This document shows positions 1-47,334 of a DNA stretch of 47,334 nucleotides, piece after piece. A program made the position numbers and the translations under genes. Within the stretch, counting starts at the first letter, position 1; every line of letters begins with the position of its first letter. Below the pieces are notes generated by a model that saw only the letters and a program-made list of their open reading frames with translations, ran no database searches and was not told where the DNA came from. Location: the NCBI GenBank assembly GCA_902542925.1, contig CACBWF010000004.1, positions 1 through 47,334 of the forward strand. The letters run 5' to 3'. This DNA is from an uncultured Alphaproteobacteria bacterium (lineage in GTDB: Bacteria; Pseudomonadota; Alphaproteobacteria; Methylaequorales; Methylaequoraceae).

Positions 1-1
1 A

Positions 2-814
2 GAAAATGGAAAAAAAATGGGTGTAGTAACTTTTGAACCCCATCCAAAAACATTTTTTTTAAAAAAAAAAAGTTTTTTCAGACTTACACCCTTCAGAATG
101 AAGCATAAAATTATTAAAGAATTAGGGATTGATTATTATTTTAATTTAAAATTCAACAATTTTATGAGCGAGATGGCAGCTGTAACTTTCATAAAAACAA
201 TATTAGTTGAAAAATTCAAAGTTAGTCACGTAATCACAGGAAAAGACTTTGTATTTGGAAAAAATAGATCTGGAGACGTAAATCTACTAAGAAAAATTTC
301 AACTGAAACAAATAATTTTAAATATTTTACTGTAAAAGACTATATTGAAAATAATGGAAAAAAATATTCTTCGTCAGAAATAAGAAAAAATCTTCTAAAT
401 GGAGAAATAAACAAAGCAAAAGAAATCTTAGGAAGATACTGGAGTATTTCTGGAAGAGTAATCAAGGGAGAAAAGGTCGCGAGAAAACTTGGTTATCCAA
501 CTGCTAATATTAGTATTAAAAATTATAGCAAGTTATGTTTTGGGGTTTATGCAGTAAATATTAATTTTTTAAAATCCCCACAAAATAAATATAAAGGGAT
601 AGCAAATTATGGAGTCAAACCAACATTTGACAAAAAAAATCCGTTGCTAGAGGTAAATATTTTTGATTTTAATTTAGATGTATATGGGGAATATATTGAA
701 ATTACATTTAAATCATTTATAAGAAACGAGAAAAAATTTAAAAATTTAGATTCTCTGAAAAAACAAATTAGGAATGATATAAGAATCGCAGAACAATATT
801 TTAAAAATGAATGA
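2..814 (+). CDS. ribF: Bifunctional riboflavin kinase / FAD synthetase, 5' end missing
   Basis: Makes FMN from riboflavin and then FAD from FMN in the cytosol. The frame is open from the first bases of the window, so the N-terminus with the nucleotide-binding GxFDGxH segment lies outside; the first ATG, at 17, is internal. Visible family motifs are VVTFEPHP near the start, the GKDFVFG segment, SSSEIRKNLLNG closing the adenylyltransferase domain, and a riboflavin kinase domain with KLGYPTAN and KPTF. About 270 residues are present of a usual 310. The stop overlaps the ileS start by 8 bases. The ribF-ileS-lspA order is common in proteobacteria. No frame break is seen, although a T9/A11 run lies at about 52-71. 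Confidence 0.93.
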   Translation, partial: ENGKKMGVVTFEPHPKTFFLKKKSFFRLTPFRMKHKIIKELGIDYYFNLKFNNFMSEMAAVTFIKTILVEKFKVSHVITGKDFVFGKNRSGDVNLLRKISTETNNFKYFTVKDYIENNGKKYSSSEIRKNLLNGEINKAKEILGRYWSISGRVIKGEKVARKLGYPTANISIKNYSKLCFGVYAVNINFLKSPQNKYKGIANYGVKPTFDKKNPLLEVNIFDFNLDVYGEYIEITFKSFIRNEKKFKNLDSLKKQIRNDIRIAEQYFKNE

Positions 815-3614
815 ATACTCAAAAACTGTAAATCTCCCACAAACAAGTTTCCAAATGCGCGCTAATCTTAGTCAAAGTGAACCAAAGTGGATTGATTTTT
901 GGAAAAATATGAAAATTCATGAGAAATTAAAAGAAAAAAATATACAATCAAAATCATTTATATTGCATGACGGTCCCCCATATGCAAATGGTCATCTTCA
1001 TCTAGGACATGCTCTTAATAAAATACTTAAGGATATAATTTGCAGAATAAATTTTAAACTTGGATACAATGTAAACTTTGTTCCAGGATGGGATTGTCAT
1101 GGATTACCTATTGAATGGGAGGTAGAGGAAAATTATAGAAAAAAAAAAAAATCAAAAGAAGATATCGATGTAATAAGTTTTCGTGAGGAATGCAGAAATT
1201 TTGCAAAAAAGTGGATTGATATACAATGTGAAGAATTTATTAGATTAGGACTTGATTATGATTGGAAAAACAAATACACAACGATGCATCGTGACGCTGA
1301 GGCAACAATTGTCTCAGAATTACTTAAATTTCTTGAAAAAGGTATATTATATTTAGGAAAAAAACCAGTTATGTGGTCAGTTGTAGAAAAAACTGCACTT
1401 GCAGAAGCTGAAATAGAGTACTTGGAGAAGAACTCAAAATCAATTTTTGTAAAATTTCCAATAAAGAAAAATGATAATTTGAAATTTCAAAATTGTTCAG
1501 TTGCTATTTGGACAACTACACCCTGGACTCTTCCTGGAAATATGGCAATAGCTTACTCTAATTCTATAGAATATCAAATAATCACTTTCTCCCAGGACTA
1601 CCCTAATTTCAAGTTAAATAAAGGGGAAAGTCTGATATTTTCAAAAAAACTTTTTAAAAGTTTCTCTAATGAAAATAAAATTAAAAATTACAAAATAGAA
1701 GATAAAATTACGGGCTCTGAATTAAGCAATATATTATGTTCTCATCCTTTAGCAGGCCTAGGATATGAACATACAATCCCACTAATTGAAGGTTTCCACG
1801 TAACAGATGATACTGGTACAGGATTTGTTCATATTGCACCAGGACATGGAGTAGAAGATTTTGAAATTGGTCAAAAAAATAATTTAGGCATTCCTAGAAC
1901 GGTAATGTATAATGGAATATTTGAAAAAACTGTTCCAGAGTTCTCAGGAATTCACGTATTTAAAGCCGATAAACCTATTATTGAGAAACTTGAAGAAAGT
2001 AATAATTTAATTTGCGTTAATGATTTTTTGCATAGCTACCCGCATTCATGGCGATCAAAAGCACCGTTAATTTTTAGAACTACTTCACAGTGGTTTATTT
2101 CTATGGATAAGGAGGAGCTGAGAAAAAAAGCATTAAAGGAAATTGAAAAAGTAAATTGGATACCATCTTCAAGTAGAAACAGAATTCGTTCGATGGTTTT
2201 AGATAGGCCAGATTGGTGTGTTTCCAGGCAGAGATCATGGGGTGTTCCAATAACAATATTCATAGATAAGAAAACATTTGAGCCATTAATTAACAAAAAT
2301 CTTAATTCCAGAATTATATCTATAATTAAAGAAAAAGGAGCAGATGCTTGGTTCTCAGAACCAAAAAAAAATTTTCTAGGCAACGAGTTTGATTCAGAAA
2401 AATATGAAAAAGTTACAGATATCCTCGATGTTTGGTTTGATTCAGGTAGTAGTCATGTTTTTGTACTTAAAAATAAGGGTTTAAATCAAAAATCTGATTT
2501 GTACTTAGAGGGATCAGACCAACACAGAGGATGGTTCCAATCATCACTTTTAGAATCATGTGCAATTTATGATCAAAGTCCCTTTAAAAGTGTTTTAACG
2601 CATGGATTCGTTCTTGATGAGAACGGAAAAAAAATGTCTAAATCACTTGGTAATGTGATTTCTCCTCAGGACATTGTAAAAAAATATGGAGCAGATATTT
2701 TACGATTATGGGTAGCAAGCAGTAATTACAATGAAGACTTAAAAATTAGTTTTGAGAGTTTAGACAGACAATCAGAGAATTATAGAAAGATAAGAAACTC
2801 AATAAGGTTTATTCTAGGTAATTTAAAAGAGTGGGATCCAAATGAAAAAGTTGAACACAATGAATTACCTGAATTAGAAAGATATATTAGGCATAGGCTT
2901 TACACATTAAATGAAAAAATAATTTCAAGTTACAAAAATTACAATTTTCATCAAGCACTAAAAGAAATTTCAAATTTTTGTAATCAAGATCTATCAACAA
3001 TTTTTTTTGATATAAGAAAAGATTATCTGTATTGTGAATCAAAAGATTCATTATCAAGAAAAGCTGTCAGGACTGTTCTGGTAGATATTTTCTATAATTT
3101 AGTTAGTTGGCTTTCTCCATTGTTACCATTTACGACTGAAGAAGCATGGCAATGTTGGAGAGAAGAAATAATCAAAGAAGAAATTATAAGTTGTCATTTG
3201 ATGAGTTTTTCTAAACCAAATCAGTCATGGAATGATTTAAAATTGGAAAAAAATTGGAATATGATAAATGAGATAAGGAGCACAGTAAGTTACTGTATTG
3301 AAAAGATGAGAGAGGATAAGAAAATAAAATCAAGCCTTGAGGCGAAAGTTTCAATATGTGTAGAAGACGAAAATTATAAGTTTGCTTTGCAAAAAATTAA
3401 CCTTGAAGAAGTCTTAATAACCTCATTTGTTGAGGTTGTAACAAAAAAGGATACAAAATTTATAAATTTAATAAATGAAAAAAATGCTAAAATTTTTGTT
3501 AAAGTTGATAAATTTGATGGCGAGAAGTGTGATAGGTGCTGGAAGCTATTTCACAAGAAAAACATGATTGGAGCTATATGTAAAAGATGTTACTATGCAC
3601 ATTCTAAAGGATAA
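807..3614 (+). CDS. ileS: Isoleucyl-tRNA synthetase
   Basis: Class I aminoacyl-tRNA synthetase charging tRNA-Ile, 935 residues, a normal bacterial length. The ATP-binding HIGH-type motif is HLGH at residues 65-68, inside PPYANGHLHLGH. GWDCHGLPIE follows. The second signature KMSKS is at 609-613. A CP1 editing domain separates them, with the WTTTPWTLPGN motif. The C-terminus carries a zinc-binding module, CDRCWK followed by ICKRC. The start ATG overlaps the end of ribF and the 3' end overlaps lspA, so translation of the three is probably coupled. No unusual residue is seen. Confidence 0.98.
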   Translation: MNEYSKTVNLPQTSFQMRANLSQSEPKWIDFWKNMKIHEKLKEKNIQSKSFILHDGPPYANGHLHLGHALNKILKDIICRINFKLGYNVNFVPGWDCHGLPIEWEVEENYRKKKKSKEDIDVISFREECRNFAKKWIDIQCEEFIRLGLDYDWKNKYTTMHRDAEATIVSELLKFLEKGILYLGKKPVMWSVVEKTALAEAEIEYLEKNSKSIFVKFPIKKNDNLKFQNCSVAIWTTTPWTLPGNMAIAYSNSIEYQIITFSQDYPNFKLNKGESLIFSKKLFKSFSNENKIKNYKIEDKITGSELSNILCSHPLAGLGYEHTIPLIEGFHVTDDTGTGFVHIAPGHGVEDFEIGQKNNLGIPRTVMYNGIFEKTVPEFSGIHVFKADKPIIEKLEESNNLICVNDFLHSYPHSWRSKAPLIFRTTSQWFISMDKEELRKKALKEIEKVNWIPSSSRNRIRSMVLDRPDWCVSRQRSWGVPITIFIDKKTFEPLINKNLNSRIISIIKEKGADAWFSEPKKNFLGNEFDSEKYEKVTDILDVWFDSGSSHVFVLKNKGLNQKSDLYLEGSDQHRGWFQSSLLESCAIYDQSPFKSVLTHGFVLDENGKKMSKSLGNVISPQDIVKKYGADILRLWVASSNYNEDLKISFESLDRQSENYRKIRNSIRFILGNLKEWDPNEKVEHNELPELERYIRHRLYTLNEKIISSYKNYNFHQALKEISNFCNQDLSTIFFDIRKDYLYCESKDSLSRKAVRTVLVDIFYNLVSWLSPLLPFTTEEAWQCWREEIIKEEIISCHLMSFSKPNQSWNDLKLEKNWNMINEIRSTVSYCIEKMREDKKIKSSLEAKVSICVEDENYKFALQKINLEEVLITSFVEVVTKKDTKFINLINEKNAKIFVKVDKFDGEKCDRCWKLFHKKNMIGAICKRCYYAHSKG

Positions 3615-4074
3615 TTACCTTTTTTTCCTTTTATCTGTATTTATAATTTTTGTTGATCAATTAACAAAATATATAGCAGTAATTTTTTATACTGAACTTG
3701 TTCATGGAATTGAAATTTTTTCATTTTTAAACCTTGTATTTGTAACTAATAGAGGAATTAGTTTTGGTTTGTTATCTAACCTAAATATTTCATTCTTTTT
3801 AGGTCTAATATCATTAGCAATATCAATGGTGTTGATATTCTGGTTAACAAAAAGTAGTAAGGCTTACGAAAAATTTACTTTATCATTAATATTAGGTGGA
3901 GCACTAGGAAACGGTATTGATAGAATATATCAGTCATATGTAATTGATTTTATTGATTTTCATTATAAAGGTTATCACTGGCCAGCCTTTAATGTTGCTG
4001 ATACCTTCATAACCATAGGTGTGATAATTTATATAATATATAATTTAAATGAAGCTCTATTCTTAAAAAAGTAA
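3595..4074 (+). CDS. lspA: Lipoprotein signal peptidase (signal peptidase II)
   Basis: Inner-membrane aspartyl protease that removes the signal peptide from diacylglyceryl-modified prolipoproteins. About 159 residues with four hydrophobic segments. Conserved blocks are VDQLTKY, TNRGISFGLL, GGALGNGIDR, and VIDFIDF followed by FNVADTFITIG. The Asp in VIDF and the Asp in NVADT correspond to the family's catalytic pair. I chose the ATG at 3595 (MHILKDNY), which overlaps the ileS stop by 20 bases; a longer frame from 3568 adds nine residues that do not fit the family. The two genes that follow encode lipoproteins, its substrates. Confidence 0.95.
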   Translation: MHILKDNYLFFLLSVFIIFVDQLTKYIAVIFYTELVHGIEIFSFLNLVFVTNRGISFGLLSNLNISFFLGLISLAISMVLIFWLTKSSKAYEKFTLSLILGGALGNGIDRIYQSYVIDFIDFHYKGYHWPAFNVADTFITIGVIIYIIYNLNEALFLKK

Positions 4075-4161
4075 AATATCCTTTTAAAACTACACAACTA
4101 ATGATATTAATACTAAATATATAGGTTTACTATTTAAAAGAAACAATATTTTGTATTTTAA

Positions 4162-4824
4162 ATGTTATTTTCAATGATTAAGTATACATCTAGATATCTT
4201 TCATTAGTTCTTTTGGTGCAGTTATTGAACTCCTGTTCTTCCATTGAATCAACTTTTGATTCAACGGTTGAATCCATAAGTGAAGCAAGTGAATATTTTT
4301 ATGATTCTGTTGCTTTTTGGGAAGAAAACGAACCAGAACAAGAACAGGCTATAATTGTGGAAGAAGCAGTGGAAGTTCCTGATTTTGCTCTACCAACAAC
4401 TAATCAGATAAACCAAGATTTTGCACAACCTAACCAACAGTTTATTGAACAACAACCCATTCAATCTATTCAACCCAATTATGGATATTATCCACAGCCC
4501 CCAATATACAGGAGTGCTAGACAATATTTTTCAGTGACGCCTAATGGAACACCAATGCCTGCTCCTCCCCCTCCTCCTTTTCCTCAATACTCAATTGAAA
4601 GTAACCCAAATGTACCTTATTCTTATGGTGCCAATTATGATTATATGAATAGAAACCCAGATATTCAAAATTATTCACCTTCTATTAACAATATACAAAA
4701 TCAACCTCAGCCTAATTTTTTAACAGAAGATCAAGAAATGGAACTATTTGGCATAGAAAATAATTGTATTCGTGTGGTAAAAGATTATATGTCAGGGGGA
4801 TATGAATGTGATGATTTTGATTAA
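4162..4824 (+). CDS. Proline/glutamine-rich putative lipoprotein, unknown function
   Basis: I do not recognise this 220-residue protein. It begins with a lysine/arginine-containing N-region and a hydrophobic stretch ending in LLNSC, a plausible lipobox, so it is predicted to be a lipid-anchored envelope protein. The mature part starts with a Ser/Glu-rich segment, then a long low-complexity region rich in Pro, Gln, Asn and Tyr, including a run PAPPPPPFP at about residue 135. The C-terminus is compact and ends CIRVVKDYMSGGYECDDFD, with two Cys that could pair. An internal ATG at 4177 is an alternative start. It overlaps the next lipoprotein by 23 bases and is preceded by an 87-base gap in which I see no clear promoter. 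Confidence 0.75.
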   Translation: MLFSMIKYTSRYLSLVLLVQLLNSCSSIESTFDSTVESISEASEYFYDSVAFWEENEPEQEQAIIVEEAVEVPDFALPTTNQINQDFAQPNQQFIEQQPIQSIQPNYGYYPQPPIYRSARQYFSVTPNGTPMPAPPPPPFPQYSIESNPNVPYSYGANYDYMNRNPDIQNYSPSINNIQNQPQPNFLTEDQEMELFGIENNCIRVVKDYMSGGYECDDFD

Positions 4825-5434
4825 AAGTATTAAACTAATTAAACATATATTTTTAATGTTCTTGTTAACTTTACCTATAACAAGTTGTGACACTTTAGAA
4901 GAGCTTTCAGGACTTAAAAAACAAACATTTGATGATTCAATGGTCATTGATACACCAGATATTATGTTACCTCCAAATTTTGAAGAAATGCCTGTCAATT
5001 CTGCCACCAATTCTTTCAAAAATGACAAAGTTAATGAAATGTCGGTTTTCGATCAGCAACAAGGTATAAGTAACAATCAGTTTGTTCAACCTCAAGTGCA
5101 AAATTTTGTGAGCCCTCCAGCTGTATTACAATCTTCTAAATCTCCATCTGATTCAATAGAAAAATTTAGAAACATGAAAAAATTCACAATTGGAGAATGG
5201 GTTTATGGTCAATCTGTTAGGGAGTTTAAAGGAAACAATTTGTACTATAGACCCCCAATCGATAAAGGTTACAATTTTTCAAGAAGATACGTGCCTAACA
5301 GCAATCCTAATCAATCATATCAATCTAGAGAACAATATTATAAAAATATAAACCGCGACGAAGACTATTCTGATTTGACAACTGGTTCTCAGGGAGAATT
5401 GTTAAATATAGATCAGGTTCCAATACTTGAATAA
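4802..5434 (+). CDS. Putative lipoprotein, possibly DUF3035/BamF-like
   Basis: A 210-residue protein with a lysine-rich N-region, a hydrophobic core and the lipobox LPITSC, so probably lipid-anchored. After the Cys, residues near 43-60 read DDSMVIDTPDIMLPPNFEEMP. This resembles the conserved N-terminal pattern of DUF3035 lipoproteins (a charged D-x-F-x-V element followed by a P-x-x-x-L-P-P stretch), a family linked to the BAM complex of alphaproteobacteria under the name BamF. The match is short, so the assignment is tentative. The rest is Gln/Asn/Ser-rich and probably extended. The start overlaps the upstream lipoprotein, and the stop is followed immediately by the M16 peptidase ATG, so the four genes look like one operon. 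Confidence 0.72.
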   Translation: MNVMILIKSIKLIKHIFLMFLLTLPITSCDTLEELSGLKKQTFDDSMVIDTPDIMLPPNFEEMPVNSATNSFKNDKVNEMSVFDQQQGISNNQFVQPQVQNFVSPPAVLQSSKSPSDSIEKFRNMKKFTIGEWVYGQSVREFKGNNLYYRPPIDKGYNFSRRYVPNSNPNQSYQSREQYYKNINRDEDYSDLTTGSQGELLNIDQVPILE

Positions 5435-6745
5435 ATGTTTCTATTTTTATTTTTTATCCTAATTTCTGCATTTTATTGTGAGACTCAAGCCAAACTGTTT
5501 GATTCCAAGAGTTTTGAACTTCAAAATGGTATGCAAGTTGTTGTAGTTGAGAATCATAGGGCTCCAGTGGTTTCAAGTATGATATGGTACAACGTTGGAT
5601 CAGTTGACGAAACATATGGGAAGAGTGGGCTAGCGCATTTTCTAGAGCACTTAATGTTTAAAGGTACAAAAAAATTTAAAAATGGAGAATTCTCAGACTT
5701 TATTTCAAAAAATGGAGGGACTGAAAATGCATTTACAAGTTTTGATTACACAGCTTATTATCAAATTATTCCCTCAGAAAAAATTGAAAAGATTTTGGAG
5801 ATGGAGGCTGATAGAATGAAGAATCTAGTCTTGTCAAAGAAACAGGTTGAAACTGAGAAAAGTGTTATTTTAGAAGAAAGAAGCCAGAGAATTGATAGCT
5901 CTCCGTCATCAGTCCTTGACGAGTCAATGAGGAAGAGTTTATTCCCTAATCATACTTACGGAACACCTATAATTGGGTGGAAACATGAAATTGAAAACCT
6001 GACATATGAGGATATATTTGAATTTTACAACAAATACTATGATCCATCTAATGCTGTTTTGGTTCTATCAGGAGATATAAATATAAAAGATGCAAAAAGA
6101 ATAACAAAAAAATACTTTGGTAAAATTAAATCTAATAAAGTTAAACAAAAACGAAACTATCTTGTGGATCCCCCATTAAAAACAAAAATACAAATTAATC
6201 ATGAGCACCCAAATGTTGAGCAACCAATTTGGAAAAAGCTATATAAAACAATTTCGTTAACAGAATCTATAGATGACGGGCTTGCATTAGATATTGGGTT
6301 AGAAATTATTGCTGGGGGTAAAACAAGTATTTTATATCAAGAACTGGTGACTGAGCAAAAAATTTTTGCTGCAGTTGGGGGATATTATCAGGGCTTAACA
6401 AAAGGTCCCGGTAATATTTATTTTTATGCTATACCTAATAAAAATTTATCACCAAAAGATATAGATATAAAAATTAATGACATTTTAAAAAATGTGATAA
6501 AAAAAGGTATTAGTCCGGATGACTTTAATAGAAAGAAAAAGGAATACTATTATAATTTTATCTATCAGCAAGATGGAATTGGAAAGCCAGCCCAAATTAT
6601 TGGCGAGGCATTATCGGTAGGTATTAAACTTGAAGATCTAGAAAACTGGGATCAAAGAATTAATGAACTTAGCATTGAAAAAGTAAACGAAGCCTTAAAT
6701 AGATTTTTAGAAAATAAAAATTTTGTAACAGGTATGCTAAAATAA
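5435..6745 (+). CDS. M16 family zinc peptidase, catalytic member
   Basis: Pitrilysin-type metallopeptidase of 436 residues, probably periplasmic: the N-terminus is a hydrophobic signal-like segment ending near CETQA. The inverted zinc motif HxxEH is HFLEH at residues 68-72, and the downstream acidic ligand is in VILEER (E147 or E148). The two-lobed M16 half-barrel arrangement is consistent with the length. It overlaps the next gene, a second M16 protein, by one base. In other proteobacteria such adjacent M16 genes encode a catalytic and a non-catalytic partner. The natural substrate cannot be told from the sequence. Confidence 0.93.
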   Translation: MFLFLFFILISAFYCETQAKLFDSKSFELQNGMQVVVVENHRAPVVSSMIWYNVGSVDETYGKSGLAHFLEHLMFKGTKKFKNGEFSDFISKNGGTENAFTSFDYTAYYQIIPSEKIEKILEMEADRMKNLVLSKKQVETEKSVILEERSQRIDSSPSSVLDESMRKSLFPNHTYGTPIIGWKHEIENLTYEDIFEFYNKYYDPSNAVLVLSGDINIKDAKRITKKYFGKIKSNKVKQKRNYLVDPPLKTKIQINHEHPNVEQPIWKKLYKTISLTESIDDGLALDIGLEIIAGGKTSILYQELVTEQKIFAAVGGYYQGLTKGPGNIYFYAIPNKNLSPKDIDIKINDILKNVIKKGISPDDFNRKKKEYYYNFIYQQDGIGKPAQIIGEALSVGIKLEDLENWDQRINELSIEKVNEALNRFLENKNFVTGMLK

Positions 6746-8040
6746 TGAGAAAGATTTTATTTTTTCTTGTAATAGTATTTTGTAGTAGTGATGTTTTTGG
6801 TTTTGAACCAATTGAACTGAGAACTAAAAAAGGTATAAAGTTTTGGTATGTTAAAGACACCTCAGTACCAATTATAAGCTTAGATTTTGGATTTGTAGGT
6901 GGTGCTTTTTATGATCTAGACGGTAAGGAGGGTACTTCTACATTTCTTGCCTCTATTTTAGATGAAGGAGCCGGAGATTTAAATTCAGTAAATTTTCAAA
7001 AAATGATGAATTCTCTTGGAATGAAACTACGTTTTTCAAGTACTAAAGATTTATTTTCTGGCAAATTTCAAACAGTTTCAGAAAATAAAGAAAAATCTTT
7101 TGATTTGCTCAAATTAGTTTTTCTTAAACCAAGTTTTGACAAAAATGAAATTGAAAAAATTAGAAATCAATTAATTGCAAGTTATAAAATTAATAATTCA
7201 AATATTTCTGATACTGCAAGCATAGAATTTTATAATAATTTTTTTAAAGGACATAAATTTTCCAGAAATGACGATGGGAATTTGGATAGTTTAAGAAAAG
7301 TTAATTTTGATGAATTAAATTTTTTCTTTAAAAATTTTGTAACAAGAAAAAATCTTATTTTGTCAATATCTGGAGATATTGATCAAGATGATGCAATAAA
7401 ACTAATTGATGATTCTTTTGGTTTACTTCCAGAATCAAGTGAAAATATAAAAGAAATTCCTAAAAAAGATACATTTGAAAGTGGTATAAAGTTTGTTAAA
7501 AAAAAAACACCTCAATCAGCTGTTGTATTTGGTCAGAGGGGTTTACCAAGGAAAAGTGAAGACTTTTTTGCAGCAAGAATCTGTAATTATGTAATGGGTG
7601 GAGGAGGTTTTCAATCTCGTTTATATAAAAATATTAGAGAGAGGAGGGGGTTAACTTATTCAATATATTCATATTTTATTTCTCATAAAAATAATGATAT
7701 TTTATTGGGAGGTTTTCAAACAAAGAATGAGTCAGTAAATGAGACCATTAAATTGGTAAAGAGTGAATGGAAAAAAATGAGTATTAATGGAATAAGTCAG
7801 GAAGAATTAAACGAAGCAAAAACATATTATAAAGGCTCTTTCACTAGGAATTATGCAAGTACCTCAACAATCTCTAGTTTATTAAATGCAGTTCAATTGT
7901 ATGGACTAAGTATTGATTATTTTGAAAAAAGAAATAAAATCATAGATAATCTGACTTTGGAAAAGGTAAATAGGGTAGCCAGAGAAATTTTTCAGTCTGA
8001 AAATTTATTTTTTTTAGTTGTTGGGAATGATTTCGATTGA
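6745..8040 (+). CDS. M16 family peptidase-like partner without the zinc motif
   Basis: Homologue of the preceding M16 peptidase, 431 residues, with a hydrophobic signal-like start ending near VFGFEP. At the position of the zinc motif it reads KEGTSTFLASILDEGAG, lacking HxxEH, so it should not be catalytic by itself. It keeps the substrate-binding region of the family, including an RGLTYS segment near residue 310. This matches the regulatory or beta-type subunit of two-gene M16 systems. It starts one base inside the upstream stop codon and overlaps the pgi start, consistent with translational coupling and a 1:1 complex. Confidence 0.92.
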   Translation: MRKILFFLVIVFCSSDVFGFEPIELRTKKGIKFWYVKDTSVPIISLDFGFVGGAFYDLDGKEGTSTFLASILDEGAGDLNSVNFQKMMNSLGMKLRFSSTKDLFSGKFQTVSENKEKSFDLLKLVFLKPSFDKNEIEKIRNQLIASYKINNSNISDTASIEFYNNFFKGHKFSRNDDGNLDSLRKVNFDELNFFFKNFVTRKNLILSISGDIDQDDAIKLIDDSFGLLPESSENIKEIPKKDTFESGIKFVKKKTPQSAVVFGQRGLPRKSEDFFAARICNYVMGGGGFQSRLYKNIRERRGLTYSIYSYFISHKNNDILLGGFQTKNESVNETIKLVKSEWKKMSINGISQEELNEAKTYYKGSFTRNYASTSTISSLLNAVQLYGLSIDYFEKRNKIIDNLTLEKVNRVAREIFQSENLFFLVVGNDFD

Positions 8041-9283
8041 AGACATAAATTTTAGTTTTTCAAATATTTCTAAGAATTTGAAAAGAAGACACTACGATGA
8101 AGAAGATTTAATTAATGTTCACAGAAAATTTCTCAAAGATTTTCAGAGCGGTAAATTAGATTGTATTTCTATTGTAAAAAATAGATCAAAAATTAAGGCT
8201 ATTGATAGTAAATTGTCCATTTTTTGTGATTGTAAAGATATAATTATTGTGGGGACAGGTGGGTCAACGCTTGGATCAAAAATGATAGATTCTATATTTA
8301 GTGGAAAAAAGAAAATCCATTATGTAGAAAATGTTGATCCATCAAGTATCGAAAAACTACTAACAACGCTAAATCATGAAGTTACAGGACTGATAGTAAT
8401 TTCTAAGTCTGGAGAAACTATTGAAACTTTGTCACAGTTTTTTTTTTTACTTAACCACTTTAAAAAAGAAAATAAATTAATTAAGCAAAGAACTCTTGTA
8501 ATCACGGAAAAAAAAAAGAGTACACTAAAATTAATTCAAGAAAAGCTAAATTTAGAATTTGCTGAACATGACAAAAAAATAGGTGGCAGATATTCTGTTT
8601 TTTCTATAGTCGGACTTCTCCCTGTAAAATTAAATGATATTAAGATTAAAAATATTTTGAATGGTGGTGAAAAAGTATTAAATAAATTACTAAACTTGGA
8701 TAACCCCAACAATTTTGCACCTACAAAGTCTTCTCTGATTCACGCACAGCTATTAAAAAATAATTTCAATATGAATGTATTATTTACTTATCTTGATTCT
8801 CTTCAAAATTTTTCTTTATGGTTTCGACAACTATGGGCGGAATCAATTGGTAAAAATGGACACGGGTCTACTCCAATTAATGCAGTTGGCACTGTTGATC
8901 AACATAGCCAGCTTCAACTTTACCTCGATGGACCTAAAGATAAATTTTTTACAATTATCGGGATGGAAAAACCATTAAAATCAAATAAGTTAAATTGTCA
9001 TATAAATAAAATAAATTTATCTGAAAGCCTACATAAAAAAACATTAGGTGATTTGTTATTTGCGGAAATGAAGGCGACTTATCAAACAATTAAAAATAAA
9101 AATATTCCTTTAAGAATAATTAAATTAAATAAAATTGATGAAGAAATACTTGGGAGTTTAATAATGAGTTTTTTTATAGAAACAATTTACACCTGTTATT
9201 TGTTAAAGGTAAACCCCTTTGATCAACCTGCTGTTGAAGAAGGAAAAAAACTTGCAATAAAATTTTTAAATAATGAAAATTAG
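8027..9283 (+). CDS. pgi: Glucose-6-phosphate isomerase
   Basis: Interconverts glucose-6-phosphate and fructose-6-phosphate. 418 residues from the ATG at 8027; a TTG at 8018 would add three residues. Family features are the GTGGSTLGSKM phosphate-binding loop, the VISKSGETIET SIS-domain motif, the block GRYSVFSIVGLLPV, and WAESIGKNGHG followed by TVDQHSQLQ. The C-terminal FDQPAVEEGKKLA is the usual end of the family. This is the shorter PGI form (about 420 rather than 550 residues). It overlaps the M16 gene upstream by 14 bases and mutL downstream by 11. Confidence 0.95.
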   Translation: MISIEDINFSFSNISKNLKRRHYDEEDLINVHRKFLKDFQSGKLDCISIVKNRSKIKAIDSKLSIFCDCKDIIIVGTGGSTLGSKMIDSIFSGKKKIHYVENVDPSSIEKLLTTLNHEVTGLIVISKSGETIETLSQFFFLLNHFKKENKLIKQRTLVITEKKKSTLKLIQEKLNLEFAEHDKKIGGRYSVFSIVGLLPVKLNDIKIKNILNGGEKVLNKLLNLDNPNNFAPTKSSLIHAQLLKNNFNMNVLFTYLDSLQNFSLWFRQLWAESIGKNGHGSTPINAVGTVDQHSQLQLYLDGPKDKFFTIIGMEKPLKSNKLNCHINKINLSESLHKKTLGDLLFAEMKATYQTIKNKNIPLRIIKLNKIDEEILGSLIMSFFIETIYTCYLLKVNPFDQPAVEEGKKLAIKFLNNEN

Positions 9284-11024
9284 ACTATTATCAAAAACTT
9301 TAATTAATAAGATTTCTGCAGGTGAAGTTTTAGAAAGACCTGCTTCAGCAGTAAAAGAGCTTGTAGAGAACAGTATCGATGCTAGAGCTAAAAATATCAA
9401 GCTTCAAATACGTAGAGGAGGTAAGGCCGAAATAACCGTAATTGATGATGGACACGGTATTATAAATTCTGATTTGAAAATATCTGTTCAAAAACATTCA
9501 ACCTCAAAACTTTTGGATAATAACCTAAACAAAATTAGTACATTAGGATTTCGTGGAGAAGCATTATCTTCAATAGGAGCAGTGTCAAAAATGAAAATCA
9601 TATCTCGAACAGAAGACTTAGATTGTGGATATGAAATATGTGTAGACTCTGGGAATGTTTCAGAGATTAGGCCTGTAAATAGGAAGGTTGGCACAACAAT
9701 TATCGTAAAAGATATTTTTTTTTCTACACCAGCAAGATTAAATTTTTTAAGAAGTGAAAAGTATGAAAACTTTTTGATAAAAAAAATAGTACAAAAGTTG
9801 GCTTTGTCTAATGTAACGATTAATTTTGAGTTAATCATTGACGATAAAATTATTTTCAAAACAACATGTGGAAAAGAAGAAAATTTTGACATGTTATTGA
9901 GGAAAAGAATAATCGATTTTTTTGGTGAAAATTTTTTTTCTAATCTTTTATTATTAAATGATAAAATCCAAAACTTGAATTTAAGAGGTTTTATTGGATT
10001 ACCAACCTTTCACAATTCTAATAAATCCAATCAATTTATATTTGTAAATAAAAGGGTAATTAGTGATAATACAATTAATCAAGGAATCAGGTTTGCCTAT
10101 AGAGATTTTATGGCATACGACAGACATCCACAACTTATACTCTTTTTAAATTTACCATATGGTGATATTGATATAAACGTTCACCCTAATAAGCATGAAG
10201 TTAGATTTAAAGATACAAACTTTTTAAGAAAATCACTTATTTATTCTGTAAAAAAAAGGCTTGCAAAGGCTGGACATTTATCCACAAATATCAATTCGGA
10301 AAAAACATTAAAAACACTTTCAAGTAACATACAGTCTCAAATAAATTTTGAAAAAGAAACTGATAAACGAAACGAAACAAAAGATTTTTCTCAAATTAAA
10401 AATAGTTCATATACATCTGAAGATCATAAAAATGAATTTTCTTTAAATCCTTTAGGATTTGCTAAAGGACAATTCCATGAAAATTACATAATTTCACAAT
10501 CACAAAATGGAATTATATTAATTGATCAACACGCCGCACACGAAAGAATTGTATATGAAAAAATGAAAAAAGATTTTTACTCAAAATCAATTAGTTCACA
10601 AATTTTATTAATTCCAGAAGTTATTAAAGTAGATCCAATCCTAATAACTGTTGTTGAAGAAAAGCAGGATTATTTAAAAGAATTTGGCTTTGTGTTGGAT
10701 AAATTCGGCAAAGATTCTATTATAGTCAGAGAAATTCCGTCTATTTTGGCAGGTTGTAATATCAAAGAATTAACGACAGATATAATAAATGAAATTACAG
10801 ATCTTGATTCAATTAAAATTTTAGAAGAAAAAATAAATAAAATATGTTCAACAATGGCTTGTCATGGATCGATTAGATCAGGAAGAGAAATGAAAGTTGA
10901 GGAGATGAATAATTTACTTAGAAGTATGGAAAATACACAATATTCAGGTCAATGCAATCATGGAAGACCTACATATATAGAACTTAAAATTGAAGATATT
11001 GAAAAACTCTTTGGTAGGAAATAA
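9273..11024 (+). CDS. mutL: DNA mismatch repair protein MutL, endonuclease type
   Basis: Links mismatch recognition by MutS to strand incision. 583 residues. The N-terminal GHKL ATPase shows AGEVLERPASAVKELVENSIDA, DDGHGI, and TLGFRGEALSSIG. The C-terminal domain carries DQHAAHERIVYE at 418-429, matching the DQHA(x)2E(x)4E metal-binding motif of MutL proteins that are themselves nicking endonucleases. It also has the companion Cys/His elements ACHGSIRSG and CNHGRPTY. The methyl-directed MutH system is therefore probably absent. The gene ends one base from the convergent rsmD stop, leaving no space for a separate terminator. Confidence 0.97.
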   Translation: MKIRLLSKTLINKISAGEVLERPASAVKELVENSIDARAKNIKLQIRRGGKAEITVIDDGHGIINSDLKISVQKHSTSKLLDNNLNKISTLGFRGEALSSIGAVSKMKIISRTEDLDCGYEICVDSGNVSEIRPVNRKVGTTIIVKDIFFSTPARLNFLRSEKYENFLIKKIVQKLALSNVTINFELIIDDKIIFKTTCGKEENFDMLLRKRIIDFFGENFFSNLLLLNDKIQNLNLRGFIGLPTFHNSNKSNQFIFVNKRVISDNTINQGIRFAYRDFMAYDRHPQLILFLNLPYGDIDINVHPNKHEVRFKDTNFLRKSLIYSVKKRLAKAGHLSTNINSEKTLKTLSSNIQSQINFEKETDKRNETKDFSQIKNSSYTSEDHKNEFSLNPLGFAKGQFHENYIISQSQNGIILIDQHAAHERIVYEKMKKDFYSKSISSQILLIPEVIKVDPILITVVEEKQDYLKEFGFVLDKFGKDSIIVREIPSILAGCNIKELTTDIINEITDLDSIKILEEKINKICSTMACHGSIRSGREMKVEEMNNLLRSMENTQYSGQCNHGRPTYIELKIEDIEKLFGRK

Positions 11025-11025
11025 T

Positions 11026-11580
11026 TTATAATTTAATAAAATAAATAAATGATTGTCCAAATTTTTTTTTTTTTACAATATTAATTTTAAAATTTTGAAA
11101 TTCAAGGTTAGAGATATTTGTTTCGATTACACCCCAACAGTTGTCTTTTAACCAATTACTTTTAAGGAGATTATTTAAAGAGATTTCAATTATTTTATCT
11201 TTATATGGAGGATCCATAAAAAAAAGGTCTATCTCTTTAGGAAATGAAAATTTTTTGGTATAATCAACTTTTACTATTTCAACATTATCTCTTATCTCCA
11301 AAATATTTAAATTTTTTTTTGTAAGTTTTAAAGAATAACTTGAGCTATCAGAAAAAATAACCTTTTGGGAACCTCTAGAAATTGCTTCAATTCCGAATGC
11401 ACCTGTTCCTGAAAAACAATCAAGGACTACAAAATTATTTGAAATGATTTTATTTTTTTCGAAGTAAGAATTAAGCATATCGAATATTGCGCCTCGCGTT
11501 TTCTCAGAGGTTGGTCTAATATTATTTTCCTTTGGAGAAGATAATTTTCTACCCTTGTATATTCCACTTAAAATTCTCAA
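11026..11580 (-). CDS. rsmD: 16S rRNA (guanine-966 N2)-methyltransferase
   Basis: Rossmann-fold methyltransferase of 184 residues. It begins MRILSGIYKGRKL, typical of RsmD, followed by RPTSEKTRGAIFDML, the SAM-binding loop DCFSGTGAFGIEAISRG at 54-70, and the catalytic DPPY at 123-126. It modifies G966 of 16S rRNA during 30S assembly. Its first 32 bases overlap the end of rluB, so it is the last gene of a three-gene run with the amidotransferase and rluB. No anomalies. Confidence 0.94.
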   Translation of the reverse strand: MRILSGIYKGRKLSSPKENNIRPTSEKTRGAIFDMLNSYFEKNKIISNNFVVLDCFSGTGAFGIEAISRGSQKVIFSDSSSYSLKLTKKNLNILEIRDNVEIVKVDYTKKFSFPKEIDLFFMDPPYKDKIIEISLNNLLKSNWLKDNCWGVIETNISNLEFQNFKINIVKKKKFGQSFIYFIKL

Positions 11581-12307
11581 TTCTTATACCTAATATTTTA
11601 CATTTTTTTTCTAAAACTTCTTTCTTAATTTCAATTAAATCACCAATCTGCAAATTTCCAAGTTTAAAAGGACCAAATTCAAGACGTTTAAGTTTTTTAA
11701 CCATTAATCCAAAATGATTTAATATTTCTCTAATTTCTCTGTTTTTTCCTTCAAAAAGGGTTATTTCTACGAAATTATTATTTTCTTTATTAGTTATTTT
11801 TTTTAAAATAATAGGTTGATATATAGTATCTTTTATAATCATTTTTTTTCTTGTTTTTACTAAAATGTCTTCCGTTATTTTTCCAGAAATTTTAACATTA
11901 TATTTCCTTTGAATTTTATTTTTGGGATTTTCTAAATAGCTCGTAAATTCAGGATTATTAGAAAGAAGTAGTAGTCCCTCCGAATTTAAATCTAATCTTC
12001 CTGCACTTACAACTCTTGGAAAATTTTTAGGGAATAAATCAAAAATTATTTTTTTATTTCCCTGTCTTGCATTTGAACATATATAGCCATTAGGTTTATT
12101 AAACACCCAAACTTTAAAAAAAGGTTTTAATAAAATTTTATTGTTGATTTGTATGGTTTTAATTTTTTTAGAATCAAAAACAAATTGCTTATTAATTTCT
12201 CCGTTAATTTTAACTTTTCCAGAAATTATAAAATTCTCTGCTTCTTTTCTTGAACAAAAACCATAATGAGAAATAAGTTTTGCAACTCTCTCAACTTTTT
12301 TTTTCAT
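11549..12307 (-). CDS. rluB: 23S rRNA pseudouridine synthase, RsuA/RluB family
   Basis: 252 residues. An N-terminal S4 RNA-binding domain (ERVAKLISHYGFCSRKEAE) is followed by the RsuA-family catalytic domain. The catalytic Asp is D106 in SAGRLDLNSEGLLLL, and the C-terminal ENREIREI-type element appears as KNREIREILNHFG. RluB modifies 23S U2605 in E. coli. RsuA or RluE/F specificity cannot be excluded, but pairing with rsmD fits the alphaproteobacterial rluB. The start overlaps the stop of the upstream amidotransferase by four bases (ATGA). Confidence 0.92.
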   Translation of the reverse strand: MKKKVERVAKLISHYGFCSRKEAENFIISGKVKINGEINKQFVFDSKKIKTIQINNKILLKPFFKVWVFNKPNGYICSNARQGNKKIIFDLFPKNFPRVVSAGRLDLNSEGLLLLSNNPEFTSYLENPKNKIQRKYNVKISGKITEDILVKTRKKMIIKDTIYQPIILKKITNKENNNFVEITLFEGKNREIREILNHFGLMVKKLKRLEFGPFKLGNLQIGDLIEIKKEVLEKKCKILGIRIENFKWNIQG

Positions 12308-13023
12308 ACGTTTATACTAGATGCTTTTATAAATGCTGAAAAGATATTTTTGTCACCTTGATCTATCAAGAATTCTGGGTGCCACTGAACTCCCAAACAG
12401 AATTTATGGCTTTTATGTTCAATACCTTCAATAACGCCATCCGAGCATGTCGCGTTAACTAACAAATCTTTTCCTAATTTTTTAACTGATTGATGGTGTG
12501 CTGAATTAACAAACATTTGCTTGGTATTCACGATTGAGTATAACTTTGTATTTTCAAAAATTTTAATTTTATGACTGCCCTCATTTCTGGGATTCTTTTG
12601 TTCATGCTCTATATCTGTTGATATTTGATCATTTATATCTTGAAATAATGATCCTCCAAGAACCACATTTAGTAATTGCTCTCCCCCACAAATTGCTAGA
12701 ATAGGTATATTTTCTTTAATGCATAATTCTGTTAATTTGTATTCAAACAGAGTTCTTTCTTCTTTTAATAAAACTTTTTGTGAATTTATTTTTTCTCCAT
12801 AAAAATTTGGGTTAACATCAAAGGCTCCCCCTGTAATAATTAAACCATTAATTATTTTTGAATATTTTTTTATTTGATTGATTTCATGAGGTAAAAAAAT
12901 TGGAGTACCTCCACAATCTGAAACTGAGCTGGCATAGTTTTTTCTTGCTGCATACCATGGATAAACAGAATAAGATTTCTTGTTTTCTTGATCGAGAGTA
13001 ATTCCTATAATTGGGTGTGACAT
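12304..13023 (-). CDS. Class I glutamine amidotransferase-like (C26/PuuD-type) hydrolase
   Basis: 239 residues of the gamma-glutamyl hydrolase-like branch of the class I amidotransferases. The nucleophile is C112 in AICGGEQLLNV, and the His/Glu pair is H215 and E217 in VQWHPE. An early GLIITGGAFDVNP block is characteristic of the PuuD/C26 family. The CGGEQ elbow differs from the CRGxQ of E. coli PuuD, so gamma-glutamyl-GABA hydrolysis is only one candidate. It leads the rluB-rsmD run, with the divergent tadA 75 bases away, so a promoter probably lies in 13024-13098. Confidence 0.88.
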   Translation of the reverse strand: MSHPIIGITLDQENKKSYSVYPWYAARKNYASSVSDCGGTPIFLPHEINQIKKYSKIINGLIITGGAFDVNPNFYGEKINSQKVLLKEERTLFEYKLTELCIKENIPILAICGGEQLLNVVLGGSLFQDINDQISTDIEHEQKNPRNEGSHKIKIFENTKLYSIVNTKQMFVNSAHHQSVKKLGKDLLVNATCSDGVIEGIEHKSHKFCLGVQWHPEFLIDQGDKNIFSAFIKASSINV

Positions 13024-13098
13024 AAATCAAAATACTTATTAAAAAAATAACCTATTATAAACTACTAAAGAATTTTAATCTGCAATATATTAAATTTT

Positions 13099-13527
13099 AT
13101 GAAAAATATTATTAAAATAAGAATGAAAATGGCTATTAAGGAAGCAAAAAAATCTTTGAAATTTAATGATGTCCCAATCGGATGTGTTATTTTTGATGAG
13201 AATAATAAATGTATTGGCAAAGGTTTCAATTCTTGTATTAGAAAGAATGATCCATCAGCTCATGCAGAAATAATGGCTATTAGGGATGCATGCAAAAAAA
13301 AAAATACTTTAATACTCAATAAAAGTAGTTTGTATGTAACTTTAGAACCTTGCCAAATGTGTGAATCATTAATCAAATTTACACGAATAAAAAATATTTT
13401 TTTTGGAGCCTATAACTCTAAATTCAGAGGAAAAAAAAAATTAACTACAAAAGAAAATTTTTTTTACTCTGAATCAAAATACGTTTTTTCGGAGGATTTG
13501 AAGAGGATTTATGCTCAAGAATGCTGA
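13099..13527 (+). CDS. tadA: tRNA-specific adenosine deaminase
   Basis: Converts A34 to inosine in tRNA-Arg(ACG), needed to read CGN codons. 142 residues. Zinc ligands and the catalytic Glu are in the cytidine deaminase-fold motif HAEI (H55, E57) and PCQMC (C85, C88). DPSAHAEIMAIRDAC and TLEPCQMC match TadA rather than a free nucleobase deaminase. It is divergent from the amidotransferase and convergent with purD. The 27 bases up to the purD stop contain no recognisable hairpin terminator. Confidence 0.93.
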   Translation: MKNIIKIRMKMAIKEAKKSLKFNDVPIGCVIFDENNKCIGKGFNSCIRKNDPSAHAEIMAIRDACKKKNTLILNKSSLYVTLEPCQMCESLIKFTRIKNIFFGAYNSKFRGKKKLTTKENFFYSESKYVFSEDLKRIYAQEC

Positions 13528-13554
13528 AGGATTTTTTTAAACAATTAAGGTAAA

Positions 13555-14823
13555 TTATTTAATATTCTTTTCTCCTATATCGTCTCTATAATGACCGTAT
13601 TTCCAATTGATTTTCTTTAAATAATTATAAGCATTTTCTCTAGCTTTCTTATAGTTTTTATGTCTAGAAGTAATTGAAAGAACTCTTCCTCCATTTGAAA
13701 AGTACTTTTCATTTTTTTTAGTAGTGGCTGCATGAAAGATATTTATATTCTTTGTATCCTTTACTTTTTCTAAATTCGGAATTAATTTATTTATACCAAA
13801 TTTTCCAGGATATCCTTTTGATGACAATACTACACAAATTGAATAATCTTGAGACAATTTTATTCTACAATTTTTAACTTTATCATTTGCAGTTGCATGC
13901 AAAATCTCTAATAAGTCTGAATCAAGTCTTTGTAAAAGAGTCTGACATTCAGGATCACCAAATCTTGCATTATACTCTATAACTTTTGGACCATTTTTAG
14001 TGATAATTAACCCAAAAAAAATAATACCTCTATACACTATCTTCTCTTTTTTTATACTATTTATAGTGGGCAAAATAATTTGATGTTTAATTTTTTTTAG
14101 TAATTCTTTGCTGACAATTTTGGAGGGTGCAAATGCACCCATTCCACCTGTATTTGGTCCCCTATCATCATTAAAAAGCTTTTTGTGATCCAAAGCATAC
14201 CCAAGATCAAGTGAACCACTGCCATCTAGAAAAGTAAAAAAACTCATCTCAAAGCCTTCTAAAAATTCTTCAATAACAATTTTTTTGCCAGCTTCTCCAA
14301 ATTTTTTCTTCAAAAAAATATCTTCTAGAACTTTTTTTGCAGAATCTATATCTTCACAAATCATCACTCCTTTGCCAGAAGCAAGACCATCCACTTTAAT
14401 TACATATGGCGGCTTTCTGTCACTAATATATTTTATTGATTCTTTTATTTTTGAAAATTCAGAATAGTCTCCTGTGGGGATATTGTTTCTTTTAAGAAAT
14501 TTCTTTGCATATAATTTTGACGTTTCTAGTCTGGATGCTTTTTTTTCTGGACCAAAAACTGGAATAAATTTTTTTTTTAAATAATCACTAATACCAATTT
14601 CGAGTAAATTCTCAGGCCCGACTACTACAAGATCAATTTTATTTTTTTTACAAAATTTATATATGGTATTTTTTTCTTGGGGATTAAAATCAAAACATTT
14701 TGCTACTTTGCTTATTCCTGAATTACCAGGAATACAAAATATATTTTTACATTTAGGGGATTTTTTTATTGCCCAACAAATTGCATGTTCCCTTGCACCT
14801 GAACCCAAAACGAGTATATTCAA
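13555..14823 (-). CDS. purD: Phosphoribosylamine-glycine ligase (GAR synthetase)
   Basis: ATP-grasp enzyme of purine synthesis joining glycine to phosphoribosylamine. About 422 residues from a TTG start at 14823, read as MNILVLGSGAREHAI, the family's N-terminus. An AAGGA sits six bases upstream. A longer ATG frame from 14898 would add 25 residues with no family match and overlap the divergent xseA. Visible blocks are VVVGPENLL, the ATP-grasp segment PYVIKVDGLASGKGV, GPNTGGMGAFAP, and YNARFGDPECQTLL. The other purine genes are not in this window. Confidence 0.95.
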   Translation of the reverse strand: MNILVLGSGAREHAICWAIKKSPKCKNIFCIPGNSGISKVAKCFDFNPQEKNTIYKFCKKNKIDLVVVGPENLLEIGISDYLKKKFIPVFGPEKKASRLETSKLYAKKFLKRNNIPTGDYSEFSKIKESIKYISDRKPPYVIKVDGLASGKGVMICEDIDSAKKVLEDIFLKKKFGEAGKKIVIEEFLEGFEMSFFTFLDGSGSLDLGYALDHKKLFNDDRGPNTGGMGAFAPSKIVSKELLKKIKHQIILPTINSIKKEKIVYRGIIFFGLIITKNGPKVIEYNARFGDPECQTLLQRLDSDLLEILHATANDKVKNCRIKLSQDYSICVVLSSKGYPGKFGINKLIPNLEKVKDTKNINIFHAATTKKNEKYFSNGGRVLSITSRHKNYKKARENAYNYLKKINWKYGHYRDDIGEKNIK

Positions 14824-14829
14824 AATTAA

Positions 14830-14834
14830 TCCTT
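14830..14834 (-). promoter_or_regulatory. Ribosome binding site deciding the purD start
   Basis: On the minus strand AAGGA lies six bases before the TTG at 14823. This is the reason for preferring the non-ATG start, whose product begins exactly at the conserved N-terminus of PurD. Confidence 0.6.
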
Positions 14835-14874
14835 TTTTTTTGTAACTAAATATTAATATTGATATAAGTATTGC

Positions 14875-16216
14875 ATGACTTATATCCCAAACAAACATCT
14901 TTCTGTCTCTGAATTAAATAATTCAATAAAAAAAATTCTTGAGAGATCGATATCAAGAGTAAGGGTTCTCGGTGAAATATCCCAACTTAAAACGCATTCA
15001 TCAGGGCATGTATACTTAACTTTAAAAGATCAATTCGAAACGATTTCAGTGGTTTGCTGGAAAACAAAAGTTCCTAGGTTAAGTTTTTTTCCAGTTGAAG
15101 GTAAAAAGGTTTTTGTTTCAGGAAAAATAACGACTTATTCACCTCAATCAAAATACCAAATTGTTGTAGAAAATATAGAACTTGAAGGAGAGGGTGAATT
15201 ACTCAGAATTTTAGATGAAAGGAAAAAAAAACTTTCAAAAGAAGGTTTTTTTGATGAAAGTAAGAAAAAAAAAATACCTCTTTGTCCCAGAAGAATAGGA
15301 GTAATTACTTCACCAACAGGAGCAGTAATTAAAGATATAATACATAGGATAAAAGAAAGATTCCCAATAGAAATAATTTTGTATCCTGTTCATGTTCAAG
15401 GACGTTTTGCATTAAATGAAATTGTTGAAAGTATTAAAGAATTTAATACTTGGAAGAAAAATAAAAATATTTCTAAAATAGTTGATTTAATTATTATTGC
15501 AAGAGGGGGGGGGTGATCTTGAGGATTTAATGCCATTTAATGAAGAACCCTTGGTAAAAGCAATTTATGCATCTGAAATCCCAATTATTTCGGCTATTGG
15601 ACATGAATCTGATGTTACTCTTTGTGATTTTGCTGCAGATCTTAGAGCACCTACACCAACTGCTGCTGCAGAAATAGCAGTTCCTGTAAGAAGTGAGCTT
15701 TATAAAAAGTTTAAAGAAAAAAATAATTATTTTGAAAGTCTTGTTTCTAATTTGATTGATCAACTAAAAATCAAGCTATCTGAAAAAGTAGGCAGATTAC
15801 CAAATCTCGAAAATTCTATACAATATAATTTTCAAAAATTAGATCTTACTGAGGTAAAACTAGAAAGTAGTATAAAGGAGAACTTAATTAAAAAAAAGTT
15901 GCTTATTAAAAAATTAGGCCAGGAGTTTAAAATTGAGTCAATGTTTCAAAAAATCAAAATATTTAGACTTAATATTGAGAATACATTTAGTAATATTAAA
16001 AAAGAGACTAAAAAGATTCTTTTAGATAAAAAAGTAAATATAACAGAAAAAAAAAAACTTTTAGATTCCTTATCTTATAAAAGAATATTAGCCAGAGGAT
16101 ACACAGTAATTTGGCAAAAAACCAAAGTAATAACTAAATGTGAAGAAATAAAAAAACTAGAGGAATTTAAAATAGAATTTTATGATGGAAAAATAGATGC
16201 AAAAAAAATTAATTAA
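14875..16216 (+). pseudogene. xseA: Exodeoxyribonuclease VII large subunit, frameshifted
   Basis: The catalytic subunit of exonuclease VII appears as two frames. The first, 14875 to 15516, holds the N-terminal OB-fold and ends at the conserved ARGGG. The second resumes at about 15500 with [17 protein letters not shown] and runs to 16216, keeping [25 protein letters not shown], the coiled-coil region and the C-terminal LARGYTV block. The break is at nine consecutive G (15505-15513). Removing one G rejoins a 446-residue protein of normal length with no other defect. The cleanness suggests a sequencing or assembly error, or slippage, rather than decay. It is divergent from purD and overlaps the M23 peptidase by 20 bases. 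Confidence 0.9.
15505..15513 (+). repeat. Run of nine G inside xseA
   Basis: A G9 homopolymer in a strongly AT-rich genome, at the codons for the conserved Arg-Gly-Gly-Gly of XseA. Eight G would give aga ggg ggg ggt and keep the frame; nine bring an immediate TGA. Such tracts are slippage-prone in replication, transcription and sequencing. Confidence 0.85.
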
Positions 16217-17015
16217 TTTTTTTATTCTGCAATTTATTATTATTTTACCAAATTTATCAAATAGCAATAATTATAATTTTGATATTTTAGGGTGTTTCTG
16301 TGAAGGCGGGATGATATATGGAATAGTCAATAATGGGGAGCAAGTTAAAATTAATGATTTAAAGATGAAGCTATCAAATGACAATTATTTTGTTTATGCC
16401 TTTGGGAGGAAACATGATGAAATTATTAAGATAAAAATAGGTGAAGAGGAGAAAACATTTAAGGTAAAAAATAAAAAATATAAAATAGAAAAAATTAATA
16501 ATTTACCCACAAGAAAAGTTGAGCCTAGTCAAAAGGATATGAAAAAAATTCTGAAGGAAAGTGATGAATTAAAAAAAGTTAAAAACTTAGATATAAATAA
16601 TAAATTATTTTCTGATCAATTTCTTATTCCCGTAGAAGGTAGGATCTCAGGAAGATTTGGAAGTCAAAGAATACTTAATGGAAAGGCAAAACGACCCCAT
16701 TATGGATTAGATATTGCTGCTAAAAAAGGGACGAAGATTTATGCACCAACTGATGGTAAAATAAAAAAAGTATTTGATAATATGTTTTTTACAGGAAATA
16801 CAGTAATTATTGATCATGGCTTAGGGTTAATTTCGATCTTTGCGCATCTTGAAAAAATTTTTATTTCTGAAAATCAATTAGTTAGTAAAGGTGATTTAGT
16901 AGGTAGTGTTGGAATGACGGGAAGAGCCACTGGCCCGCATCTTCATTGGGGAATTTATTTAAAAAATGTTCCTGTAGATCCAGAGATTTTTATTGATTTA
17001 GATGTTTTAGAGTAA
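16197..17015 (+). CDS. M23 family metallopeptidase (LytM domain), exported
   Basis: 272 residues: a hydrophobic N-terminal signal segment (about 5-22), a small beta-rich N-domain, a Lys-rich linker and a C-terminal lysostaphin-type peptidase. The zinc site is complete: H168 and D172 in HYGLD, H217 in FAHLE, and H248 and H250 in GPHLHWG. It should therefore be an active peptidoglycan endopeptidase, or an amidase activator with an intact site. It overlaps xseA by 20 bases and its 3' end overlaps the convergent lpxK by 26. C33 and C35 follow the signal segment; C33 in DILGC does not look like a convincing lipobox because it sits past the hydrophobic core. Confidence 0.92.
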
Positions 17016-17961
17016 AGTTGAGAAACTTGCTTTCAGATTCCATCTTAATTGAAACTTTAGCAACCTTGATGTCTTTGTGATATTTTTTTGGAATTTTTAT
17101 AATATCCTTTTCTGTTGTTACCAAATCAATTTTGAGTTTTTTTGACATTGAAATCATTTCTTCTATTTCTTTTTTTTTATAAATATGATGATCACCAAAA
17201 ATGAATTTTTTATGAAGTATAAGATTTAATTCTCTTAGGTGTTTAAAAAAATTATCAGGATAGCCTAAACCACAAAAAGCAATTATTTTGTTTGACCTTA
17301 ATTTATCTAATTTTAACTTTTTATAAGCATAAAAATATGGAATTTTATAATTTTTAAAGAAACCATCATTTTTGTTTACAAAATCAATTAAGATGATTGC
17401 GTTCGTTCTTTTAAAAGCTGAATTAATACTTTCTCTTAAAGGGCCAGCAGGAAAGATCTTTTTGTTGCCAAATTTTTGATTACCATCAATGACAAGAAAA
17501 TTTAAATCTTTATATAAATGTTTACTTTGAAAACCATCATCTAATATAATTAAATCAGCTTCATTTTTGATACATAAATCAGCACCTTTTATTCTATTAT
17601 TTGAAACACAAACAGGCCCTTGTTTGAAATGCAAAAGTGGCTCATCACCAACATCTTTAACAGAGTGCATTGTGCTTAAAATACAGCATTTTTTCTGTGG
17701 TGAATTAAATGCTCTCATGAGAACAAATATTTTTTTAAATTTATGAACTAAAATTCTTCTTAGATACATAACAATAGGTGTTTTACCACTTCCTCCTAAA
17801 ACAATATTTCCAACACAAATCACTGGAATAGCGATTTTTTTTTCATTCTTTACTGCTCTTATAAGTAAGAACAAGAAATGATAGATGTTTGATAATGGAT
17901 AAAGCAGAATACTTCTGATTGTATTTCCAGTATACCAGAATTTAGGTGATAAAAAATTCAT
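16990..17961 (-). CDS. lpxK: Tetraacyldisaccharide 4'-kinase
   Basis: Phosphorylates the 4' position of the lipid A disaccharide at the inner face of the cytoplasmic membrane. 323 residues. A membrane-associating N-terminal hydrophobic region precedes the P-loop GNIVLGGSGKT at 51-61. Other LpxK blocks are LILDDGFQ (residues ~134-141), IFPAGPLRE and TTEKDIIKIP. The start overlaps the waaA stop in ATGA form. It ends the pmbA-to-lpxK run, and its last 26 bases are antisense to the end of the M23 gene. Confidence 0.95.
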   Translation of the reverse strand: MNFLSPKFWYTGNTIRSILLYPLSNIYHFLFLLIRAVKNEKKIAIPVICVGNIVLGGSGKTPIVMYLRRILVHKFKKIFVLMRAFNSPQKKCCILSTMHSVKDVGDEPLLHFKQGPVCVSNNRIKGADLCIKNEADLIILDDGFQSKHLYKDLNFLVIDGNQKFGNKKIFPAGPLRESINSAFKRTNAIILIDFVNKNDGFFKNYKIPYFYAYKKLKLDKLRSNKIIAFCGLGYPDNFFKHLRELNLILHKKFIFGDHHIYKKKEIEEMISMSKKLKIDLVTTEKDIIKIPKKYHKDIKVAKVSIKMESESKFLNFTLKHLNQ

Positions 17962-19223
17962 AATTTCTCGATTATTTTATCTATTTTACTCCAAATTTTT
18001 TCAACCTTTTTTTTTTCATGATTTCGTACTACATTGTTTTTTTTAATAAAAATTTGCCTTTTATTTGGATTATTTAATAGATCTTTAATTGTCATTGACA
18101 ACTCATTGAAATTTTTAACTTGAATGATTCCTTGCTTTTCTTTGTAGCTTTCAACTATGTCGTAAAAATTTTCATAATGTGGACCAATTATTATACAGCA
18201 ATTAAAATGAGAAGCTTCAATTGGATTTTGTCCTCCATGAGGAATAAAAGATCCACCCATAATAACTATTTTTGAAAGATTGTAGAATAATCCCAACTCC
18301 CCAAAAGTATCTACTATTAAACAATCTTTGTTTGTTGAGATATAATTTGAGCTTGACCTTTTAGAAAAATTTAAATTATTAGATTTAAAAAAATATTCAA
18401 TCTTTCCAGATCTTTCGGGGTGTCTTGGAACTACAATAAGAAATAAATTTTTTTTTTGTTTTTTCAGGATTTTAAATTCTTCAATAATTTTATCTTCTTC
18501 ACCAGGATGACTACTAGCTAAAAGAATTATTTCTTTTTCTTTAAGATTTTTTTTGAAAATCTCATAGTTTTTTTTGTTGAAAGGAAGCTTTTTCGAAAGA
18601 AATTTTATATTTCCGTAATTTAAAACTTCCTTTACTCCGATCATTCTGAGTCTGTTTTCAGTAGTTACGTCTTGAGCAAAGCAGATTTTAAAACTACTTA
18701 GTAAACTTATTGCAGTATTCGGAAATTTTGACCAATGATTGAAAGTTTTTTTAGAGATTCTTGAATTTAATGAAATAAGTTTAAGCTTTCTTTTTTTTGA
18801 TTCATTTAACAAATTAGGCCAAAATTCTGACTCTAAAAAGAAACCAATATCTGGTTTCCAATGGTTAAAAAATCTTCTTACTACAAACTGAATATCAATA
18901 GGTGTAAACTGATGAATAATTTTTTTTGGAAATCTCTTCTTTACTATATAAGCTGAAGTTAACGTACTGGTTGTAATAAGTATTTTATGATCTGGATATT
19001 TTTTTGAGATCATTTTAACTATAGGGAGTACAGACAGTGACTCGCCAATACTAACTGCATTAATCCATATAATTTTTCTATGAGGTTTTATTTTTTTATA
19101 AGAACCAAATTTTTCATTTAAACTTCTCAATGTTTCTTTTGATAAAAACAATCTCAATATAAAGAATAGTACTATTGGTAGATACAGTATATTTGAAAAT
19201 AAGGAATACAGATTAATTAACAT
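17958..19223 (-). CDS. waaA: 3-deoxy-D-manno-octulosonic acid (Kdo) transferase
   Basis: Adds Kdo from CMP-Kdo to lipid IVA. 421 residues, a GT30 glycosyltransferase with an N-terminal membrane anchor (about residues 1-28). The catalytic region reads WINAVSIGESLSVLPI, and the acceptor domain shows SEFWPNLL. The C-terminal nucleotide-binding half has PRHPER, GGSFIPHGGQNPIEA and IIGPHYENF. It sits between the DUF374 acyltransferase (one base away) and lpxK (four-base overlap), the expected lipid A context. Whether it adds one or two Kdo cannot be told from the sequence. Confidence 0.95.
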   Translation of the reverse strand: MLINLYSLFSNILYLPIVLFFILRLFLSKETLRSLNEKFGSYKKIKPHRKIIWINAVSIGESLSVLPIVKMISKKYPDHKILITTSTLTSAYIVKKRFPKKIIHQFTPIDIQFVVRRFFNHWKPDIGFFLESEFWPNLLNESKKRKLKLISLNSRISKKTFNHWSKFPNTAISLLSSFKICFAQDVTTENRLRMIGVKEVLNYGNIKFLSKKLPFNKKNYEIFKKNLKEKEIILLASSHPGEEDKIIEEFKILKKQKKNLFLIVVPRHPERSGKIEYFFKSNNLNFSKRSSSNYISTNKDCLIVDTFGELGLFYNLSKIVIMGGSFIPHGGQNPIEASHFNCCIIIGPHYENFYDIVESYKEKQGIIQVKNFNELSMTIKDLLNNPNKRQIFIKKNNVVRNHEKKKVEKIWSKIDKIIEKL

Positions 19224-19224
19224 A

Positions 19225-19884
19225 TCAATTTACAAATGTTTCGGAAAGTTTTGTGATCCTCTTTAATTCATTCTGAATTTCTTTTGAGTGACTCTCAAAT
19301 GTTTTATTACCATCCCAAAAAATTGGATTACCCCAAACTATTCCAAACTTATTAAATGGAAATACAAAAGCGAATCTATCCCAAGATTTAATATTTTTTT
19401 TAAATTTAGCACCCACGCTTAGTGGCAAAATAACAGCATTAGTAGATTTTGCTAGAGATGAAATACCTTTTTTAACAACCATTCTCGGCCCCCTAGGACC
19501 ATCTGGTGTAATTCCAATTACTTTATTTTCACTTATTAATTTAAGTATTTTTTTTGTAGAACTTAATTTATTTTTTGATGATGATCCAGAAATTGTTTTG
19601 ATTTGAAAATATGAAACTGCTTTTGAAATAAGCCTTCCGTCTGGATGTGAAGATATAAGCATATAAAATTGTTTGTTGAAGTTCCAACAAAGAGGTGTCA
19701 TTAATAAGTTTCCGTGCCAAAAACAAATGATAATTCTTTTTTTTTTTGAAACTAATTTTTCTACTCTATAGTAATCTTTTACTAACCAAATAGAGCTATG
19801 GTAGCAAATTTTTATATACACGGAAATTATCCAGGATAAAAAACTTTGTATTAATTGTAATCTTAAAAACTTTTTAAAAATCAT
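19225..19884 (-). CDS. DUF374 lysophospholipid acyltransferase family protein
   Basis: 219 residues beginning at the ATG at 19884; a TTG one codon earlier is possible, and a GAGG lies eight bases before the ATG. The family motif region reads CFWHGN and SSHPDGRLIS, followed by GITPDGPRGPRM, typical of DUF374. This family belongs to the PlsC-like acyltransferases and is frequent next to waaA and lpxK in alphaproteobacteria, so a role in acylating lipid A or an envelope lipid is likely; the substrate is unproven. It is translationally close to msbA upstream and waaA downstream. Confidence 0.88.
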   Translation of the reverse strand: MIFKKFLRLQLIQSFLSWIISVYIKICYHSSIWLVKDYYRVEKLVSKKKRIIICFWHGNLLMTPLCWNFNKQFYMLISSHPDGRLISKAVSYFQIKTISGSSSKNKLSSTKKILKLISENKVIGITPDGPRGPRMVVKKGISSLAKSTNAVILPLSVGAKFKKNIKSWDRFAFVFPFNKFGIVWGNPIFWDGNKTFESHSKEIQNELKRITKLSETFVN

Positions 19885-19889
19885 CAACT

Positions 19890-21662
19890 TTACCTCAGTT
19901 GATTTTTGTAGAGTGTTTTATATAAAATTGATGTTTTTATAAGTTTTGAATGAGAGCCTTTATCCACAATTAATCCATTATTCATTACTATAATTTGATC
20001 AGAATTTTTCACGGTAGATAATCTGTGGGCGATAATAAGGACTGTTTTACCAATCATCAATTTATCCAGGGCGATCTGAATTTTTGATTCTGATTCAGTA
20101 TCAAGAGAAGAAGTTGCTTCATCAAGTAAAAGAAATGGTGCATTTTTCAAAAATGCTCTTGCAATTGATAACCTCTGTCTTTGACCACCAGAAAGCATGA
20201 CACCATTCTCTCCAATTTCTGTTTCATATCCATTTGGTAATTTTGAAATAAAACCATGACAACCAGCTTTCTTTGATGCACTAATTATTGCAGCTAATTT
20301 TTTATTAGGAGAACCATACTGAATATTGTATTTGATTGTATTATCAAATAAAACTACATCTTGGCTTACTAGTGAAAACAAATTCCTCAAATCCTTCAGA
20401 CTAAATTTTTTTATATTTGTATCATTAATTAAAATTTCACCTTTTTGTAAGTCATAAAAACGAGGTAAAAGATTCAATAAAGATGTTTTACCTGCACCTG
20501 AAGGACCAACTATTGCAGTTTTTTTTGCATGTTCAAACATGATTGAAATATTTTTCAAAATAAGTCTTTTAGATGAAGTATATCTAAAATTTATATCTTT
20601 TAAGTAAATTGTTTTAATTTTTTGAGAATCCAAAATACCTATGTCTTTATCACCTTTATCAAGAATATTAGTTTTATTATCTATTATAAAAAAAACTCTT
20701 TGTGCTGCTGCCATAGCATTTTGTAACGTGGCGTTTAGACCAGCAAGAGATTTTACTGGTTGGTAGGCCATAATAAGAGCTGTCATAAATGAAAAAAAAG
20801 TACCTGGCGTTGTTTCTCCGGCAACAACTTGACTACCCCCAACCCATATAATACCTGCAACTGCAATACCGCCAAGTGTTTCCATGAGTGGCCTAGCAAT
20901 TGAACTAATTTTGTTAGCTTTGTATGTAAGAAAAAAAATACCCTCTATAGTATTACCGATGTTTTTTTTTTCATAATTTTCCATATTAAACGATTTGACT
21001 GTTTTTATTCCCATAAAAAGTTGTGATAACTTTGAACTTAAATCGCCAAAACTTTCTTGAGTTTGAGTAGAGATTTTTCGAATTCTCTTTCCAATTCTTA
21101 CAATTGGAAATATAGAGATTGGGAACACAATAAATGCAAATACCGCAAGTTTCCAATCGTGGTAAAACATAACCGAAACTAAGAAAATAACTGTCAGTAT
21201 ATCTTTTACAATATTTGTTAAAACTGTGTGAACACCTCTTGTTAATGAACCTACATCAGCTAAAAATCTTGAAACAAGTGTTCCTGAATTTGTTGAGTCA
21301 AAAAAACTTAAATCACTTCTTAATAATGAATTAAGCATTTCAGATTGAACATCAGCTACGATTCTAAAACCTATAAAATTCATTAAAATTGACTGAAAAT
21401 ACGCTGCCATTCCTTTAAAAATTGCAATTAAAAGTATCGCAATTGGAAGAATCATTAACATTTTCAAATTTTTGTTTAAAAAAATATCATCTAGAACTGG
21501 TTGCATCATCCAGGCATTAATCGCAGTTGCGGAAGCAACAATTACCATGCATAAGAAAGCTAAAAATAATTTTGAAAAATGTTTTTTGACGTAGTTACTT
21601 ACTAGTCTTTTCAGAAGATATTTGGTTGTTTCTTTAGAAGGTTTATTATTAGCTTTGGACAA
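19890..21662 (-). CDS. msbA: MsbA-like ABC transporter, lipid A flippase type
   Basis: Half-size ABC exporter of 590 residues with membrane and ATPase domains fused. The N-terminal region has six predicted helices (about 30-310). The ATPase domain has the P-loop GPSGAGKT at 386-393, signature LSGGQ at 490-494, Walker B LLLDE at 511-515 and the switch His in IIAHRLST. Position between an IMPase gene and the lipid A genes DUF374, waaA and lpxK supports flipping of core-lipid A across the inner membrane. Other exporters of this type share the same motifs, so the name rests partly on context. Confidence 0.9.
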   Translation of the reverse strand: MSKANNKPSKETTKYLLKRLVSNYVKKHFSKLFLAFLCMVIVASATAINAWMMQPVLDDIFLNKNLKMLMILPIAILLIAIFKGMAAYFQSILMNFIGFRIVADVQSEMLNSLLRSDLSFFDSTNSGTLVSRFLADVGSLTRGVHTVLTNIVKDILTVIFLVSVMFYHDWKLAVFAFIVFPISIFPIVRIGKRIRKISTQTQESFGDLSSKLSQLFMGIKTVKSFNMENYEKKNIGNTIEGIFFLTYKANKISSIARPLMETLGGIAVAGIIWVGGSQVVAGETTPGTFFSFMTALIMAYQPVKSLAGLNATLQNAMAAAQRVFFIIDNKTNILDKGDKDIGILDSQKIKTIYLKDINFRYTSSKRLILKNISIMFEHAKKTAIVGPSGAGKTSLLNLLPRFYDLQKGEILINDTNIKKFSLKDLRNLFSLVSQDVVLFDNTIKYNIQYGSPNKKLAAIISASKKAGCHGFISKLPNGYETEIGENGVMLSGGQRQRLSIARAFLKNAPFLLLDEATSSLDTESESKIQIALDKLMIGKTVLIIAHRLSTVKNSDQIIVMNNGLIVDKGSHSKLIKTSILYKTLYKNQLR

Positions 21663-21681
21663 ATTAAATACTTTCCTTTTA

Positions 21682-22461
21682 TTAATTACGTATTATATCA
21701 CAGAATTTTTTATGAATGATTTTATTTGCTGAAATTAATGAAGGAATTTTTAAATTTTGTGTATTATAACTAATTTCGTCGCCGTTAATAAGTGAGATCT
21801 TTCCACCTGCTTCCTGTAGGATTAGAGATGCTGCAGCTATATCCCAATCACTTTTTCTAGTAAAGCTCAAAGTTGCATCAATTTTACCTTTTGCTACTAG
21901 CGCTATCTTATATGCTATTGAACCAATCTTTTCAATATCTTTAATTTGCAATTTTTTTTTTTCTAATTTGTCAGACTCGGAACTACTAATAGCAATTGTT
22001 GCACATTCTAGTTCGTTAGTTTCACCTACAGTAATTTTTTTCTCATTGCAAAAGGCTCCCTTATTTTTAATGGCATAAAAATTTTCATTAGTACTTGGAT
22101 TATAAACTATCCCAAAAATTGGCTTATTCCTGTCAACTAGGGCTATAGATATACTATATTCAGGTTTTTTATTTATAAAAGATCTAGTTCCGTCAATAGG
22201 GTCAACACACCAAAATAAATCATTTTTAAATCTAGATTTATTATCAACTGACTCTTCAGAAATCCATCCAAACATTGGTGTATGATCTTGAAAAAATTTT
22301 TTTAAAAAGTTATTAATTTCTAGGTCTGCTTTAGTTACCGGCTGATTTTTAGATTTATATTCGAATGTAATATCCTTTTTGCTATACTCTAATGCTATTT
22401 CACCAGCTTTCTTGATTGCTTTGAATGAAAGGTTTACGAGTTCATCATCAAGCAGGGCCAC
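21682..22461 (-). CDS. Inositol monophosphatase family phosphatase (SuhB/CysQ-like)
   Basis: 259 residues starting at GTG. Metal-binding residues of the family are present: E69 and E70 in WISEESVD, D87 and D90 in VDPIDGTRSF, and the downstream WDIAAASLILQEAGG. It could act on inositol-1-phosphate or on 3'-phosphoadenosine 5'-phosphate; the adjacent pmbA and lipid A genes match where alphaproteobacterial CysQ-type genes are usually found. It starts three bases after the pmbA stop, within the same run. Confidence 0.9.
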   Translation of the reverse strand: MALLDDELVNLSFKAIKKAGEIALEYSKKDITFEYKSKNQPVTKADLEINNFLKKFFQDHTPMFGWISEESVDNKSRFKNDLFWCVDPIDGTRSFINKKPEYSISIALVDRNKPIFGIVYNPSTNENFYAIKNKGAFCNEKKITVGETNELECATIAISSSESDKLEKKKLQIKDIEKIGSIAYKIALVAKGKIDATLSFTRKSDWDIAAASLILQEAGGKISLINGDEISYNTQNLKIPSLISANKIIHKKFCDIIRN

Positions 22462-22464
22462 GTT

Positions 22465-23805
22465 TTAAACCCCGGCAACAGTTAGATTATTAACTAGGCA
22501 AGATGGAGCATTAGTAGAATAGTTAAATTCTAAATCAGTGCAAGGTAAAAGATTTTGAAAAATATCAAGAAGATTTCCTGCAATTGTAACTTCTGATACT
22601 GGATAAGCTATTTCACCATTTTCAATCCAAAAACCACTTGCTCCTCTAGAGTAATCGCCATTAGAAATATTAATTGAACTACCCATTAGATCAGTCACTA
22701 GAAACCCTTTTTTTAGTGATTTAATAACATCTTTTTTAGTATCAGAGCCTTTGTCAAGATATAGGTTAGAAGGAGAAGGACTAGGAAGTGATGAAGCAGC
22801 TCTAGATGCATGGCCTGTAGTTTCTTGATTTAGTTGTCTCGAATAGTCCAGATTATTAAAGAAAAATCTTAGCACTCCATCTTCAACCAAGTGTTTTTTC
22901 TCTGATTTAATGCCCTCACAATCCATAATTTTAGATTTTAAGTTTTTCTTCATAAGAGGATTATCAATAATATTAATTGAAGAATTAAAAACCTTTTTCC
23001 CAATCTTGTTTTTTAAAAAACTAGTTCCTTTACTGATTAGACTAGAATTTGCTGCAGACGCTAAATTATTAATCAAACTGGATGAAACCCTAGAGTCAAA
23101 TAATACATCTGTTTTGCAAGTTTTAATTTTTCTAGAACCAAGCTTTTTAATTGCTCTAGTTGCACATTTTTTTCCAATCGAACTAAAGTCACCAAGTTCT
23201 GAAAAAAAAATTTTTGATTTGTAGTCATATTCTTTTTCCATATTTTTACCTTCACCGGCTAAAACTGACAAAATAAAACTAGAAACAGTTTTTTCATATT
23301 CTTGAAATACTCCGTTTGAACCAGCCAAAATGCATTTAAGCTTAGTCCAAGAAACTTCTGCACCTTCCGAATTGGTAATTTTTTTATTATTAAGAGCACT
23401 GTTTTCAAGTATTGAAGCAGTTTTACTTAGTTTTTCAAATGTTGGTGTTTCTTTATCAAAAACTTCAAGCTTAAGTTGATCTTTTTTACTAAATGAATAG
23501 ACTTGATTTTCATTAGCAAGACCACAATGTTGATTTTCAGGAACAAAGGTAGCCATCTCAAAAACTTTTGATATTAATTTATTAATATTTCTTTCACTTA
23601 TATCTGTTGAAGAAATTATGGACTGTTTTTTACCTATTATTGCTCTTAACCCAATTTCTAAACTATTTGATCTTTCATTCTTTTCCAATTTACCCAATCT
23701 TTGTGTGGATGACATAGATAAACTGTCAATAAGGAATACATCGCATTGATCACAACCTTTATTTTTTAACTTTTTAATAATATCTAGTACAAAATTCTTA
23801 TTCAT
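22465..23805 (-). CDS. pmbA: TldE/PmbA family peptidase subunit
   Basis: Partner of TldD in the TldD/E protease, known for trimming modified peptides and degrading antitoxins in E. coli. 446 residues from the ATG at 23805 (MNKNFVLDIIKKL); a longer frame to 23919 crosses into the divergent DUF4170 gene and is not supported. No HExxxH motif is present, as expected for the TldE subunit. Family blocks include RLGKLEKNERSNSLEIGLRA and, near the C-terminus, GDYSRGASGFWIENGEIAYPV. The catalytic subunit tldD is also in this window at 27321-28721. Confidence 0.95.
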   Translation of the reverse strand: MNKNFVLDIIKKLKNKGCDQCDVFLIDSLSMSSTQRLGKLEKNERSNSLEIGLRAIIGKKQSIISSTDISERNINKLISKVFEMATFVPENQHCGLANENQVYSFSKKDQLKLEVFDKETPTFEKLSKTASILENSALNNKKITNSEGAEVSWTKLKCILAGSNGVFQEYEKTVSSFILSVLAGEGKNMEKEYDYKSKIFFSELGDFSSIGKKCATRAIKKLGSRKIKTCKTDVLFDSRVSSSLINNLASAANSSLISKGTSFLKNKIGKKVFNSSINIIDNPLMKKNLKSKIMDCEGIKSEKKHLVEDGVLRFFFNNLDYSRQLNQETTGHASRAASSLPSPSPSNLYLDKGSDTKKDVIKSLKKGFLVTDLMGSSINISNGDYSRGASGFWIENGEIAYPVSEVTIAGNLLDIFQNLLPCTDLEFNYSTNAPSCLVNNLTVAGV

Positions 23806-23879
23806 TACACTTAATCTAATTAAAATGATATTATGTATATATATAAAAATTACTAAGGTTAAAAGGATAATTGTAAACA

Positions 23880-24062
23880 ATGAGTTTTTGGGTAGTTGGT
23901 GGTATTTATAAAGATACAAAATTTAAGGAGTTAGCTGAAGGACAAAAGTTAGAAAAATATGGTCCATTTAAAGAATATTCAGAAGCTAGACAAAAATGGG
24001 ATTATCATTCATGGCAAAACGTTGACAATTGTTTTTATCGATTTACGATAATTCAAAAGTAA
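23880..24062 (+). CDS. DUF4170 family small protein
   Basis: Sixty residues beginning MSFWVVGGIYKDTKF, with KYGPFKEYSEA and a central VDNCFYRFTII. This pattern (WVVGG, YGPF, VDN..YR) is that of DUF4170, a short conserved alphaproteobacterial protein of unknown function. It is divergent from pmbA and its end overlaps the end of the convergent ubiA by 10 bases. AAAGGA lies 12 bases before the ATG. No signal peptide or membrane segment is seen, so it is probably cytosolic. Confidence 0.88.
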   Translation: MSFWVVGGIYKDTKFKELAEGQKLEKYGPFKEYSEARQKWDYHSWQNVDNCFYRFTIIQK

Positions 24063-24931
24063 TAAATACTGTGGAGTAATAAACAAAACGAAATCGCTCC
24101 TCCAAGACCAACATTTGATATAAAAATTTTTAAAAAACCATCTTTTCTTTTCAAATCAAAATTTTTAATTTGATTAAAAAAGTGAAAAATGATGAGAATA
24201 GTTATAAAAAAAAAAAAGTATTTATTAATTCCAAAAAGATAAAAACTTACTATAAAAAGGCTAGTGCTTATCATATAAAAAAAAGTTAGCATTGGCTTTG
24301 GGTAGTTTTTAATTTTTTTTGCTATCGAACCTATGTCATGCTTAGTATCATCTTCTATATCTTGAAAAGCATATATAGTATCATACCCTAATGTGAGGAA
24401 TACACCTGCAAAATATAAACTTAACAAACCTATTGTAATTGACTGGTGTAAGGCATAATAGGATATTATTGCTCCCCAATTAAAAACTATACCCAAAAAA
24501 AGCTGAGGATAATTTGAAATTTTTTTTACAAGCGGGTAAAAAAATACAAAAGGAATAATAAAGAAACTTATCAGAATAGTGTAAAAATCAAAGTTAATAA
24601 CAATTAATAATCCAAAAAATAATTGAATGATTAAGAAATATACAGCTTGTTTTTTTGATAATACCCCTGATGCAAGAGGTCTGTTTCTTGTTCTTTTTAC
24701 TTTAAGATCTAAAGGAGCATCTATCAAATCATTGATTGTACATCCAGCTCCTCTCATCACAATTGAACCTAAAAAAAACAAAGTTAAATTTTTAGCGACA
24801 ATTAAATCAAATGGATGATTGATTAAGCTGCCCCAGTAACATGGCCACATTAATAGAAAGGCACCGTAAAGTTTATTATATCTGCCTAGTTCTATGAAAA
24901 GTTTAAATTTATTTATAAATTGTTTGTACAT
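24053..24931 (-). CDS. ubiA: 4-hydroxybenzoate polyprenyltransferase
   Basis: Integral membrane enzyme prenylating 4-hydroxybenzoate in ubiquinone synthesis. 292 residues, mostly hydrophobic with about eight or nine predicted helices. The two Asp-rich prenyl-diphosphate motifs are NDLIDAPLD and DTIYAFQDIEDD, with RTRNRPLASG after the first. The start codon is only 26 bases from the divergent rsmE start. Ubiquinone supply fits the aerobic chain represented by the cytochrome oxidase genes further on. Confidence 0.94.
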   Translation of the reverse strand: MYKQFINKFKLFIELGRYNKLYGAFLLMWPCYWGSLINHPFDLIVAKNLTLFFLGSIVMRGAGCTINDLIDAPLDLKVKRTRNRPLASGVLSKKQAVYFLIIQLFFGLLIVINFDFYTILISFFIIPFVFFYPLVKKISNYPQLFLGIVFNWGAIISYYALHQSITIGLLSLYFAGVFLTLGYDTIYAFQDIEDDTKHDIGSIAKKIKNYPKPMLTFFYMISTSLFIVSFYLFGINKYFFFFITILIIFHFFNQIKNFDLKRKDGFLKIFISNVGLGGAISFCLLLHSIYYF

Positions 24932-24957
24932 TTCAAAAGGTTAAATTATAAGAATTT

Positions 24958-25677
24958 ATGTCTAATATCAGATTATACGTTGAATCAGAAATTACCAAAA
25001 GCGTCGAAATAAAAATTTCTAAGGATAAAATTCATTACTTAAAAAATGTAATGAAAGTTCGAAACAATCAAAATTTTTTTATTTTCAATCCATCTTCTGG
25101 CGAATGGACAGCAAAATTTTATAAAAATAGTTTAGTACCAGAAGAATGTGTTAGAAAACAAGAGTCGGATACACAAGATATTTGGGTATGTTTTTCTTTA
25201 GTAAAACCAAAAAATGTAAATTTTCTTATTGAAAAAGTTTCTGAAATTGGTGTAAAAAAAATTTTTCCTCTAATTACAGAATTTTCTCATAAGCACAAAT
25301 TTAAAAGAGACAGATTACAAAAAATAGCAATAGAATCTGTTGAGCAATCAAATGGTTTAATTATACCCGAGATTATGGAGATTTTAGAAATAAAAAATTT
25401 TTTTGAAGTTATAAGTAATGACAGGGCAATTATTTTGTGTGATGAGAAAAACATTACAAATCCAATATCTCACTCATTGAAAGAGATCAAGGGAAAGAAA
25501 TTTGCAATTCTTATTGGTCCAGTCGGTGGCTGGTCAAAAAATGAGAGAGATATTTTCTCGAATTTAGATAATTGCAGAAAAGTTTCCCTCGGTGCTCGTG
25601 TTCTAAAGGCAGATACAGCAGCTATTTTTTCACTATCTTGCCTAAGAGCAATGCAAATGGAGATAATCAATGAATAA
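24958..25677 (+). CDS. rsmE: 16S rRNA (uracil-1498 N3)-methyltransferase
   Basis: SPOUT-class methyltransferase of 239 residues. An N-terminal PUA-like region contains the segment HYLKNVMKVRNN. The C-terminal trefoil-knot shows LIGPVGGWSKNERDIF and LGARVLKADTAAI, the SAM-binding signature of RsmE. It overlaps gshA by eight bases, an arrangement I recall from other alphaproteobacteria. No anomalies. Confidence 0.94.
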   Translation: MSNIRLYVESEITKSVEIKISKDKIHYLKNVMKVRNNQNFFIFNPSSGEWTAKFYKNSLVPEECVRKQESDTQDIWVCFSLVKPKNVNFLIEKVSEIGVKKIFPLITEFSHKHKFKRDRLQKIAIESVEQSNGLIIPEIMEILEIKNFFEVISNDRAIILCDEKNITNPISHSLKEIKGKKFAILIGPVGGWSKNERDIFSNLDNCRKVSLGARVLKADTAAIFSLSCLRAMQMEIINE

Positions 25678-27010
25678 TTCTGATATTACGAAAGAGAAAT
25701 TAATTAAATTTTTTGAAAGTGGTTGTAAAAAAAAGGAAAGTTGGAAAATTGGAACTGAACATGAGAAATTTGGTTTTCGAAAAAAAAATCTACAACCAAT
25801 AAAGTTCCAAGATATTCAAGTTATTTTTAGATCACTTGAAGAGAAATTTGGTTGGACAAAAGTTACAGAAAATGACTTAATAATTGGTTTAAAGAAAAAT
25901 TTATCTAGTATTTCTCTGGAACCTGGGGGACAAATTGAATTATCGGGAGCACCTTTATGTAACCTTTTTGAGACGTGCAGAGAGGTTAACTCTCATCACA
26001 GTGAACTTAGTTTGGTTTCAGATCCTTTAGATATTGATTACATGGGGATTGGGTTTTTACCAAAATGGGATCTTGATGATATTGAAACAGTACCCAAGGC
26101 AAGATATAAAATTATGAAAAATTATATGACAAAAAGAGGTAAGCACGGCCTTGATATGATGCATAGAACTACAACAATTCAAGCAAACTTGGACTATGAG
26201 TCAGAAATTGATATGAAAAACAAATTCAGAGTCAGTTTAGCGATTCAACCTGCGGTTATTGCTTTATATGCAAATTCTCCTTTTTTTTCAGGAAAATTAT
26301 CAAAATTTTTAAGTTATAGATCTTGGGTATGGAAAAATACAGATAAAGACAGGTGTGGTGTGCTTCCTATGGTATTTGATGAAAGTTTTTCTTTTGAAAG
26401 TTATGTTGATTATGCATTATCAGTACCAATGTATTTTATAAAAAGAAACGAACATTATTATGACTTTTCTGGGTGTTCATTTAGAGATTTCATAAATCAA
26501 AAAAAACCTTTTGAATCATTCCAAATTTCAATGAAAGATTGGGAAGATCATTTAACAACGATTTTTCCTGAAGTAAGGCTAAAAAAATATTTAGAATTTA
26601 GAGGGGCTGATGGAGGCCCATGGTCAAATGTTTGTGCACTCCCAGCATTTTGGGTTGGTTTATTGTATGATCAAAAAAACCTTGATGAGTTGTCTGATAT
26701 TGTTACTAAATGGGATATTAGTCAGATAGTAAAATTTTATGATGATGTAGCAAGTGTTGGTTTGCAAGCTAAAACCCCAGGCGGAAAAAGTTTAAAAGTT
26801 TTTATCAAAGAGCTTTTAAATAAATCAAAAAAGGGTTTAGACCGAAGGGATATAAAAAATTCTAACAAGAATGAGTCAATTTTTTTAGATCCACTATTTG
26901 AAATTTTAGATAAAGGTGAATCACAAGCAGAAATTTGGAAAAAAATGTATTATGATGTGTGGGGAAAAAATGTTGATTTTATTTACAAAGAAAATTATTT
27001 CGGCAAATAG
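25670..27010 (+). CDS. gshA: Glutamate-cysteine ligase, plant/alphaproteobacterial type
   Basis: First step of glutathione synthesis. 446 residues of the GCS2-related class shared by alphaproteobacteria and plants. Key blocks are WKIGTEHEKFGF, LEPGGQIELSGAP, THR-rich DMMHRTTTIQANLDY, and ANSPFFSGK. The RGADGGP segment near residue 305 is also characteristic. Its gene overlaps rsmE and is followed after 14 bases by the chorismate mutase. Glutathione would serve the single-Cys peroxiredoxin encoded at 38359. gshB is not in the window. Confidence 0.95.
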   Translation: MNNSDITKEKLIKFFESGCKKKESWKIGTEHEKFGFRKKNLQPIKFQDIQVIFRSLEEKFGWTKVTENDLIIGLKKNLSSISLEPGGQIELSGAPLCNLFETCREVNSHHSELSLVSDPLDIDYMGIGFLPKWDLDDIETVPKARYKIMKNYMTKRGKHGLDMMHRTTTIQANLDYESEIDMKNKFRVSLAIQPAVIALYANSPFFSGKLSKFLSYRSWVWKNTDKDRCGVLPMVFDESFSFESYVDYALSVPMYFIKRNEHYYDFSGCSFRDFINQKKPFESFQISMKDWEDHLTTIFPEVRLKKYLEFRGADGGPWSNVCALPAFWVGLLYDQKNLDELSDIVTKWDISQIVKFYDDVASVGLQAKTPGGKSLKVFIKELLNKSKKGLDRRDIKNSNKNESIFLDPLFEILDKGESQAEIWKKMYYDVWGKNVDFIYKENYFGK

Positions 27011-27024
27011 TTTGAGGAAAACTG

Positions 27025-27324
27025 ATGAAAAAAAAATTTAAATCAATTCAAGAGGTAAGGGTTCAAATTGATAAGATTGATGAAGATATTTTAAATCTGA
27101 TTTTTAAAAGACAAGATCTTGTTATAGAGGCTGTAAAACATAAGACAAAGGAACAAATAATTGATGAAGTTAGAATAGAGTACATAATAAGTAAACTTAG
27201 GAAGAAATCTGAATTAAAGTCAATCTCACCTGAACTAATAGAAAAAATTTGGAGGTTAATGATCAATAATTTTATCGAATTTGAAAAAGAGAACTTTGAT
27301 AAGATTCACAAAAAACTTGACTAA
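27025..27324 (+). CDS. Chorismate mutase, AroQ type
   Basis: 99 residues, all-helical, free-standing. The family pattern is clear: IQEVRVQIDKIDEDILNLIFKRQDL, then a conserved Lys, DEVRIEYIISKLR, and a C-terminal SPELIEKIWRLMINNFIEFE. It converts chorismate to prephenate for Phe and Tyr synthesis. AroQ domains are also found fused to prephenate dehydratase, but here the domain stands alone with its own start preceded by a GAGGAAA sequence. It overlaps the 3' end of convergent tldD by four bases. Confidence 0.9.
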   Translation: MKKKFKSIQEVRVQIDKIDEDILNLIFKRQDLVIEAVKHKTKEQIIDEVRIEYIISKLRKKSELKSISPELIEKIWRLMINNFIEFEKENFDKIHKKLD

Positions 27325-28721
27325 ACAGTACCACCAACTGTGAGATTGTCTATTTTGAGACTAGGTTGACCAACCCCTACAGGCACTCTTTGACCATCTT
27401 TACCACATGTGCCAATACCATTATCTATTTGCATATTGTTTGCAACCATAGAAACTTTTTTAAGGATTTCAGGACCATTTCCTATTAATGTTGCTCCTTT
27501 AAGAGGTTTTCCTATTTTACCATTTTTAATTTCATAGGCTTCTGATGCGCTAAAGACAAATTTTCCTGAAGTAATATCAACTTGTCCACCACTAAACTGG
27601 GTTGCATAAACACCTTTTTTTGTAGATTTTATAAGCTCATCAGGGTGATAATTACCGTTTATCATGTAAGTGTTTGTCATTCTTGGCATCGGTATACTGC
27701 TAAAACTCTCTCTTCTCCCATTTCCTGTAGGTGTTTTCCCCATCAGCCTAGCATTTAACCTATCTTGCATAAAATTTTTTAAAATACCGTTTTCAATAAG
27801 CACTGTATTTTGTGTAGGTGTACCTTCATCATCAATACTTAGTGAACCTCTTTTCTTTAAAAGTGTACCGTCATCAACAATTGTAATTTGATCGGAAGCA
27901 ACCTTACTATTCACCAAGTTGTGGAATGCAGATGTTTTTTTTCTATTAAAATCACCCTCCAATCCATGTCCTACAGCTTCATGCAATAATATTCCAGGCC
28001 ATCCACAACCTAGAACAACGGTTTGTTCTCCAGCAGGCGCAGCTTTAGCTTCTAATCGAATGAGTGCTTGTTGATATGCAGTACTTACAGCGTTTTTCCA
28101 AGAGTCATTCTTAAATATTAATGAATACATATCTCTTCCCCCGAACCCATAAGAACCAGTTTCAATTTTATTTTTATTTTTTACAGTTACGCTAACATTT
28201 AGTCTAACTAAAGGTCTTGAGTCTGTGTAAATCTGGCCATGTATTTTATAGATTTGCACTTTTTGATAATTGCCAGCAAGTGTTATTGAAACCTGGCTAA
28301 CTTTATTATCAAGTTTTCTTGCATAAGCATTTATTTTTTCCAATAAAGAGATTTTAGACTTAAATTCTTTTAATTCAATAGGATTTGAATCTGAATATAG
28401 TTTTTTATTTGTTTGCTTTGGTAAAGCAAGAAAAATATTTTTGCCAGATTCAACTGATTTGACAGCCTTTACTGAATTTTTTATTGAATCTATATTTAAA
28501 TCGGTACTATGGGAAAAACCTGTTTTATCTCCATTAATAACTCTCAGCCCAAATCCTTGCTCAGTATCAAAACTAGCGGTTTTTAGTTTGTTATTGTCAT
28601 AAGAAAAGTTTTCAGAAACCATCTTTTCAATAAACAATTCACCATCATCATAGTTAGATACAGTTTTATCAACAAGCGAGCTTAATAGTCTTGGGTCTAA
28701 ATTGTTATCTAATGATTCCAT
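27321..28721 (-). CDS. tldD: Metalloprotease TldD
   Basis: Catalytic subunit of the TldD/TldE peptidase, 466 residues. The zinc site is HEAVGH at 247-252, within LLHEAVGHGLEGDF. Other family blocks are SIDDEGTPTQNT, RRESFSSIPMPRMTNTY and, near the end, GTCGKDGQRVPVGVGQPSL. Its partner pmbA lies 3.5 kb away on the same strand, separated by DUF4170, ubiA, rsmE, gshA and chorismate mutase. It is divergent from coxB, with 139 bases between the two starts. Confidence 0.96.
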   Translation of the reverse strand: MESLDNNLDPRLLSSLVDKTVSNYDDGELFIEKMVSENFSYDNNKLKTASFDTEQGFGLRVINGDKTGFSHSTDLNIDSIKNSVKAVKSVESGKNIFLALPKQTNKKLYSDSNPIELKEFKSKISLLEKINAYARKLDNKVSQVSITLAGNYQKVQIYKIHGQIYTDSRPLVRLNVSVTVKNKNKIETGSYGFGGRDMYSLIFKNDSWKNAVSTAYQQALIRLEAKAAPAGEQTVVLGCGWPGILLHEAVGHGLEGDFNRKKTSAFHNLVNSKVASDQITIVDDGTLLKKRGSLSIDDEGTPTQNTVLIENGILKNFMQDRLNARLMGKTPTGNGRRESFSSIPMPRMTNTYMINGNYHPDELIKSTKKGVYATQFSGGQVDITSGKFVFSASEAYEIKNGKIGKPLKGATLIGNGPEILKKVSMVANNMQIDNGIGTCGKDGQRVPVGVGQPSLKIDNLTVGGTV

Positions 28722-28860
28722 TTTTGTATTTATAAAAATATTTATTTATAGTAAAAAAACAATTTTTTTAATAAGCTACAATTGTTTTTTTATTATTATT
28801 AATTATATTAATTATAATTTAGAATGTATTTGGTTAATTTACAATAAAGGATTTAGGAAA
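28722..28860. promoter_or_regulatory. Divergent tldD/coxB control region with an inverted repeat
   Basis: One of the longest non-coding gaps here, about 90% A+T. It contains a perfect 12-base inverted repeat: AAAAAAACAATT at 28753-28764 and AATTGTTTTTTT at 28780-28791, separated by 15 bases. The repeat reads the same from both strands, ends in T runs both ways, and could be an operator or a weak bidirectional terminator hairpin. A possible promoter for coxB is TTGTTT at 28782 with TATATT at 28804, spacing 16, overlapping the repeat; in such AT-rich DNA this is weak evidence. Confidence 0.4.
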
Positions 28861-29667
28861 TTGTTTAGATTTTTATCGTTTTTACTTTTCCCTGTATTAG
28901 TTTACGCTGGGGGACAACCAGAAAAATGGCAGTTGAGTTTTCAAGAACCAGCCTCACCTTTAATGGAGGAACTAATTAGCCTTCATGATTTAGTTTTCTG
29001 GATTATAACATTTATTACTGTTTTTGTATTCGTATTACTCGCTTATGTATGTGTAAAATTCAGTGCAAAAGCAAATAAAAAACCTAGCAAAACAACTCAT
29101 AATTCACTTCTTGAAGTAGCATGGACACTAATACCAGTTCTTTTACTTGTTGTTATTGCAATTCCATCGTTTAGATTGCTTTACAAACAAAATGATTTTT
29201 CAAATATTGATATGACTATTAAAGCAACTGGTTATACTTGGTATTGGAGTTATCAATATCCTGATCACGAAAATATTGAGTTTGATGCAATTATGTTGAC
29301 CGACGAGGAGCTAAGCGAAGGTCAGCCCAGATTATTAGCAACTGATAACCCTCTTGTTGTTCCAGTTAATAAAAATATAAAGTTGCTTATTACTAGTGAT
29401 CCTACTGGTGTTATTCATTCATGGGCTATGCCGTCTTTTGGTGTTAAGACTGATGCCATTCCAGGTAGGTTAAATGAAACATATTTTAATGTCAAAGAGC
29501 CAGGCATGTATTATGGGCAATGTTCCGAATTGTGTGGTTATGGTCATGGCTTTATGCCAATTTCAGTAAAAGCTGTAACCGAGCAAGAATTTGCTGAGTG
29601 GCTTGAAGTTGCTAAAACTGAGTTTGCAAATGATAAATTTAAGAATGACAATATCGCAGCGAAATAA
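28861..29667 (+). CDS. coxB: Cytochrome c oxidase subunit II
   Basis: Carries the CuA centre that receives electrons from cytochrome c. 268 residues from a TTG at 28861, with AAAGGA nine bases upstream; this start gives a signal peptide (MFRFLSFLLFPVLVYA then GGQ). A longer frame from 28702 begins inside tldD and is unlikely. Two transmembrane helices lie at about 43-66 and 85-105. All CuA ligands are visible: H186 in IHSW, and C221, E223, C225, H229 and M232 in the CSELCGYGHGFM segment. First gene of the oxidase cluster. Confidence 0.95.
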   Translation: MFRFLSFLLFPVLVYAGGQPEKWQLSFQEPASPLMEELISLHDLVFWIITFITVFVFVLLAYVCVKFSAKANKKPSKTTHNSLLEVAWTLIPVLLLVVIAIPSFRLLYKQNDFSNIDMTIKATGYTWYWSYQYPDHENIEFDAIMLTDEELSEGQPRLLATDNPLVVPVNKNIKLLITSDPTGVIHSWAMPSFGVKTDAIPGRLNETYFNVKEPGMYYGQCSELCGYGHGFMPISVKAVTEQEFAEWLEVAKTEFANDKFKNDNIAAK

Positions 29668-29673
29668 TTTTTT

Positions 29674-29679
29674 AAGGAG
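29674..29679 (+). promoter_or_regulatory. Strong Shine-Dalgarno for coxA
   Basis: AAGGAG eight bases before the coxA ATG. Most genes in this window have weak or no recognisable ribosome binding sites, so this one stands out and fits high expression of the oxidase core subunit. Confidence 0.65.
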
Positions 29680-29687
29680 TTTATATT

Positions 29688-31250
29688 ATGTCTGATCATG
29701 CACCATCTTTTTTTAAGAGATATCTTTTTTCAACTAACCATAAAGACATTGGTGTTCTTTACATTATCTTTGCCATAATAGCTGGTTTAATTGGAGGGAT
29801 TTTTTCTTTGCTCATTCGAATGGAATTAGCTGAACCTGGGATGCAGTTGCTGGGTGATGATTATCAGAGATACAATGTTTGGATTACTTCTCATGGCCTC
29901 CTTATGATATTCTTTATGATAATGCCTGCCATGGTAGGCGGTTTTGGAAACTATTTTGTTCCACTTCTTATTGGTGCTCCAGATATGGCCTTTCCAAGAA
30001 TGAATAATTTAAGTTTTTGGCTATTAGTTCCATCCATAATTTTGTTAATTGGGTCTGGTTTCGTAGGTGATGGGGCTGGTCCTGGTTGGACAATGTATGC
30101 ACCGCTTTCTACTTCGGGTCATGGAGGCCCAGCTGTAGATATGGTTATTTTATCTATGCATCTTGCCGGAGCTTCCTCTATTTTAGGTGCTATAAACTTC
30201 ATTACTACAATCTTTAATATGAGAGCTCCAGGAATGACAATGCACAAAATGCCACTTTTTGCTTGGTCTATATTAATCACAGCATTCCTATTGCTTCTTT
30301 CTCTTCCAGTTTTAGCCGGAGCTATAACTATGATGTTAACCGACAGAAATTTTGGAACTGCCTTTTTCAATCCTGAACTTGGAGGTGACCCTGTTTTATT
30401 CCAACATTTGTTTTGGTTTTTTGGTCATCCCGAAGTTTATATTTTAATTCTTCCGGGATTTGGAATGATTAGTCATATTATTTCAACATTTTCAAAAAAA
30501 CCGATATTTGGTTATTTGGGTATGGCCTACGCAATGGCGGCGATAGGGGTTGTTGGGTTTGTTGTATGGGCTCACCATATGTATACTACTGGTTTAGATG
30601 TTGATACTCGTGCTTACTTTTTAGCAGCAACAATGGTTATAGCTGTTCCTACTGGAATAAAAATATTTAGTTGGATTGCAACGATGTGGGGAGGATCTAT
30701 TGAATTTAAAACCCCTATGTTGTTTGCGATAGCAATGATATTTTTGTTTACCTTAGGAGGTGTAACAGGTGTTGTATTGGCAAACACCGGTATAGATGTT
30801 GCACTTCATGATACATATTATGTAGTAGCACATTTTCATTACGTAATGTCCATGGGAGCATTATTCTCAATTTATGCTGGATTTTATTACTGGTTTAGTA
30901 AAATGTCTGGAAGAGAATATAATGAATTACTTGGAAAAATTCATTTTTGGATTACTTTTATTGGTGTAAATGTAACCTTCTTTCCTATGCATTTTTCTGG
31001 ATTAGCTGGAATGCCAAGAAGAATACCTGATTATCCAGACGCATTCGCCGGCTGGAATGCAGTTGCAAGTTATGGAGCTTACATATCTGTTTTTTCAGCG
31101 TTTTTCTTTGTGTTTGTTGTTATAGAGGCTTTTGTAAAATCCAGAAAAGCTCAAGATAATCCGTGGGGTAAAGGGGCAACAACGCTCGAGTGGAAGTTAA
31201 GCTCTCCACCTCCTTTTCATTCGTTTGATGAATTGCCAAGGATTAAATAA
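29688..31250 (+). CDS. coxA: Cytochrome c oxidase subunit I (aa3 type)
   Basis: Catalytic subunit holding heme a and the heme a3-CuB site; reduces oxygen and pumps protons. 520 residues with twelve predicted helices. Ligand regions are complete: [11 protein letters not shown] (heme a), FFGHPEVYI and WAHHMYTTG (CuB), and VAHFHYVMS (heme a3 and heme a). The [10 protein letters not shown]-channel motif, the EVYI glutamate and the D-channel entry region [20 protein letters not shown] place it with A-type proton-pumping oxidases. It lies 20 bases after coxB. Confidence 0.98.
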
Positions 31251-31268
31251 TGGTTTTGGTTAAGGATC

Positions 31269-32177
31269 ATGAAAGTTGATTCTTTAAATAATACCGATGA
31301 ATTCAGAAAAGAAGATAGTTCTGTAGAAGACTATATTAGTTTACTCAAACCAAGAGTAATGATCTTGGCTATCTTTAGCTCGATTTGTGGTTTGATATTA
31401 GCTCCGGGTAATATACATCCGTTTTTATCGTTTGTTGCGATTATTTGCATCTCTATGGGCGCTGGAGCGTCTGGTGCAATAAACATGTGGTACGATAAAG
31501 ATATTGATTCTTTAATGAATAGAACAAAAAATAGACCGGTACCAAGAGGAGCAATATTTTCAAATAATGCTTTGGGTTTTGGAGTTGTTTTAGGTTTGTT
31601 GTCAGTATTATTACTTGGTTTAGCAACAAATTATTTTGCTGCCTTTCTTTTAGCATCATCAATAATTTTCTACATATTAATTTACACTATATGGCTGAAA
31701 AGGAGGACACATCATAATATTGTAATTGGGGGTGCAGCAGGAGCATTCCCACCGGTAATTGGTTGGGTTTGTGTTACTGGAGAGTTAAGCCTGTATCCAA
31801 TGTTATTATTTTTAACTATTTTTTTCTGGACACCACCTCATTTTTGGGCTTTGTCTTTATACAAAGACGTAGAATATTCTAAAGCAAATATTCCAATGCT
31901 ACCTGTAGTGAAAGGTCAAAAAGAAACCAAACAACAAATTTTAATATACTCCTTGATACTTTTCTTTGTATCTTTGTTACCTTACTACTATGGTTTCGCT
32001 AAAGAACAGTTCTTAGTGTTTGGTATACTAATAAATTTAATTTTTCTTTTGTTTTCTTACAGAATATTAGTTTGTGATAACAATAATACAGAAAAAAAAG
32101 CCTCTGAGCTCTTTAAGTTTAGCATATTATATTTGTATTTTTACTTCATAATTTTAGTTGTAGAAAAACTTACTTAA
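31269..32177 (+). CDS. ctaB: Protoheme IX farnesyltransferase (heme O synthase)
   Basis: Farnesylates heme b to heme O, the precursor of heme A needed by the aa3 oxidase. 302 residues, UbiA superfamily, about nine hydrophobic helices. Prenyl-diphosphate motifs are NMWYDKDIDSLMNRTKNRP and the later YKDVEYSKANIPMLPV. The soluble N-terminal 20 residues are acidic. It is located within the oxidase cluster between coxA and ctaG. Heme A synthase (ctaA) is not in the window. Confidence 0.96.
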   Translation: MKVDSLNNTDEFRKEDSSVEDYISLLKPRVMILAIFSSICGLILAPGNIHPFLSFVAIICISMGAGASGAINMWYDKDIDSLMNRTKNRPVPRGAIFSNNALGFGVVLGLLSVLLLGLATNYFAAFLLASSIIFYILIYTIWLKRRTHHNIVIGGAAGAFPPVIGWVCVTGELSLYPMLLFLTIFFWTPPHFWALSLYKDVEYSKANIPMLPVVKGQKETKQQILIYSLILFFVSLLPYYYGFAKEQFLVFGILINLIFLLFSYRILVCDNNNTEKKASELFKFSILYLYFYFIILVVEKLT

Positions 32178-32187
32178 GGTTAAAAAA

Positions 32188-32280
32188 ATGGATAAACACA
32201 AAAAAAAAAATATCGTACTAGGACTAGCCTTGTTTTCTCTCGTAGTACTGTTTTATTTAATAACAATTATAAAGTTGTAA
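32188..32280 (+). CDS. CoxF-like 30-residue membrane peptide
   Basis: A very short gene between ctaB and ctaG. It encodes MDKHKKKNIVLGLALFSLVV followed by LFYLITIIKL: a basic N-terminus and one transmembrane helix. In other alphaproteobacteria a small single-helix protein often called CoxF or CtaF occupies this exact position, with the same VLFYLIT-like segment. AAGGT lies eight bases before the ATG, the reading frame ends with TAA, and it is 11 bases from ctaG. Its function is not well established; a role in oxidase assembly is inferred from location. At 30 residues it is at the short end. Confidence 0.75.
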   Translation: MDKHKKKNIVLGLALFSLVVLFYLITIIKL

Positions 32281-32291
32281 GTTAAAATTTT

Positions 32292-32828
32292 ATGCTTAAA
32301 AAAAAGAATTTAAAAATACAAGTCATATATCTAGTATCCTTTGTATTATTTATGATAGGACTAAGCTATGCATCAGTACCACTATATAAATTATTCTGTC
32401 AAGTTACCGGTTTTGCTGGTACGCCAATGATTAGTAGTAAGAATAACCCTACTATATTGGATAAAGTTATTTATGTAAGACTTGACTCGTCTGTTGAGAA
32501 ACCGTCACCATTGATTTTTGAACCAATATCAAGAAAAATAGAAACTAAAATTGGGGAAAATAAACTCGTTTTCTACAAAGCTAAAAATTTGTCAGATAAA
32601 GAAGTTATTGGTACAGCTACATTTAATGTTACACCACTTACAGTGGGTCAGTATTTCAATAAGATAGAATGTTTTTGTTTTGAGGAACAGATTTTTCAAC
32701 CTGGTCAAGAAGTAGAAATGCCAGTATCTTTTTTCATAGATCCAGAAATTGTTAGTGACAAAAATATCAAATCTATTGATGAATTGACACTTTCGTATAC
32801 TATGTATATTAAAAATAATAAGAATTAA
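32292..32828 (+). CDS. ctaG: Cytochrome c oxidase assembly protein CtaG (Cox11)
   Basis: Copper chaperone for the CuB site of subunit I. 178 residues: one N-terminal transmembrane helix (about 10-28), then a periplasmic immunoglobulin-like domain. The copper-binding pair is in the hallmark segment IECFCFEEQ, and a third conserved Cys lies in KLFCQVTGF just after the helix. The order coxA-ctaB-coxF-ctaG-coxC is the alphaproteobacterial arrangement. It ends two bases before coxC. Confidence 0.95.
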   Translation: MLKKKNLKIQVIYLVSFVLFMIGLSYASVPLYKLFCQVTGFAGTPMISSKNNPTILDKVIYVRLDSSVEKPSPLIFEPISRKIETKIGENKLVFYKAKNLSDKEVIGTATFNVTPLTVGQYFNKIECFCFEEQIFQPGQEVEMPVSFFIDPEIVSDKNIKSIDELTLSYTMYIKNNKN

Positions 32829-32830
32829 AT

Positions 32831-33652
32831 ATGAGTTCAGATAATAAACATCCTTATCACTTAGTTGACCCTAGTCCATGGCCTTTAGTTACATCAATGG
32901 CATGTTTGCTAATGGCATGGGGGGCAATAATGGCAATGAATGAAGAGGGTTCATTGTTATTCTTTATAGGCGCTGGTGCAGTTACACTAGCAAGTATTCT
33001 TTGGTGGAGGGACGTCGTAAATGAGTCTGAAAAAGGAGGTTTTCATAATCAGGTTGTTCAAATTGGTTTAAGATATGGCATGCTATTATTTATAGCTTCT
33101 GAGGTAATGTTTTTTGCAGCTTGGTTTTGGGCATTTTTTGATGTAGCATTATACCCAGGTGCAGATAGTCCGGAATTGACCGGAAGAATGGATGCCATAA
33201 ACGGTATTTTCCCTCCTGAGGATATCAAATTAATTGAGCCATTCGGTATTCCTTTATTAAATACATTGATTCTATTAGCATCTGGTGGAACTGTTACTTG
33301 GGCGCATCACGCATTAAGAAACAATGACAGAAAAAATTTTTTAATTTTTCTTTTTTTAACTATAATGCTTGGTTTTATTTTTACTGGTTTTCAGGCTTAT
33401 GAATACATGGTTGCTGATTTTAAAATTGATGAAGGTATTTATCCTTCCACTTTCTATATGGCAACAGGGTTTCATGGTGCACATGTAATAATTGGTTCTA
33501 TTTTCTTACTTGTTTGTTTTATAAGGGGGCTTTCCGGACATTTTAAACCCGAAAAACATCTCGGTTTTGAATTTGCAGCATGGTATTGGCACTTTGTTGA
33601 TGTCGTATGGTTATTTTTGTTTGCATTTGTATACTGGTGGGTGTCCGTTTAA
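32831..33652 (+). CDS. coxC: Cytochrome c oxidase subunit III
   Basis: 273 residues with seven predicted helices. It starts with the typical HPYHLVDPSPWPLVTS, has ASEVMFFAAWFWAFF containing the conserved membrane Glu, and GFHGAHVIIGS with AWYWHFVDVVWLFLF near the C-terminus. Subunit III stabilises subunit I and supports proton uptake. It follows ctaG after two bases and precedes surf1 after nine. No DUF983 gene, which I recall between coxC and surf1 in some relatives, is present. Confidence 0.97.
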   Translation: MSSDNKHPYHLVDPSPWPLVTSMACLLMAWGAIMAMNEEGSLLFFIGAGAVTLASILWWRDVVNESEKGGFHNQVVQIGLRYGMLLFIASEVMFFAAWFWAFFDVALYPGADSPELTGRMDAINGIFPPEDIKLIEPFGIPLLNTLILLASGGTVTWAHHALRNNDRKNFLIFLFLTIMLGFIFTGFQAYEYMVADFKIDEGIYPSTFYMATGFHGAHVIIGSIFLLVCFIRGLSGHFKPEKHLGFEFAAWYWHFVDVVWLFLFAFVYWWVSV

Positions 33653-33661
33653 ATTTTAATA

Positions 33662-34381
33662 ATGTATTTTAGTTTTAATAAGCATAAGTACATTTTTGAA
33701 CCTAAAGTCTTTTCAACTTTTGTTTCACTTGTTGCTCTATTAATTTTACTTTCACTTAGTTATTGGCAGATTATTAGGCTGGAGTGGAAAGAAAATTTAA
33801 TTGAACAAAGAATTAAAATGTTTGAATCGGACAGTGTTTTTTTAAAGAATGTTGAATATCCTGAAAAAAACGAATTTCTGAGAGTGAAAATTGAAGGGAA
33901 GTTTATTAATGAATTAGAAATGTTTATGCCAGCTTTAAGTAAAAATGGAAATAATGGGTATCATATTCTTCTTCCATTTGAACTCGTAAACGGTGAATAC
34001 ATCATATTTGACAGAGGTTGGATTCCACTAAAACTGAAAAATAGAGAACTAAGAAAAAAACACGAAATATATGATTCTCAAAAATTTGAAGCTGTAATAA
34101 GACTCCCTGGTAAAAAGGGGAAATTTCAACCAGATAATGACTTTGAAAATAATTTTTGGTTTTTTGTCGAACCTTTAAAAATGTCAGAATTTACCAAATT
34201 AAACTTAAAGGATACTTTTTACTTGGAGGCAACTAATGATGGCCCTAACGGTTATCCATTAGGAAACCAAACTAGGATATACATTAGAAATAACCATTTA
34301 CAATATGCCATAACATGGTTTTTAATTGCGATAGGTCTTGTTGGGGTTTATTTAGCTGCTAATATCAGAAAAATAAAGTAG
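33662..34381 (+). CDS. SURF1 family cytochrome oxidase assembly protein
   Basis: 239 residues with the SURF1 topology: a transmembrane helix near the N-terminus followed by SYWQIIRLEWKENLIEQR, a large periplasmic domain with FDRGWIP, and a second helix near the C-terminus within YAITWFLIAIGLVGVYL. The family acts in heme a insertion into subunit I. It sits between coxC and thrC with two bases to the latter, as in many alphaproteobacteria. Confidence 0.93.
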   Translation: MYFSFNKHKYIFEPKVFSTFVSLVALLILLSLSYWQIIRLEWKENLIEQRIKMFESDSVFLKNVEYPEKNEFLRVKIEGKFINELEMFMPALSKNGNNGYHILLPFELVNGEYIIFDRGWIPLKLKNRELRKKHEIYDSQKFEAVIRLPGKKGKFQPDNDFENNFWFFVEPLKMSEFTKLNLKDTFYLEATNDGPNGYPLGNQTRIYIRNNHLQYAITWFLIAIGLVGVYLAANIRKIK

Positions 34382-34383
34382 AA

Positions 34384-35772
34384 ATGAAATATTACTCAAC
34401 GCGAGGTGGAGAGTCTTCAATTAGTTTCGAGAAGGTAGTTCTTAACGGATTAGCAACTGATGGTGGATTATATATTCCTGAAATATTCCCCCATTTTAAT
34501 CATAAGGATTTTTCTGATTTTAGAGAACTTGAATATAGTGAATTAGCTTATAAAATCACAAAAGATTTTATTGGTAAATCAATTCCATTAAAAGACTATC
34601 AAAAAATTTGTCAGAATACCTATTCAAACTTTTCTTCGAAAGAAATTATTAATTTAAGTAAACTTAGAAAGAACGAGTTTATACTTAATCTTTATAATGG
34701 ACCAACTTATGCTTTTAAAGATTTTGCTCTTCAGCTACTAGGGAATATATACGAATACATTCTCAAAAAGAAAAAAAAACAACTTGTTATACTTGGTGCC
34801 ACTTCTGGTGATACGGGTTCTGCAGCCATTCATGGTTGCTCAAAATCCAAATCTATAAAAATATTCATTCTTTTTCCTTACAAAAAAGTTAGTGAAATTC
34901 AGAGGAAACAAATGACTACAATTGACAAATGTAATGTTTTTAATATTGCTGTAAAGGGTGATTTTGACGATTGTCAAGCACTTGTAAAAAAAATTTTTCA
35001 AAAAAATAGTAAAGGAAAATCTTTAAACTTAGCAGCAATTAATTCTATTAATTGGGTAAGAATTATGGGTCAAATTGTTTACTATTTTTGGGCATACCTA
35101 AAAACTTGTAAGAAAGGTGAACAAATTATTTTTAGTATACCTACTGGAAATTTTGGAAATGTTTATGCTGGCTTCGTTGCAAAATTAATGGGGCTTCCTA
35201 TTAAAAAATTAGTCGTCTCATCTAATTCTAATGATGTTTTAACTAGATTTTTTTCTTCTGGTTGTATGGAAAAAAAAAAGACAAAAATAACTTTGAGTCC
35301 AAGTATGGATATACAGGTATCAAGTAATTTTGAAAGATTGATGGATTATTATCTTGATAGAAATAGTTTAAAGCTAAGTAAATTATACCAATCACTTGAA
35401 AACGAAGGAAAATTTGTTGTAAGCAAAAAAATGTTAAAAAAAATCTCATTAAATTTTTATGGAGGTAAAATAAATGACAAGACAACACAAGATGTAATTA
35501 AAGATATTTATTTTGAAAATAAAATTATAATTGATCCGCACACGGCAGTTGGTATTAAAGTCGGAAGAACTTATAATAAAATTAATGAAAAAATAATTTT
35601 TTTGTCAACTGCTCATCACGCAAAGTTTTTAGAGACGGTAAAAAAGTCAACTAAAAAAAATCTTAAATTACCTTCTGATTTAATTAAAATTATGGCTAAA
35701 AAAGAAAAATATACAGTAATTAATAATAGTATGAAGGAACTGGAGGAATTTATTACAAAAAATTCTACTTAG
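34384..35772 (+). CDS. thrC: Threonine synthase
   Basis: PLP enzyme converting phosphohomoserine to threonine. 462 residues. The N-terminus MKYYSTRGGE and early GLATDGGLYIPE are typical of the longer bacterial class. The PLP Lys is in PTYAFKDFALQ, and GATSGDTGSAAI binds the phosphate. It directly follows surf1, and thrB (the preceding pathway step) is also in the window at 39267. A palindromic tagatatcta covers its stop codon; with four bases to the convergent algH it might act as a small hairpin, but no T run follows. Confidence 0.96.
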   Translation: MKYYSTRGGESSISFEKVVLNGLATDGGLYIPEIFPHFNHKDFSDFRELEYSELAYKITKDFIGKSIPLKDYQKICQNTYSNFSSKEIINLSKLRKNEFILNLYNGPTYAFKDFALQLLGNIYEYILKKKKKQLVILGATSGDTGSAAIHGCSKSKSIKIFILFPYKKVSEIQRKQMTTIDKCNVFNIAVKGDFDDCQALVKKIFQKNSKGKSLNLAAINSINWVRIMGQIVYYFWAYLKTCKKGEQIIFSIPTGNFGNVYAGFVAKLMGLPIKKLVVSSNSNDVLTRFFSSGCMEKKKTKITLSPSMDIQVSSNFERLMDYYLDRNSLKLSKLYQSLENEGKFVVSKKMLKKISLNFYGGKINDKTTQDVIKDIYFENKIIIDPHTAVGIKVGRTYNKINEKIIFLSTAHHAKFLETVKKSTKKNLKLPSDLIKIMAKKEKYTVINNSMKELEEFITKNST

Positions 35773-35776
35773 ATAT

Positions 35777-36340
35777 CTAGGCTTTGCCTGAGTAAGAGGA
35801 AAATTTTGAAAAGTCAATTCCAGTGATTTTTATAGCCTTATCCCACTTTTTTTCAGCTTCTACATCAAATATTAGATCAAGCTCTTCCTTAATTTTAATC
35901 CAGCTATTATTTATAATTTCTTCCTCAAGTTGACCAGGCCCCCAGCCTGCATAACCAAGAGAAATAAAATATTTTTTTGGACCTATATTTTTTGCAATAT
36001 CTTCTATTATTTTTGTAGTACAAGTAAGGTTTACTGATTGTGAAATTTTTATAGTATCTTTTTTTTTGTATTCCTTAGAGTGAAGTATAAAACCATTATT
36101 TTGACTAAGGGGCCCGCCTATGTGAAGGGAGAAGTTTTTTTTTTTATTTTTACTTACAATATTTAGTTTTTCAAAAAGATCATCTCCAGAGACATTCATG
36201 ATTTTGTAATTAAGTACTATTCCTATTGCACCTTCATCATTATGATGGGTTAAATATATTAAACTTTTTGTAAAAAAAAGATCCTTTAATTGAGGTAATG
36301 CACAAATTATATTTCCTTTAAGATAATTTTTCTTTTTCAT
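35777..36340 (-). CDS. algH: YqgE/AlgH family protein
   Basis: 187 residues of the UPF0301 family. Conserved elements are the start GNIICALPQLKD, LIYLTHHNDEGAIGIVLN, GGPLSQNNGFILH and LGYAGWGPGQLEEEI. The biochemical role is not known; an effect on alginate regulation is reported only for Pseudomonas. It is convergent with thrC and divergent from the DsbD-like gene, where the 48-base gap 36341-36388 must hold both promoters. Confidence 0.93.
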   Translation of the reverse strand: MKKKNYLKGNIICALPQLKDLFFTKSLIYLTHHNDEGAIGIVLNYKIMNVSGDDLFEKLNIVSKNKKKNFSLHIGGPLSQNNGFILHSKEYKKKDTIKISQSVNLTCTTKIIEDIAKNIGPKKYFISLGYAGWGPGQLEEEIINNSWIKIKEELDLIFDVEAEKKWDKAIKITGIDFSKFSSYSGKA

Positions 36341-36388
36341 TATATAATTATGACAATTTTAAACAAATTAATCAATTAAGCTTTTATT

Positions 36389-38362
36389 GTGAAGAAATTT
36401 TTTATACTGACCTTTTTTCTAGTTTTAATTAAGAATGTTGTTTACGCTAATTTAGATATTCTTACAACAGATAAGTATAGTAGTCTATCAACCTTAAATA
36501 ATGAAAAATTATTAAAATTTGAGAATGACTTATTTTTTGGTGTTAAAATAAATATGTTGCCTGGATGGAAGACCTATTGGAAGAATCCTGGAGACTCAGG
36601 AGAAACTATTTCGCTAAAATTTTTTGACAATAAAAATATTATAAAACACGAAATTTTGTACCCTTCACCAAATAGATATTTTGATTCAGATATTGAGACA
36701 ATAGGATATGAGAATGAAGTGATTTTTCCGATAAGGTTAAATTTAAGAGATACTAATCAAAATTTTAGAACTGAAGTAGATATAAATTATTTAGTTTGTA
36801 AGCATATTTGCATACCTGTAAATGAAAAAAAAGTAATCGACTATAACCCAAGGAATATTAGTGAGAACAAAAAAAGTATCTTAGCTGTTGCTATCAATCA
36901 AAATCCAATTAAACAAGATAGTTTTTTTGATATTCAAGAAATAGATATAGGAAAAAAAAAGATTAAAATTAAAATAAATGACTTTAATAGCAAAAACTCA
37001 GAGTTAGATATATTTACTTTTTCTGAAAATTATGAATTTGATTATAGAATTATTCCTAAAGGAAAATTTAATTCACAAATTCTCTTAGTTTCTAATAGTA
37101 AATTCGAATTGAAAGATAAATTAGAGATTCTTGTAGTCAATAAAACTAGTGGAAACTCAAATATTTTTAATATTAATATTGGGAATAAAAAAAATCATCA
37201 ATCTATAATTTTCATGTTAATGATAGCATTTATTGGTGGAGTCATTTTGAATTTTATGCCTTGTGTTCTTCCTGTTTTATCATTAAAGATTTACTCACTT
37301 ATAAATCTAAATAAAGATGATAAAAATAAAATCTTATTTTCTTCATTAGCAACAGCAGCAGGAATTCTTTTTTCATTTATTTTATTAGGTATTGTAATAA
37401 TTCTATTAAGGACGTTAGGTAATGAAGTTGGATGGGGTATACAGTTCCAGAGTTCTGAATTCTTGTTAATATTTTCGCTTATACTATTTTTTTTTTCACT
37501 CAATTTAATAGGAGTTTTTGAGATTTTTATGCCATCAATATTTAATAAATTAAATAATGTTGATTTCAAAAATAAATATATTTCTGCTTTCTTCACTGGA
37601 ATAATTTCAACTGCTCTTGCAACTCCTTGTTCTGCACCATTTTTAGGAACTGCTATAAGTTTTGCTTTCACCCAGAATGATTTGTATACAATTTTCATAT
37701 TTACTGCATTAGGTTTAGGGTTTGGTATTCCATACTTTTTAATAATGGTTGCACCAAGCACACTAAATATTTTTCCTAAACCTGGGTTATGGATGATTAA
37801 AATGAAATATATTTTGGGTATGTTAGTATTACTAACAGCACTATGGTTGTTAAGTTTAATGAAATATAACCTAACTGTATTGTATCTTATATTCATTCTT
37901 TTTGGAGGACTTGGATTTTATATTTCAAAATTACAGTTAAGTAAAAATATTTTAACTATTTTACTATTATTAATTTCTAGTTTTGTAATATTTCCAAAAA
38001 AAGATCAAAATGACGAGATGTGGTTAAAATATGAGAAGAATATTTTACAAGATATGATTGAAAAAAATAATATAGTCTTTGTTGATGTAACTGCTGATTG
38101 GTGTGTTACATGTAAGATTAATAAAATTTCAACGCTAGACAAAAAAGAAATGAAATCTTTTTTTAAAGAAAATAATGTAAAATTATTAAAAGCTGATTGG
38201 ACAAACAAAAATATAGAAATTCAAAATTATATGAAAAGTTTTGATAAGTATGGTATACCTTTGAATATAGTTTATGGACCAAAAAATAAAGATGGTATTG
38301 TTTTAGGAGAATTATTGTCAAAAAAAAAAATAATTGAAGCTATTAATGAGGTAAAACAATGA
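36389..38362 (+). CDS. DsbD/ScsB-like thiol-disulfide transporter
   Basis: 657 residues starting at GTG. Layout: signal segment (about 1-20); a periplasmic N-terminal domain with C137 and C141 in VCKHICIPV; a membrane domain of about eight helices with C292 in MPCVLPV and C414 in TPCSAPF; and a C-terminal thioredoxin-like domain with C572-VT-C575 in TADWCVTCK. These three Cys pairs allow electrons to pass from cytosolic thioredoxin to the periplasm. The large N-terminal domain looks more like ScsB than E. coli DsbD. Its last four bases overlap the peroxiredoxin start. Likely partners include periplasmic thioredoxin-like proteins and the DsbA in this window. Confidence 0.92.
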   Translation: MKKFFILTFFLVLIKNVVYANLDILTTDKYSSLSTLNNEKLLKFENDLFFGVKINMLPGWKTYWKNPGDSGETISLKFFDNKNIIKHEILYPSPNRYFDSDIETIGYENEVIFPIRLNLRDTNQNFRTEVDINYLVCKHICIPVNEKKVIDYNPRNISENKKSILAVAINQNPIKQDSFFDIQEIDIGKKKIKIKINDFNSKNSELDIFTFSENYEFDYRIIPKGKFNSQILLVSNSKFELKDKLEILVVNKTSGNSNIFNINIGNKKNHQSIIFMLMIAFIGGVILNFMPCVLPVLSLKIYSLINLNKDDKNKILFSSLATAAGILFSFILLGIVIILLRTLGNEVGWGIQFQSSEFLLIFSLILFFFSLNLIGVFEIFMPSIFNKLNNVDFKNKYISAFFTGIISTALATPCSAPFLGTAISFAFTQNDLYTIFIFTALGLGFGIPYFLIMVAPSTLNIFPKPGLWMIKMKYILGMLVLLTALWLLSLMKYNLTVLYLIFILFGGLGFYISKLQLSKNILTILLLLISSFVIFPKKDQNDEMWLKYEKNILQDMIEKNNIVFVDVTADWCVTCKINKISTLDKKEMKSFFKENNVKLLKADWTNKNIEIQNYMKSFDKYGIPLNIVYGPKNKDGIVLGELLSKKKIIEAINEVKQ

Positions 38363-38838
38363 AATATAAAGTTAATGATAAAATTGATAATGTAGATGTA
38401 TATAAAATAAATGAAAATGGCCCTGAGAAAGTTAAATTTTTAAATGTAATTGAAGATAAAACTGTATTATTAATTGGAGTTCCAGGTGCGTTTACACCAA
38501 CATGTTCTGAGGAGCATTTACCTGGATATGTTAAGTTGTCAGATGATTTTTTAAGTAAGGGTATCCAGAAAATCATATTTATATCAGTCAATGATCCTTT
38601 TGTACTTGAAAAATGGTTAGATGCTAATGATGCAAAAAATATCGATTTTTTATCAGATTATGATCATAATTTTCTTGAAAAATCAGGATTTGAAATAGAT
38701 TTATCTGTTGTTGGTTTAGGTATTAGATTATCTAGATTTGCAATGGTTATCAAAAATTCTGTTATTACGCATATATTTGATGAAAATGGAGCTGGATTAT
38801 TAAATAGTAAAGCTGAAAAAGTAATTTCAAAATTATAA
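38359..38838 (+). CDS. Peroxiredoxin, Prx5 type, single cysteine
   Basis: 159 residues with no signal peptide, so cytosolic. The peroxidatic Cys is C49 in GAFTPTCSEEHLPGY, the Prx5 family signature. I see no other Cys in the protein, so it should be a 1-Cys enzyme that needs an external thiol such as glutathione or glutaredoxin; gshA is encoded in the same window. The start overlaps the DsbD-like gene by four bases, suggesting co-expression as an oxidative stress pair. It overlaps the convergent rnhA end by six bases. Confidence 0.94.
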   Translation: MKYKVNDKIDNVDVYKINENGPEKVKFLNVIEDKTVLLIGVPGAFTPTCSEEHLPGYVKLSDDFLSKGIQKIIFISVNDPFVLEKWLDANDAKNIDFLSDYDHNFLEKSGFEIDLSVVGLGIRLSRFAMVIKNSVITHIFDENGAGLLNSKAEKVISKL

Positions 38839-39273
38839 AAGGTTTGCTTCGTTTCTTGCCATTTCGTCTACTTCTTCATTAAATTTGTCTCCGCTATGAC
38901 CTTTTATCCACGTCCAATCAACATTATGAGATTGTAGAAGATCGTCCAATTGTTTCCACAAATCAATATTTTTTACTTTTTGATTTGAACTACTTTTCCA
39001 ATTATTTAGCTTCCACTTTTCTAACCAATCTTTTGCCCCATTAATTAAATATTTACTATCTGTATGCAAAATGACTTGGTGTGCATTTGATATATTTTGA
39101 AGTGATTTTATAGCGGCTGTTAATTCCATTCTATTATTAGTTGTATTTTTTTCACCACCTGAAGAAAAAACCTTTTTATCATTTAGATAATATAGGTATG
39201 CCCATCCACCAGGGCCTGGATTCCCTAGGCAAGCACCATCTGTGTAAATATTAATGGTATTATTTTCTAACAT
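38833..39273 (-). CDS. rnhA: Ribonuclease HI
   Basis: Cleaves RNA in RNA-DNA hybrids. 146 residues with the carboxylate active site: D12 in YTDGACLGNPGPGGWA, E50 in MELTAAI, D72 in HTDSKY and D136 near FNEEVDEMA; the KGHSG loop His is also present. The start overlaps the end of thrB by seven bases. The thrB-rnhA-peroxiredoxin grouping is familiar from alphaproteobacteria, although here the peroxiredoxin is on the opposite strand. Confidence 0.97.
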   Translation of the reverse strand: MLENNTINIYTDGACLGNPGPGGWAYLYYLNDKKVFSSGGEKNTTNNRMELTAAIKSLQNISNAHQVILHTDSKYLINGAKDWLEKWKLNNWKSSSNQKVKNIDLWKQLDDLLQSHNVDWTWIKGHSGDKFNEEVDEMARNEANLL

Positions 39274-40205
39274 TTTAAATCATTACGAGTATGAAAAGAA
39301 AGAATATTTAAGAAATCTAATGGATCTTTTTTTAAAAAATTTTTTTCTTCTTTGTAAAAATCTAAAAGCCTGGTTAATAAAAATCTTATTGCTGCACCCC
39401 TTAGGGATATATTTAATTTATTTTTCTCATGCTCTGTTAGTTTTCTTTCAGATTGATAGCCATTAACTAATGAAGAAAAAAAACGATGTTGAAATTTATT
39501 TTTGTTAAAACACCAAGCATTTATTGTTATTGCTAAATCATAAATAAAAAAATCAGTACATGAAAAATAAAAATCTATAATTCCAGATATTTTATTATTT
39601 TTAAAGAGTATATTATCAGGAAATAAATCTCCATGGATAATGCCTTTAGGTAAATTTTTTAACCAATTTTCTTTAAGAAAATTTAATTCCTTAGAAATTA
39701 TTGAATCAGTATTTGGAAAAAAATTTCCTACTTTTTTTTTCAATTTTTCAAATATACTCACCCATTTATCAATGCTGAAGTCGTTATTTCTTTCTTTATG
39801 AAAATTTGTACTTAATTTATGTAATTTAGCAAGTTCTTTACCAACAGAGTAACAAATATCTTTATTCCAATTTTTAAGACACTTGCCATGTATAAAAGTA
39901 AAGATTGCTAATTTTTTTTTTTTTATGGATTGTAATCTTTTTTTTTGATTACTAAGTAGCGATCTAGGACAGTTGATTCCTTGTGACTTTATATGATCCA
40001 TAAGATCAAGATAGAAAGGCAAATCCCTATTATTTACTCTTTTTTCAAAAATTGTAAGTATATATTTCTCTTTACTAGTCTTTAAAAAATAATTTGTATT
40101 TTCGATTCCTTGAGTTATACCTTTATAATCAATCAGGTCACCAACATCATATAAACTTAAAATTCTTTTTATTTCATTTTCTTCTAGTACAGTATGAACC
40201 GCCAT
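39267..40205 (-). CDS. thrB: Homoserine kinase, APH-fold (ThrB type II)
   Basis: Phosphorylates homoserine for threonine synthesis. 312 residues of the aminoglycoside phosphotransferase-like class used by alphaproteobacteria. Features are MAVHTVLEENEIKRIL, YKGITQGIENTNYFL (ATP-binding), FIHGKCLKNW, the catalytic IIHGDLFPDNILF and a following GIIDFYFS. It lies nine bases after atpF, so it may be cotranscribed with the ATP synthase F0 genes. In many relatives ispH precedes thrB; it is not here. Confidence 0.95.
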   Translation of the reverse strand: MAVHTVLEENEIKRILSLYDVGDLIDYKGITQGIENTNYFLKTSKEKYILTIFEKRVNNRDLPFYLDLMDHIKSQGINCPRSLLSNQKKRLQSIKKKKLAIFTFIHGKCLKNWNKDICYSVGKELAKLHKLSTNFHKERNNDFSIDKWVSIFEKLKKKVGNFFPNTDSIISKELNFLKENWLKNLPKGIIHGDLFPDNILFKNNKISGIIDFYFSCTDFFIYDLAITINAWCFNKNKFQHRFFSSLVNGYQSERKLTEHEKNKLNISLRGAAIRFLLTRLLDFYKEEKNFLKKDPLDFLNILSFHTRNDLKC

Positions 40206-40214
40206 AAAAAATAA

Positions 40215-40700
40215 TCAGAAATTTATTTTTTTTAAAGAATTTAAAATAATATTATTATTATCTGAAGTGCTAATATTTTTTTCAATCCTTTTTTGAGTAA
40301 CATATATGGATGTTAAAATAATCAATTCTTTAATATCTTGTTCAGCTTTAAAAATTTCGTTGTTTATTCTCTGTTGAAAATTTTTTTCCCGCTTTTCAAG
40401 TGTAGATTTAAGTCTTTGTTTCAATTCTTTTTCATACTGAACTGTATTAGTTTTTGAATCCTCAATAATTTTATTTACTAAAATATCTGAATCCTTTTGT
40501 TTTTTTTTCATCTCTTCAAGAAGTTTAATGGATTGATCCTTCAGATCTGAAGATTCATCTATTTCTTTTGTTATTGAATTAATTTTATTTTCTAATGAAT
40601 TGTTAAAAAATTCTTTCAGAGGTTTTATGGTCAACAAAATAAAAATAATAAATGATGATGCAACCCAAAAGGTTGAATCTTCAAGTATGCTAGTTGGCAT
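40215..40700 (-). CDS. atpF: ATP synthase F0 subunit b
   Basis: 161 residues: one N-terminal transmembrane helix (about 8-28, TFWVASSFIIFILLTI) and a long charged coiled-coil forming the peripheral stalk. It pairs with the b' subunit encoded immediately upstream, as in alphaproteobacteria and photosynthetic bacteria. The start overlaps the b' gene by 11 bases. It is the last F0 gene; the F1 genes are at another locus, which is usual in alphaproteobacteria. Confidence 0.93.
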   Translation of the reverse strand: MPTSILEDSTFWVASSFIIFILLTIKPLKEFFNNSLENKINSITKEIDESSDLKDQSIKLLEEMKKKQKDSDILVNKIIEDSKTNTVQYEKELKQRLKSTLEKREKNFQQRINNEIFKAEQDIKELIILTSIYVTQKRIEKNISTSDNNNIILNSLKKINF

Positions 40701-41271
40701 GAAAATCTCCCTTTAATTTTTTAAAATTTTCTTTAGAAATCTTTTCATCTTTTTTAAGTATATTTTTGAAAATATTATCGGATAAAGCAATACAATAATC
40801 TTCAAGATTTTTTTCTACTTCATCTTTCTTATCAGCTATCTCAGCCAATATTTTTTTTTCTCTTTCTTCAAATATTTTCATCTGAGCCTTTATCTCGCCA
40901 TTAAAAAAATTCATATTTTTTTCGTATGATACCTTAAATATTTTTTCAGCCTCAATCTTAGCTCTCGAAATATTTTCTTCTATTCTACTATTTAAGTCTT
41001 CTACAACCTTATTATTTTTTTCAGCTATATTAATATTTTCATTTATAATTTTGCTTCGCTCTGCGTGAACTTTAATAATTCTTGGCATAAAAAAAGAATT
41101 AATTAGAACAAACAAAATAGTAAAAACAACTACTAACCAAAAAACTTGTGAAGAAAAAGAGCTTGGATCAAGTTGAGGCATGCCACCTTTTTCATCAGCC
41201 GCCAATAATAAAAGAGGTTTTTTATAGAAAATAAATATGAATAAAAAAAAATTGATTCTTCTTAACTTCAT
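40690..41271 (-). CDS. atpF': ATP synthase F0 subunit b'
   Basis: 193 residues with a short hydrophobic leader (residues 7-24), a linker ADEKGGMPQLDPSSF, a transmembrane helix at about 43-64 (FWLVVVFTILFVLINSFF) and a charged coiled-coil. The linker before the helix is characteristic of b' proteins. The leader may be a cleaved signal or a second membrane pass. It lies between atpE (five bases) and atpF (overlap 11). Some annotations call this gene atpG or atpX. Confidence 0.92.
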   Translation of the reverse strand: MKLRRINFFLFIFIFYKKPLLLLAADEKGGMPQLDPSSFSSQVFWLVVVFTILFVLINSFFMPRIIKVHAERSKIINENINIAEKNNKVVEDLNSRIEENISRAKIEAEKIFKVSYEKNMNFFNGEIKAQMKIFEEREKKILAEIADKKDEVEKNLEDYCIALSDNIFKNILKKDEKISKENFKKLKGDFHAN

Positions 41272-41276
41272 AAATA

Positions 41277-41504
41277 CTAAAATACAAATAATAGTAATAA
41301 AGCAATAATTAGTGCAAATAATGCTAAAGCTTCAACTAGGGCGAATCCTAACATTGTCATCGTAAATACATGTTCTCTAGCTCCAGGGTTTCTTCCTACG
41401 GCTGAAATAAAGGCTGCAAAAATATTCCCAATTCCGATACCTGAACCTATTACTCCTAGAACCGCAATACCAGCTCCTAAAAGTTTTGCTGCTTCAATAT
41501 CCAT
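41277..41504 (-). CDS. atpE: ATP synthase F0 subunit c
   Basis: 75-residue hairpin of two helices forming the rotor ring. The first helix contains the Gly-rich GAGIAVLGVIGSGIGIG, the polar loop is RNPGAREHVF, and the proton-carrying carboxylate is E58 in GFALVEALAL. The Glu and the alphaproteobacterial loop indicate a proton ring; I see no clear sodium-ring pattern. A strong Shine-Dalgarno precedes it, consistent with the high copy number needed. Confidence 0.97.
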   Translation of the reverse strand: MDIEAAKLLGAGIAVLGVIGSGIGIGNIFAAFISAVGRNPGAREHVFTMTMLGFALVEALALFALIIALLLLFVF

Positions 41505-41511
41505 TTAAAAT

Positions 41512-41517
41512 TCTCCT
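41512..41517 (-). promoter_or_regulatory. Strong Shine-Dalgarno for atpE
   Basis: AGGAGA seven bases before the atpE ATG on the minus strand. Neighbouring F0 genes lack so good a site, which fits the need for many c subunits per ring. Confidence 0.6.
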
Positions 41518-41542
41518 AATTAAAAGTTATAAAAATAATTAA

Positions 41543-42283
41543 CTAATGCAAATGTATTGCATCATTGATGTATAAACAAGTTAATATTGCAAATACATAA
41601 GCTTGCAAAAAAGCAATTACTATTTCAAGCCCTGTAAGTGCTATTAAAAAAGCTAAAGGAATAATACCTCCTATAATATATGAGTTAGCTGCAAGAACAA
41701 ATACAAACCCTCCAATTACCTTTAGAAGTGTATGTCCTGCCATCATATTTGCAAATAGTCTTACTGATAAACTTATTGGTCTTGATATGTATGATATAAT
41801 CTCAATTGGAATTAGCAAAATTAGCATAAGTTTTGGAACACCTGCAGGGGCAAAGAATCCTAGAAACTTTATCAGGCCATGTTTATAAATAGCAATAAAT
41901 GTAACGGATAAAAAAATAAAAAATGCAATTGCGAATGTTACTATAATGTGACTAGTCCACGTAAAACTGTATGGCAACATTCCGAAAAGATTACCAACTA
42001 GAATAAAGAGGAATAGCGTCATTACAAAGGGCAAATATTTGAGTCCCTCTTTTCCAATATTATCCCTGATCATTCCAGCAATAAATTCATAGCTTAGTTC
42101 AACAGCTACTTGAAATTTATTTGGTATTATATTCAAATTTCTTAAACCAAAAAAAAGAAAAAGCAAGATAATCATAGCTGTAAAAATCATTGCTAATGAA
42201 GAGTTTGTTAATGAAATATTATAATTGGATACAACTATCGGAATTATTTCTTTAATTTCGAATTGTGCTAAAGGACTTGCCAA
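41543..42283 (-). CDS. atpB: ATP synthase F0 subunit a
   Basis: Proton-channel subunit, 246 residues with about six helices. The essential Arg is R175 in SLSVRLFANMMAGHTLLK. The N-terminal MASPLAQFEIKEIIPI and the C-terminal LTGLEIVIAFLQAYVFAILTCLYINDAIHLH match the family. It starts three bases after atpI and is separated from atpE by 38 bases. Confidence 0.97.
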   Translation of the reverse strand: MASPLAQFEIKEIIPIVVSNYNISLTNSSLAMIFTAMIILLFLFFGLRNLNIIPNKFQVAVELSYEFIAGMIRDNIGKEGLKYLPFVMTLFLFILVGNLFGMLPYSFTWTSHIIVTFAIAFFIFLSVTFIAIYKHGLIKFLGFFAPAGVPKLMLILLIPIEIISYISRPISLSVRLFANMMAGHTLLKVIGGFVFVLAANSYIIGGIIPLAFLIALTGLEIVIAFLQAYVFAILTCLYINDAIHLH

Positions 42284-42286
42284 GAT

Positions 42287-42580
42287 TCACCTATTATTTA
42301 AACTTAAAACAGTACGATATATATTTAGAAAAGCTCCTGCAATACCTAAAAACAAAAAAATTAAAAAAAAGATAGGCTCAGTTTCAAACATTTTATCTAT
42401 TCCTAGGCCAATCAAACAACCCACAATAATAGTTACAACAAAATCTGTTGCCAGTTTTAATCCAAGACCCAGTGCACTGATATTCTGTTTAGAGGTTTTT
42501 TCACTTTTTAAATTTTTACTCTTTTTATTTTTTATACGAGAAGCAAGTCTTTGTTGAAATGATTTTTTTTCATCATTCAT
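42287..42580 (-). CDS. atpI: ATP synthase accessory protein AtpI
   Basis: 97 residues from the ATG at 42580 (MNDEKKSFQQRL), which follows the smc stop TAA after one base; a longer frame from 42616 overlaps smc and is less likely. A basic N-terminal half precedes two helices (residues ~38-58 and ~67-86) typical of the AtpI/Mg-transport-associated family, thought to assist c-ring assembly. It is the first gene of the F0 operon, and the tight spacing to smc suggests read-through from smc. Confidence 0.88.
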   Translation of the reverse strand: MNDEKKSFQQRLASRIKNKKSKNLKSEKTSKQNISALGLGLKLATDFVVTIIVGCLIGLGIDKMFETEPIFFLIFLFLGIAGAFLNIYRTVLSLNNR

Positions 42581-42581
42581 T

Positions 42582-44492
42582 TTAAATTGCTTCTTGATAA
42601 TCTCTAGTATTATCAAAACTCACAGAAACCACGTCTGATATCCCTTTTTGATTCATAGTTACTCCATAAATCTTATCTACCATTGACATTGTAATTTTAT
42701 GGTGAGTTACGATTAGAAATTTTGTTTTAGTTTGATTTTTGATTTCATTCAGAATTTCACAGAATTTTCCAACATTTTCATCATCTAAAGCCGCGTCTAC
42801 TTCATCAAGAATGCATATTGGTGATGGTTTAATAAGAAATATTGAAAAAATTAGAGAAATTGCAGTAAGTGTTTTCTCACCCCCAGACAACAAACTTATA
42901 CTTGAAAGTTTTTTTCCTGGAGGTTTAGCATATATTTCGATTCCAGTTTGTAATGGATCATCAGAATTTACTAATTCAAGATGTGCACTTCCTCCACTAA
43001 AGAATTTTTTGAATAAATTAGAAAAATTTTCATTTACTTTATCAAATGCTTTTAATAATCTTTTTTTTCCCTCTTGATTTATTTCAGTGATAGCCTTTCT
43101 AAGTTTTTTTATTGCAAGCAATATATCATCTCTTTCAGATATTATGTCTTCTAATTCTTTAATTACCTCTTTTTGTTCGATATAAGCTCTTAAATTTACT
43201 GGTCCTATTTGGTTTCTTTTATTTATTAAATCCTCAATAACTCTTTCTACCTCCATAAAATCTCTTGTTTCAGAACCATTTTTATTATCACCATCAAACT
43301 CTTTTTCCATTTGAGTAGGGTGTATTCTAAAATTTTTTTTAATATTTTCCTCAATTTCTTTAAGTTTATCTTTGTGAAAACGAGTATTTTCTTCAAGTCT
43401 AATTTTCTGATTATTAATTTGATTCTTTTCGTTATTAAGCCTTCGAATTTTTTCATTATTTTGATTTTGTTTATTATTATTAAGTTCAATATAATTATTA
43501 TTTTCATCAATTTTATTTTGTAACATTTTAATTTCAGCAATAATAGAGTTAATTTTTTGATCAAAGTTGTCAGGTTGAACATCTAGGTTTTGTTTTTCTT
43601 GCCGAAGTTTTGCAATTCTTTTTTCGTAGTTATCTAACTGACTTATTGATTCCTTTTCTCTACTTAGATTTTCTTCTAAACTTTTTGCATTATGGTTTGA
43701 TTGTATCTCCATGCTCAAAACTTTTTGGTTTATTTGGTTAATATATATCCTTTTTTTCTTTATCTGATCTTTAAGATTATCAAGTGTTAATTGTGTCTGA
43801 TTTTTTTCATTCGGTTTTGATTTACCTAATTTTAGTTTATTTTCAATATCAGATATTTCCTCGGTAACTTTTTTCTTATGATCAAAAAGTAAGTTCTGTC
43901 TTTCAATTAATTTGTCTATATATGCTTGTTCGATCAATACTTTGTTTTTTTGTTGAGCTAGTTTGATATTTTCTTTATTTAAATTATTTTGTAAATTTTG
44001 CTGATCTTTATATTTTAATAAATCAATATTTATTAATTCATTTTTTTGTTTTTTAATTTTATCGAGACTCTCCTCACATTCTGACATTTTACTATTAAGT
44101 GTTAAAATATTCTTTTCTAATTCACGTATTTTTTGGGCTTGACTGAACCACTTACTAATCTCAGTTTCTTTTTCTGAAAACAAACCGTCCCATCGCCAGA
44201 CACATCCTTCAGTAGAAACTATGTATTGTCCTACATTCAAATCCCTACTTATATTAAACCCATCAATCTTTTTTTTAACGACACCGATTTGAGATAAGAT
44301 TTGATCCAACTGTTTTGGTCCACTTACATAATTTGATAATTGATCAACTGATTTTGGTAGATCTGGTAATTTACGATTATATTTTTCAACCCAGTATTTT
44401 TTTGATTCTAAAAGTTCTGCATCCAAGTCATAATTTAATACAGTATAAACAGCTTTTTCATAACCATTTTTAATTTTTATCAAATTAATCAT
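42582..44492 (-). CDS. smc: Chromosome segregation ATPase Smc, C-terminal half only
   Basis: Holds the hinge (from INLIKIKNGYEKAVYTVLNYDLDA to about residue 105), the long returning coiled-coil (about 110-480) and the C-terminal ATPase head with the signature LLSGGEKTL near 535 and Walker B PICILDEVDAALD near 560. The first ATG, at 44492, falls at the hinge, and the frame stays open upstream to 44642 with coiled-coil-like sequence (FEKKSKEFDITFNNLTKNN). The gene is therefore cut rather than naturally short. No Walker A is on this side; it is found on the opposite strand at 46319. The 3' end leads directly into atpI, the normal context. It looks intact apart from the break. Confidence 0.93.
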   Translation of the reverse strand: MINLIKIKNGYEKAVYTVLNYDLDAELLESKKYWVEKYNRKLPDLPKSVDQLSNYVSGPKQLDQILSQIGVVKKKIDGFNISRDLNVGQYIVSTEGCVWRWDGLFSEKETEISKWFSQAQKIRELEKNILTLNSKMSECEESLDKIKKQKNELINIDLLKYKDQQNLQNNLNKENIKLAQQKNKVLIEQAYIDKLIERQNLLFDHKKKVTEEISDIENKLKLGKSKPNEKNQTQLTLDNLKDQIKKKRIYINQINQKVLSMEIQSNHNAKSLEENLSREKESISQLDNYEKRIAKLRQEKQNLDVQPDNFDQKINSIIAEIKMLQNKIDENNNYIELNNNKQNQNNEKIRRLNNEKNQINNQKIRLEENTRFHKDKLKEIEENIKKNFRIHPTQMEKEFDGDNKNGSETRDFMEVERVIEDLINKRNQIGPVNLRAYIEQKEVIKELEDIISERDDILLAIKKLRKAITEINQEGKKRLLKAFDKVNENFSNLFKKFFSGGSAHLELVNSDDPLQTGIEIYAKPPGKKLSSISLLSGGEKTLTAISLIFSIFLIKPSPICILDEVDAALDDENVGKFCEILNEIKNQTKTKFLIVTHHKITMSMVDKIYGVTMNQKGISDVVSVSFDNTRDYQEAI

Positions 44493-44604
44493 TGATTTTT
44501 TTGAATTATCTATATCCTTTGTAAATTTCCTTAGAGTATTAAGTTCAGCATTGTTTTTTGTTAAATTATTAAAAGTTATGTCAAATTCTTTTGATTTTTT
44601 TTCA

Positions 44605-44645
44605 AAGTCTTTTTCAATGATTTTTATAAGACAAATAAAATGCTA
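44605..44645. other. Rearrangement or chimera junction between mutY and smc
   Basis: On the minus strand the mutY frame reads KSKFGVAFYLSYKNH then stops at 44614. In the overlapping frame, smc coiled-coil sequence begins at about 44640 and continues into the hinge. The mutY part matches the beginning of the C-terminal domain of MutY, and the smc part lacks its N-terminal half. The exact breakpoint, probably between 44612 and 44630, cannot be fixed without an unrearranged copy. Confidence 0.75.
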
Positions 44646-45363
44646 CTCCAAATTTACTTTTCTTATTGTTTTTAAACATTTTCTTTATCCTTTTTTCAGG
44701 ATAGATATAGTAGTGACATTGACTGTTTACAGGGCATTTTTTACATAAGGGATTTTTAGGTCTACAAATTAGAGAACCTAAATCCATCAATGCCTGACAA
44801 TACGAGCCATTATTTTTTTTTGGAGTAAGATTTTGAGCCACAGTATTTAACTTTTTTTCAAAAGTTTTATTTGCAGGATTTAATCTCATAACTCTTGATA
44901 GAATTCTCTTTATATTTCCATCTACAACTGCTTTGGTGTTATCATACAAAATTGCAGAAATTGATGCAGCTGTATAAGTACCAATTCCTGGTATTTTCAT
45001 TAATTCTTCATAGCTTTTAATAGGATAATTTTGTTTAATTATATCAATTGCCTTAAACATGTTTTTTGCTCTTTGATAGTACCCTAATCCCTGCCAGTTG
45101 AACATTATTTCATCTAGAGATGCTTTAGAGAAGGAGTTGAGTGTAGGCCATTTTCTTAAAAATTTATAGAAATAAGGTATGGCCGTCTTAACACCGGTTT
45201 GCTGTAGCATGATTTCACTTAGCCATACACAATAAAAATTTTGGTACTTTTCTTTTCTCCATGGAAGTTGTCTTTTATTAATTTGGTACCACCTTAAAAT
45301 TTTATTTTGCCATTCAAGGCTATTTTTCAAACTTATATTGTCTATCTTATAATTTTTTAGCAT
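44614..45363 (-). CDS. mutY: A/G-specific adenine glycosylase, C-terminally truncated
   Basis: Removes A mispaired with 8-oxoG. 249 residues against about 350 for the family. The catalytic domain is complete: E50 in WLSEIMLQQTGVKT, helix-hairpin-helix IPGIGTYTAASISAIL, D148 in VVDGNIKRILSR, and the 4Fe-4S ligands C200, C207, C210 and C216 (C-x6-C-x2-C-x5-C). The protein stops at the first strand of the Nudix-like domain that recognises 8-oxoG. The truncation coincides with the smc junction, so it is probably not a natural short MutY. The start is only nine bases from the divergent DUF721 start. Confidence 0.93.
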   Translation of the reverse strand: MLKNYKIDNISLKNSLEWQNKILRWYQINKRQLPWRKEKYQNFYCVWLSEIMLQQTGVKTAIPYFYKFLRKWPTLNSFSKASLDEIMFNWQGLGYYQRAKNMFKAIDIIKQNYPIKSYEELMKIPGIGTYTAASISAILYDNTKAVVDGNIKRILSRVMRLNPANKTFEKKLNTVAQNLTPKKNNGSYCQALMDLGSLICRPKNPLCKKCPVNSQCHYYIYPEKRIKKMFKNNKKSKFGVAFYLSYKNH

Positions 45364-45372
45364 AATACTTAG

Positions 45373-45693
45373 ATGATAAAACGAACCAATAAAACAAAAT
45401 CTATTTCTTCAATTATACCCAATGTTCTAAATCCTGTTAAAAAAAAAAGTAATAAAATTATGGAGATTAAACTTAATTGGAATAAGATATTGAACGATAA
45501 TCTTTCAAAATTTAGCTTTCCAAATAAGATATATAAATTTAATAATAAAAAAACTCTTGAAATTTCCGTACAAGAAGAAAAACTCATTGAGATAACTTAT
45601 AATTCCGATTTTATAAAGAGAGAAATTAATAGATTTTATGGACACGAACATATAGAATTAATTAAGTTTAAAAAAAAATCTATTAAATATTGA
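45373..45693 (+). CDS. DUF721 (DciA-like) protein
   Basis: 106 residues, matching the DUF721 domain: an N-terminal helix (SISSIIPNVLNPVKKK), the LNWNKILNDNLSKFSFPNKI segment and a strand pair ending in LEISVQEEKLIEITYNSDFI. DUF721 includes DciA, the replicative helicase loader in bacteria lacking DnaC-type loaders, but the alphaproteobacterial homologues are usually longer, so helicase loading is inferred. It is divergent from mutY and overlaps the region before dsbA; the mutY-DUF721-dsbA-smc order is conserved in alphaproteobacteria. Confidence 0.82.
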   Translation: MIKRTNKTKSISSIIPNVLNPVKKKSNKIMEIKLNWNKILNDNLSKFSFPNKIYKFNNKKTLEISVQEEKLIEITYNSDFIKREINRFYGHEHIELIKFKKKSIKY

Positions 45694-45704
45694 GTAAGGT
45701 TAAT

Positions 45705-46310
45705 ATGAATTTAAAGTACATTTCTCTATTTATTTTTGTTTACAACTTTTTTTTTGCAGAACCAGTTTCAGCAAATATTGTCGATACAATTGAGGCTTTA
45801 GAGGAAAAATCTTTAGGCAAGCCAGATGCTCCAATAAAAATGATTGAGTTTGCGTCACTCACCTGTGGGCATTGCGCAAGGTTCCACAACGAAGTTATGC
45901 CTACAATTAAAGAAAAATATATAAACAATGGCAAAATATTTTTTACCTACAAAGATTTTCCATTAGACAAATTTGCTTTAAAGGCTTCTATTATATCGAG
46001 ATGCTCTGGTAATAAAAATTATTTCAGTTTTTTAGATGTTTTTTATAAAAAGCAGTCAAGTTGGACCAGGTCTCAAGATCCGTTCAAATCTTTACTCAAA
46101 ATTGCCAAAATAGGTGGGTTAAAAGATGAAGAAATTAAAGTGTGTGTTGGAAATAAATCCATCGAAGATGGGTTACTTAAGGATAGACTTCAATCCTCAA
46201 AAAAATACGATATAACCGCAACACCAACAATTTATCTTAATGGTAAAAAATATACTGGAGACTTAACCCTTGAAGCACTTGAACTTAAGATTAATTCTCT
46301 ACTTAATTAG
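45705..46310 (+). CDS. DsbA family periplasmic thiol-disulfide oxidoreductase
   Basis: 201 residues from the ATG at 45705 (AAGG seven bases upstream); a TTG at 45690 is possible. A signal peptide ends near VSA (residue 23). The thioredoxin-fold active site is C54-GH-C57 in SLTCGHCARF, and the cis-proline is in TATPTIYLNG. Two further Cys, in ISRCSGNK and IKVCVGNK, lie in the helical insertion and could form a second disulfide, as reported for Wolbachia alpha-DsbA1. It lies between DUF721 and the smc N-terminal half, eight bases before the latter. Confidence 0.92.
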   Translation: MNLKYISLFIFVYNFFFAEPVSANIVDTIEALEEKSLGKPDAPIKMIEFASLTCGHCARFHNEVMPTIKEKYINNGKIFFTYKDFPLDKFALKASIISRCSGNKNYFSFLDVFYKKQSSWTRSQDPFKSLLKIAKIGGLKDEEIKVCVGNKSIEDGLLKDRLQSSKKYDITATPTIYLNGKKYTGDLTLEALELKINSLLN

Positions 46311-46318
46311 TTACTAAA

Positions 46319-47334
46319 TTGTTTAACATAAGAAAATTAAAAATTTCAGGCTTCAAATCTTTTCCGTACCCATTAGAAATTGAAATTCCTGAAGGGATTA
46401 CAGGTATTATTGGTCCAAACGGTTGTGGTAAATCAAATATTTTTGAAGCAATTCGATGGGTAATGGGCGAAAGTTCATCAAAAAGTTTAAGGTCCTCCTC
46501 TATGGAAGAATTAATATTTAGCGGAACAGATAAGGTTCCTGAAAAAAATGTTGCTGAAGTTACAGTTGATCTTGAAATTAATGAAGAAAATAGAAAACAA
46601 TTTGGTGATGACAAACTAATTATATCAAGACACCTTGAAAGGGGTGTCGGTTCATTTTACAAAATTAATAATAAGGATGTGAGAGCAAAAGATATTAGTA
46701 TACTTTTCTCAGATTCGGGGTCGGGTCCAAGATCAAGTTCTATAATAAGTCAGGGAAATATTGACCAAATAATTAATTTTAAACCTCTAGAAAGAAAAAT
46801 AATTCTTGAAGATGCTGCTGGTATATCTGGTTTACAAACTAGAAGGCATGACTCAGAATTAAAACTAAATGCAACAGAAAAAAATTTAGAAAGAATCGCC
46901 GATAATATATCAATATTGGAAAAACAAAAACAATCACTTAAAAGACAATCACGGCAAGCTGAGAATTATCAAAAAATCTCAGATCAAATAAAACATAACC
47001 AAAAAAAATTATTCTATTTTCAATGGAAAAACTCAAATAGACAAATATCTTCGTTCCTACAAAATACCAATCTTATTGAAGGTAAAATAAAGAATATTGA
47101 ACAAGAATTAAAAAAAATAAGCGCAGTATCTGATGACATTAAGGTTAATTTAGGAAAATGTGAATTAGAAAAATTAGCTTTAGATAAAAAAATGAATAAA
47201 ATGATTCTTGAAAAAGAAACAGTAGTTAATAAAAAACAAAACTTGGTATTAAGAAGAACAGAGGTGCAAAATTTTTTACTTTCACTTGAAAATGATCAAG
47301 CCCGAGTACATAAACAAATTCAGGACATAAAGAA
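46319..47334 (+). CDS. smc: Chromosome segregation ATPase Smc, N-terminal half, runs off the window
   Basis: Starts at TTG 46319 and stays open to the window end (338 codons). It begins FNIRKLKISGFKSFPYPLEI, the usual Smc N-terminus, with Walker A GPNGCGKSN at residues 32-40 and IRWVMGESSSKSLR after it. The Q-loop region IISQGNIDQIINFKP and the DAAGISGLQTRR element follow, then coiled-coil. No Walker B or signature motif is on this side; these are in the C-terminal half on the other strand. In normal genomes the same frame would continue through the hinge into that half and then atpI. Confidence 0.93.
   Translation, partial: MFNIRKLKISGFKSFPYPLEIEIPEGITGIIGPNGCGKSNIFEAIRWVMGESSSKSLRSSSMEELIFSGTDKVPEKNVAEVTVDLEINEENRKQFGDDKLIISRHLERGVGSFYKINNKDVRAKDISILFSDSGSGPRSSSIISQGNIDQIINFKPLERKIILEDAAGISGLQTRRHDSELKLNATEKNLERIADNISILEKQKQSLKRQSRQAENYQKISDQIKHNQKKLFYFQWKNSNRQISSFLQNTNLIEGKIKNIEQELKKISAVSDDIKVNLGKCELEKLALDKKMNKMILEKETVVNKKQNLVLRRTEVQNFLLSLENDQARVHKQIQDIK

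Follow-up and report, generated by a model that had tools for sequence, protein, structure and literature searches.

A split smc gene in an alphaproteobacterial draft genome is most probably an inverted fold-back chimera of multiple displacement amplification

The smc and mutY genes at the right end of the contig studied here are broken at a common junction. Sequence comparison indicates that this is very probably (we estimate about 95%) an inverted fold-back chimera which arose during multiple displacement amplification and then entered the assembly, rather than a real inversion. The artefact is favoured over an inversion because the locus is conserved among relatives, the broken genes show no decay, each part of smc has a single match in the genome and the same kind of artefact recurs in the assembly. 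The window, i.e. the whole stretch of DNA analysed, comprises 47,334 nt and is the complete contig C4 of the draft genome G000 (871,758 bases, 49 contigs, 54% complete).

The features are summarised in Table 1. Genes at the right end follow each other in the order atpB, atpI (-), smc C-terminal part (-), mutY 5' part (-), DUF721/DciA-like (+), DsbA-like (+) and smc N-terminal part (+). The first-pass annotation had placed the two halves of smc on opposite strands, the N-terminal part on the + strand from 46319 and the C-terminal part on the - strand down to 42582, where its reading frame ends. Both placements hold. For the start of the C-terminal part it had given ~44640, but similarity to Smc begins only at 44624-44626 and the frame is merely open up to ~44642. 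It had also stated that a true inversion would remove the 8-oxoG-recognition domain of MutY. NUDIX_4, located at residues 239-354 in the intact MutY of a relative (L111), was not found by Pfam in the window's MutY piece, in which HhH-GPD is retained. For the DsbA-like gene, the corresponding gene of the same-genus genome G001 suggests the ATG at 45705 as the start.

Table 1. Features at the right end of the window and blocks colinear with the same-genus contig G001:C11. Walker A, hinge, signature and Walker B are our assignments.
Feature	Position	Strand	Remarks
Block colinear with G001:C11 46589-3039	1068..44626	-	one alignment, 92.6% identity
smc C-terminal part, residues 465-1144 (G001 numbering)	42585..44624	-	coiled coil, presumed hinge, signature and Walker B; Pfam SMC_N
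mutY 5' part	44614..45363	-	HhH-GPD domain present, NUDIX_4 absent
Inverted join, Smc residue 465 / mutY	44620..44626		end of MutY similarity overlaps start of Smc similarity
Block colinear with G001:C11 2-2664	44672..47334	+	90.3% identity; orientation opposite to remaining window
DUF721/DciA-like gene	45373..45693	+	106 aa; Pfam DciA 21.8 bits, under cut-off of 24
DsbA-like thioredoxin gene	45690..46310	+	Thioredoxin_4 (Pfam)
smc N-terminal part, residues 1-338	46319..47334	+	presumed Walker A; truncated by contig end at 47334

The contig G001:C11, taken as CABZJY010000011.1 (isolate AG-896-A16), served as reference. We take names of this type to denote single amplified cells. It carries the same genes as the window at 90-93% DNA identity across ~46 kb. 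Unlike the window, it has an intact smc (1144 aa) and the canonical gene order, and it stops within mutY, short of the 3' end of that gene. In the DNA alignment the window matches this contig reversed up to the junction and forward beyond it (Table 1). Because two alignments of 43.6 kb (92.6%) and 2.7 kb (90.3%) define the break, it is not a chance result. Judged by these alignments, the entire departure from the reference comes down to a single inverted join at ~44620-44626, whose two points lie ~3.1 kb apart as measured on G001:C11, i.e. less than ~10 kb.

The initial reading had mutY ending exactly where the C-terminal Smc sequence begins. The two do share a junction, but the final residues and the stop codon (44614-44616) of the window's mutY derive from smc sequence. 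Similarity to MutY runs to ~44620 and thus overlaps the start of the Smc similarity by ~5-6 AT-rich bases, read by eye. These shared bases can be deduced from similarity only, because searches of G000 and G001 did not recover the 3' end of mutY. It had further been stated that inverting one segment restores the usual order mutY(-) DUF721(+) dsbA(+) smc(+) atpI(+). This holds for the order itself, but smc in addition misses residues 339-464 (374 bp, C11 2665-3038). A search of the whole assembly for this missing stretch returned just its two flanks on C4 and a 31-base match in C5.

Considered by itself, the window would also be compatible with a real and very recent chromosomal inversion of ~3.1 kb, with breakpoints in mutY and smc, in a living alphaproteobacterium with a small genome. 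Smc would then be inactivated and MutY shortened, and the sequence up to 47334 would be identical. We regard this as very unlikely. As the first-pass annotation had suggested, gene order was compared among relatives. A mutY gene (-) divergent from DUF721, dsbA and smc (+) is present in 11 of the 12 stretches compared, the twelfth (L121) ending at mutY. None of the 11 informative stretches carries the inversion. Nine of them contain an intact smc, and the other two (L115, L119) leave their contigs within the gene. The middle of Smc was moreover searched in 32 genomes of the family, of which 24 gave a match and eight did not. In 19 of the matching genomes the Smc frame measures 1141-1150 aa, and in four (G004, G005, G013, G047) smc is cut at contig ends. 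The genome of the window is the only one of the 24 with smc broken inside a contig. The literature search returned no paper on an smc split by inversion in alphaproteobacteria. As a side observation, contig C24 of G012 (L047 / L067) encodes a divergent second SMC-like protein, whose identity to the two Smc parts of the window is 30-34%.

An inversion would have broken smc and mutY at once, yet neither half of smc is decayed, as had been claimed from the sequence. The dN/dS values against G001 are 0.126 for the N-terminal part, 0.137 for the C-terminal part, 0.135 for the mutY part, 0.063 for dsbA and 0.066 for atpB. The 680 codons of the C-terminal part contain no stop. Had the break been old, a relaxation of dN/dS would be expected. 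Nor was a second smc found in the 54% complete assembly, in which the N-terminal and the C-terminal part of Smc have one match apiece.

A fold-back and a real inversion would begin to differ only 374 bp beyond the end of the contig. Past 47334 a fold-back would re-enter smc and atp sequence, whereas a real inversion would enter the mutY 3' end. In favour of an inversion, its second junction may just be unassembled. The mutY 3' half was not found in G000 or G001, where the full-length MutY of a relative matched the 5' part only; a poorly conserved C-terminal domain could escape such a search. The best matches to the response regulator adjoining mutY in relatives are 35% identical and were taken as paralogs. 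The C-terminal part of the histidine kinase, which lies beyond mutY in relatives, matched both ends of contig C21, itself a fold-back.

At least three more inverted joins are present in the same assembly and require an artefact process in any case, which argues further against the inversion and agrees with the fold-back artefact assumed at first sight. In C21 (L126, 1-17875), bases 1-5737 recur inverted as 17875-12141 at 99.9% identity, which gives arms of ~5.74 kb at both ends. At its turn (near 5714-5740) a TPR-protein gene is fused to other sequence in an open frame of 726 aa, whereas the other arm has the unfused gene. This contig carries the block that lies beyond the end of mutY in relatives. 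In C26 (L138, 1-10765), the two contig ends form inverted arms of 2845 bp with 100% identity, the stretch being single copy in G001. It is colinear with G001 over 1-7928 and then turns back. In C34 (L146, 1-4458), the segment G001:C1 11426-10795 is joined inverted to 15216-19045 near 626-632, the two points lying ~4.4 kb apart. By self-comparison, the window has no duplicated inverted arm of its own, which speaks against a fold-back.

Altogether 36 of the 49 contigs were compared (31 whole, five over 88-98% of their length), covering 356,858 of 871,758 bases. Inverted joins were found in four of them (C4, C21, C26 and C34), C26 being compared by a separate search. Four is a lower bound because just 10 of the 36 contigs matched the sampled stretches of G001. 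The fold-back rate in this assembly is hence 1.1 per 100 kb or higher. Among 20 sampled G001 stretches no self-inverted arm was seen, which is a weak control given that 13 of them cover just the initial 20 kb of a longer contig.

The joins also bear on a further explanation, that the assembler alone erred by following a wrong path through the graph and no chimeric molecule existed. We consider this still less probable than the inversion. The contig does end near the join, and the surrounding mutY 3' end and smc stretch were not found in the assembly, as one might expect of such an error. However, between the two sites there is no inverted repeat long enough to mislead an assembler. Within 42000-47334 the top inverted match covers 52 columns at 77%, and there is no strong one in the window as a whole. 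For the same reason an inverted repeat at the breakpoints was dismissed as the cause. The other joins share just ~4-7 bases, which a physical molecule explains better. Read against a relative at ~90% identity, these are seven bases in C34 (both G001 parents), ~6 in C21 (own intact arm against G001) and, in C26, an overlap of seven bases between the alignments, of which the two G001 parents have only four strictly in common. Among random inverted joins drawn from G001, at least four shared bases occur in 3.0%, at least six in 0.4% and at least seven in 0.13%. Whether the C26 join is counted with four or seven does not affect the odds of the artefact as the arms themselves carry the case.

An inverted chimera of multiple displacement amplification could have formed as follows. 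The source DNA would most probably be that of one cell. A growing strand that came from the atp operon and ran back into smc would halt in the coiled-coil region, at the position of Smc residue 465. The 3' end released there may then pair, over a small number of AT-rich bases, with a displaced strand ~3.1 kb off, inside mutY, and copying would resume in the opposite direction, taking in mutY, DUF721, dsbA and the beginning of smc. The cell's own order would most likely be mutY(-) DUF721(+) dsbA(+) smc(+) atpI(+) with both smc and mutY intact.

Such chimeras have been described before. Lasken and Stockwell 2007 (PMC1855051) report a set of 475 chimeras from a single cell after amplification, 85% of them inversions; 83% of the inversion chimeras have their segments less than 10 kb apart, and most chimera joins show a complementarity of 2-21 nt. 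The window resembles them in joining segments of opposite orientation less than 10 kb apart, probably via few complementary bases, and the assembly resembles them in that the inverted joins recur in one presumably amplified genome. In contrast, the chimeras described there are single reads, whereas that of the window became an assembled contig with its shared bases deduced from similarity. For marine single-cell genomes, PMC11247762 quotes a mean of 1.5 misassemblies in every 100 kb under one production workflow, which may not be the one used for G000.

The least probable explanation, raised already in the first-pass annotation, is that the smc parts are fragments of a duplicate next to an intact copy elsewhere; it gains nothing beyond the incompleteness of the assembly and is disfavoured by the single match of either part, while, in relatives, any additional match traces to another piece of a single smc, to a weak similarity in the ATPase domain or to the divergent SMC-like protein of G012:C24. 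A split Smc working as two polypeptides was rejected as well: residues 339-464 are missing, the C-terminal part begins in the middle of the coiled coil, and none of the relatives with a match has its smc split inside a contig.

Caution is advisable with this genome. The broken smc, the truncated repair gene and the duplicated blocks (C21, C26) are most likely amplification products, and it would be a mistake to report from this draft a "split smc", a MutY lacking the NUDIX domain or an "inverted duplication". As a quick filter, contigs may be flagged if their two ends are near-identical inverted arms or if they show single inverted joins against a relative.

A minor observation, counted against the fold-back, concerns the reference itself. 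G001:C11 starts ~45 bp from the join of the window (window 44671 / L108 1), and neither of the two genomes yielded the 3' half of mutY. By a rough hand count with rounded contig numbers, a contig end this near to the join would occur by chance in ~0.4%. Perhaps this stretch amplifies poorly.
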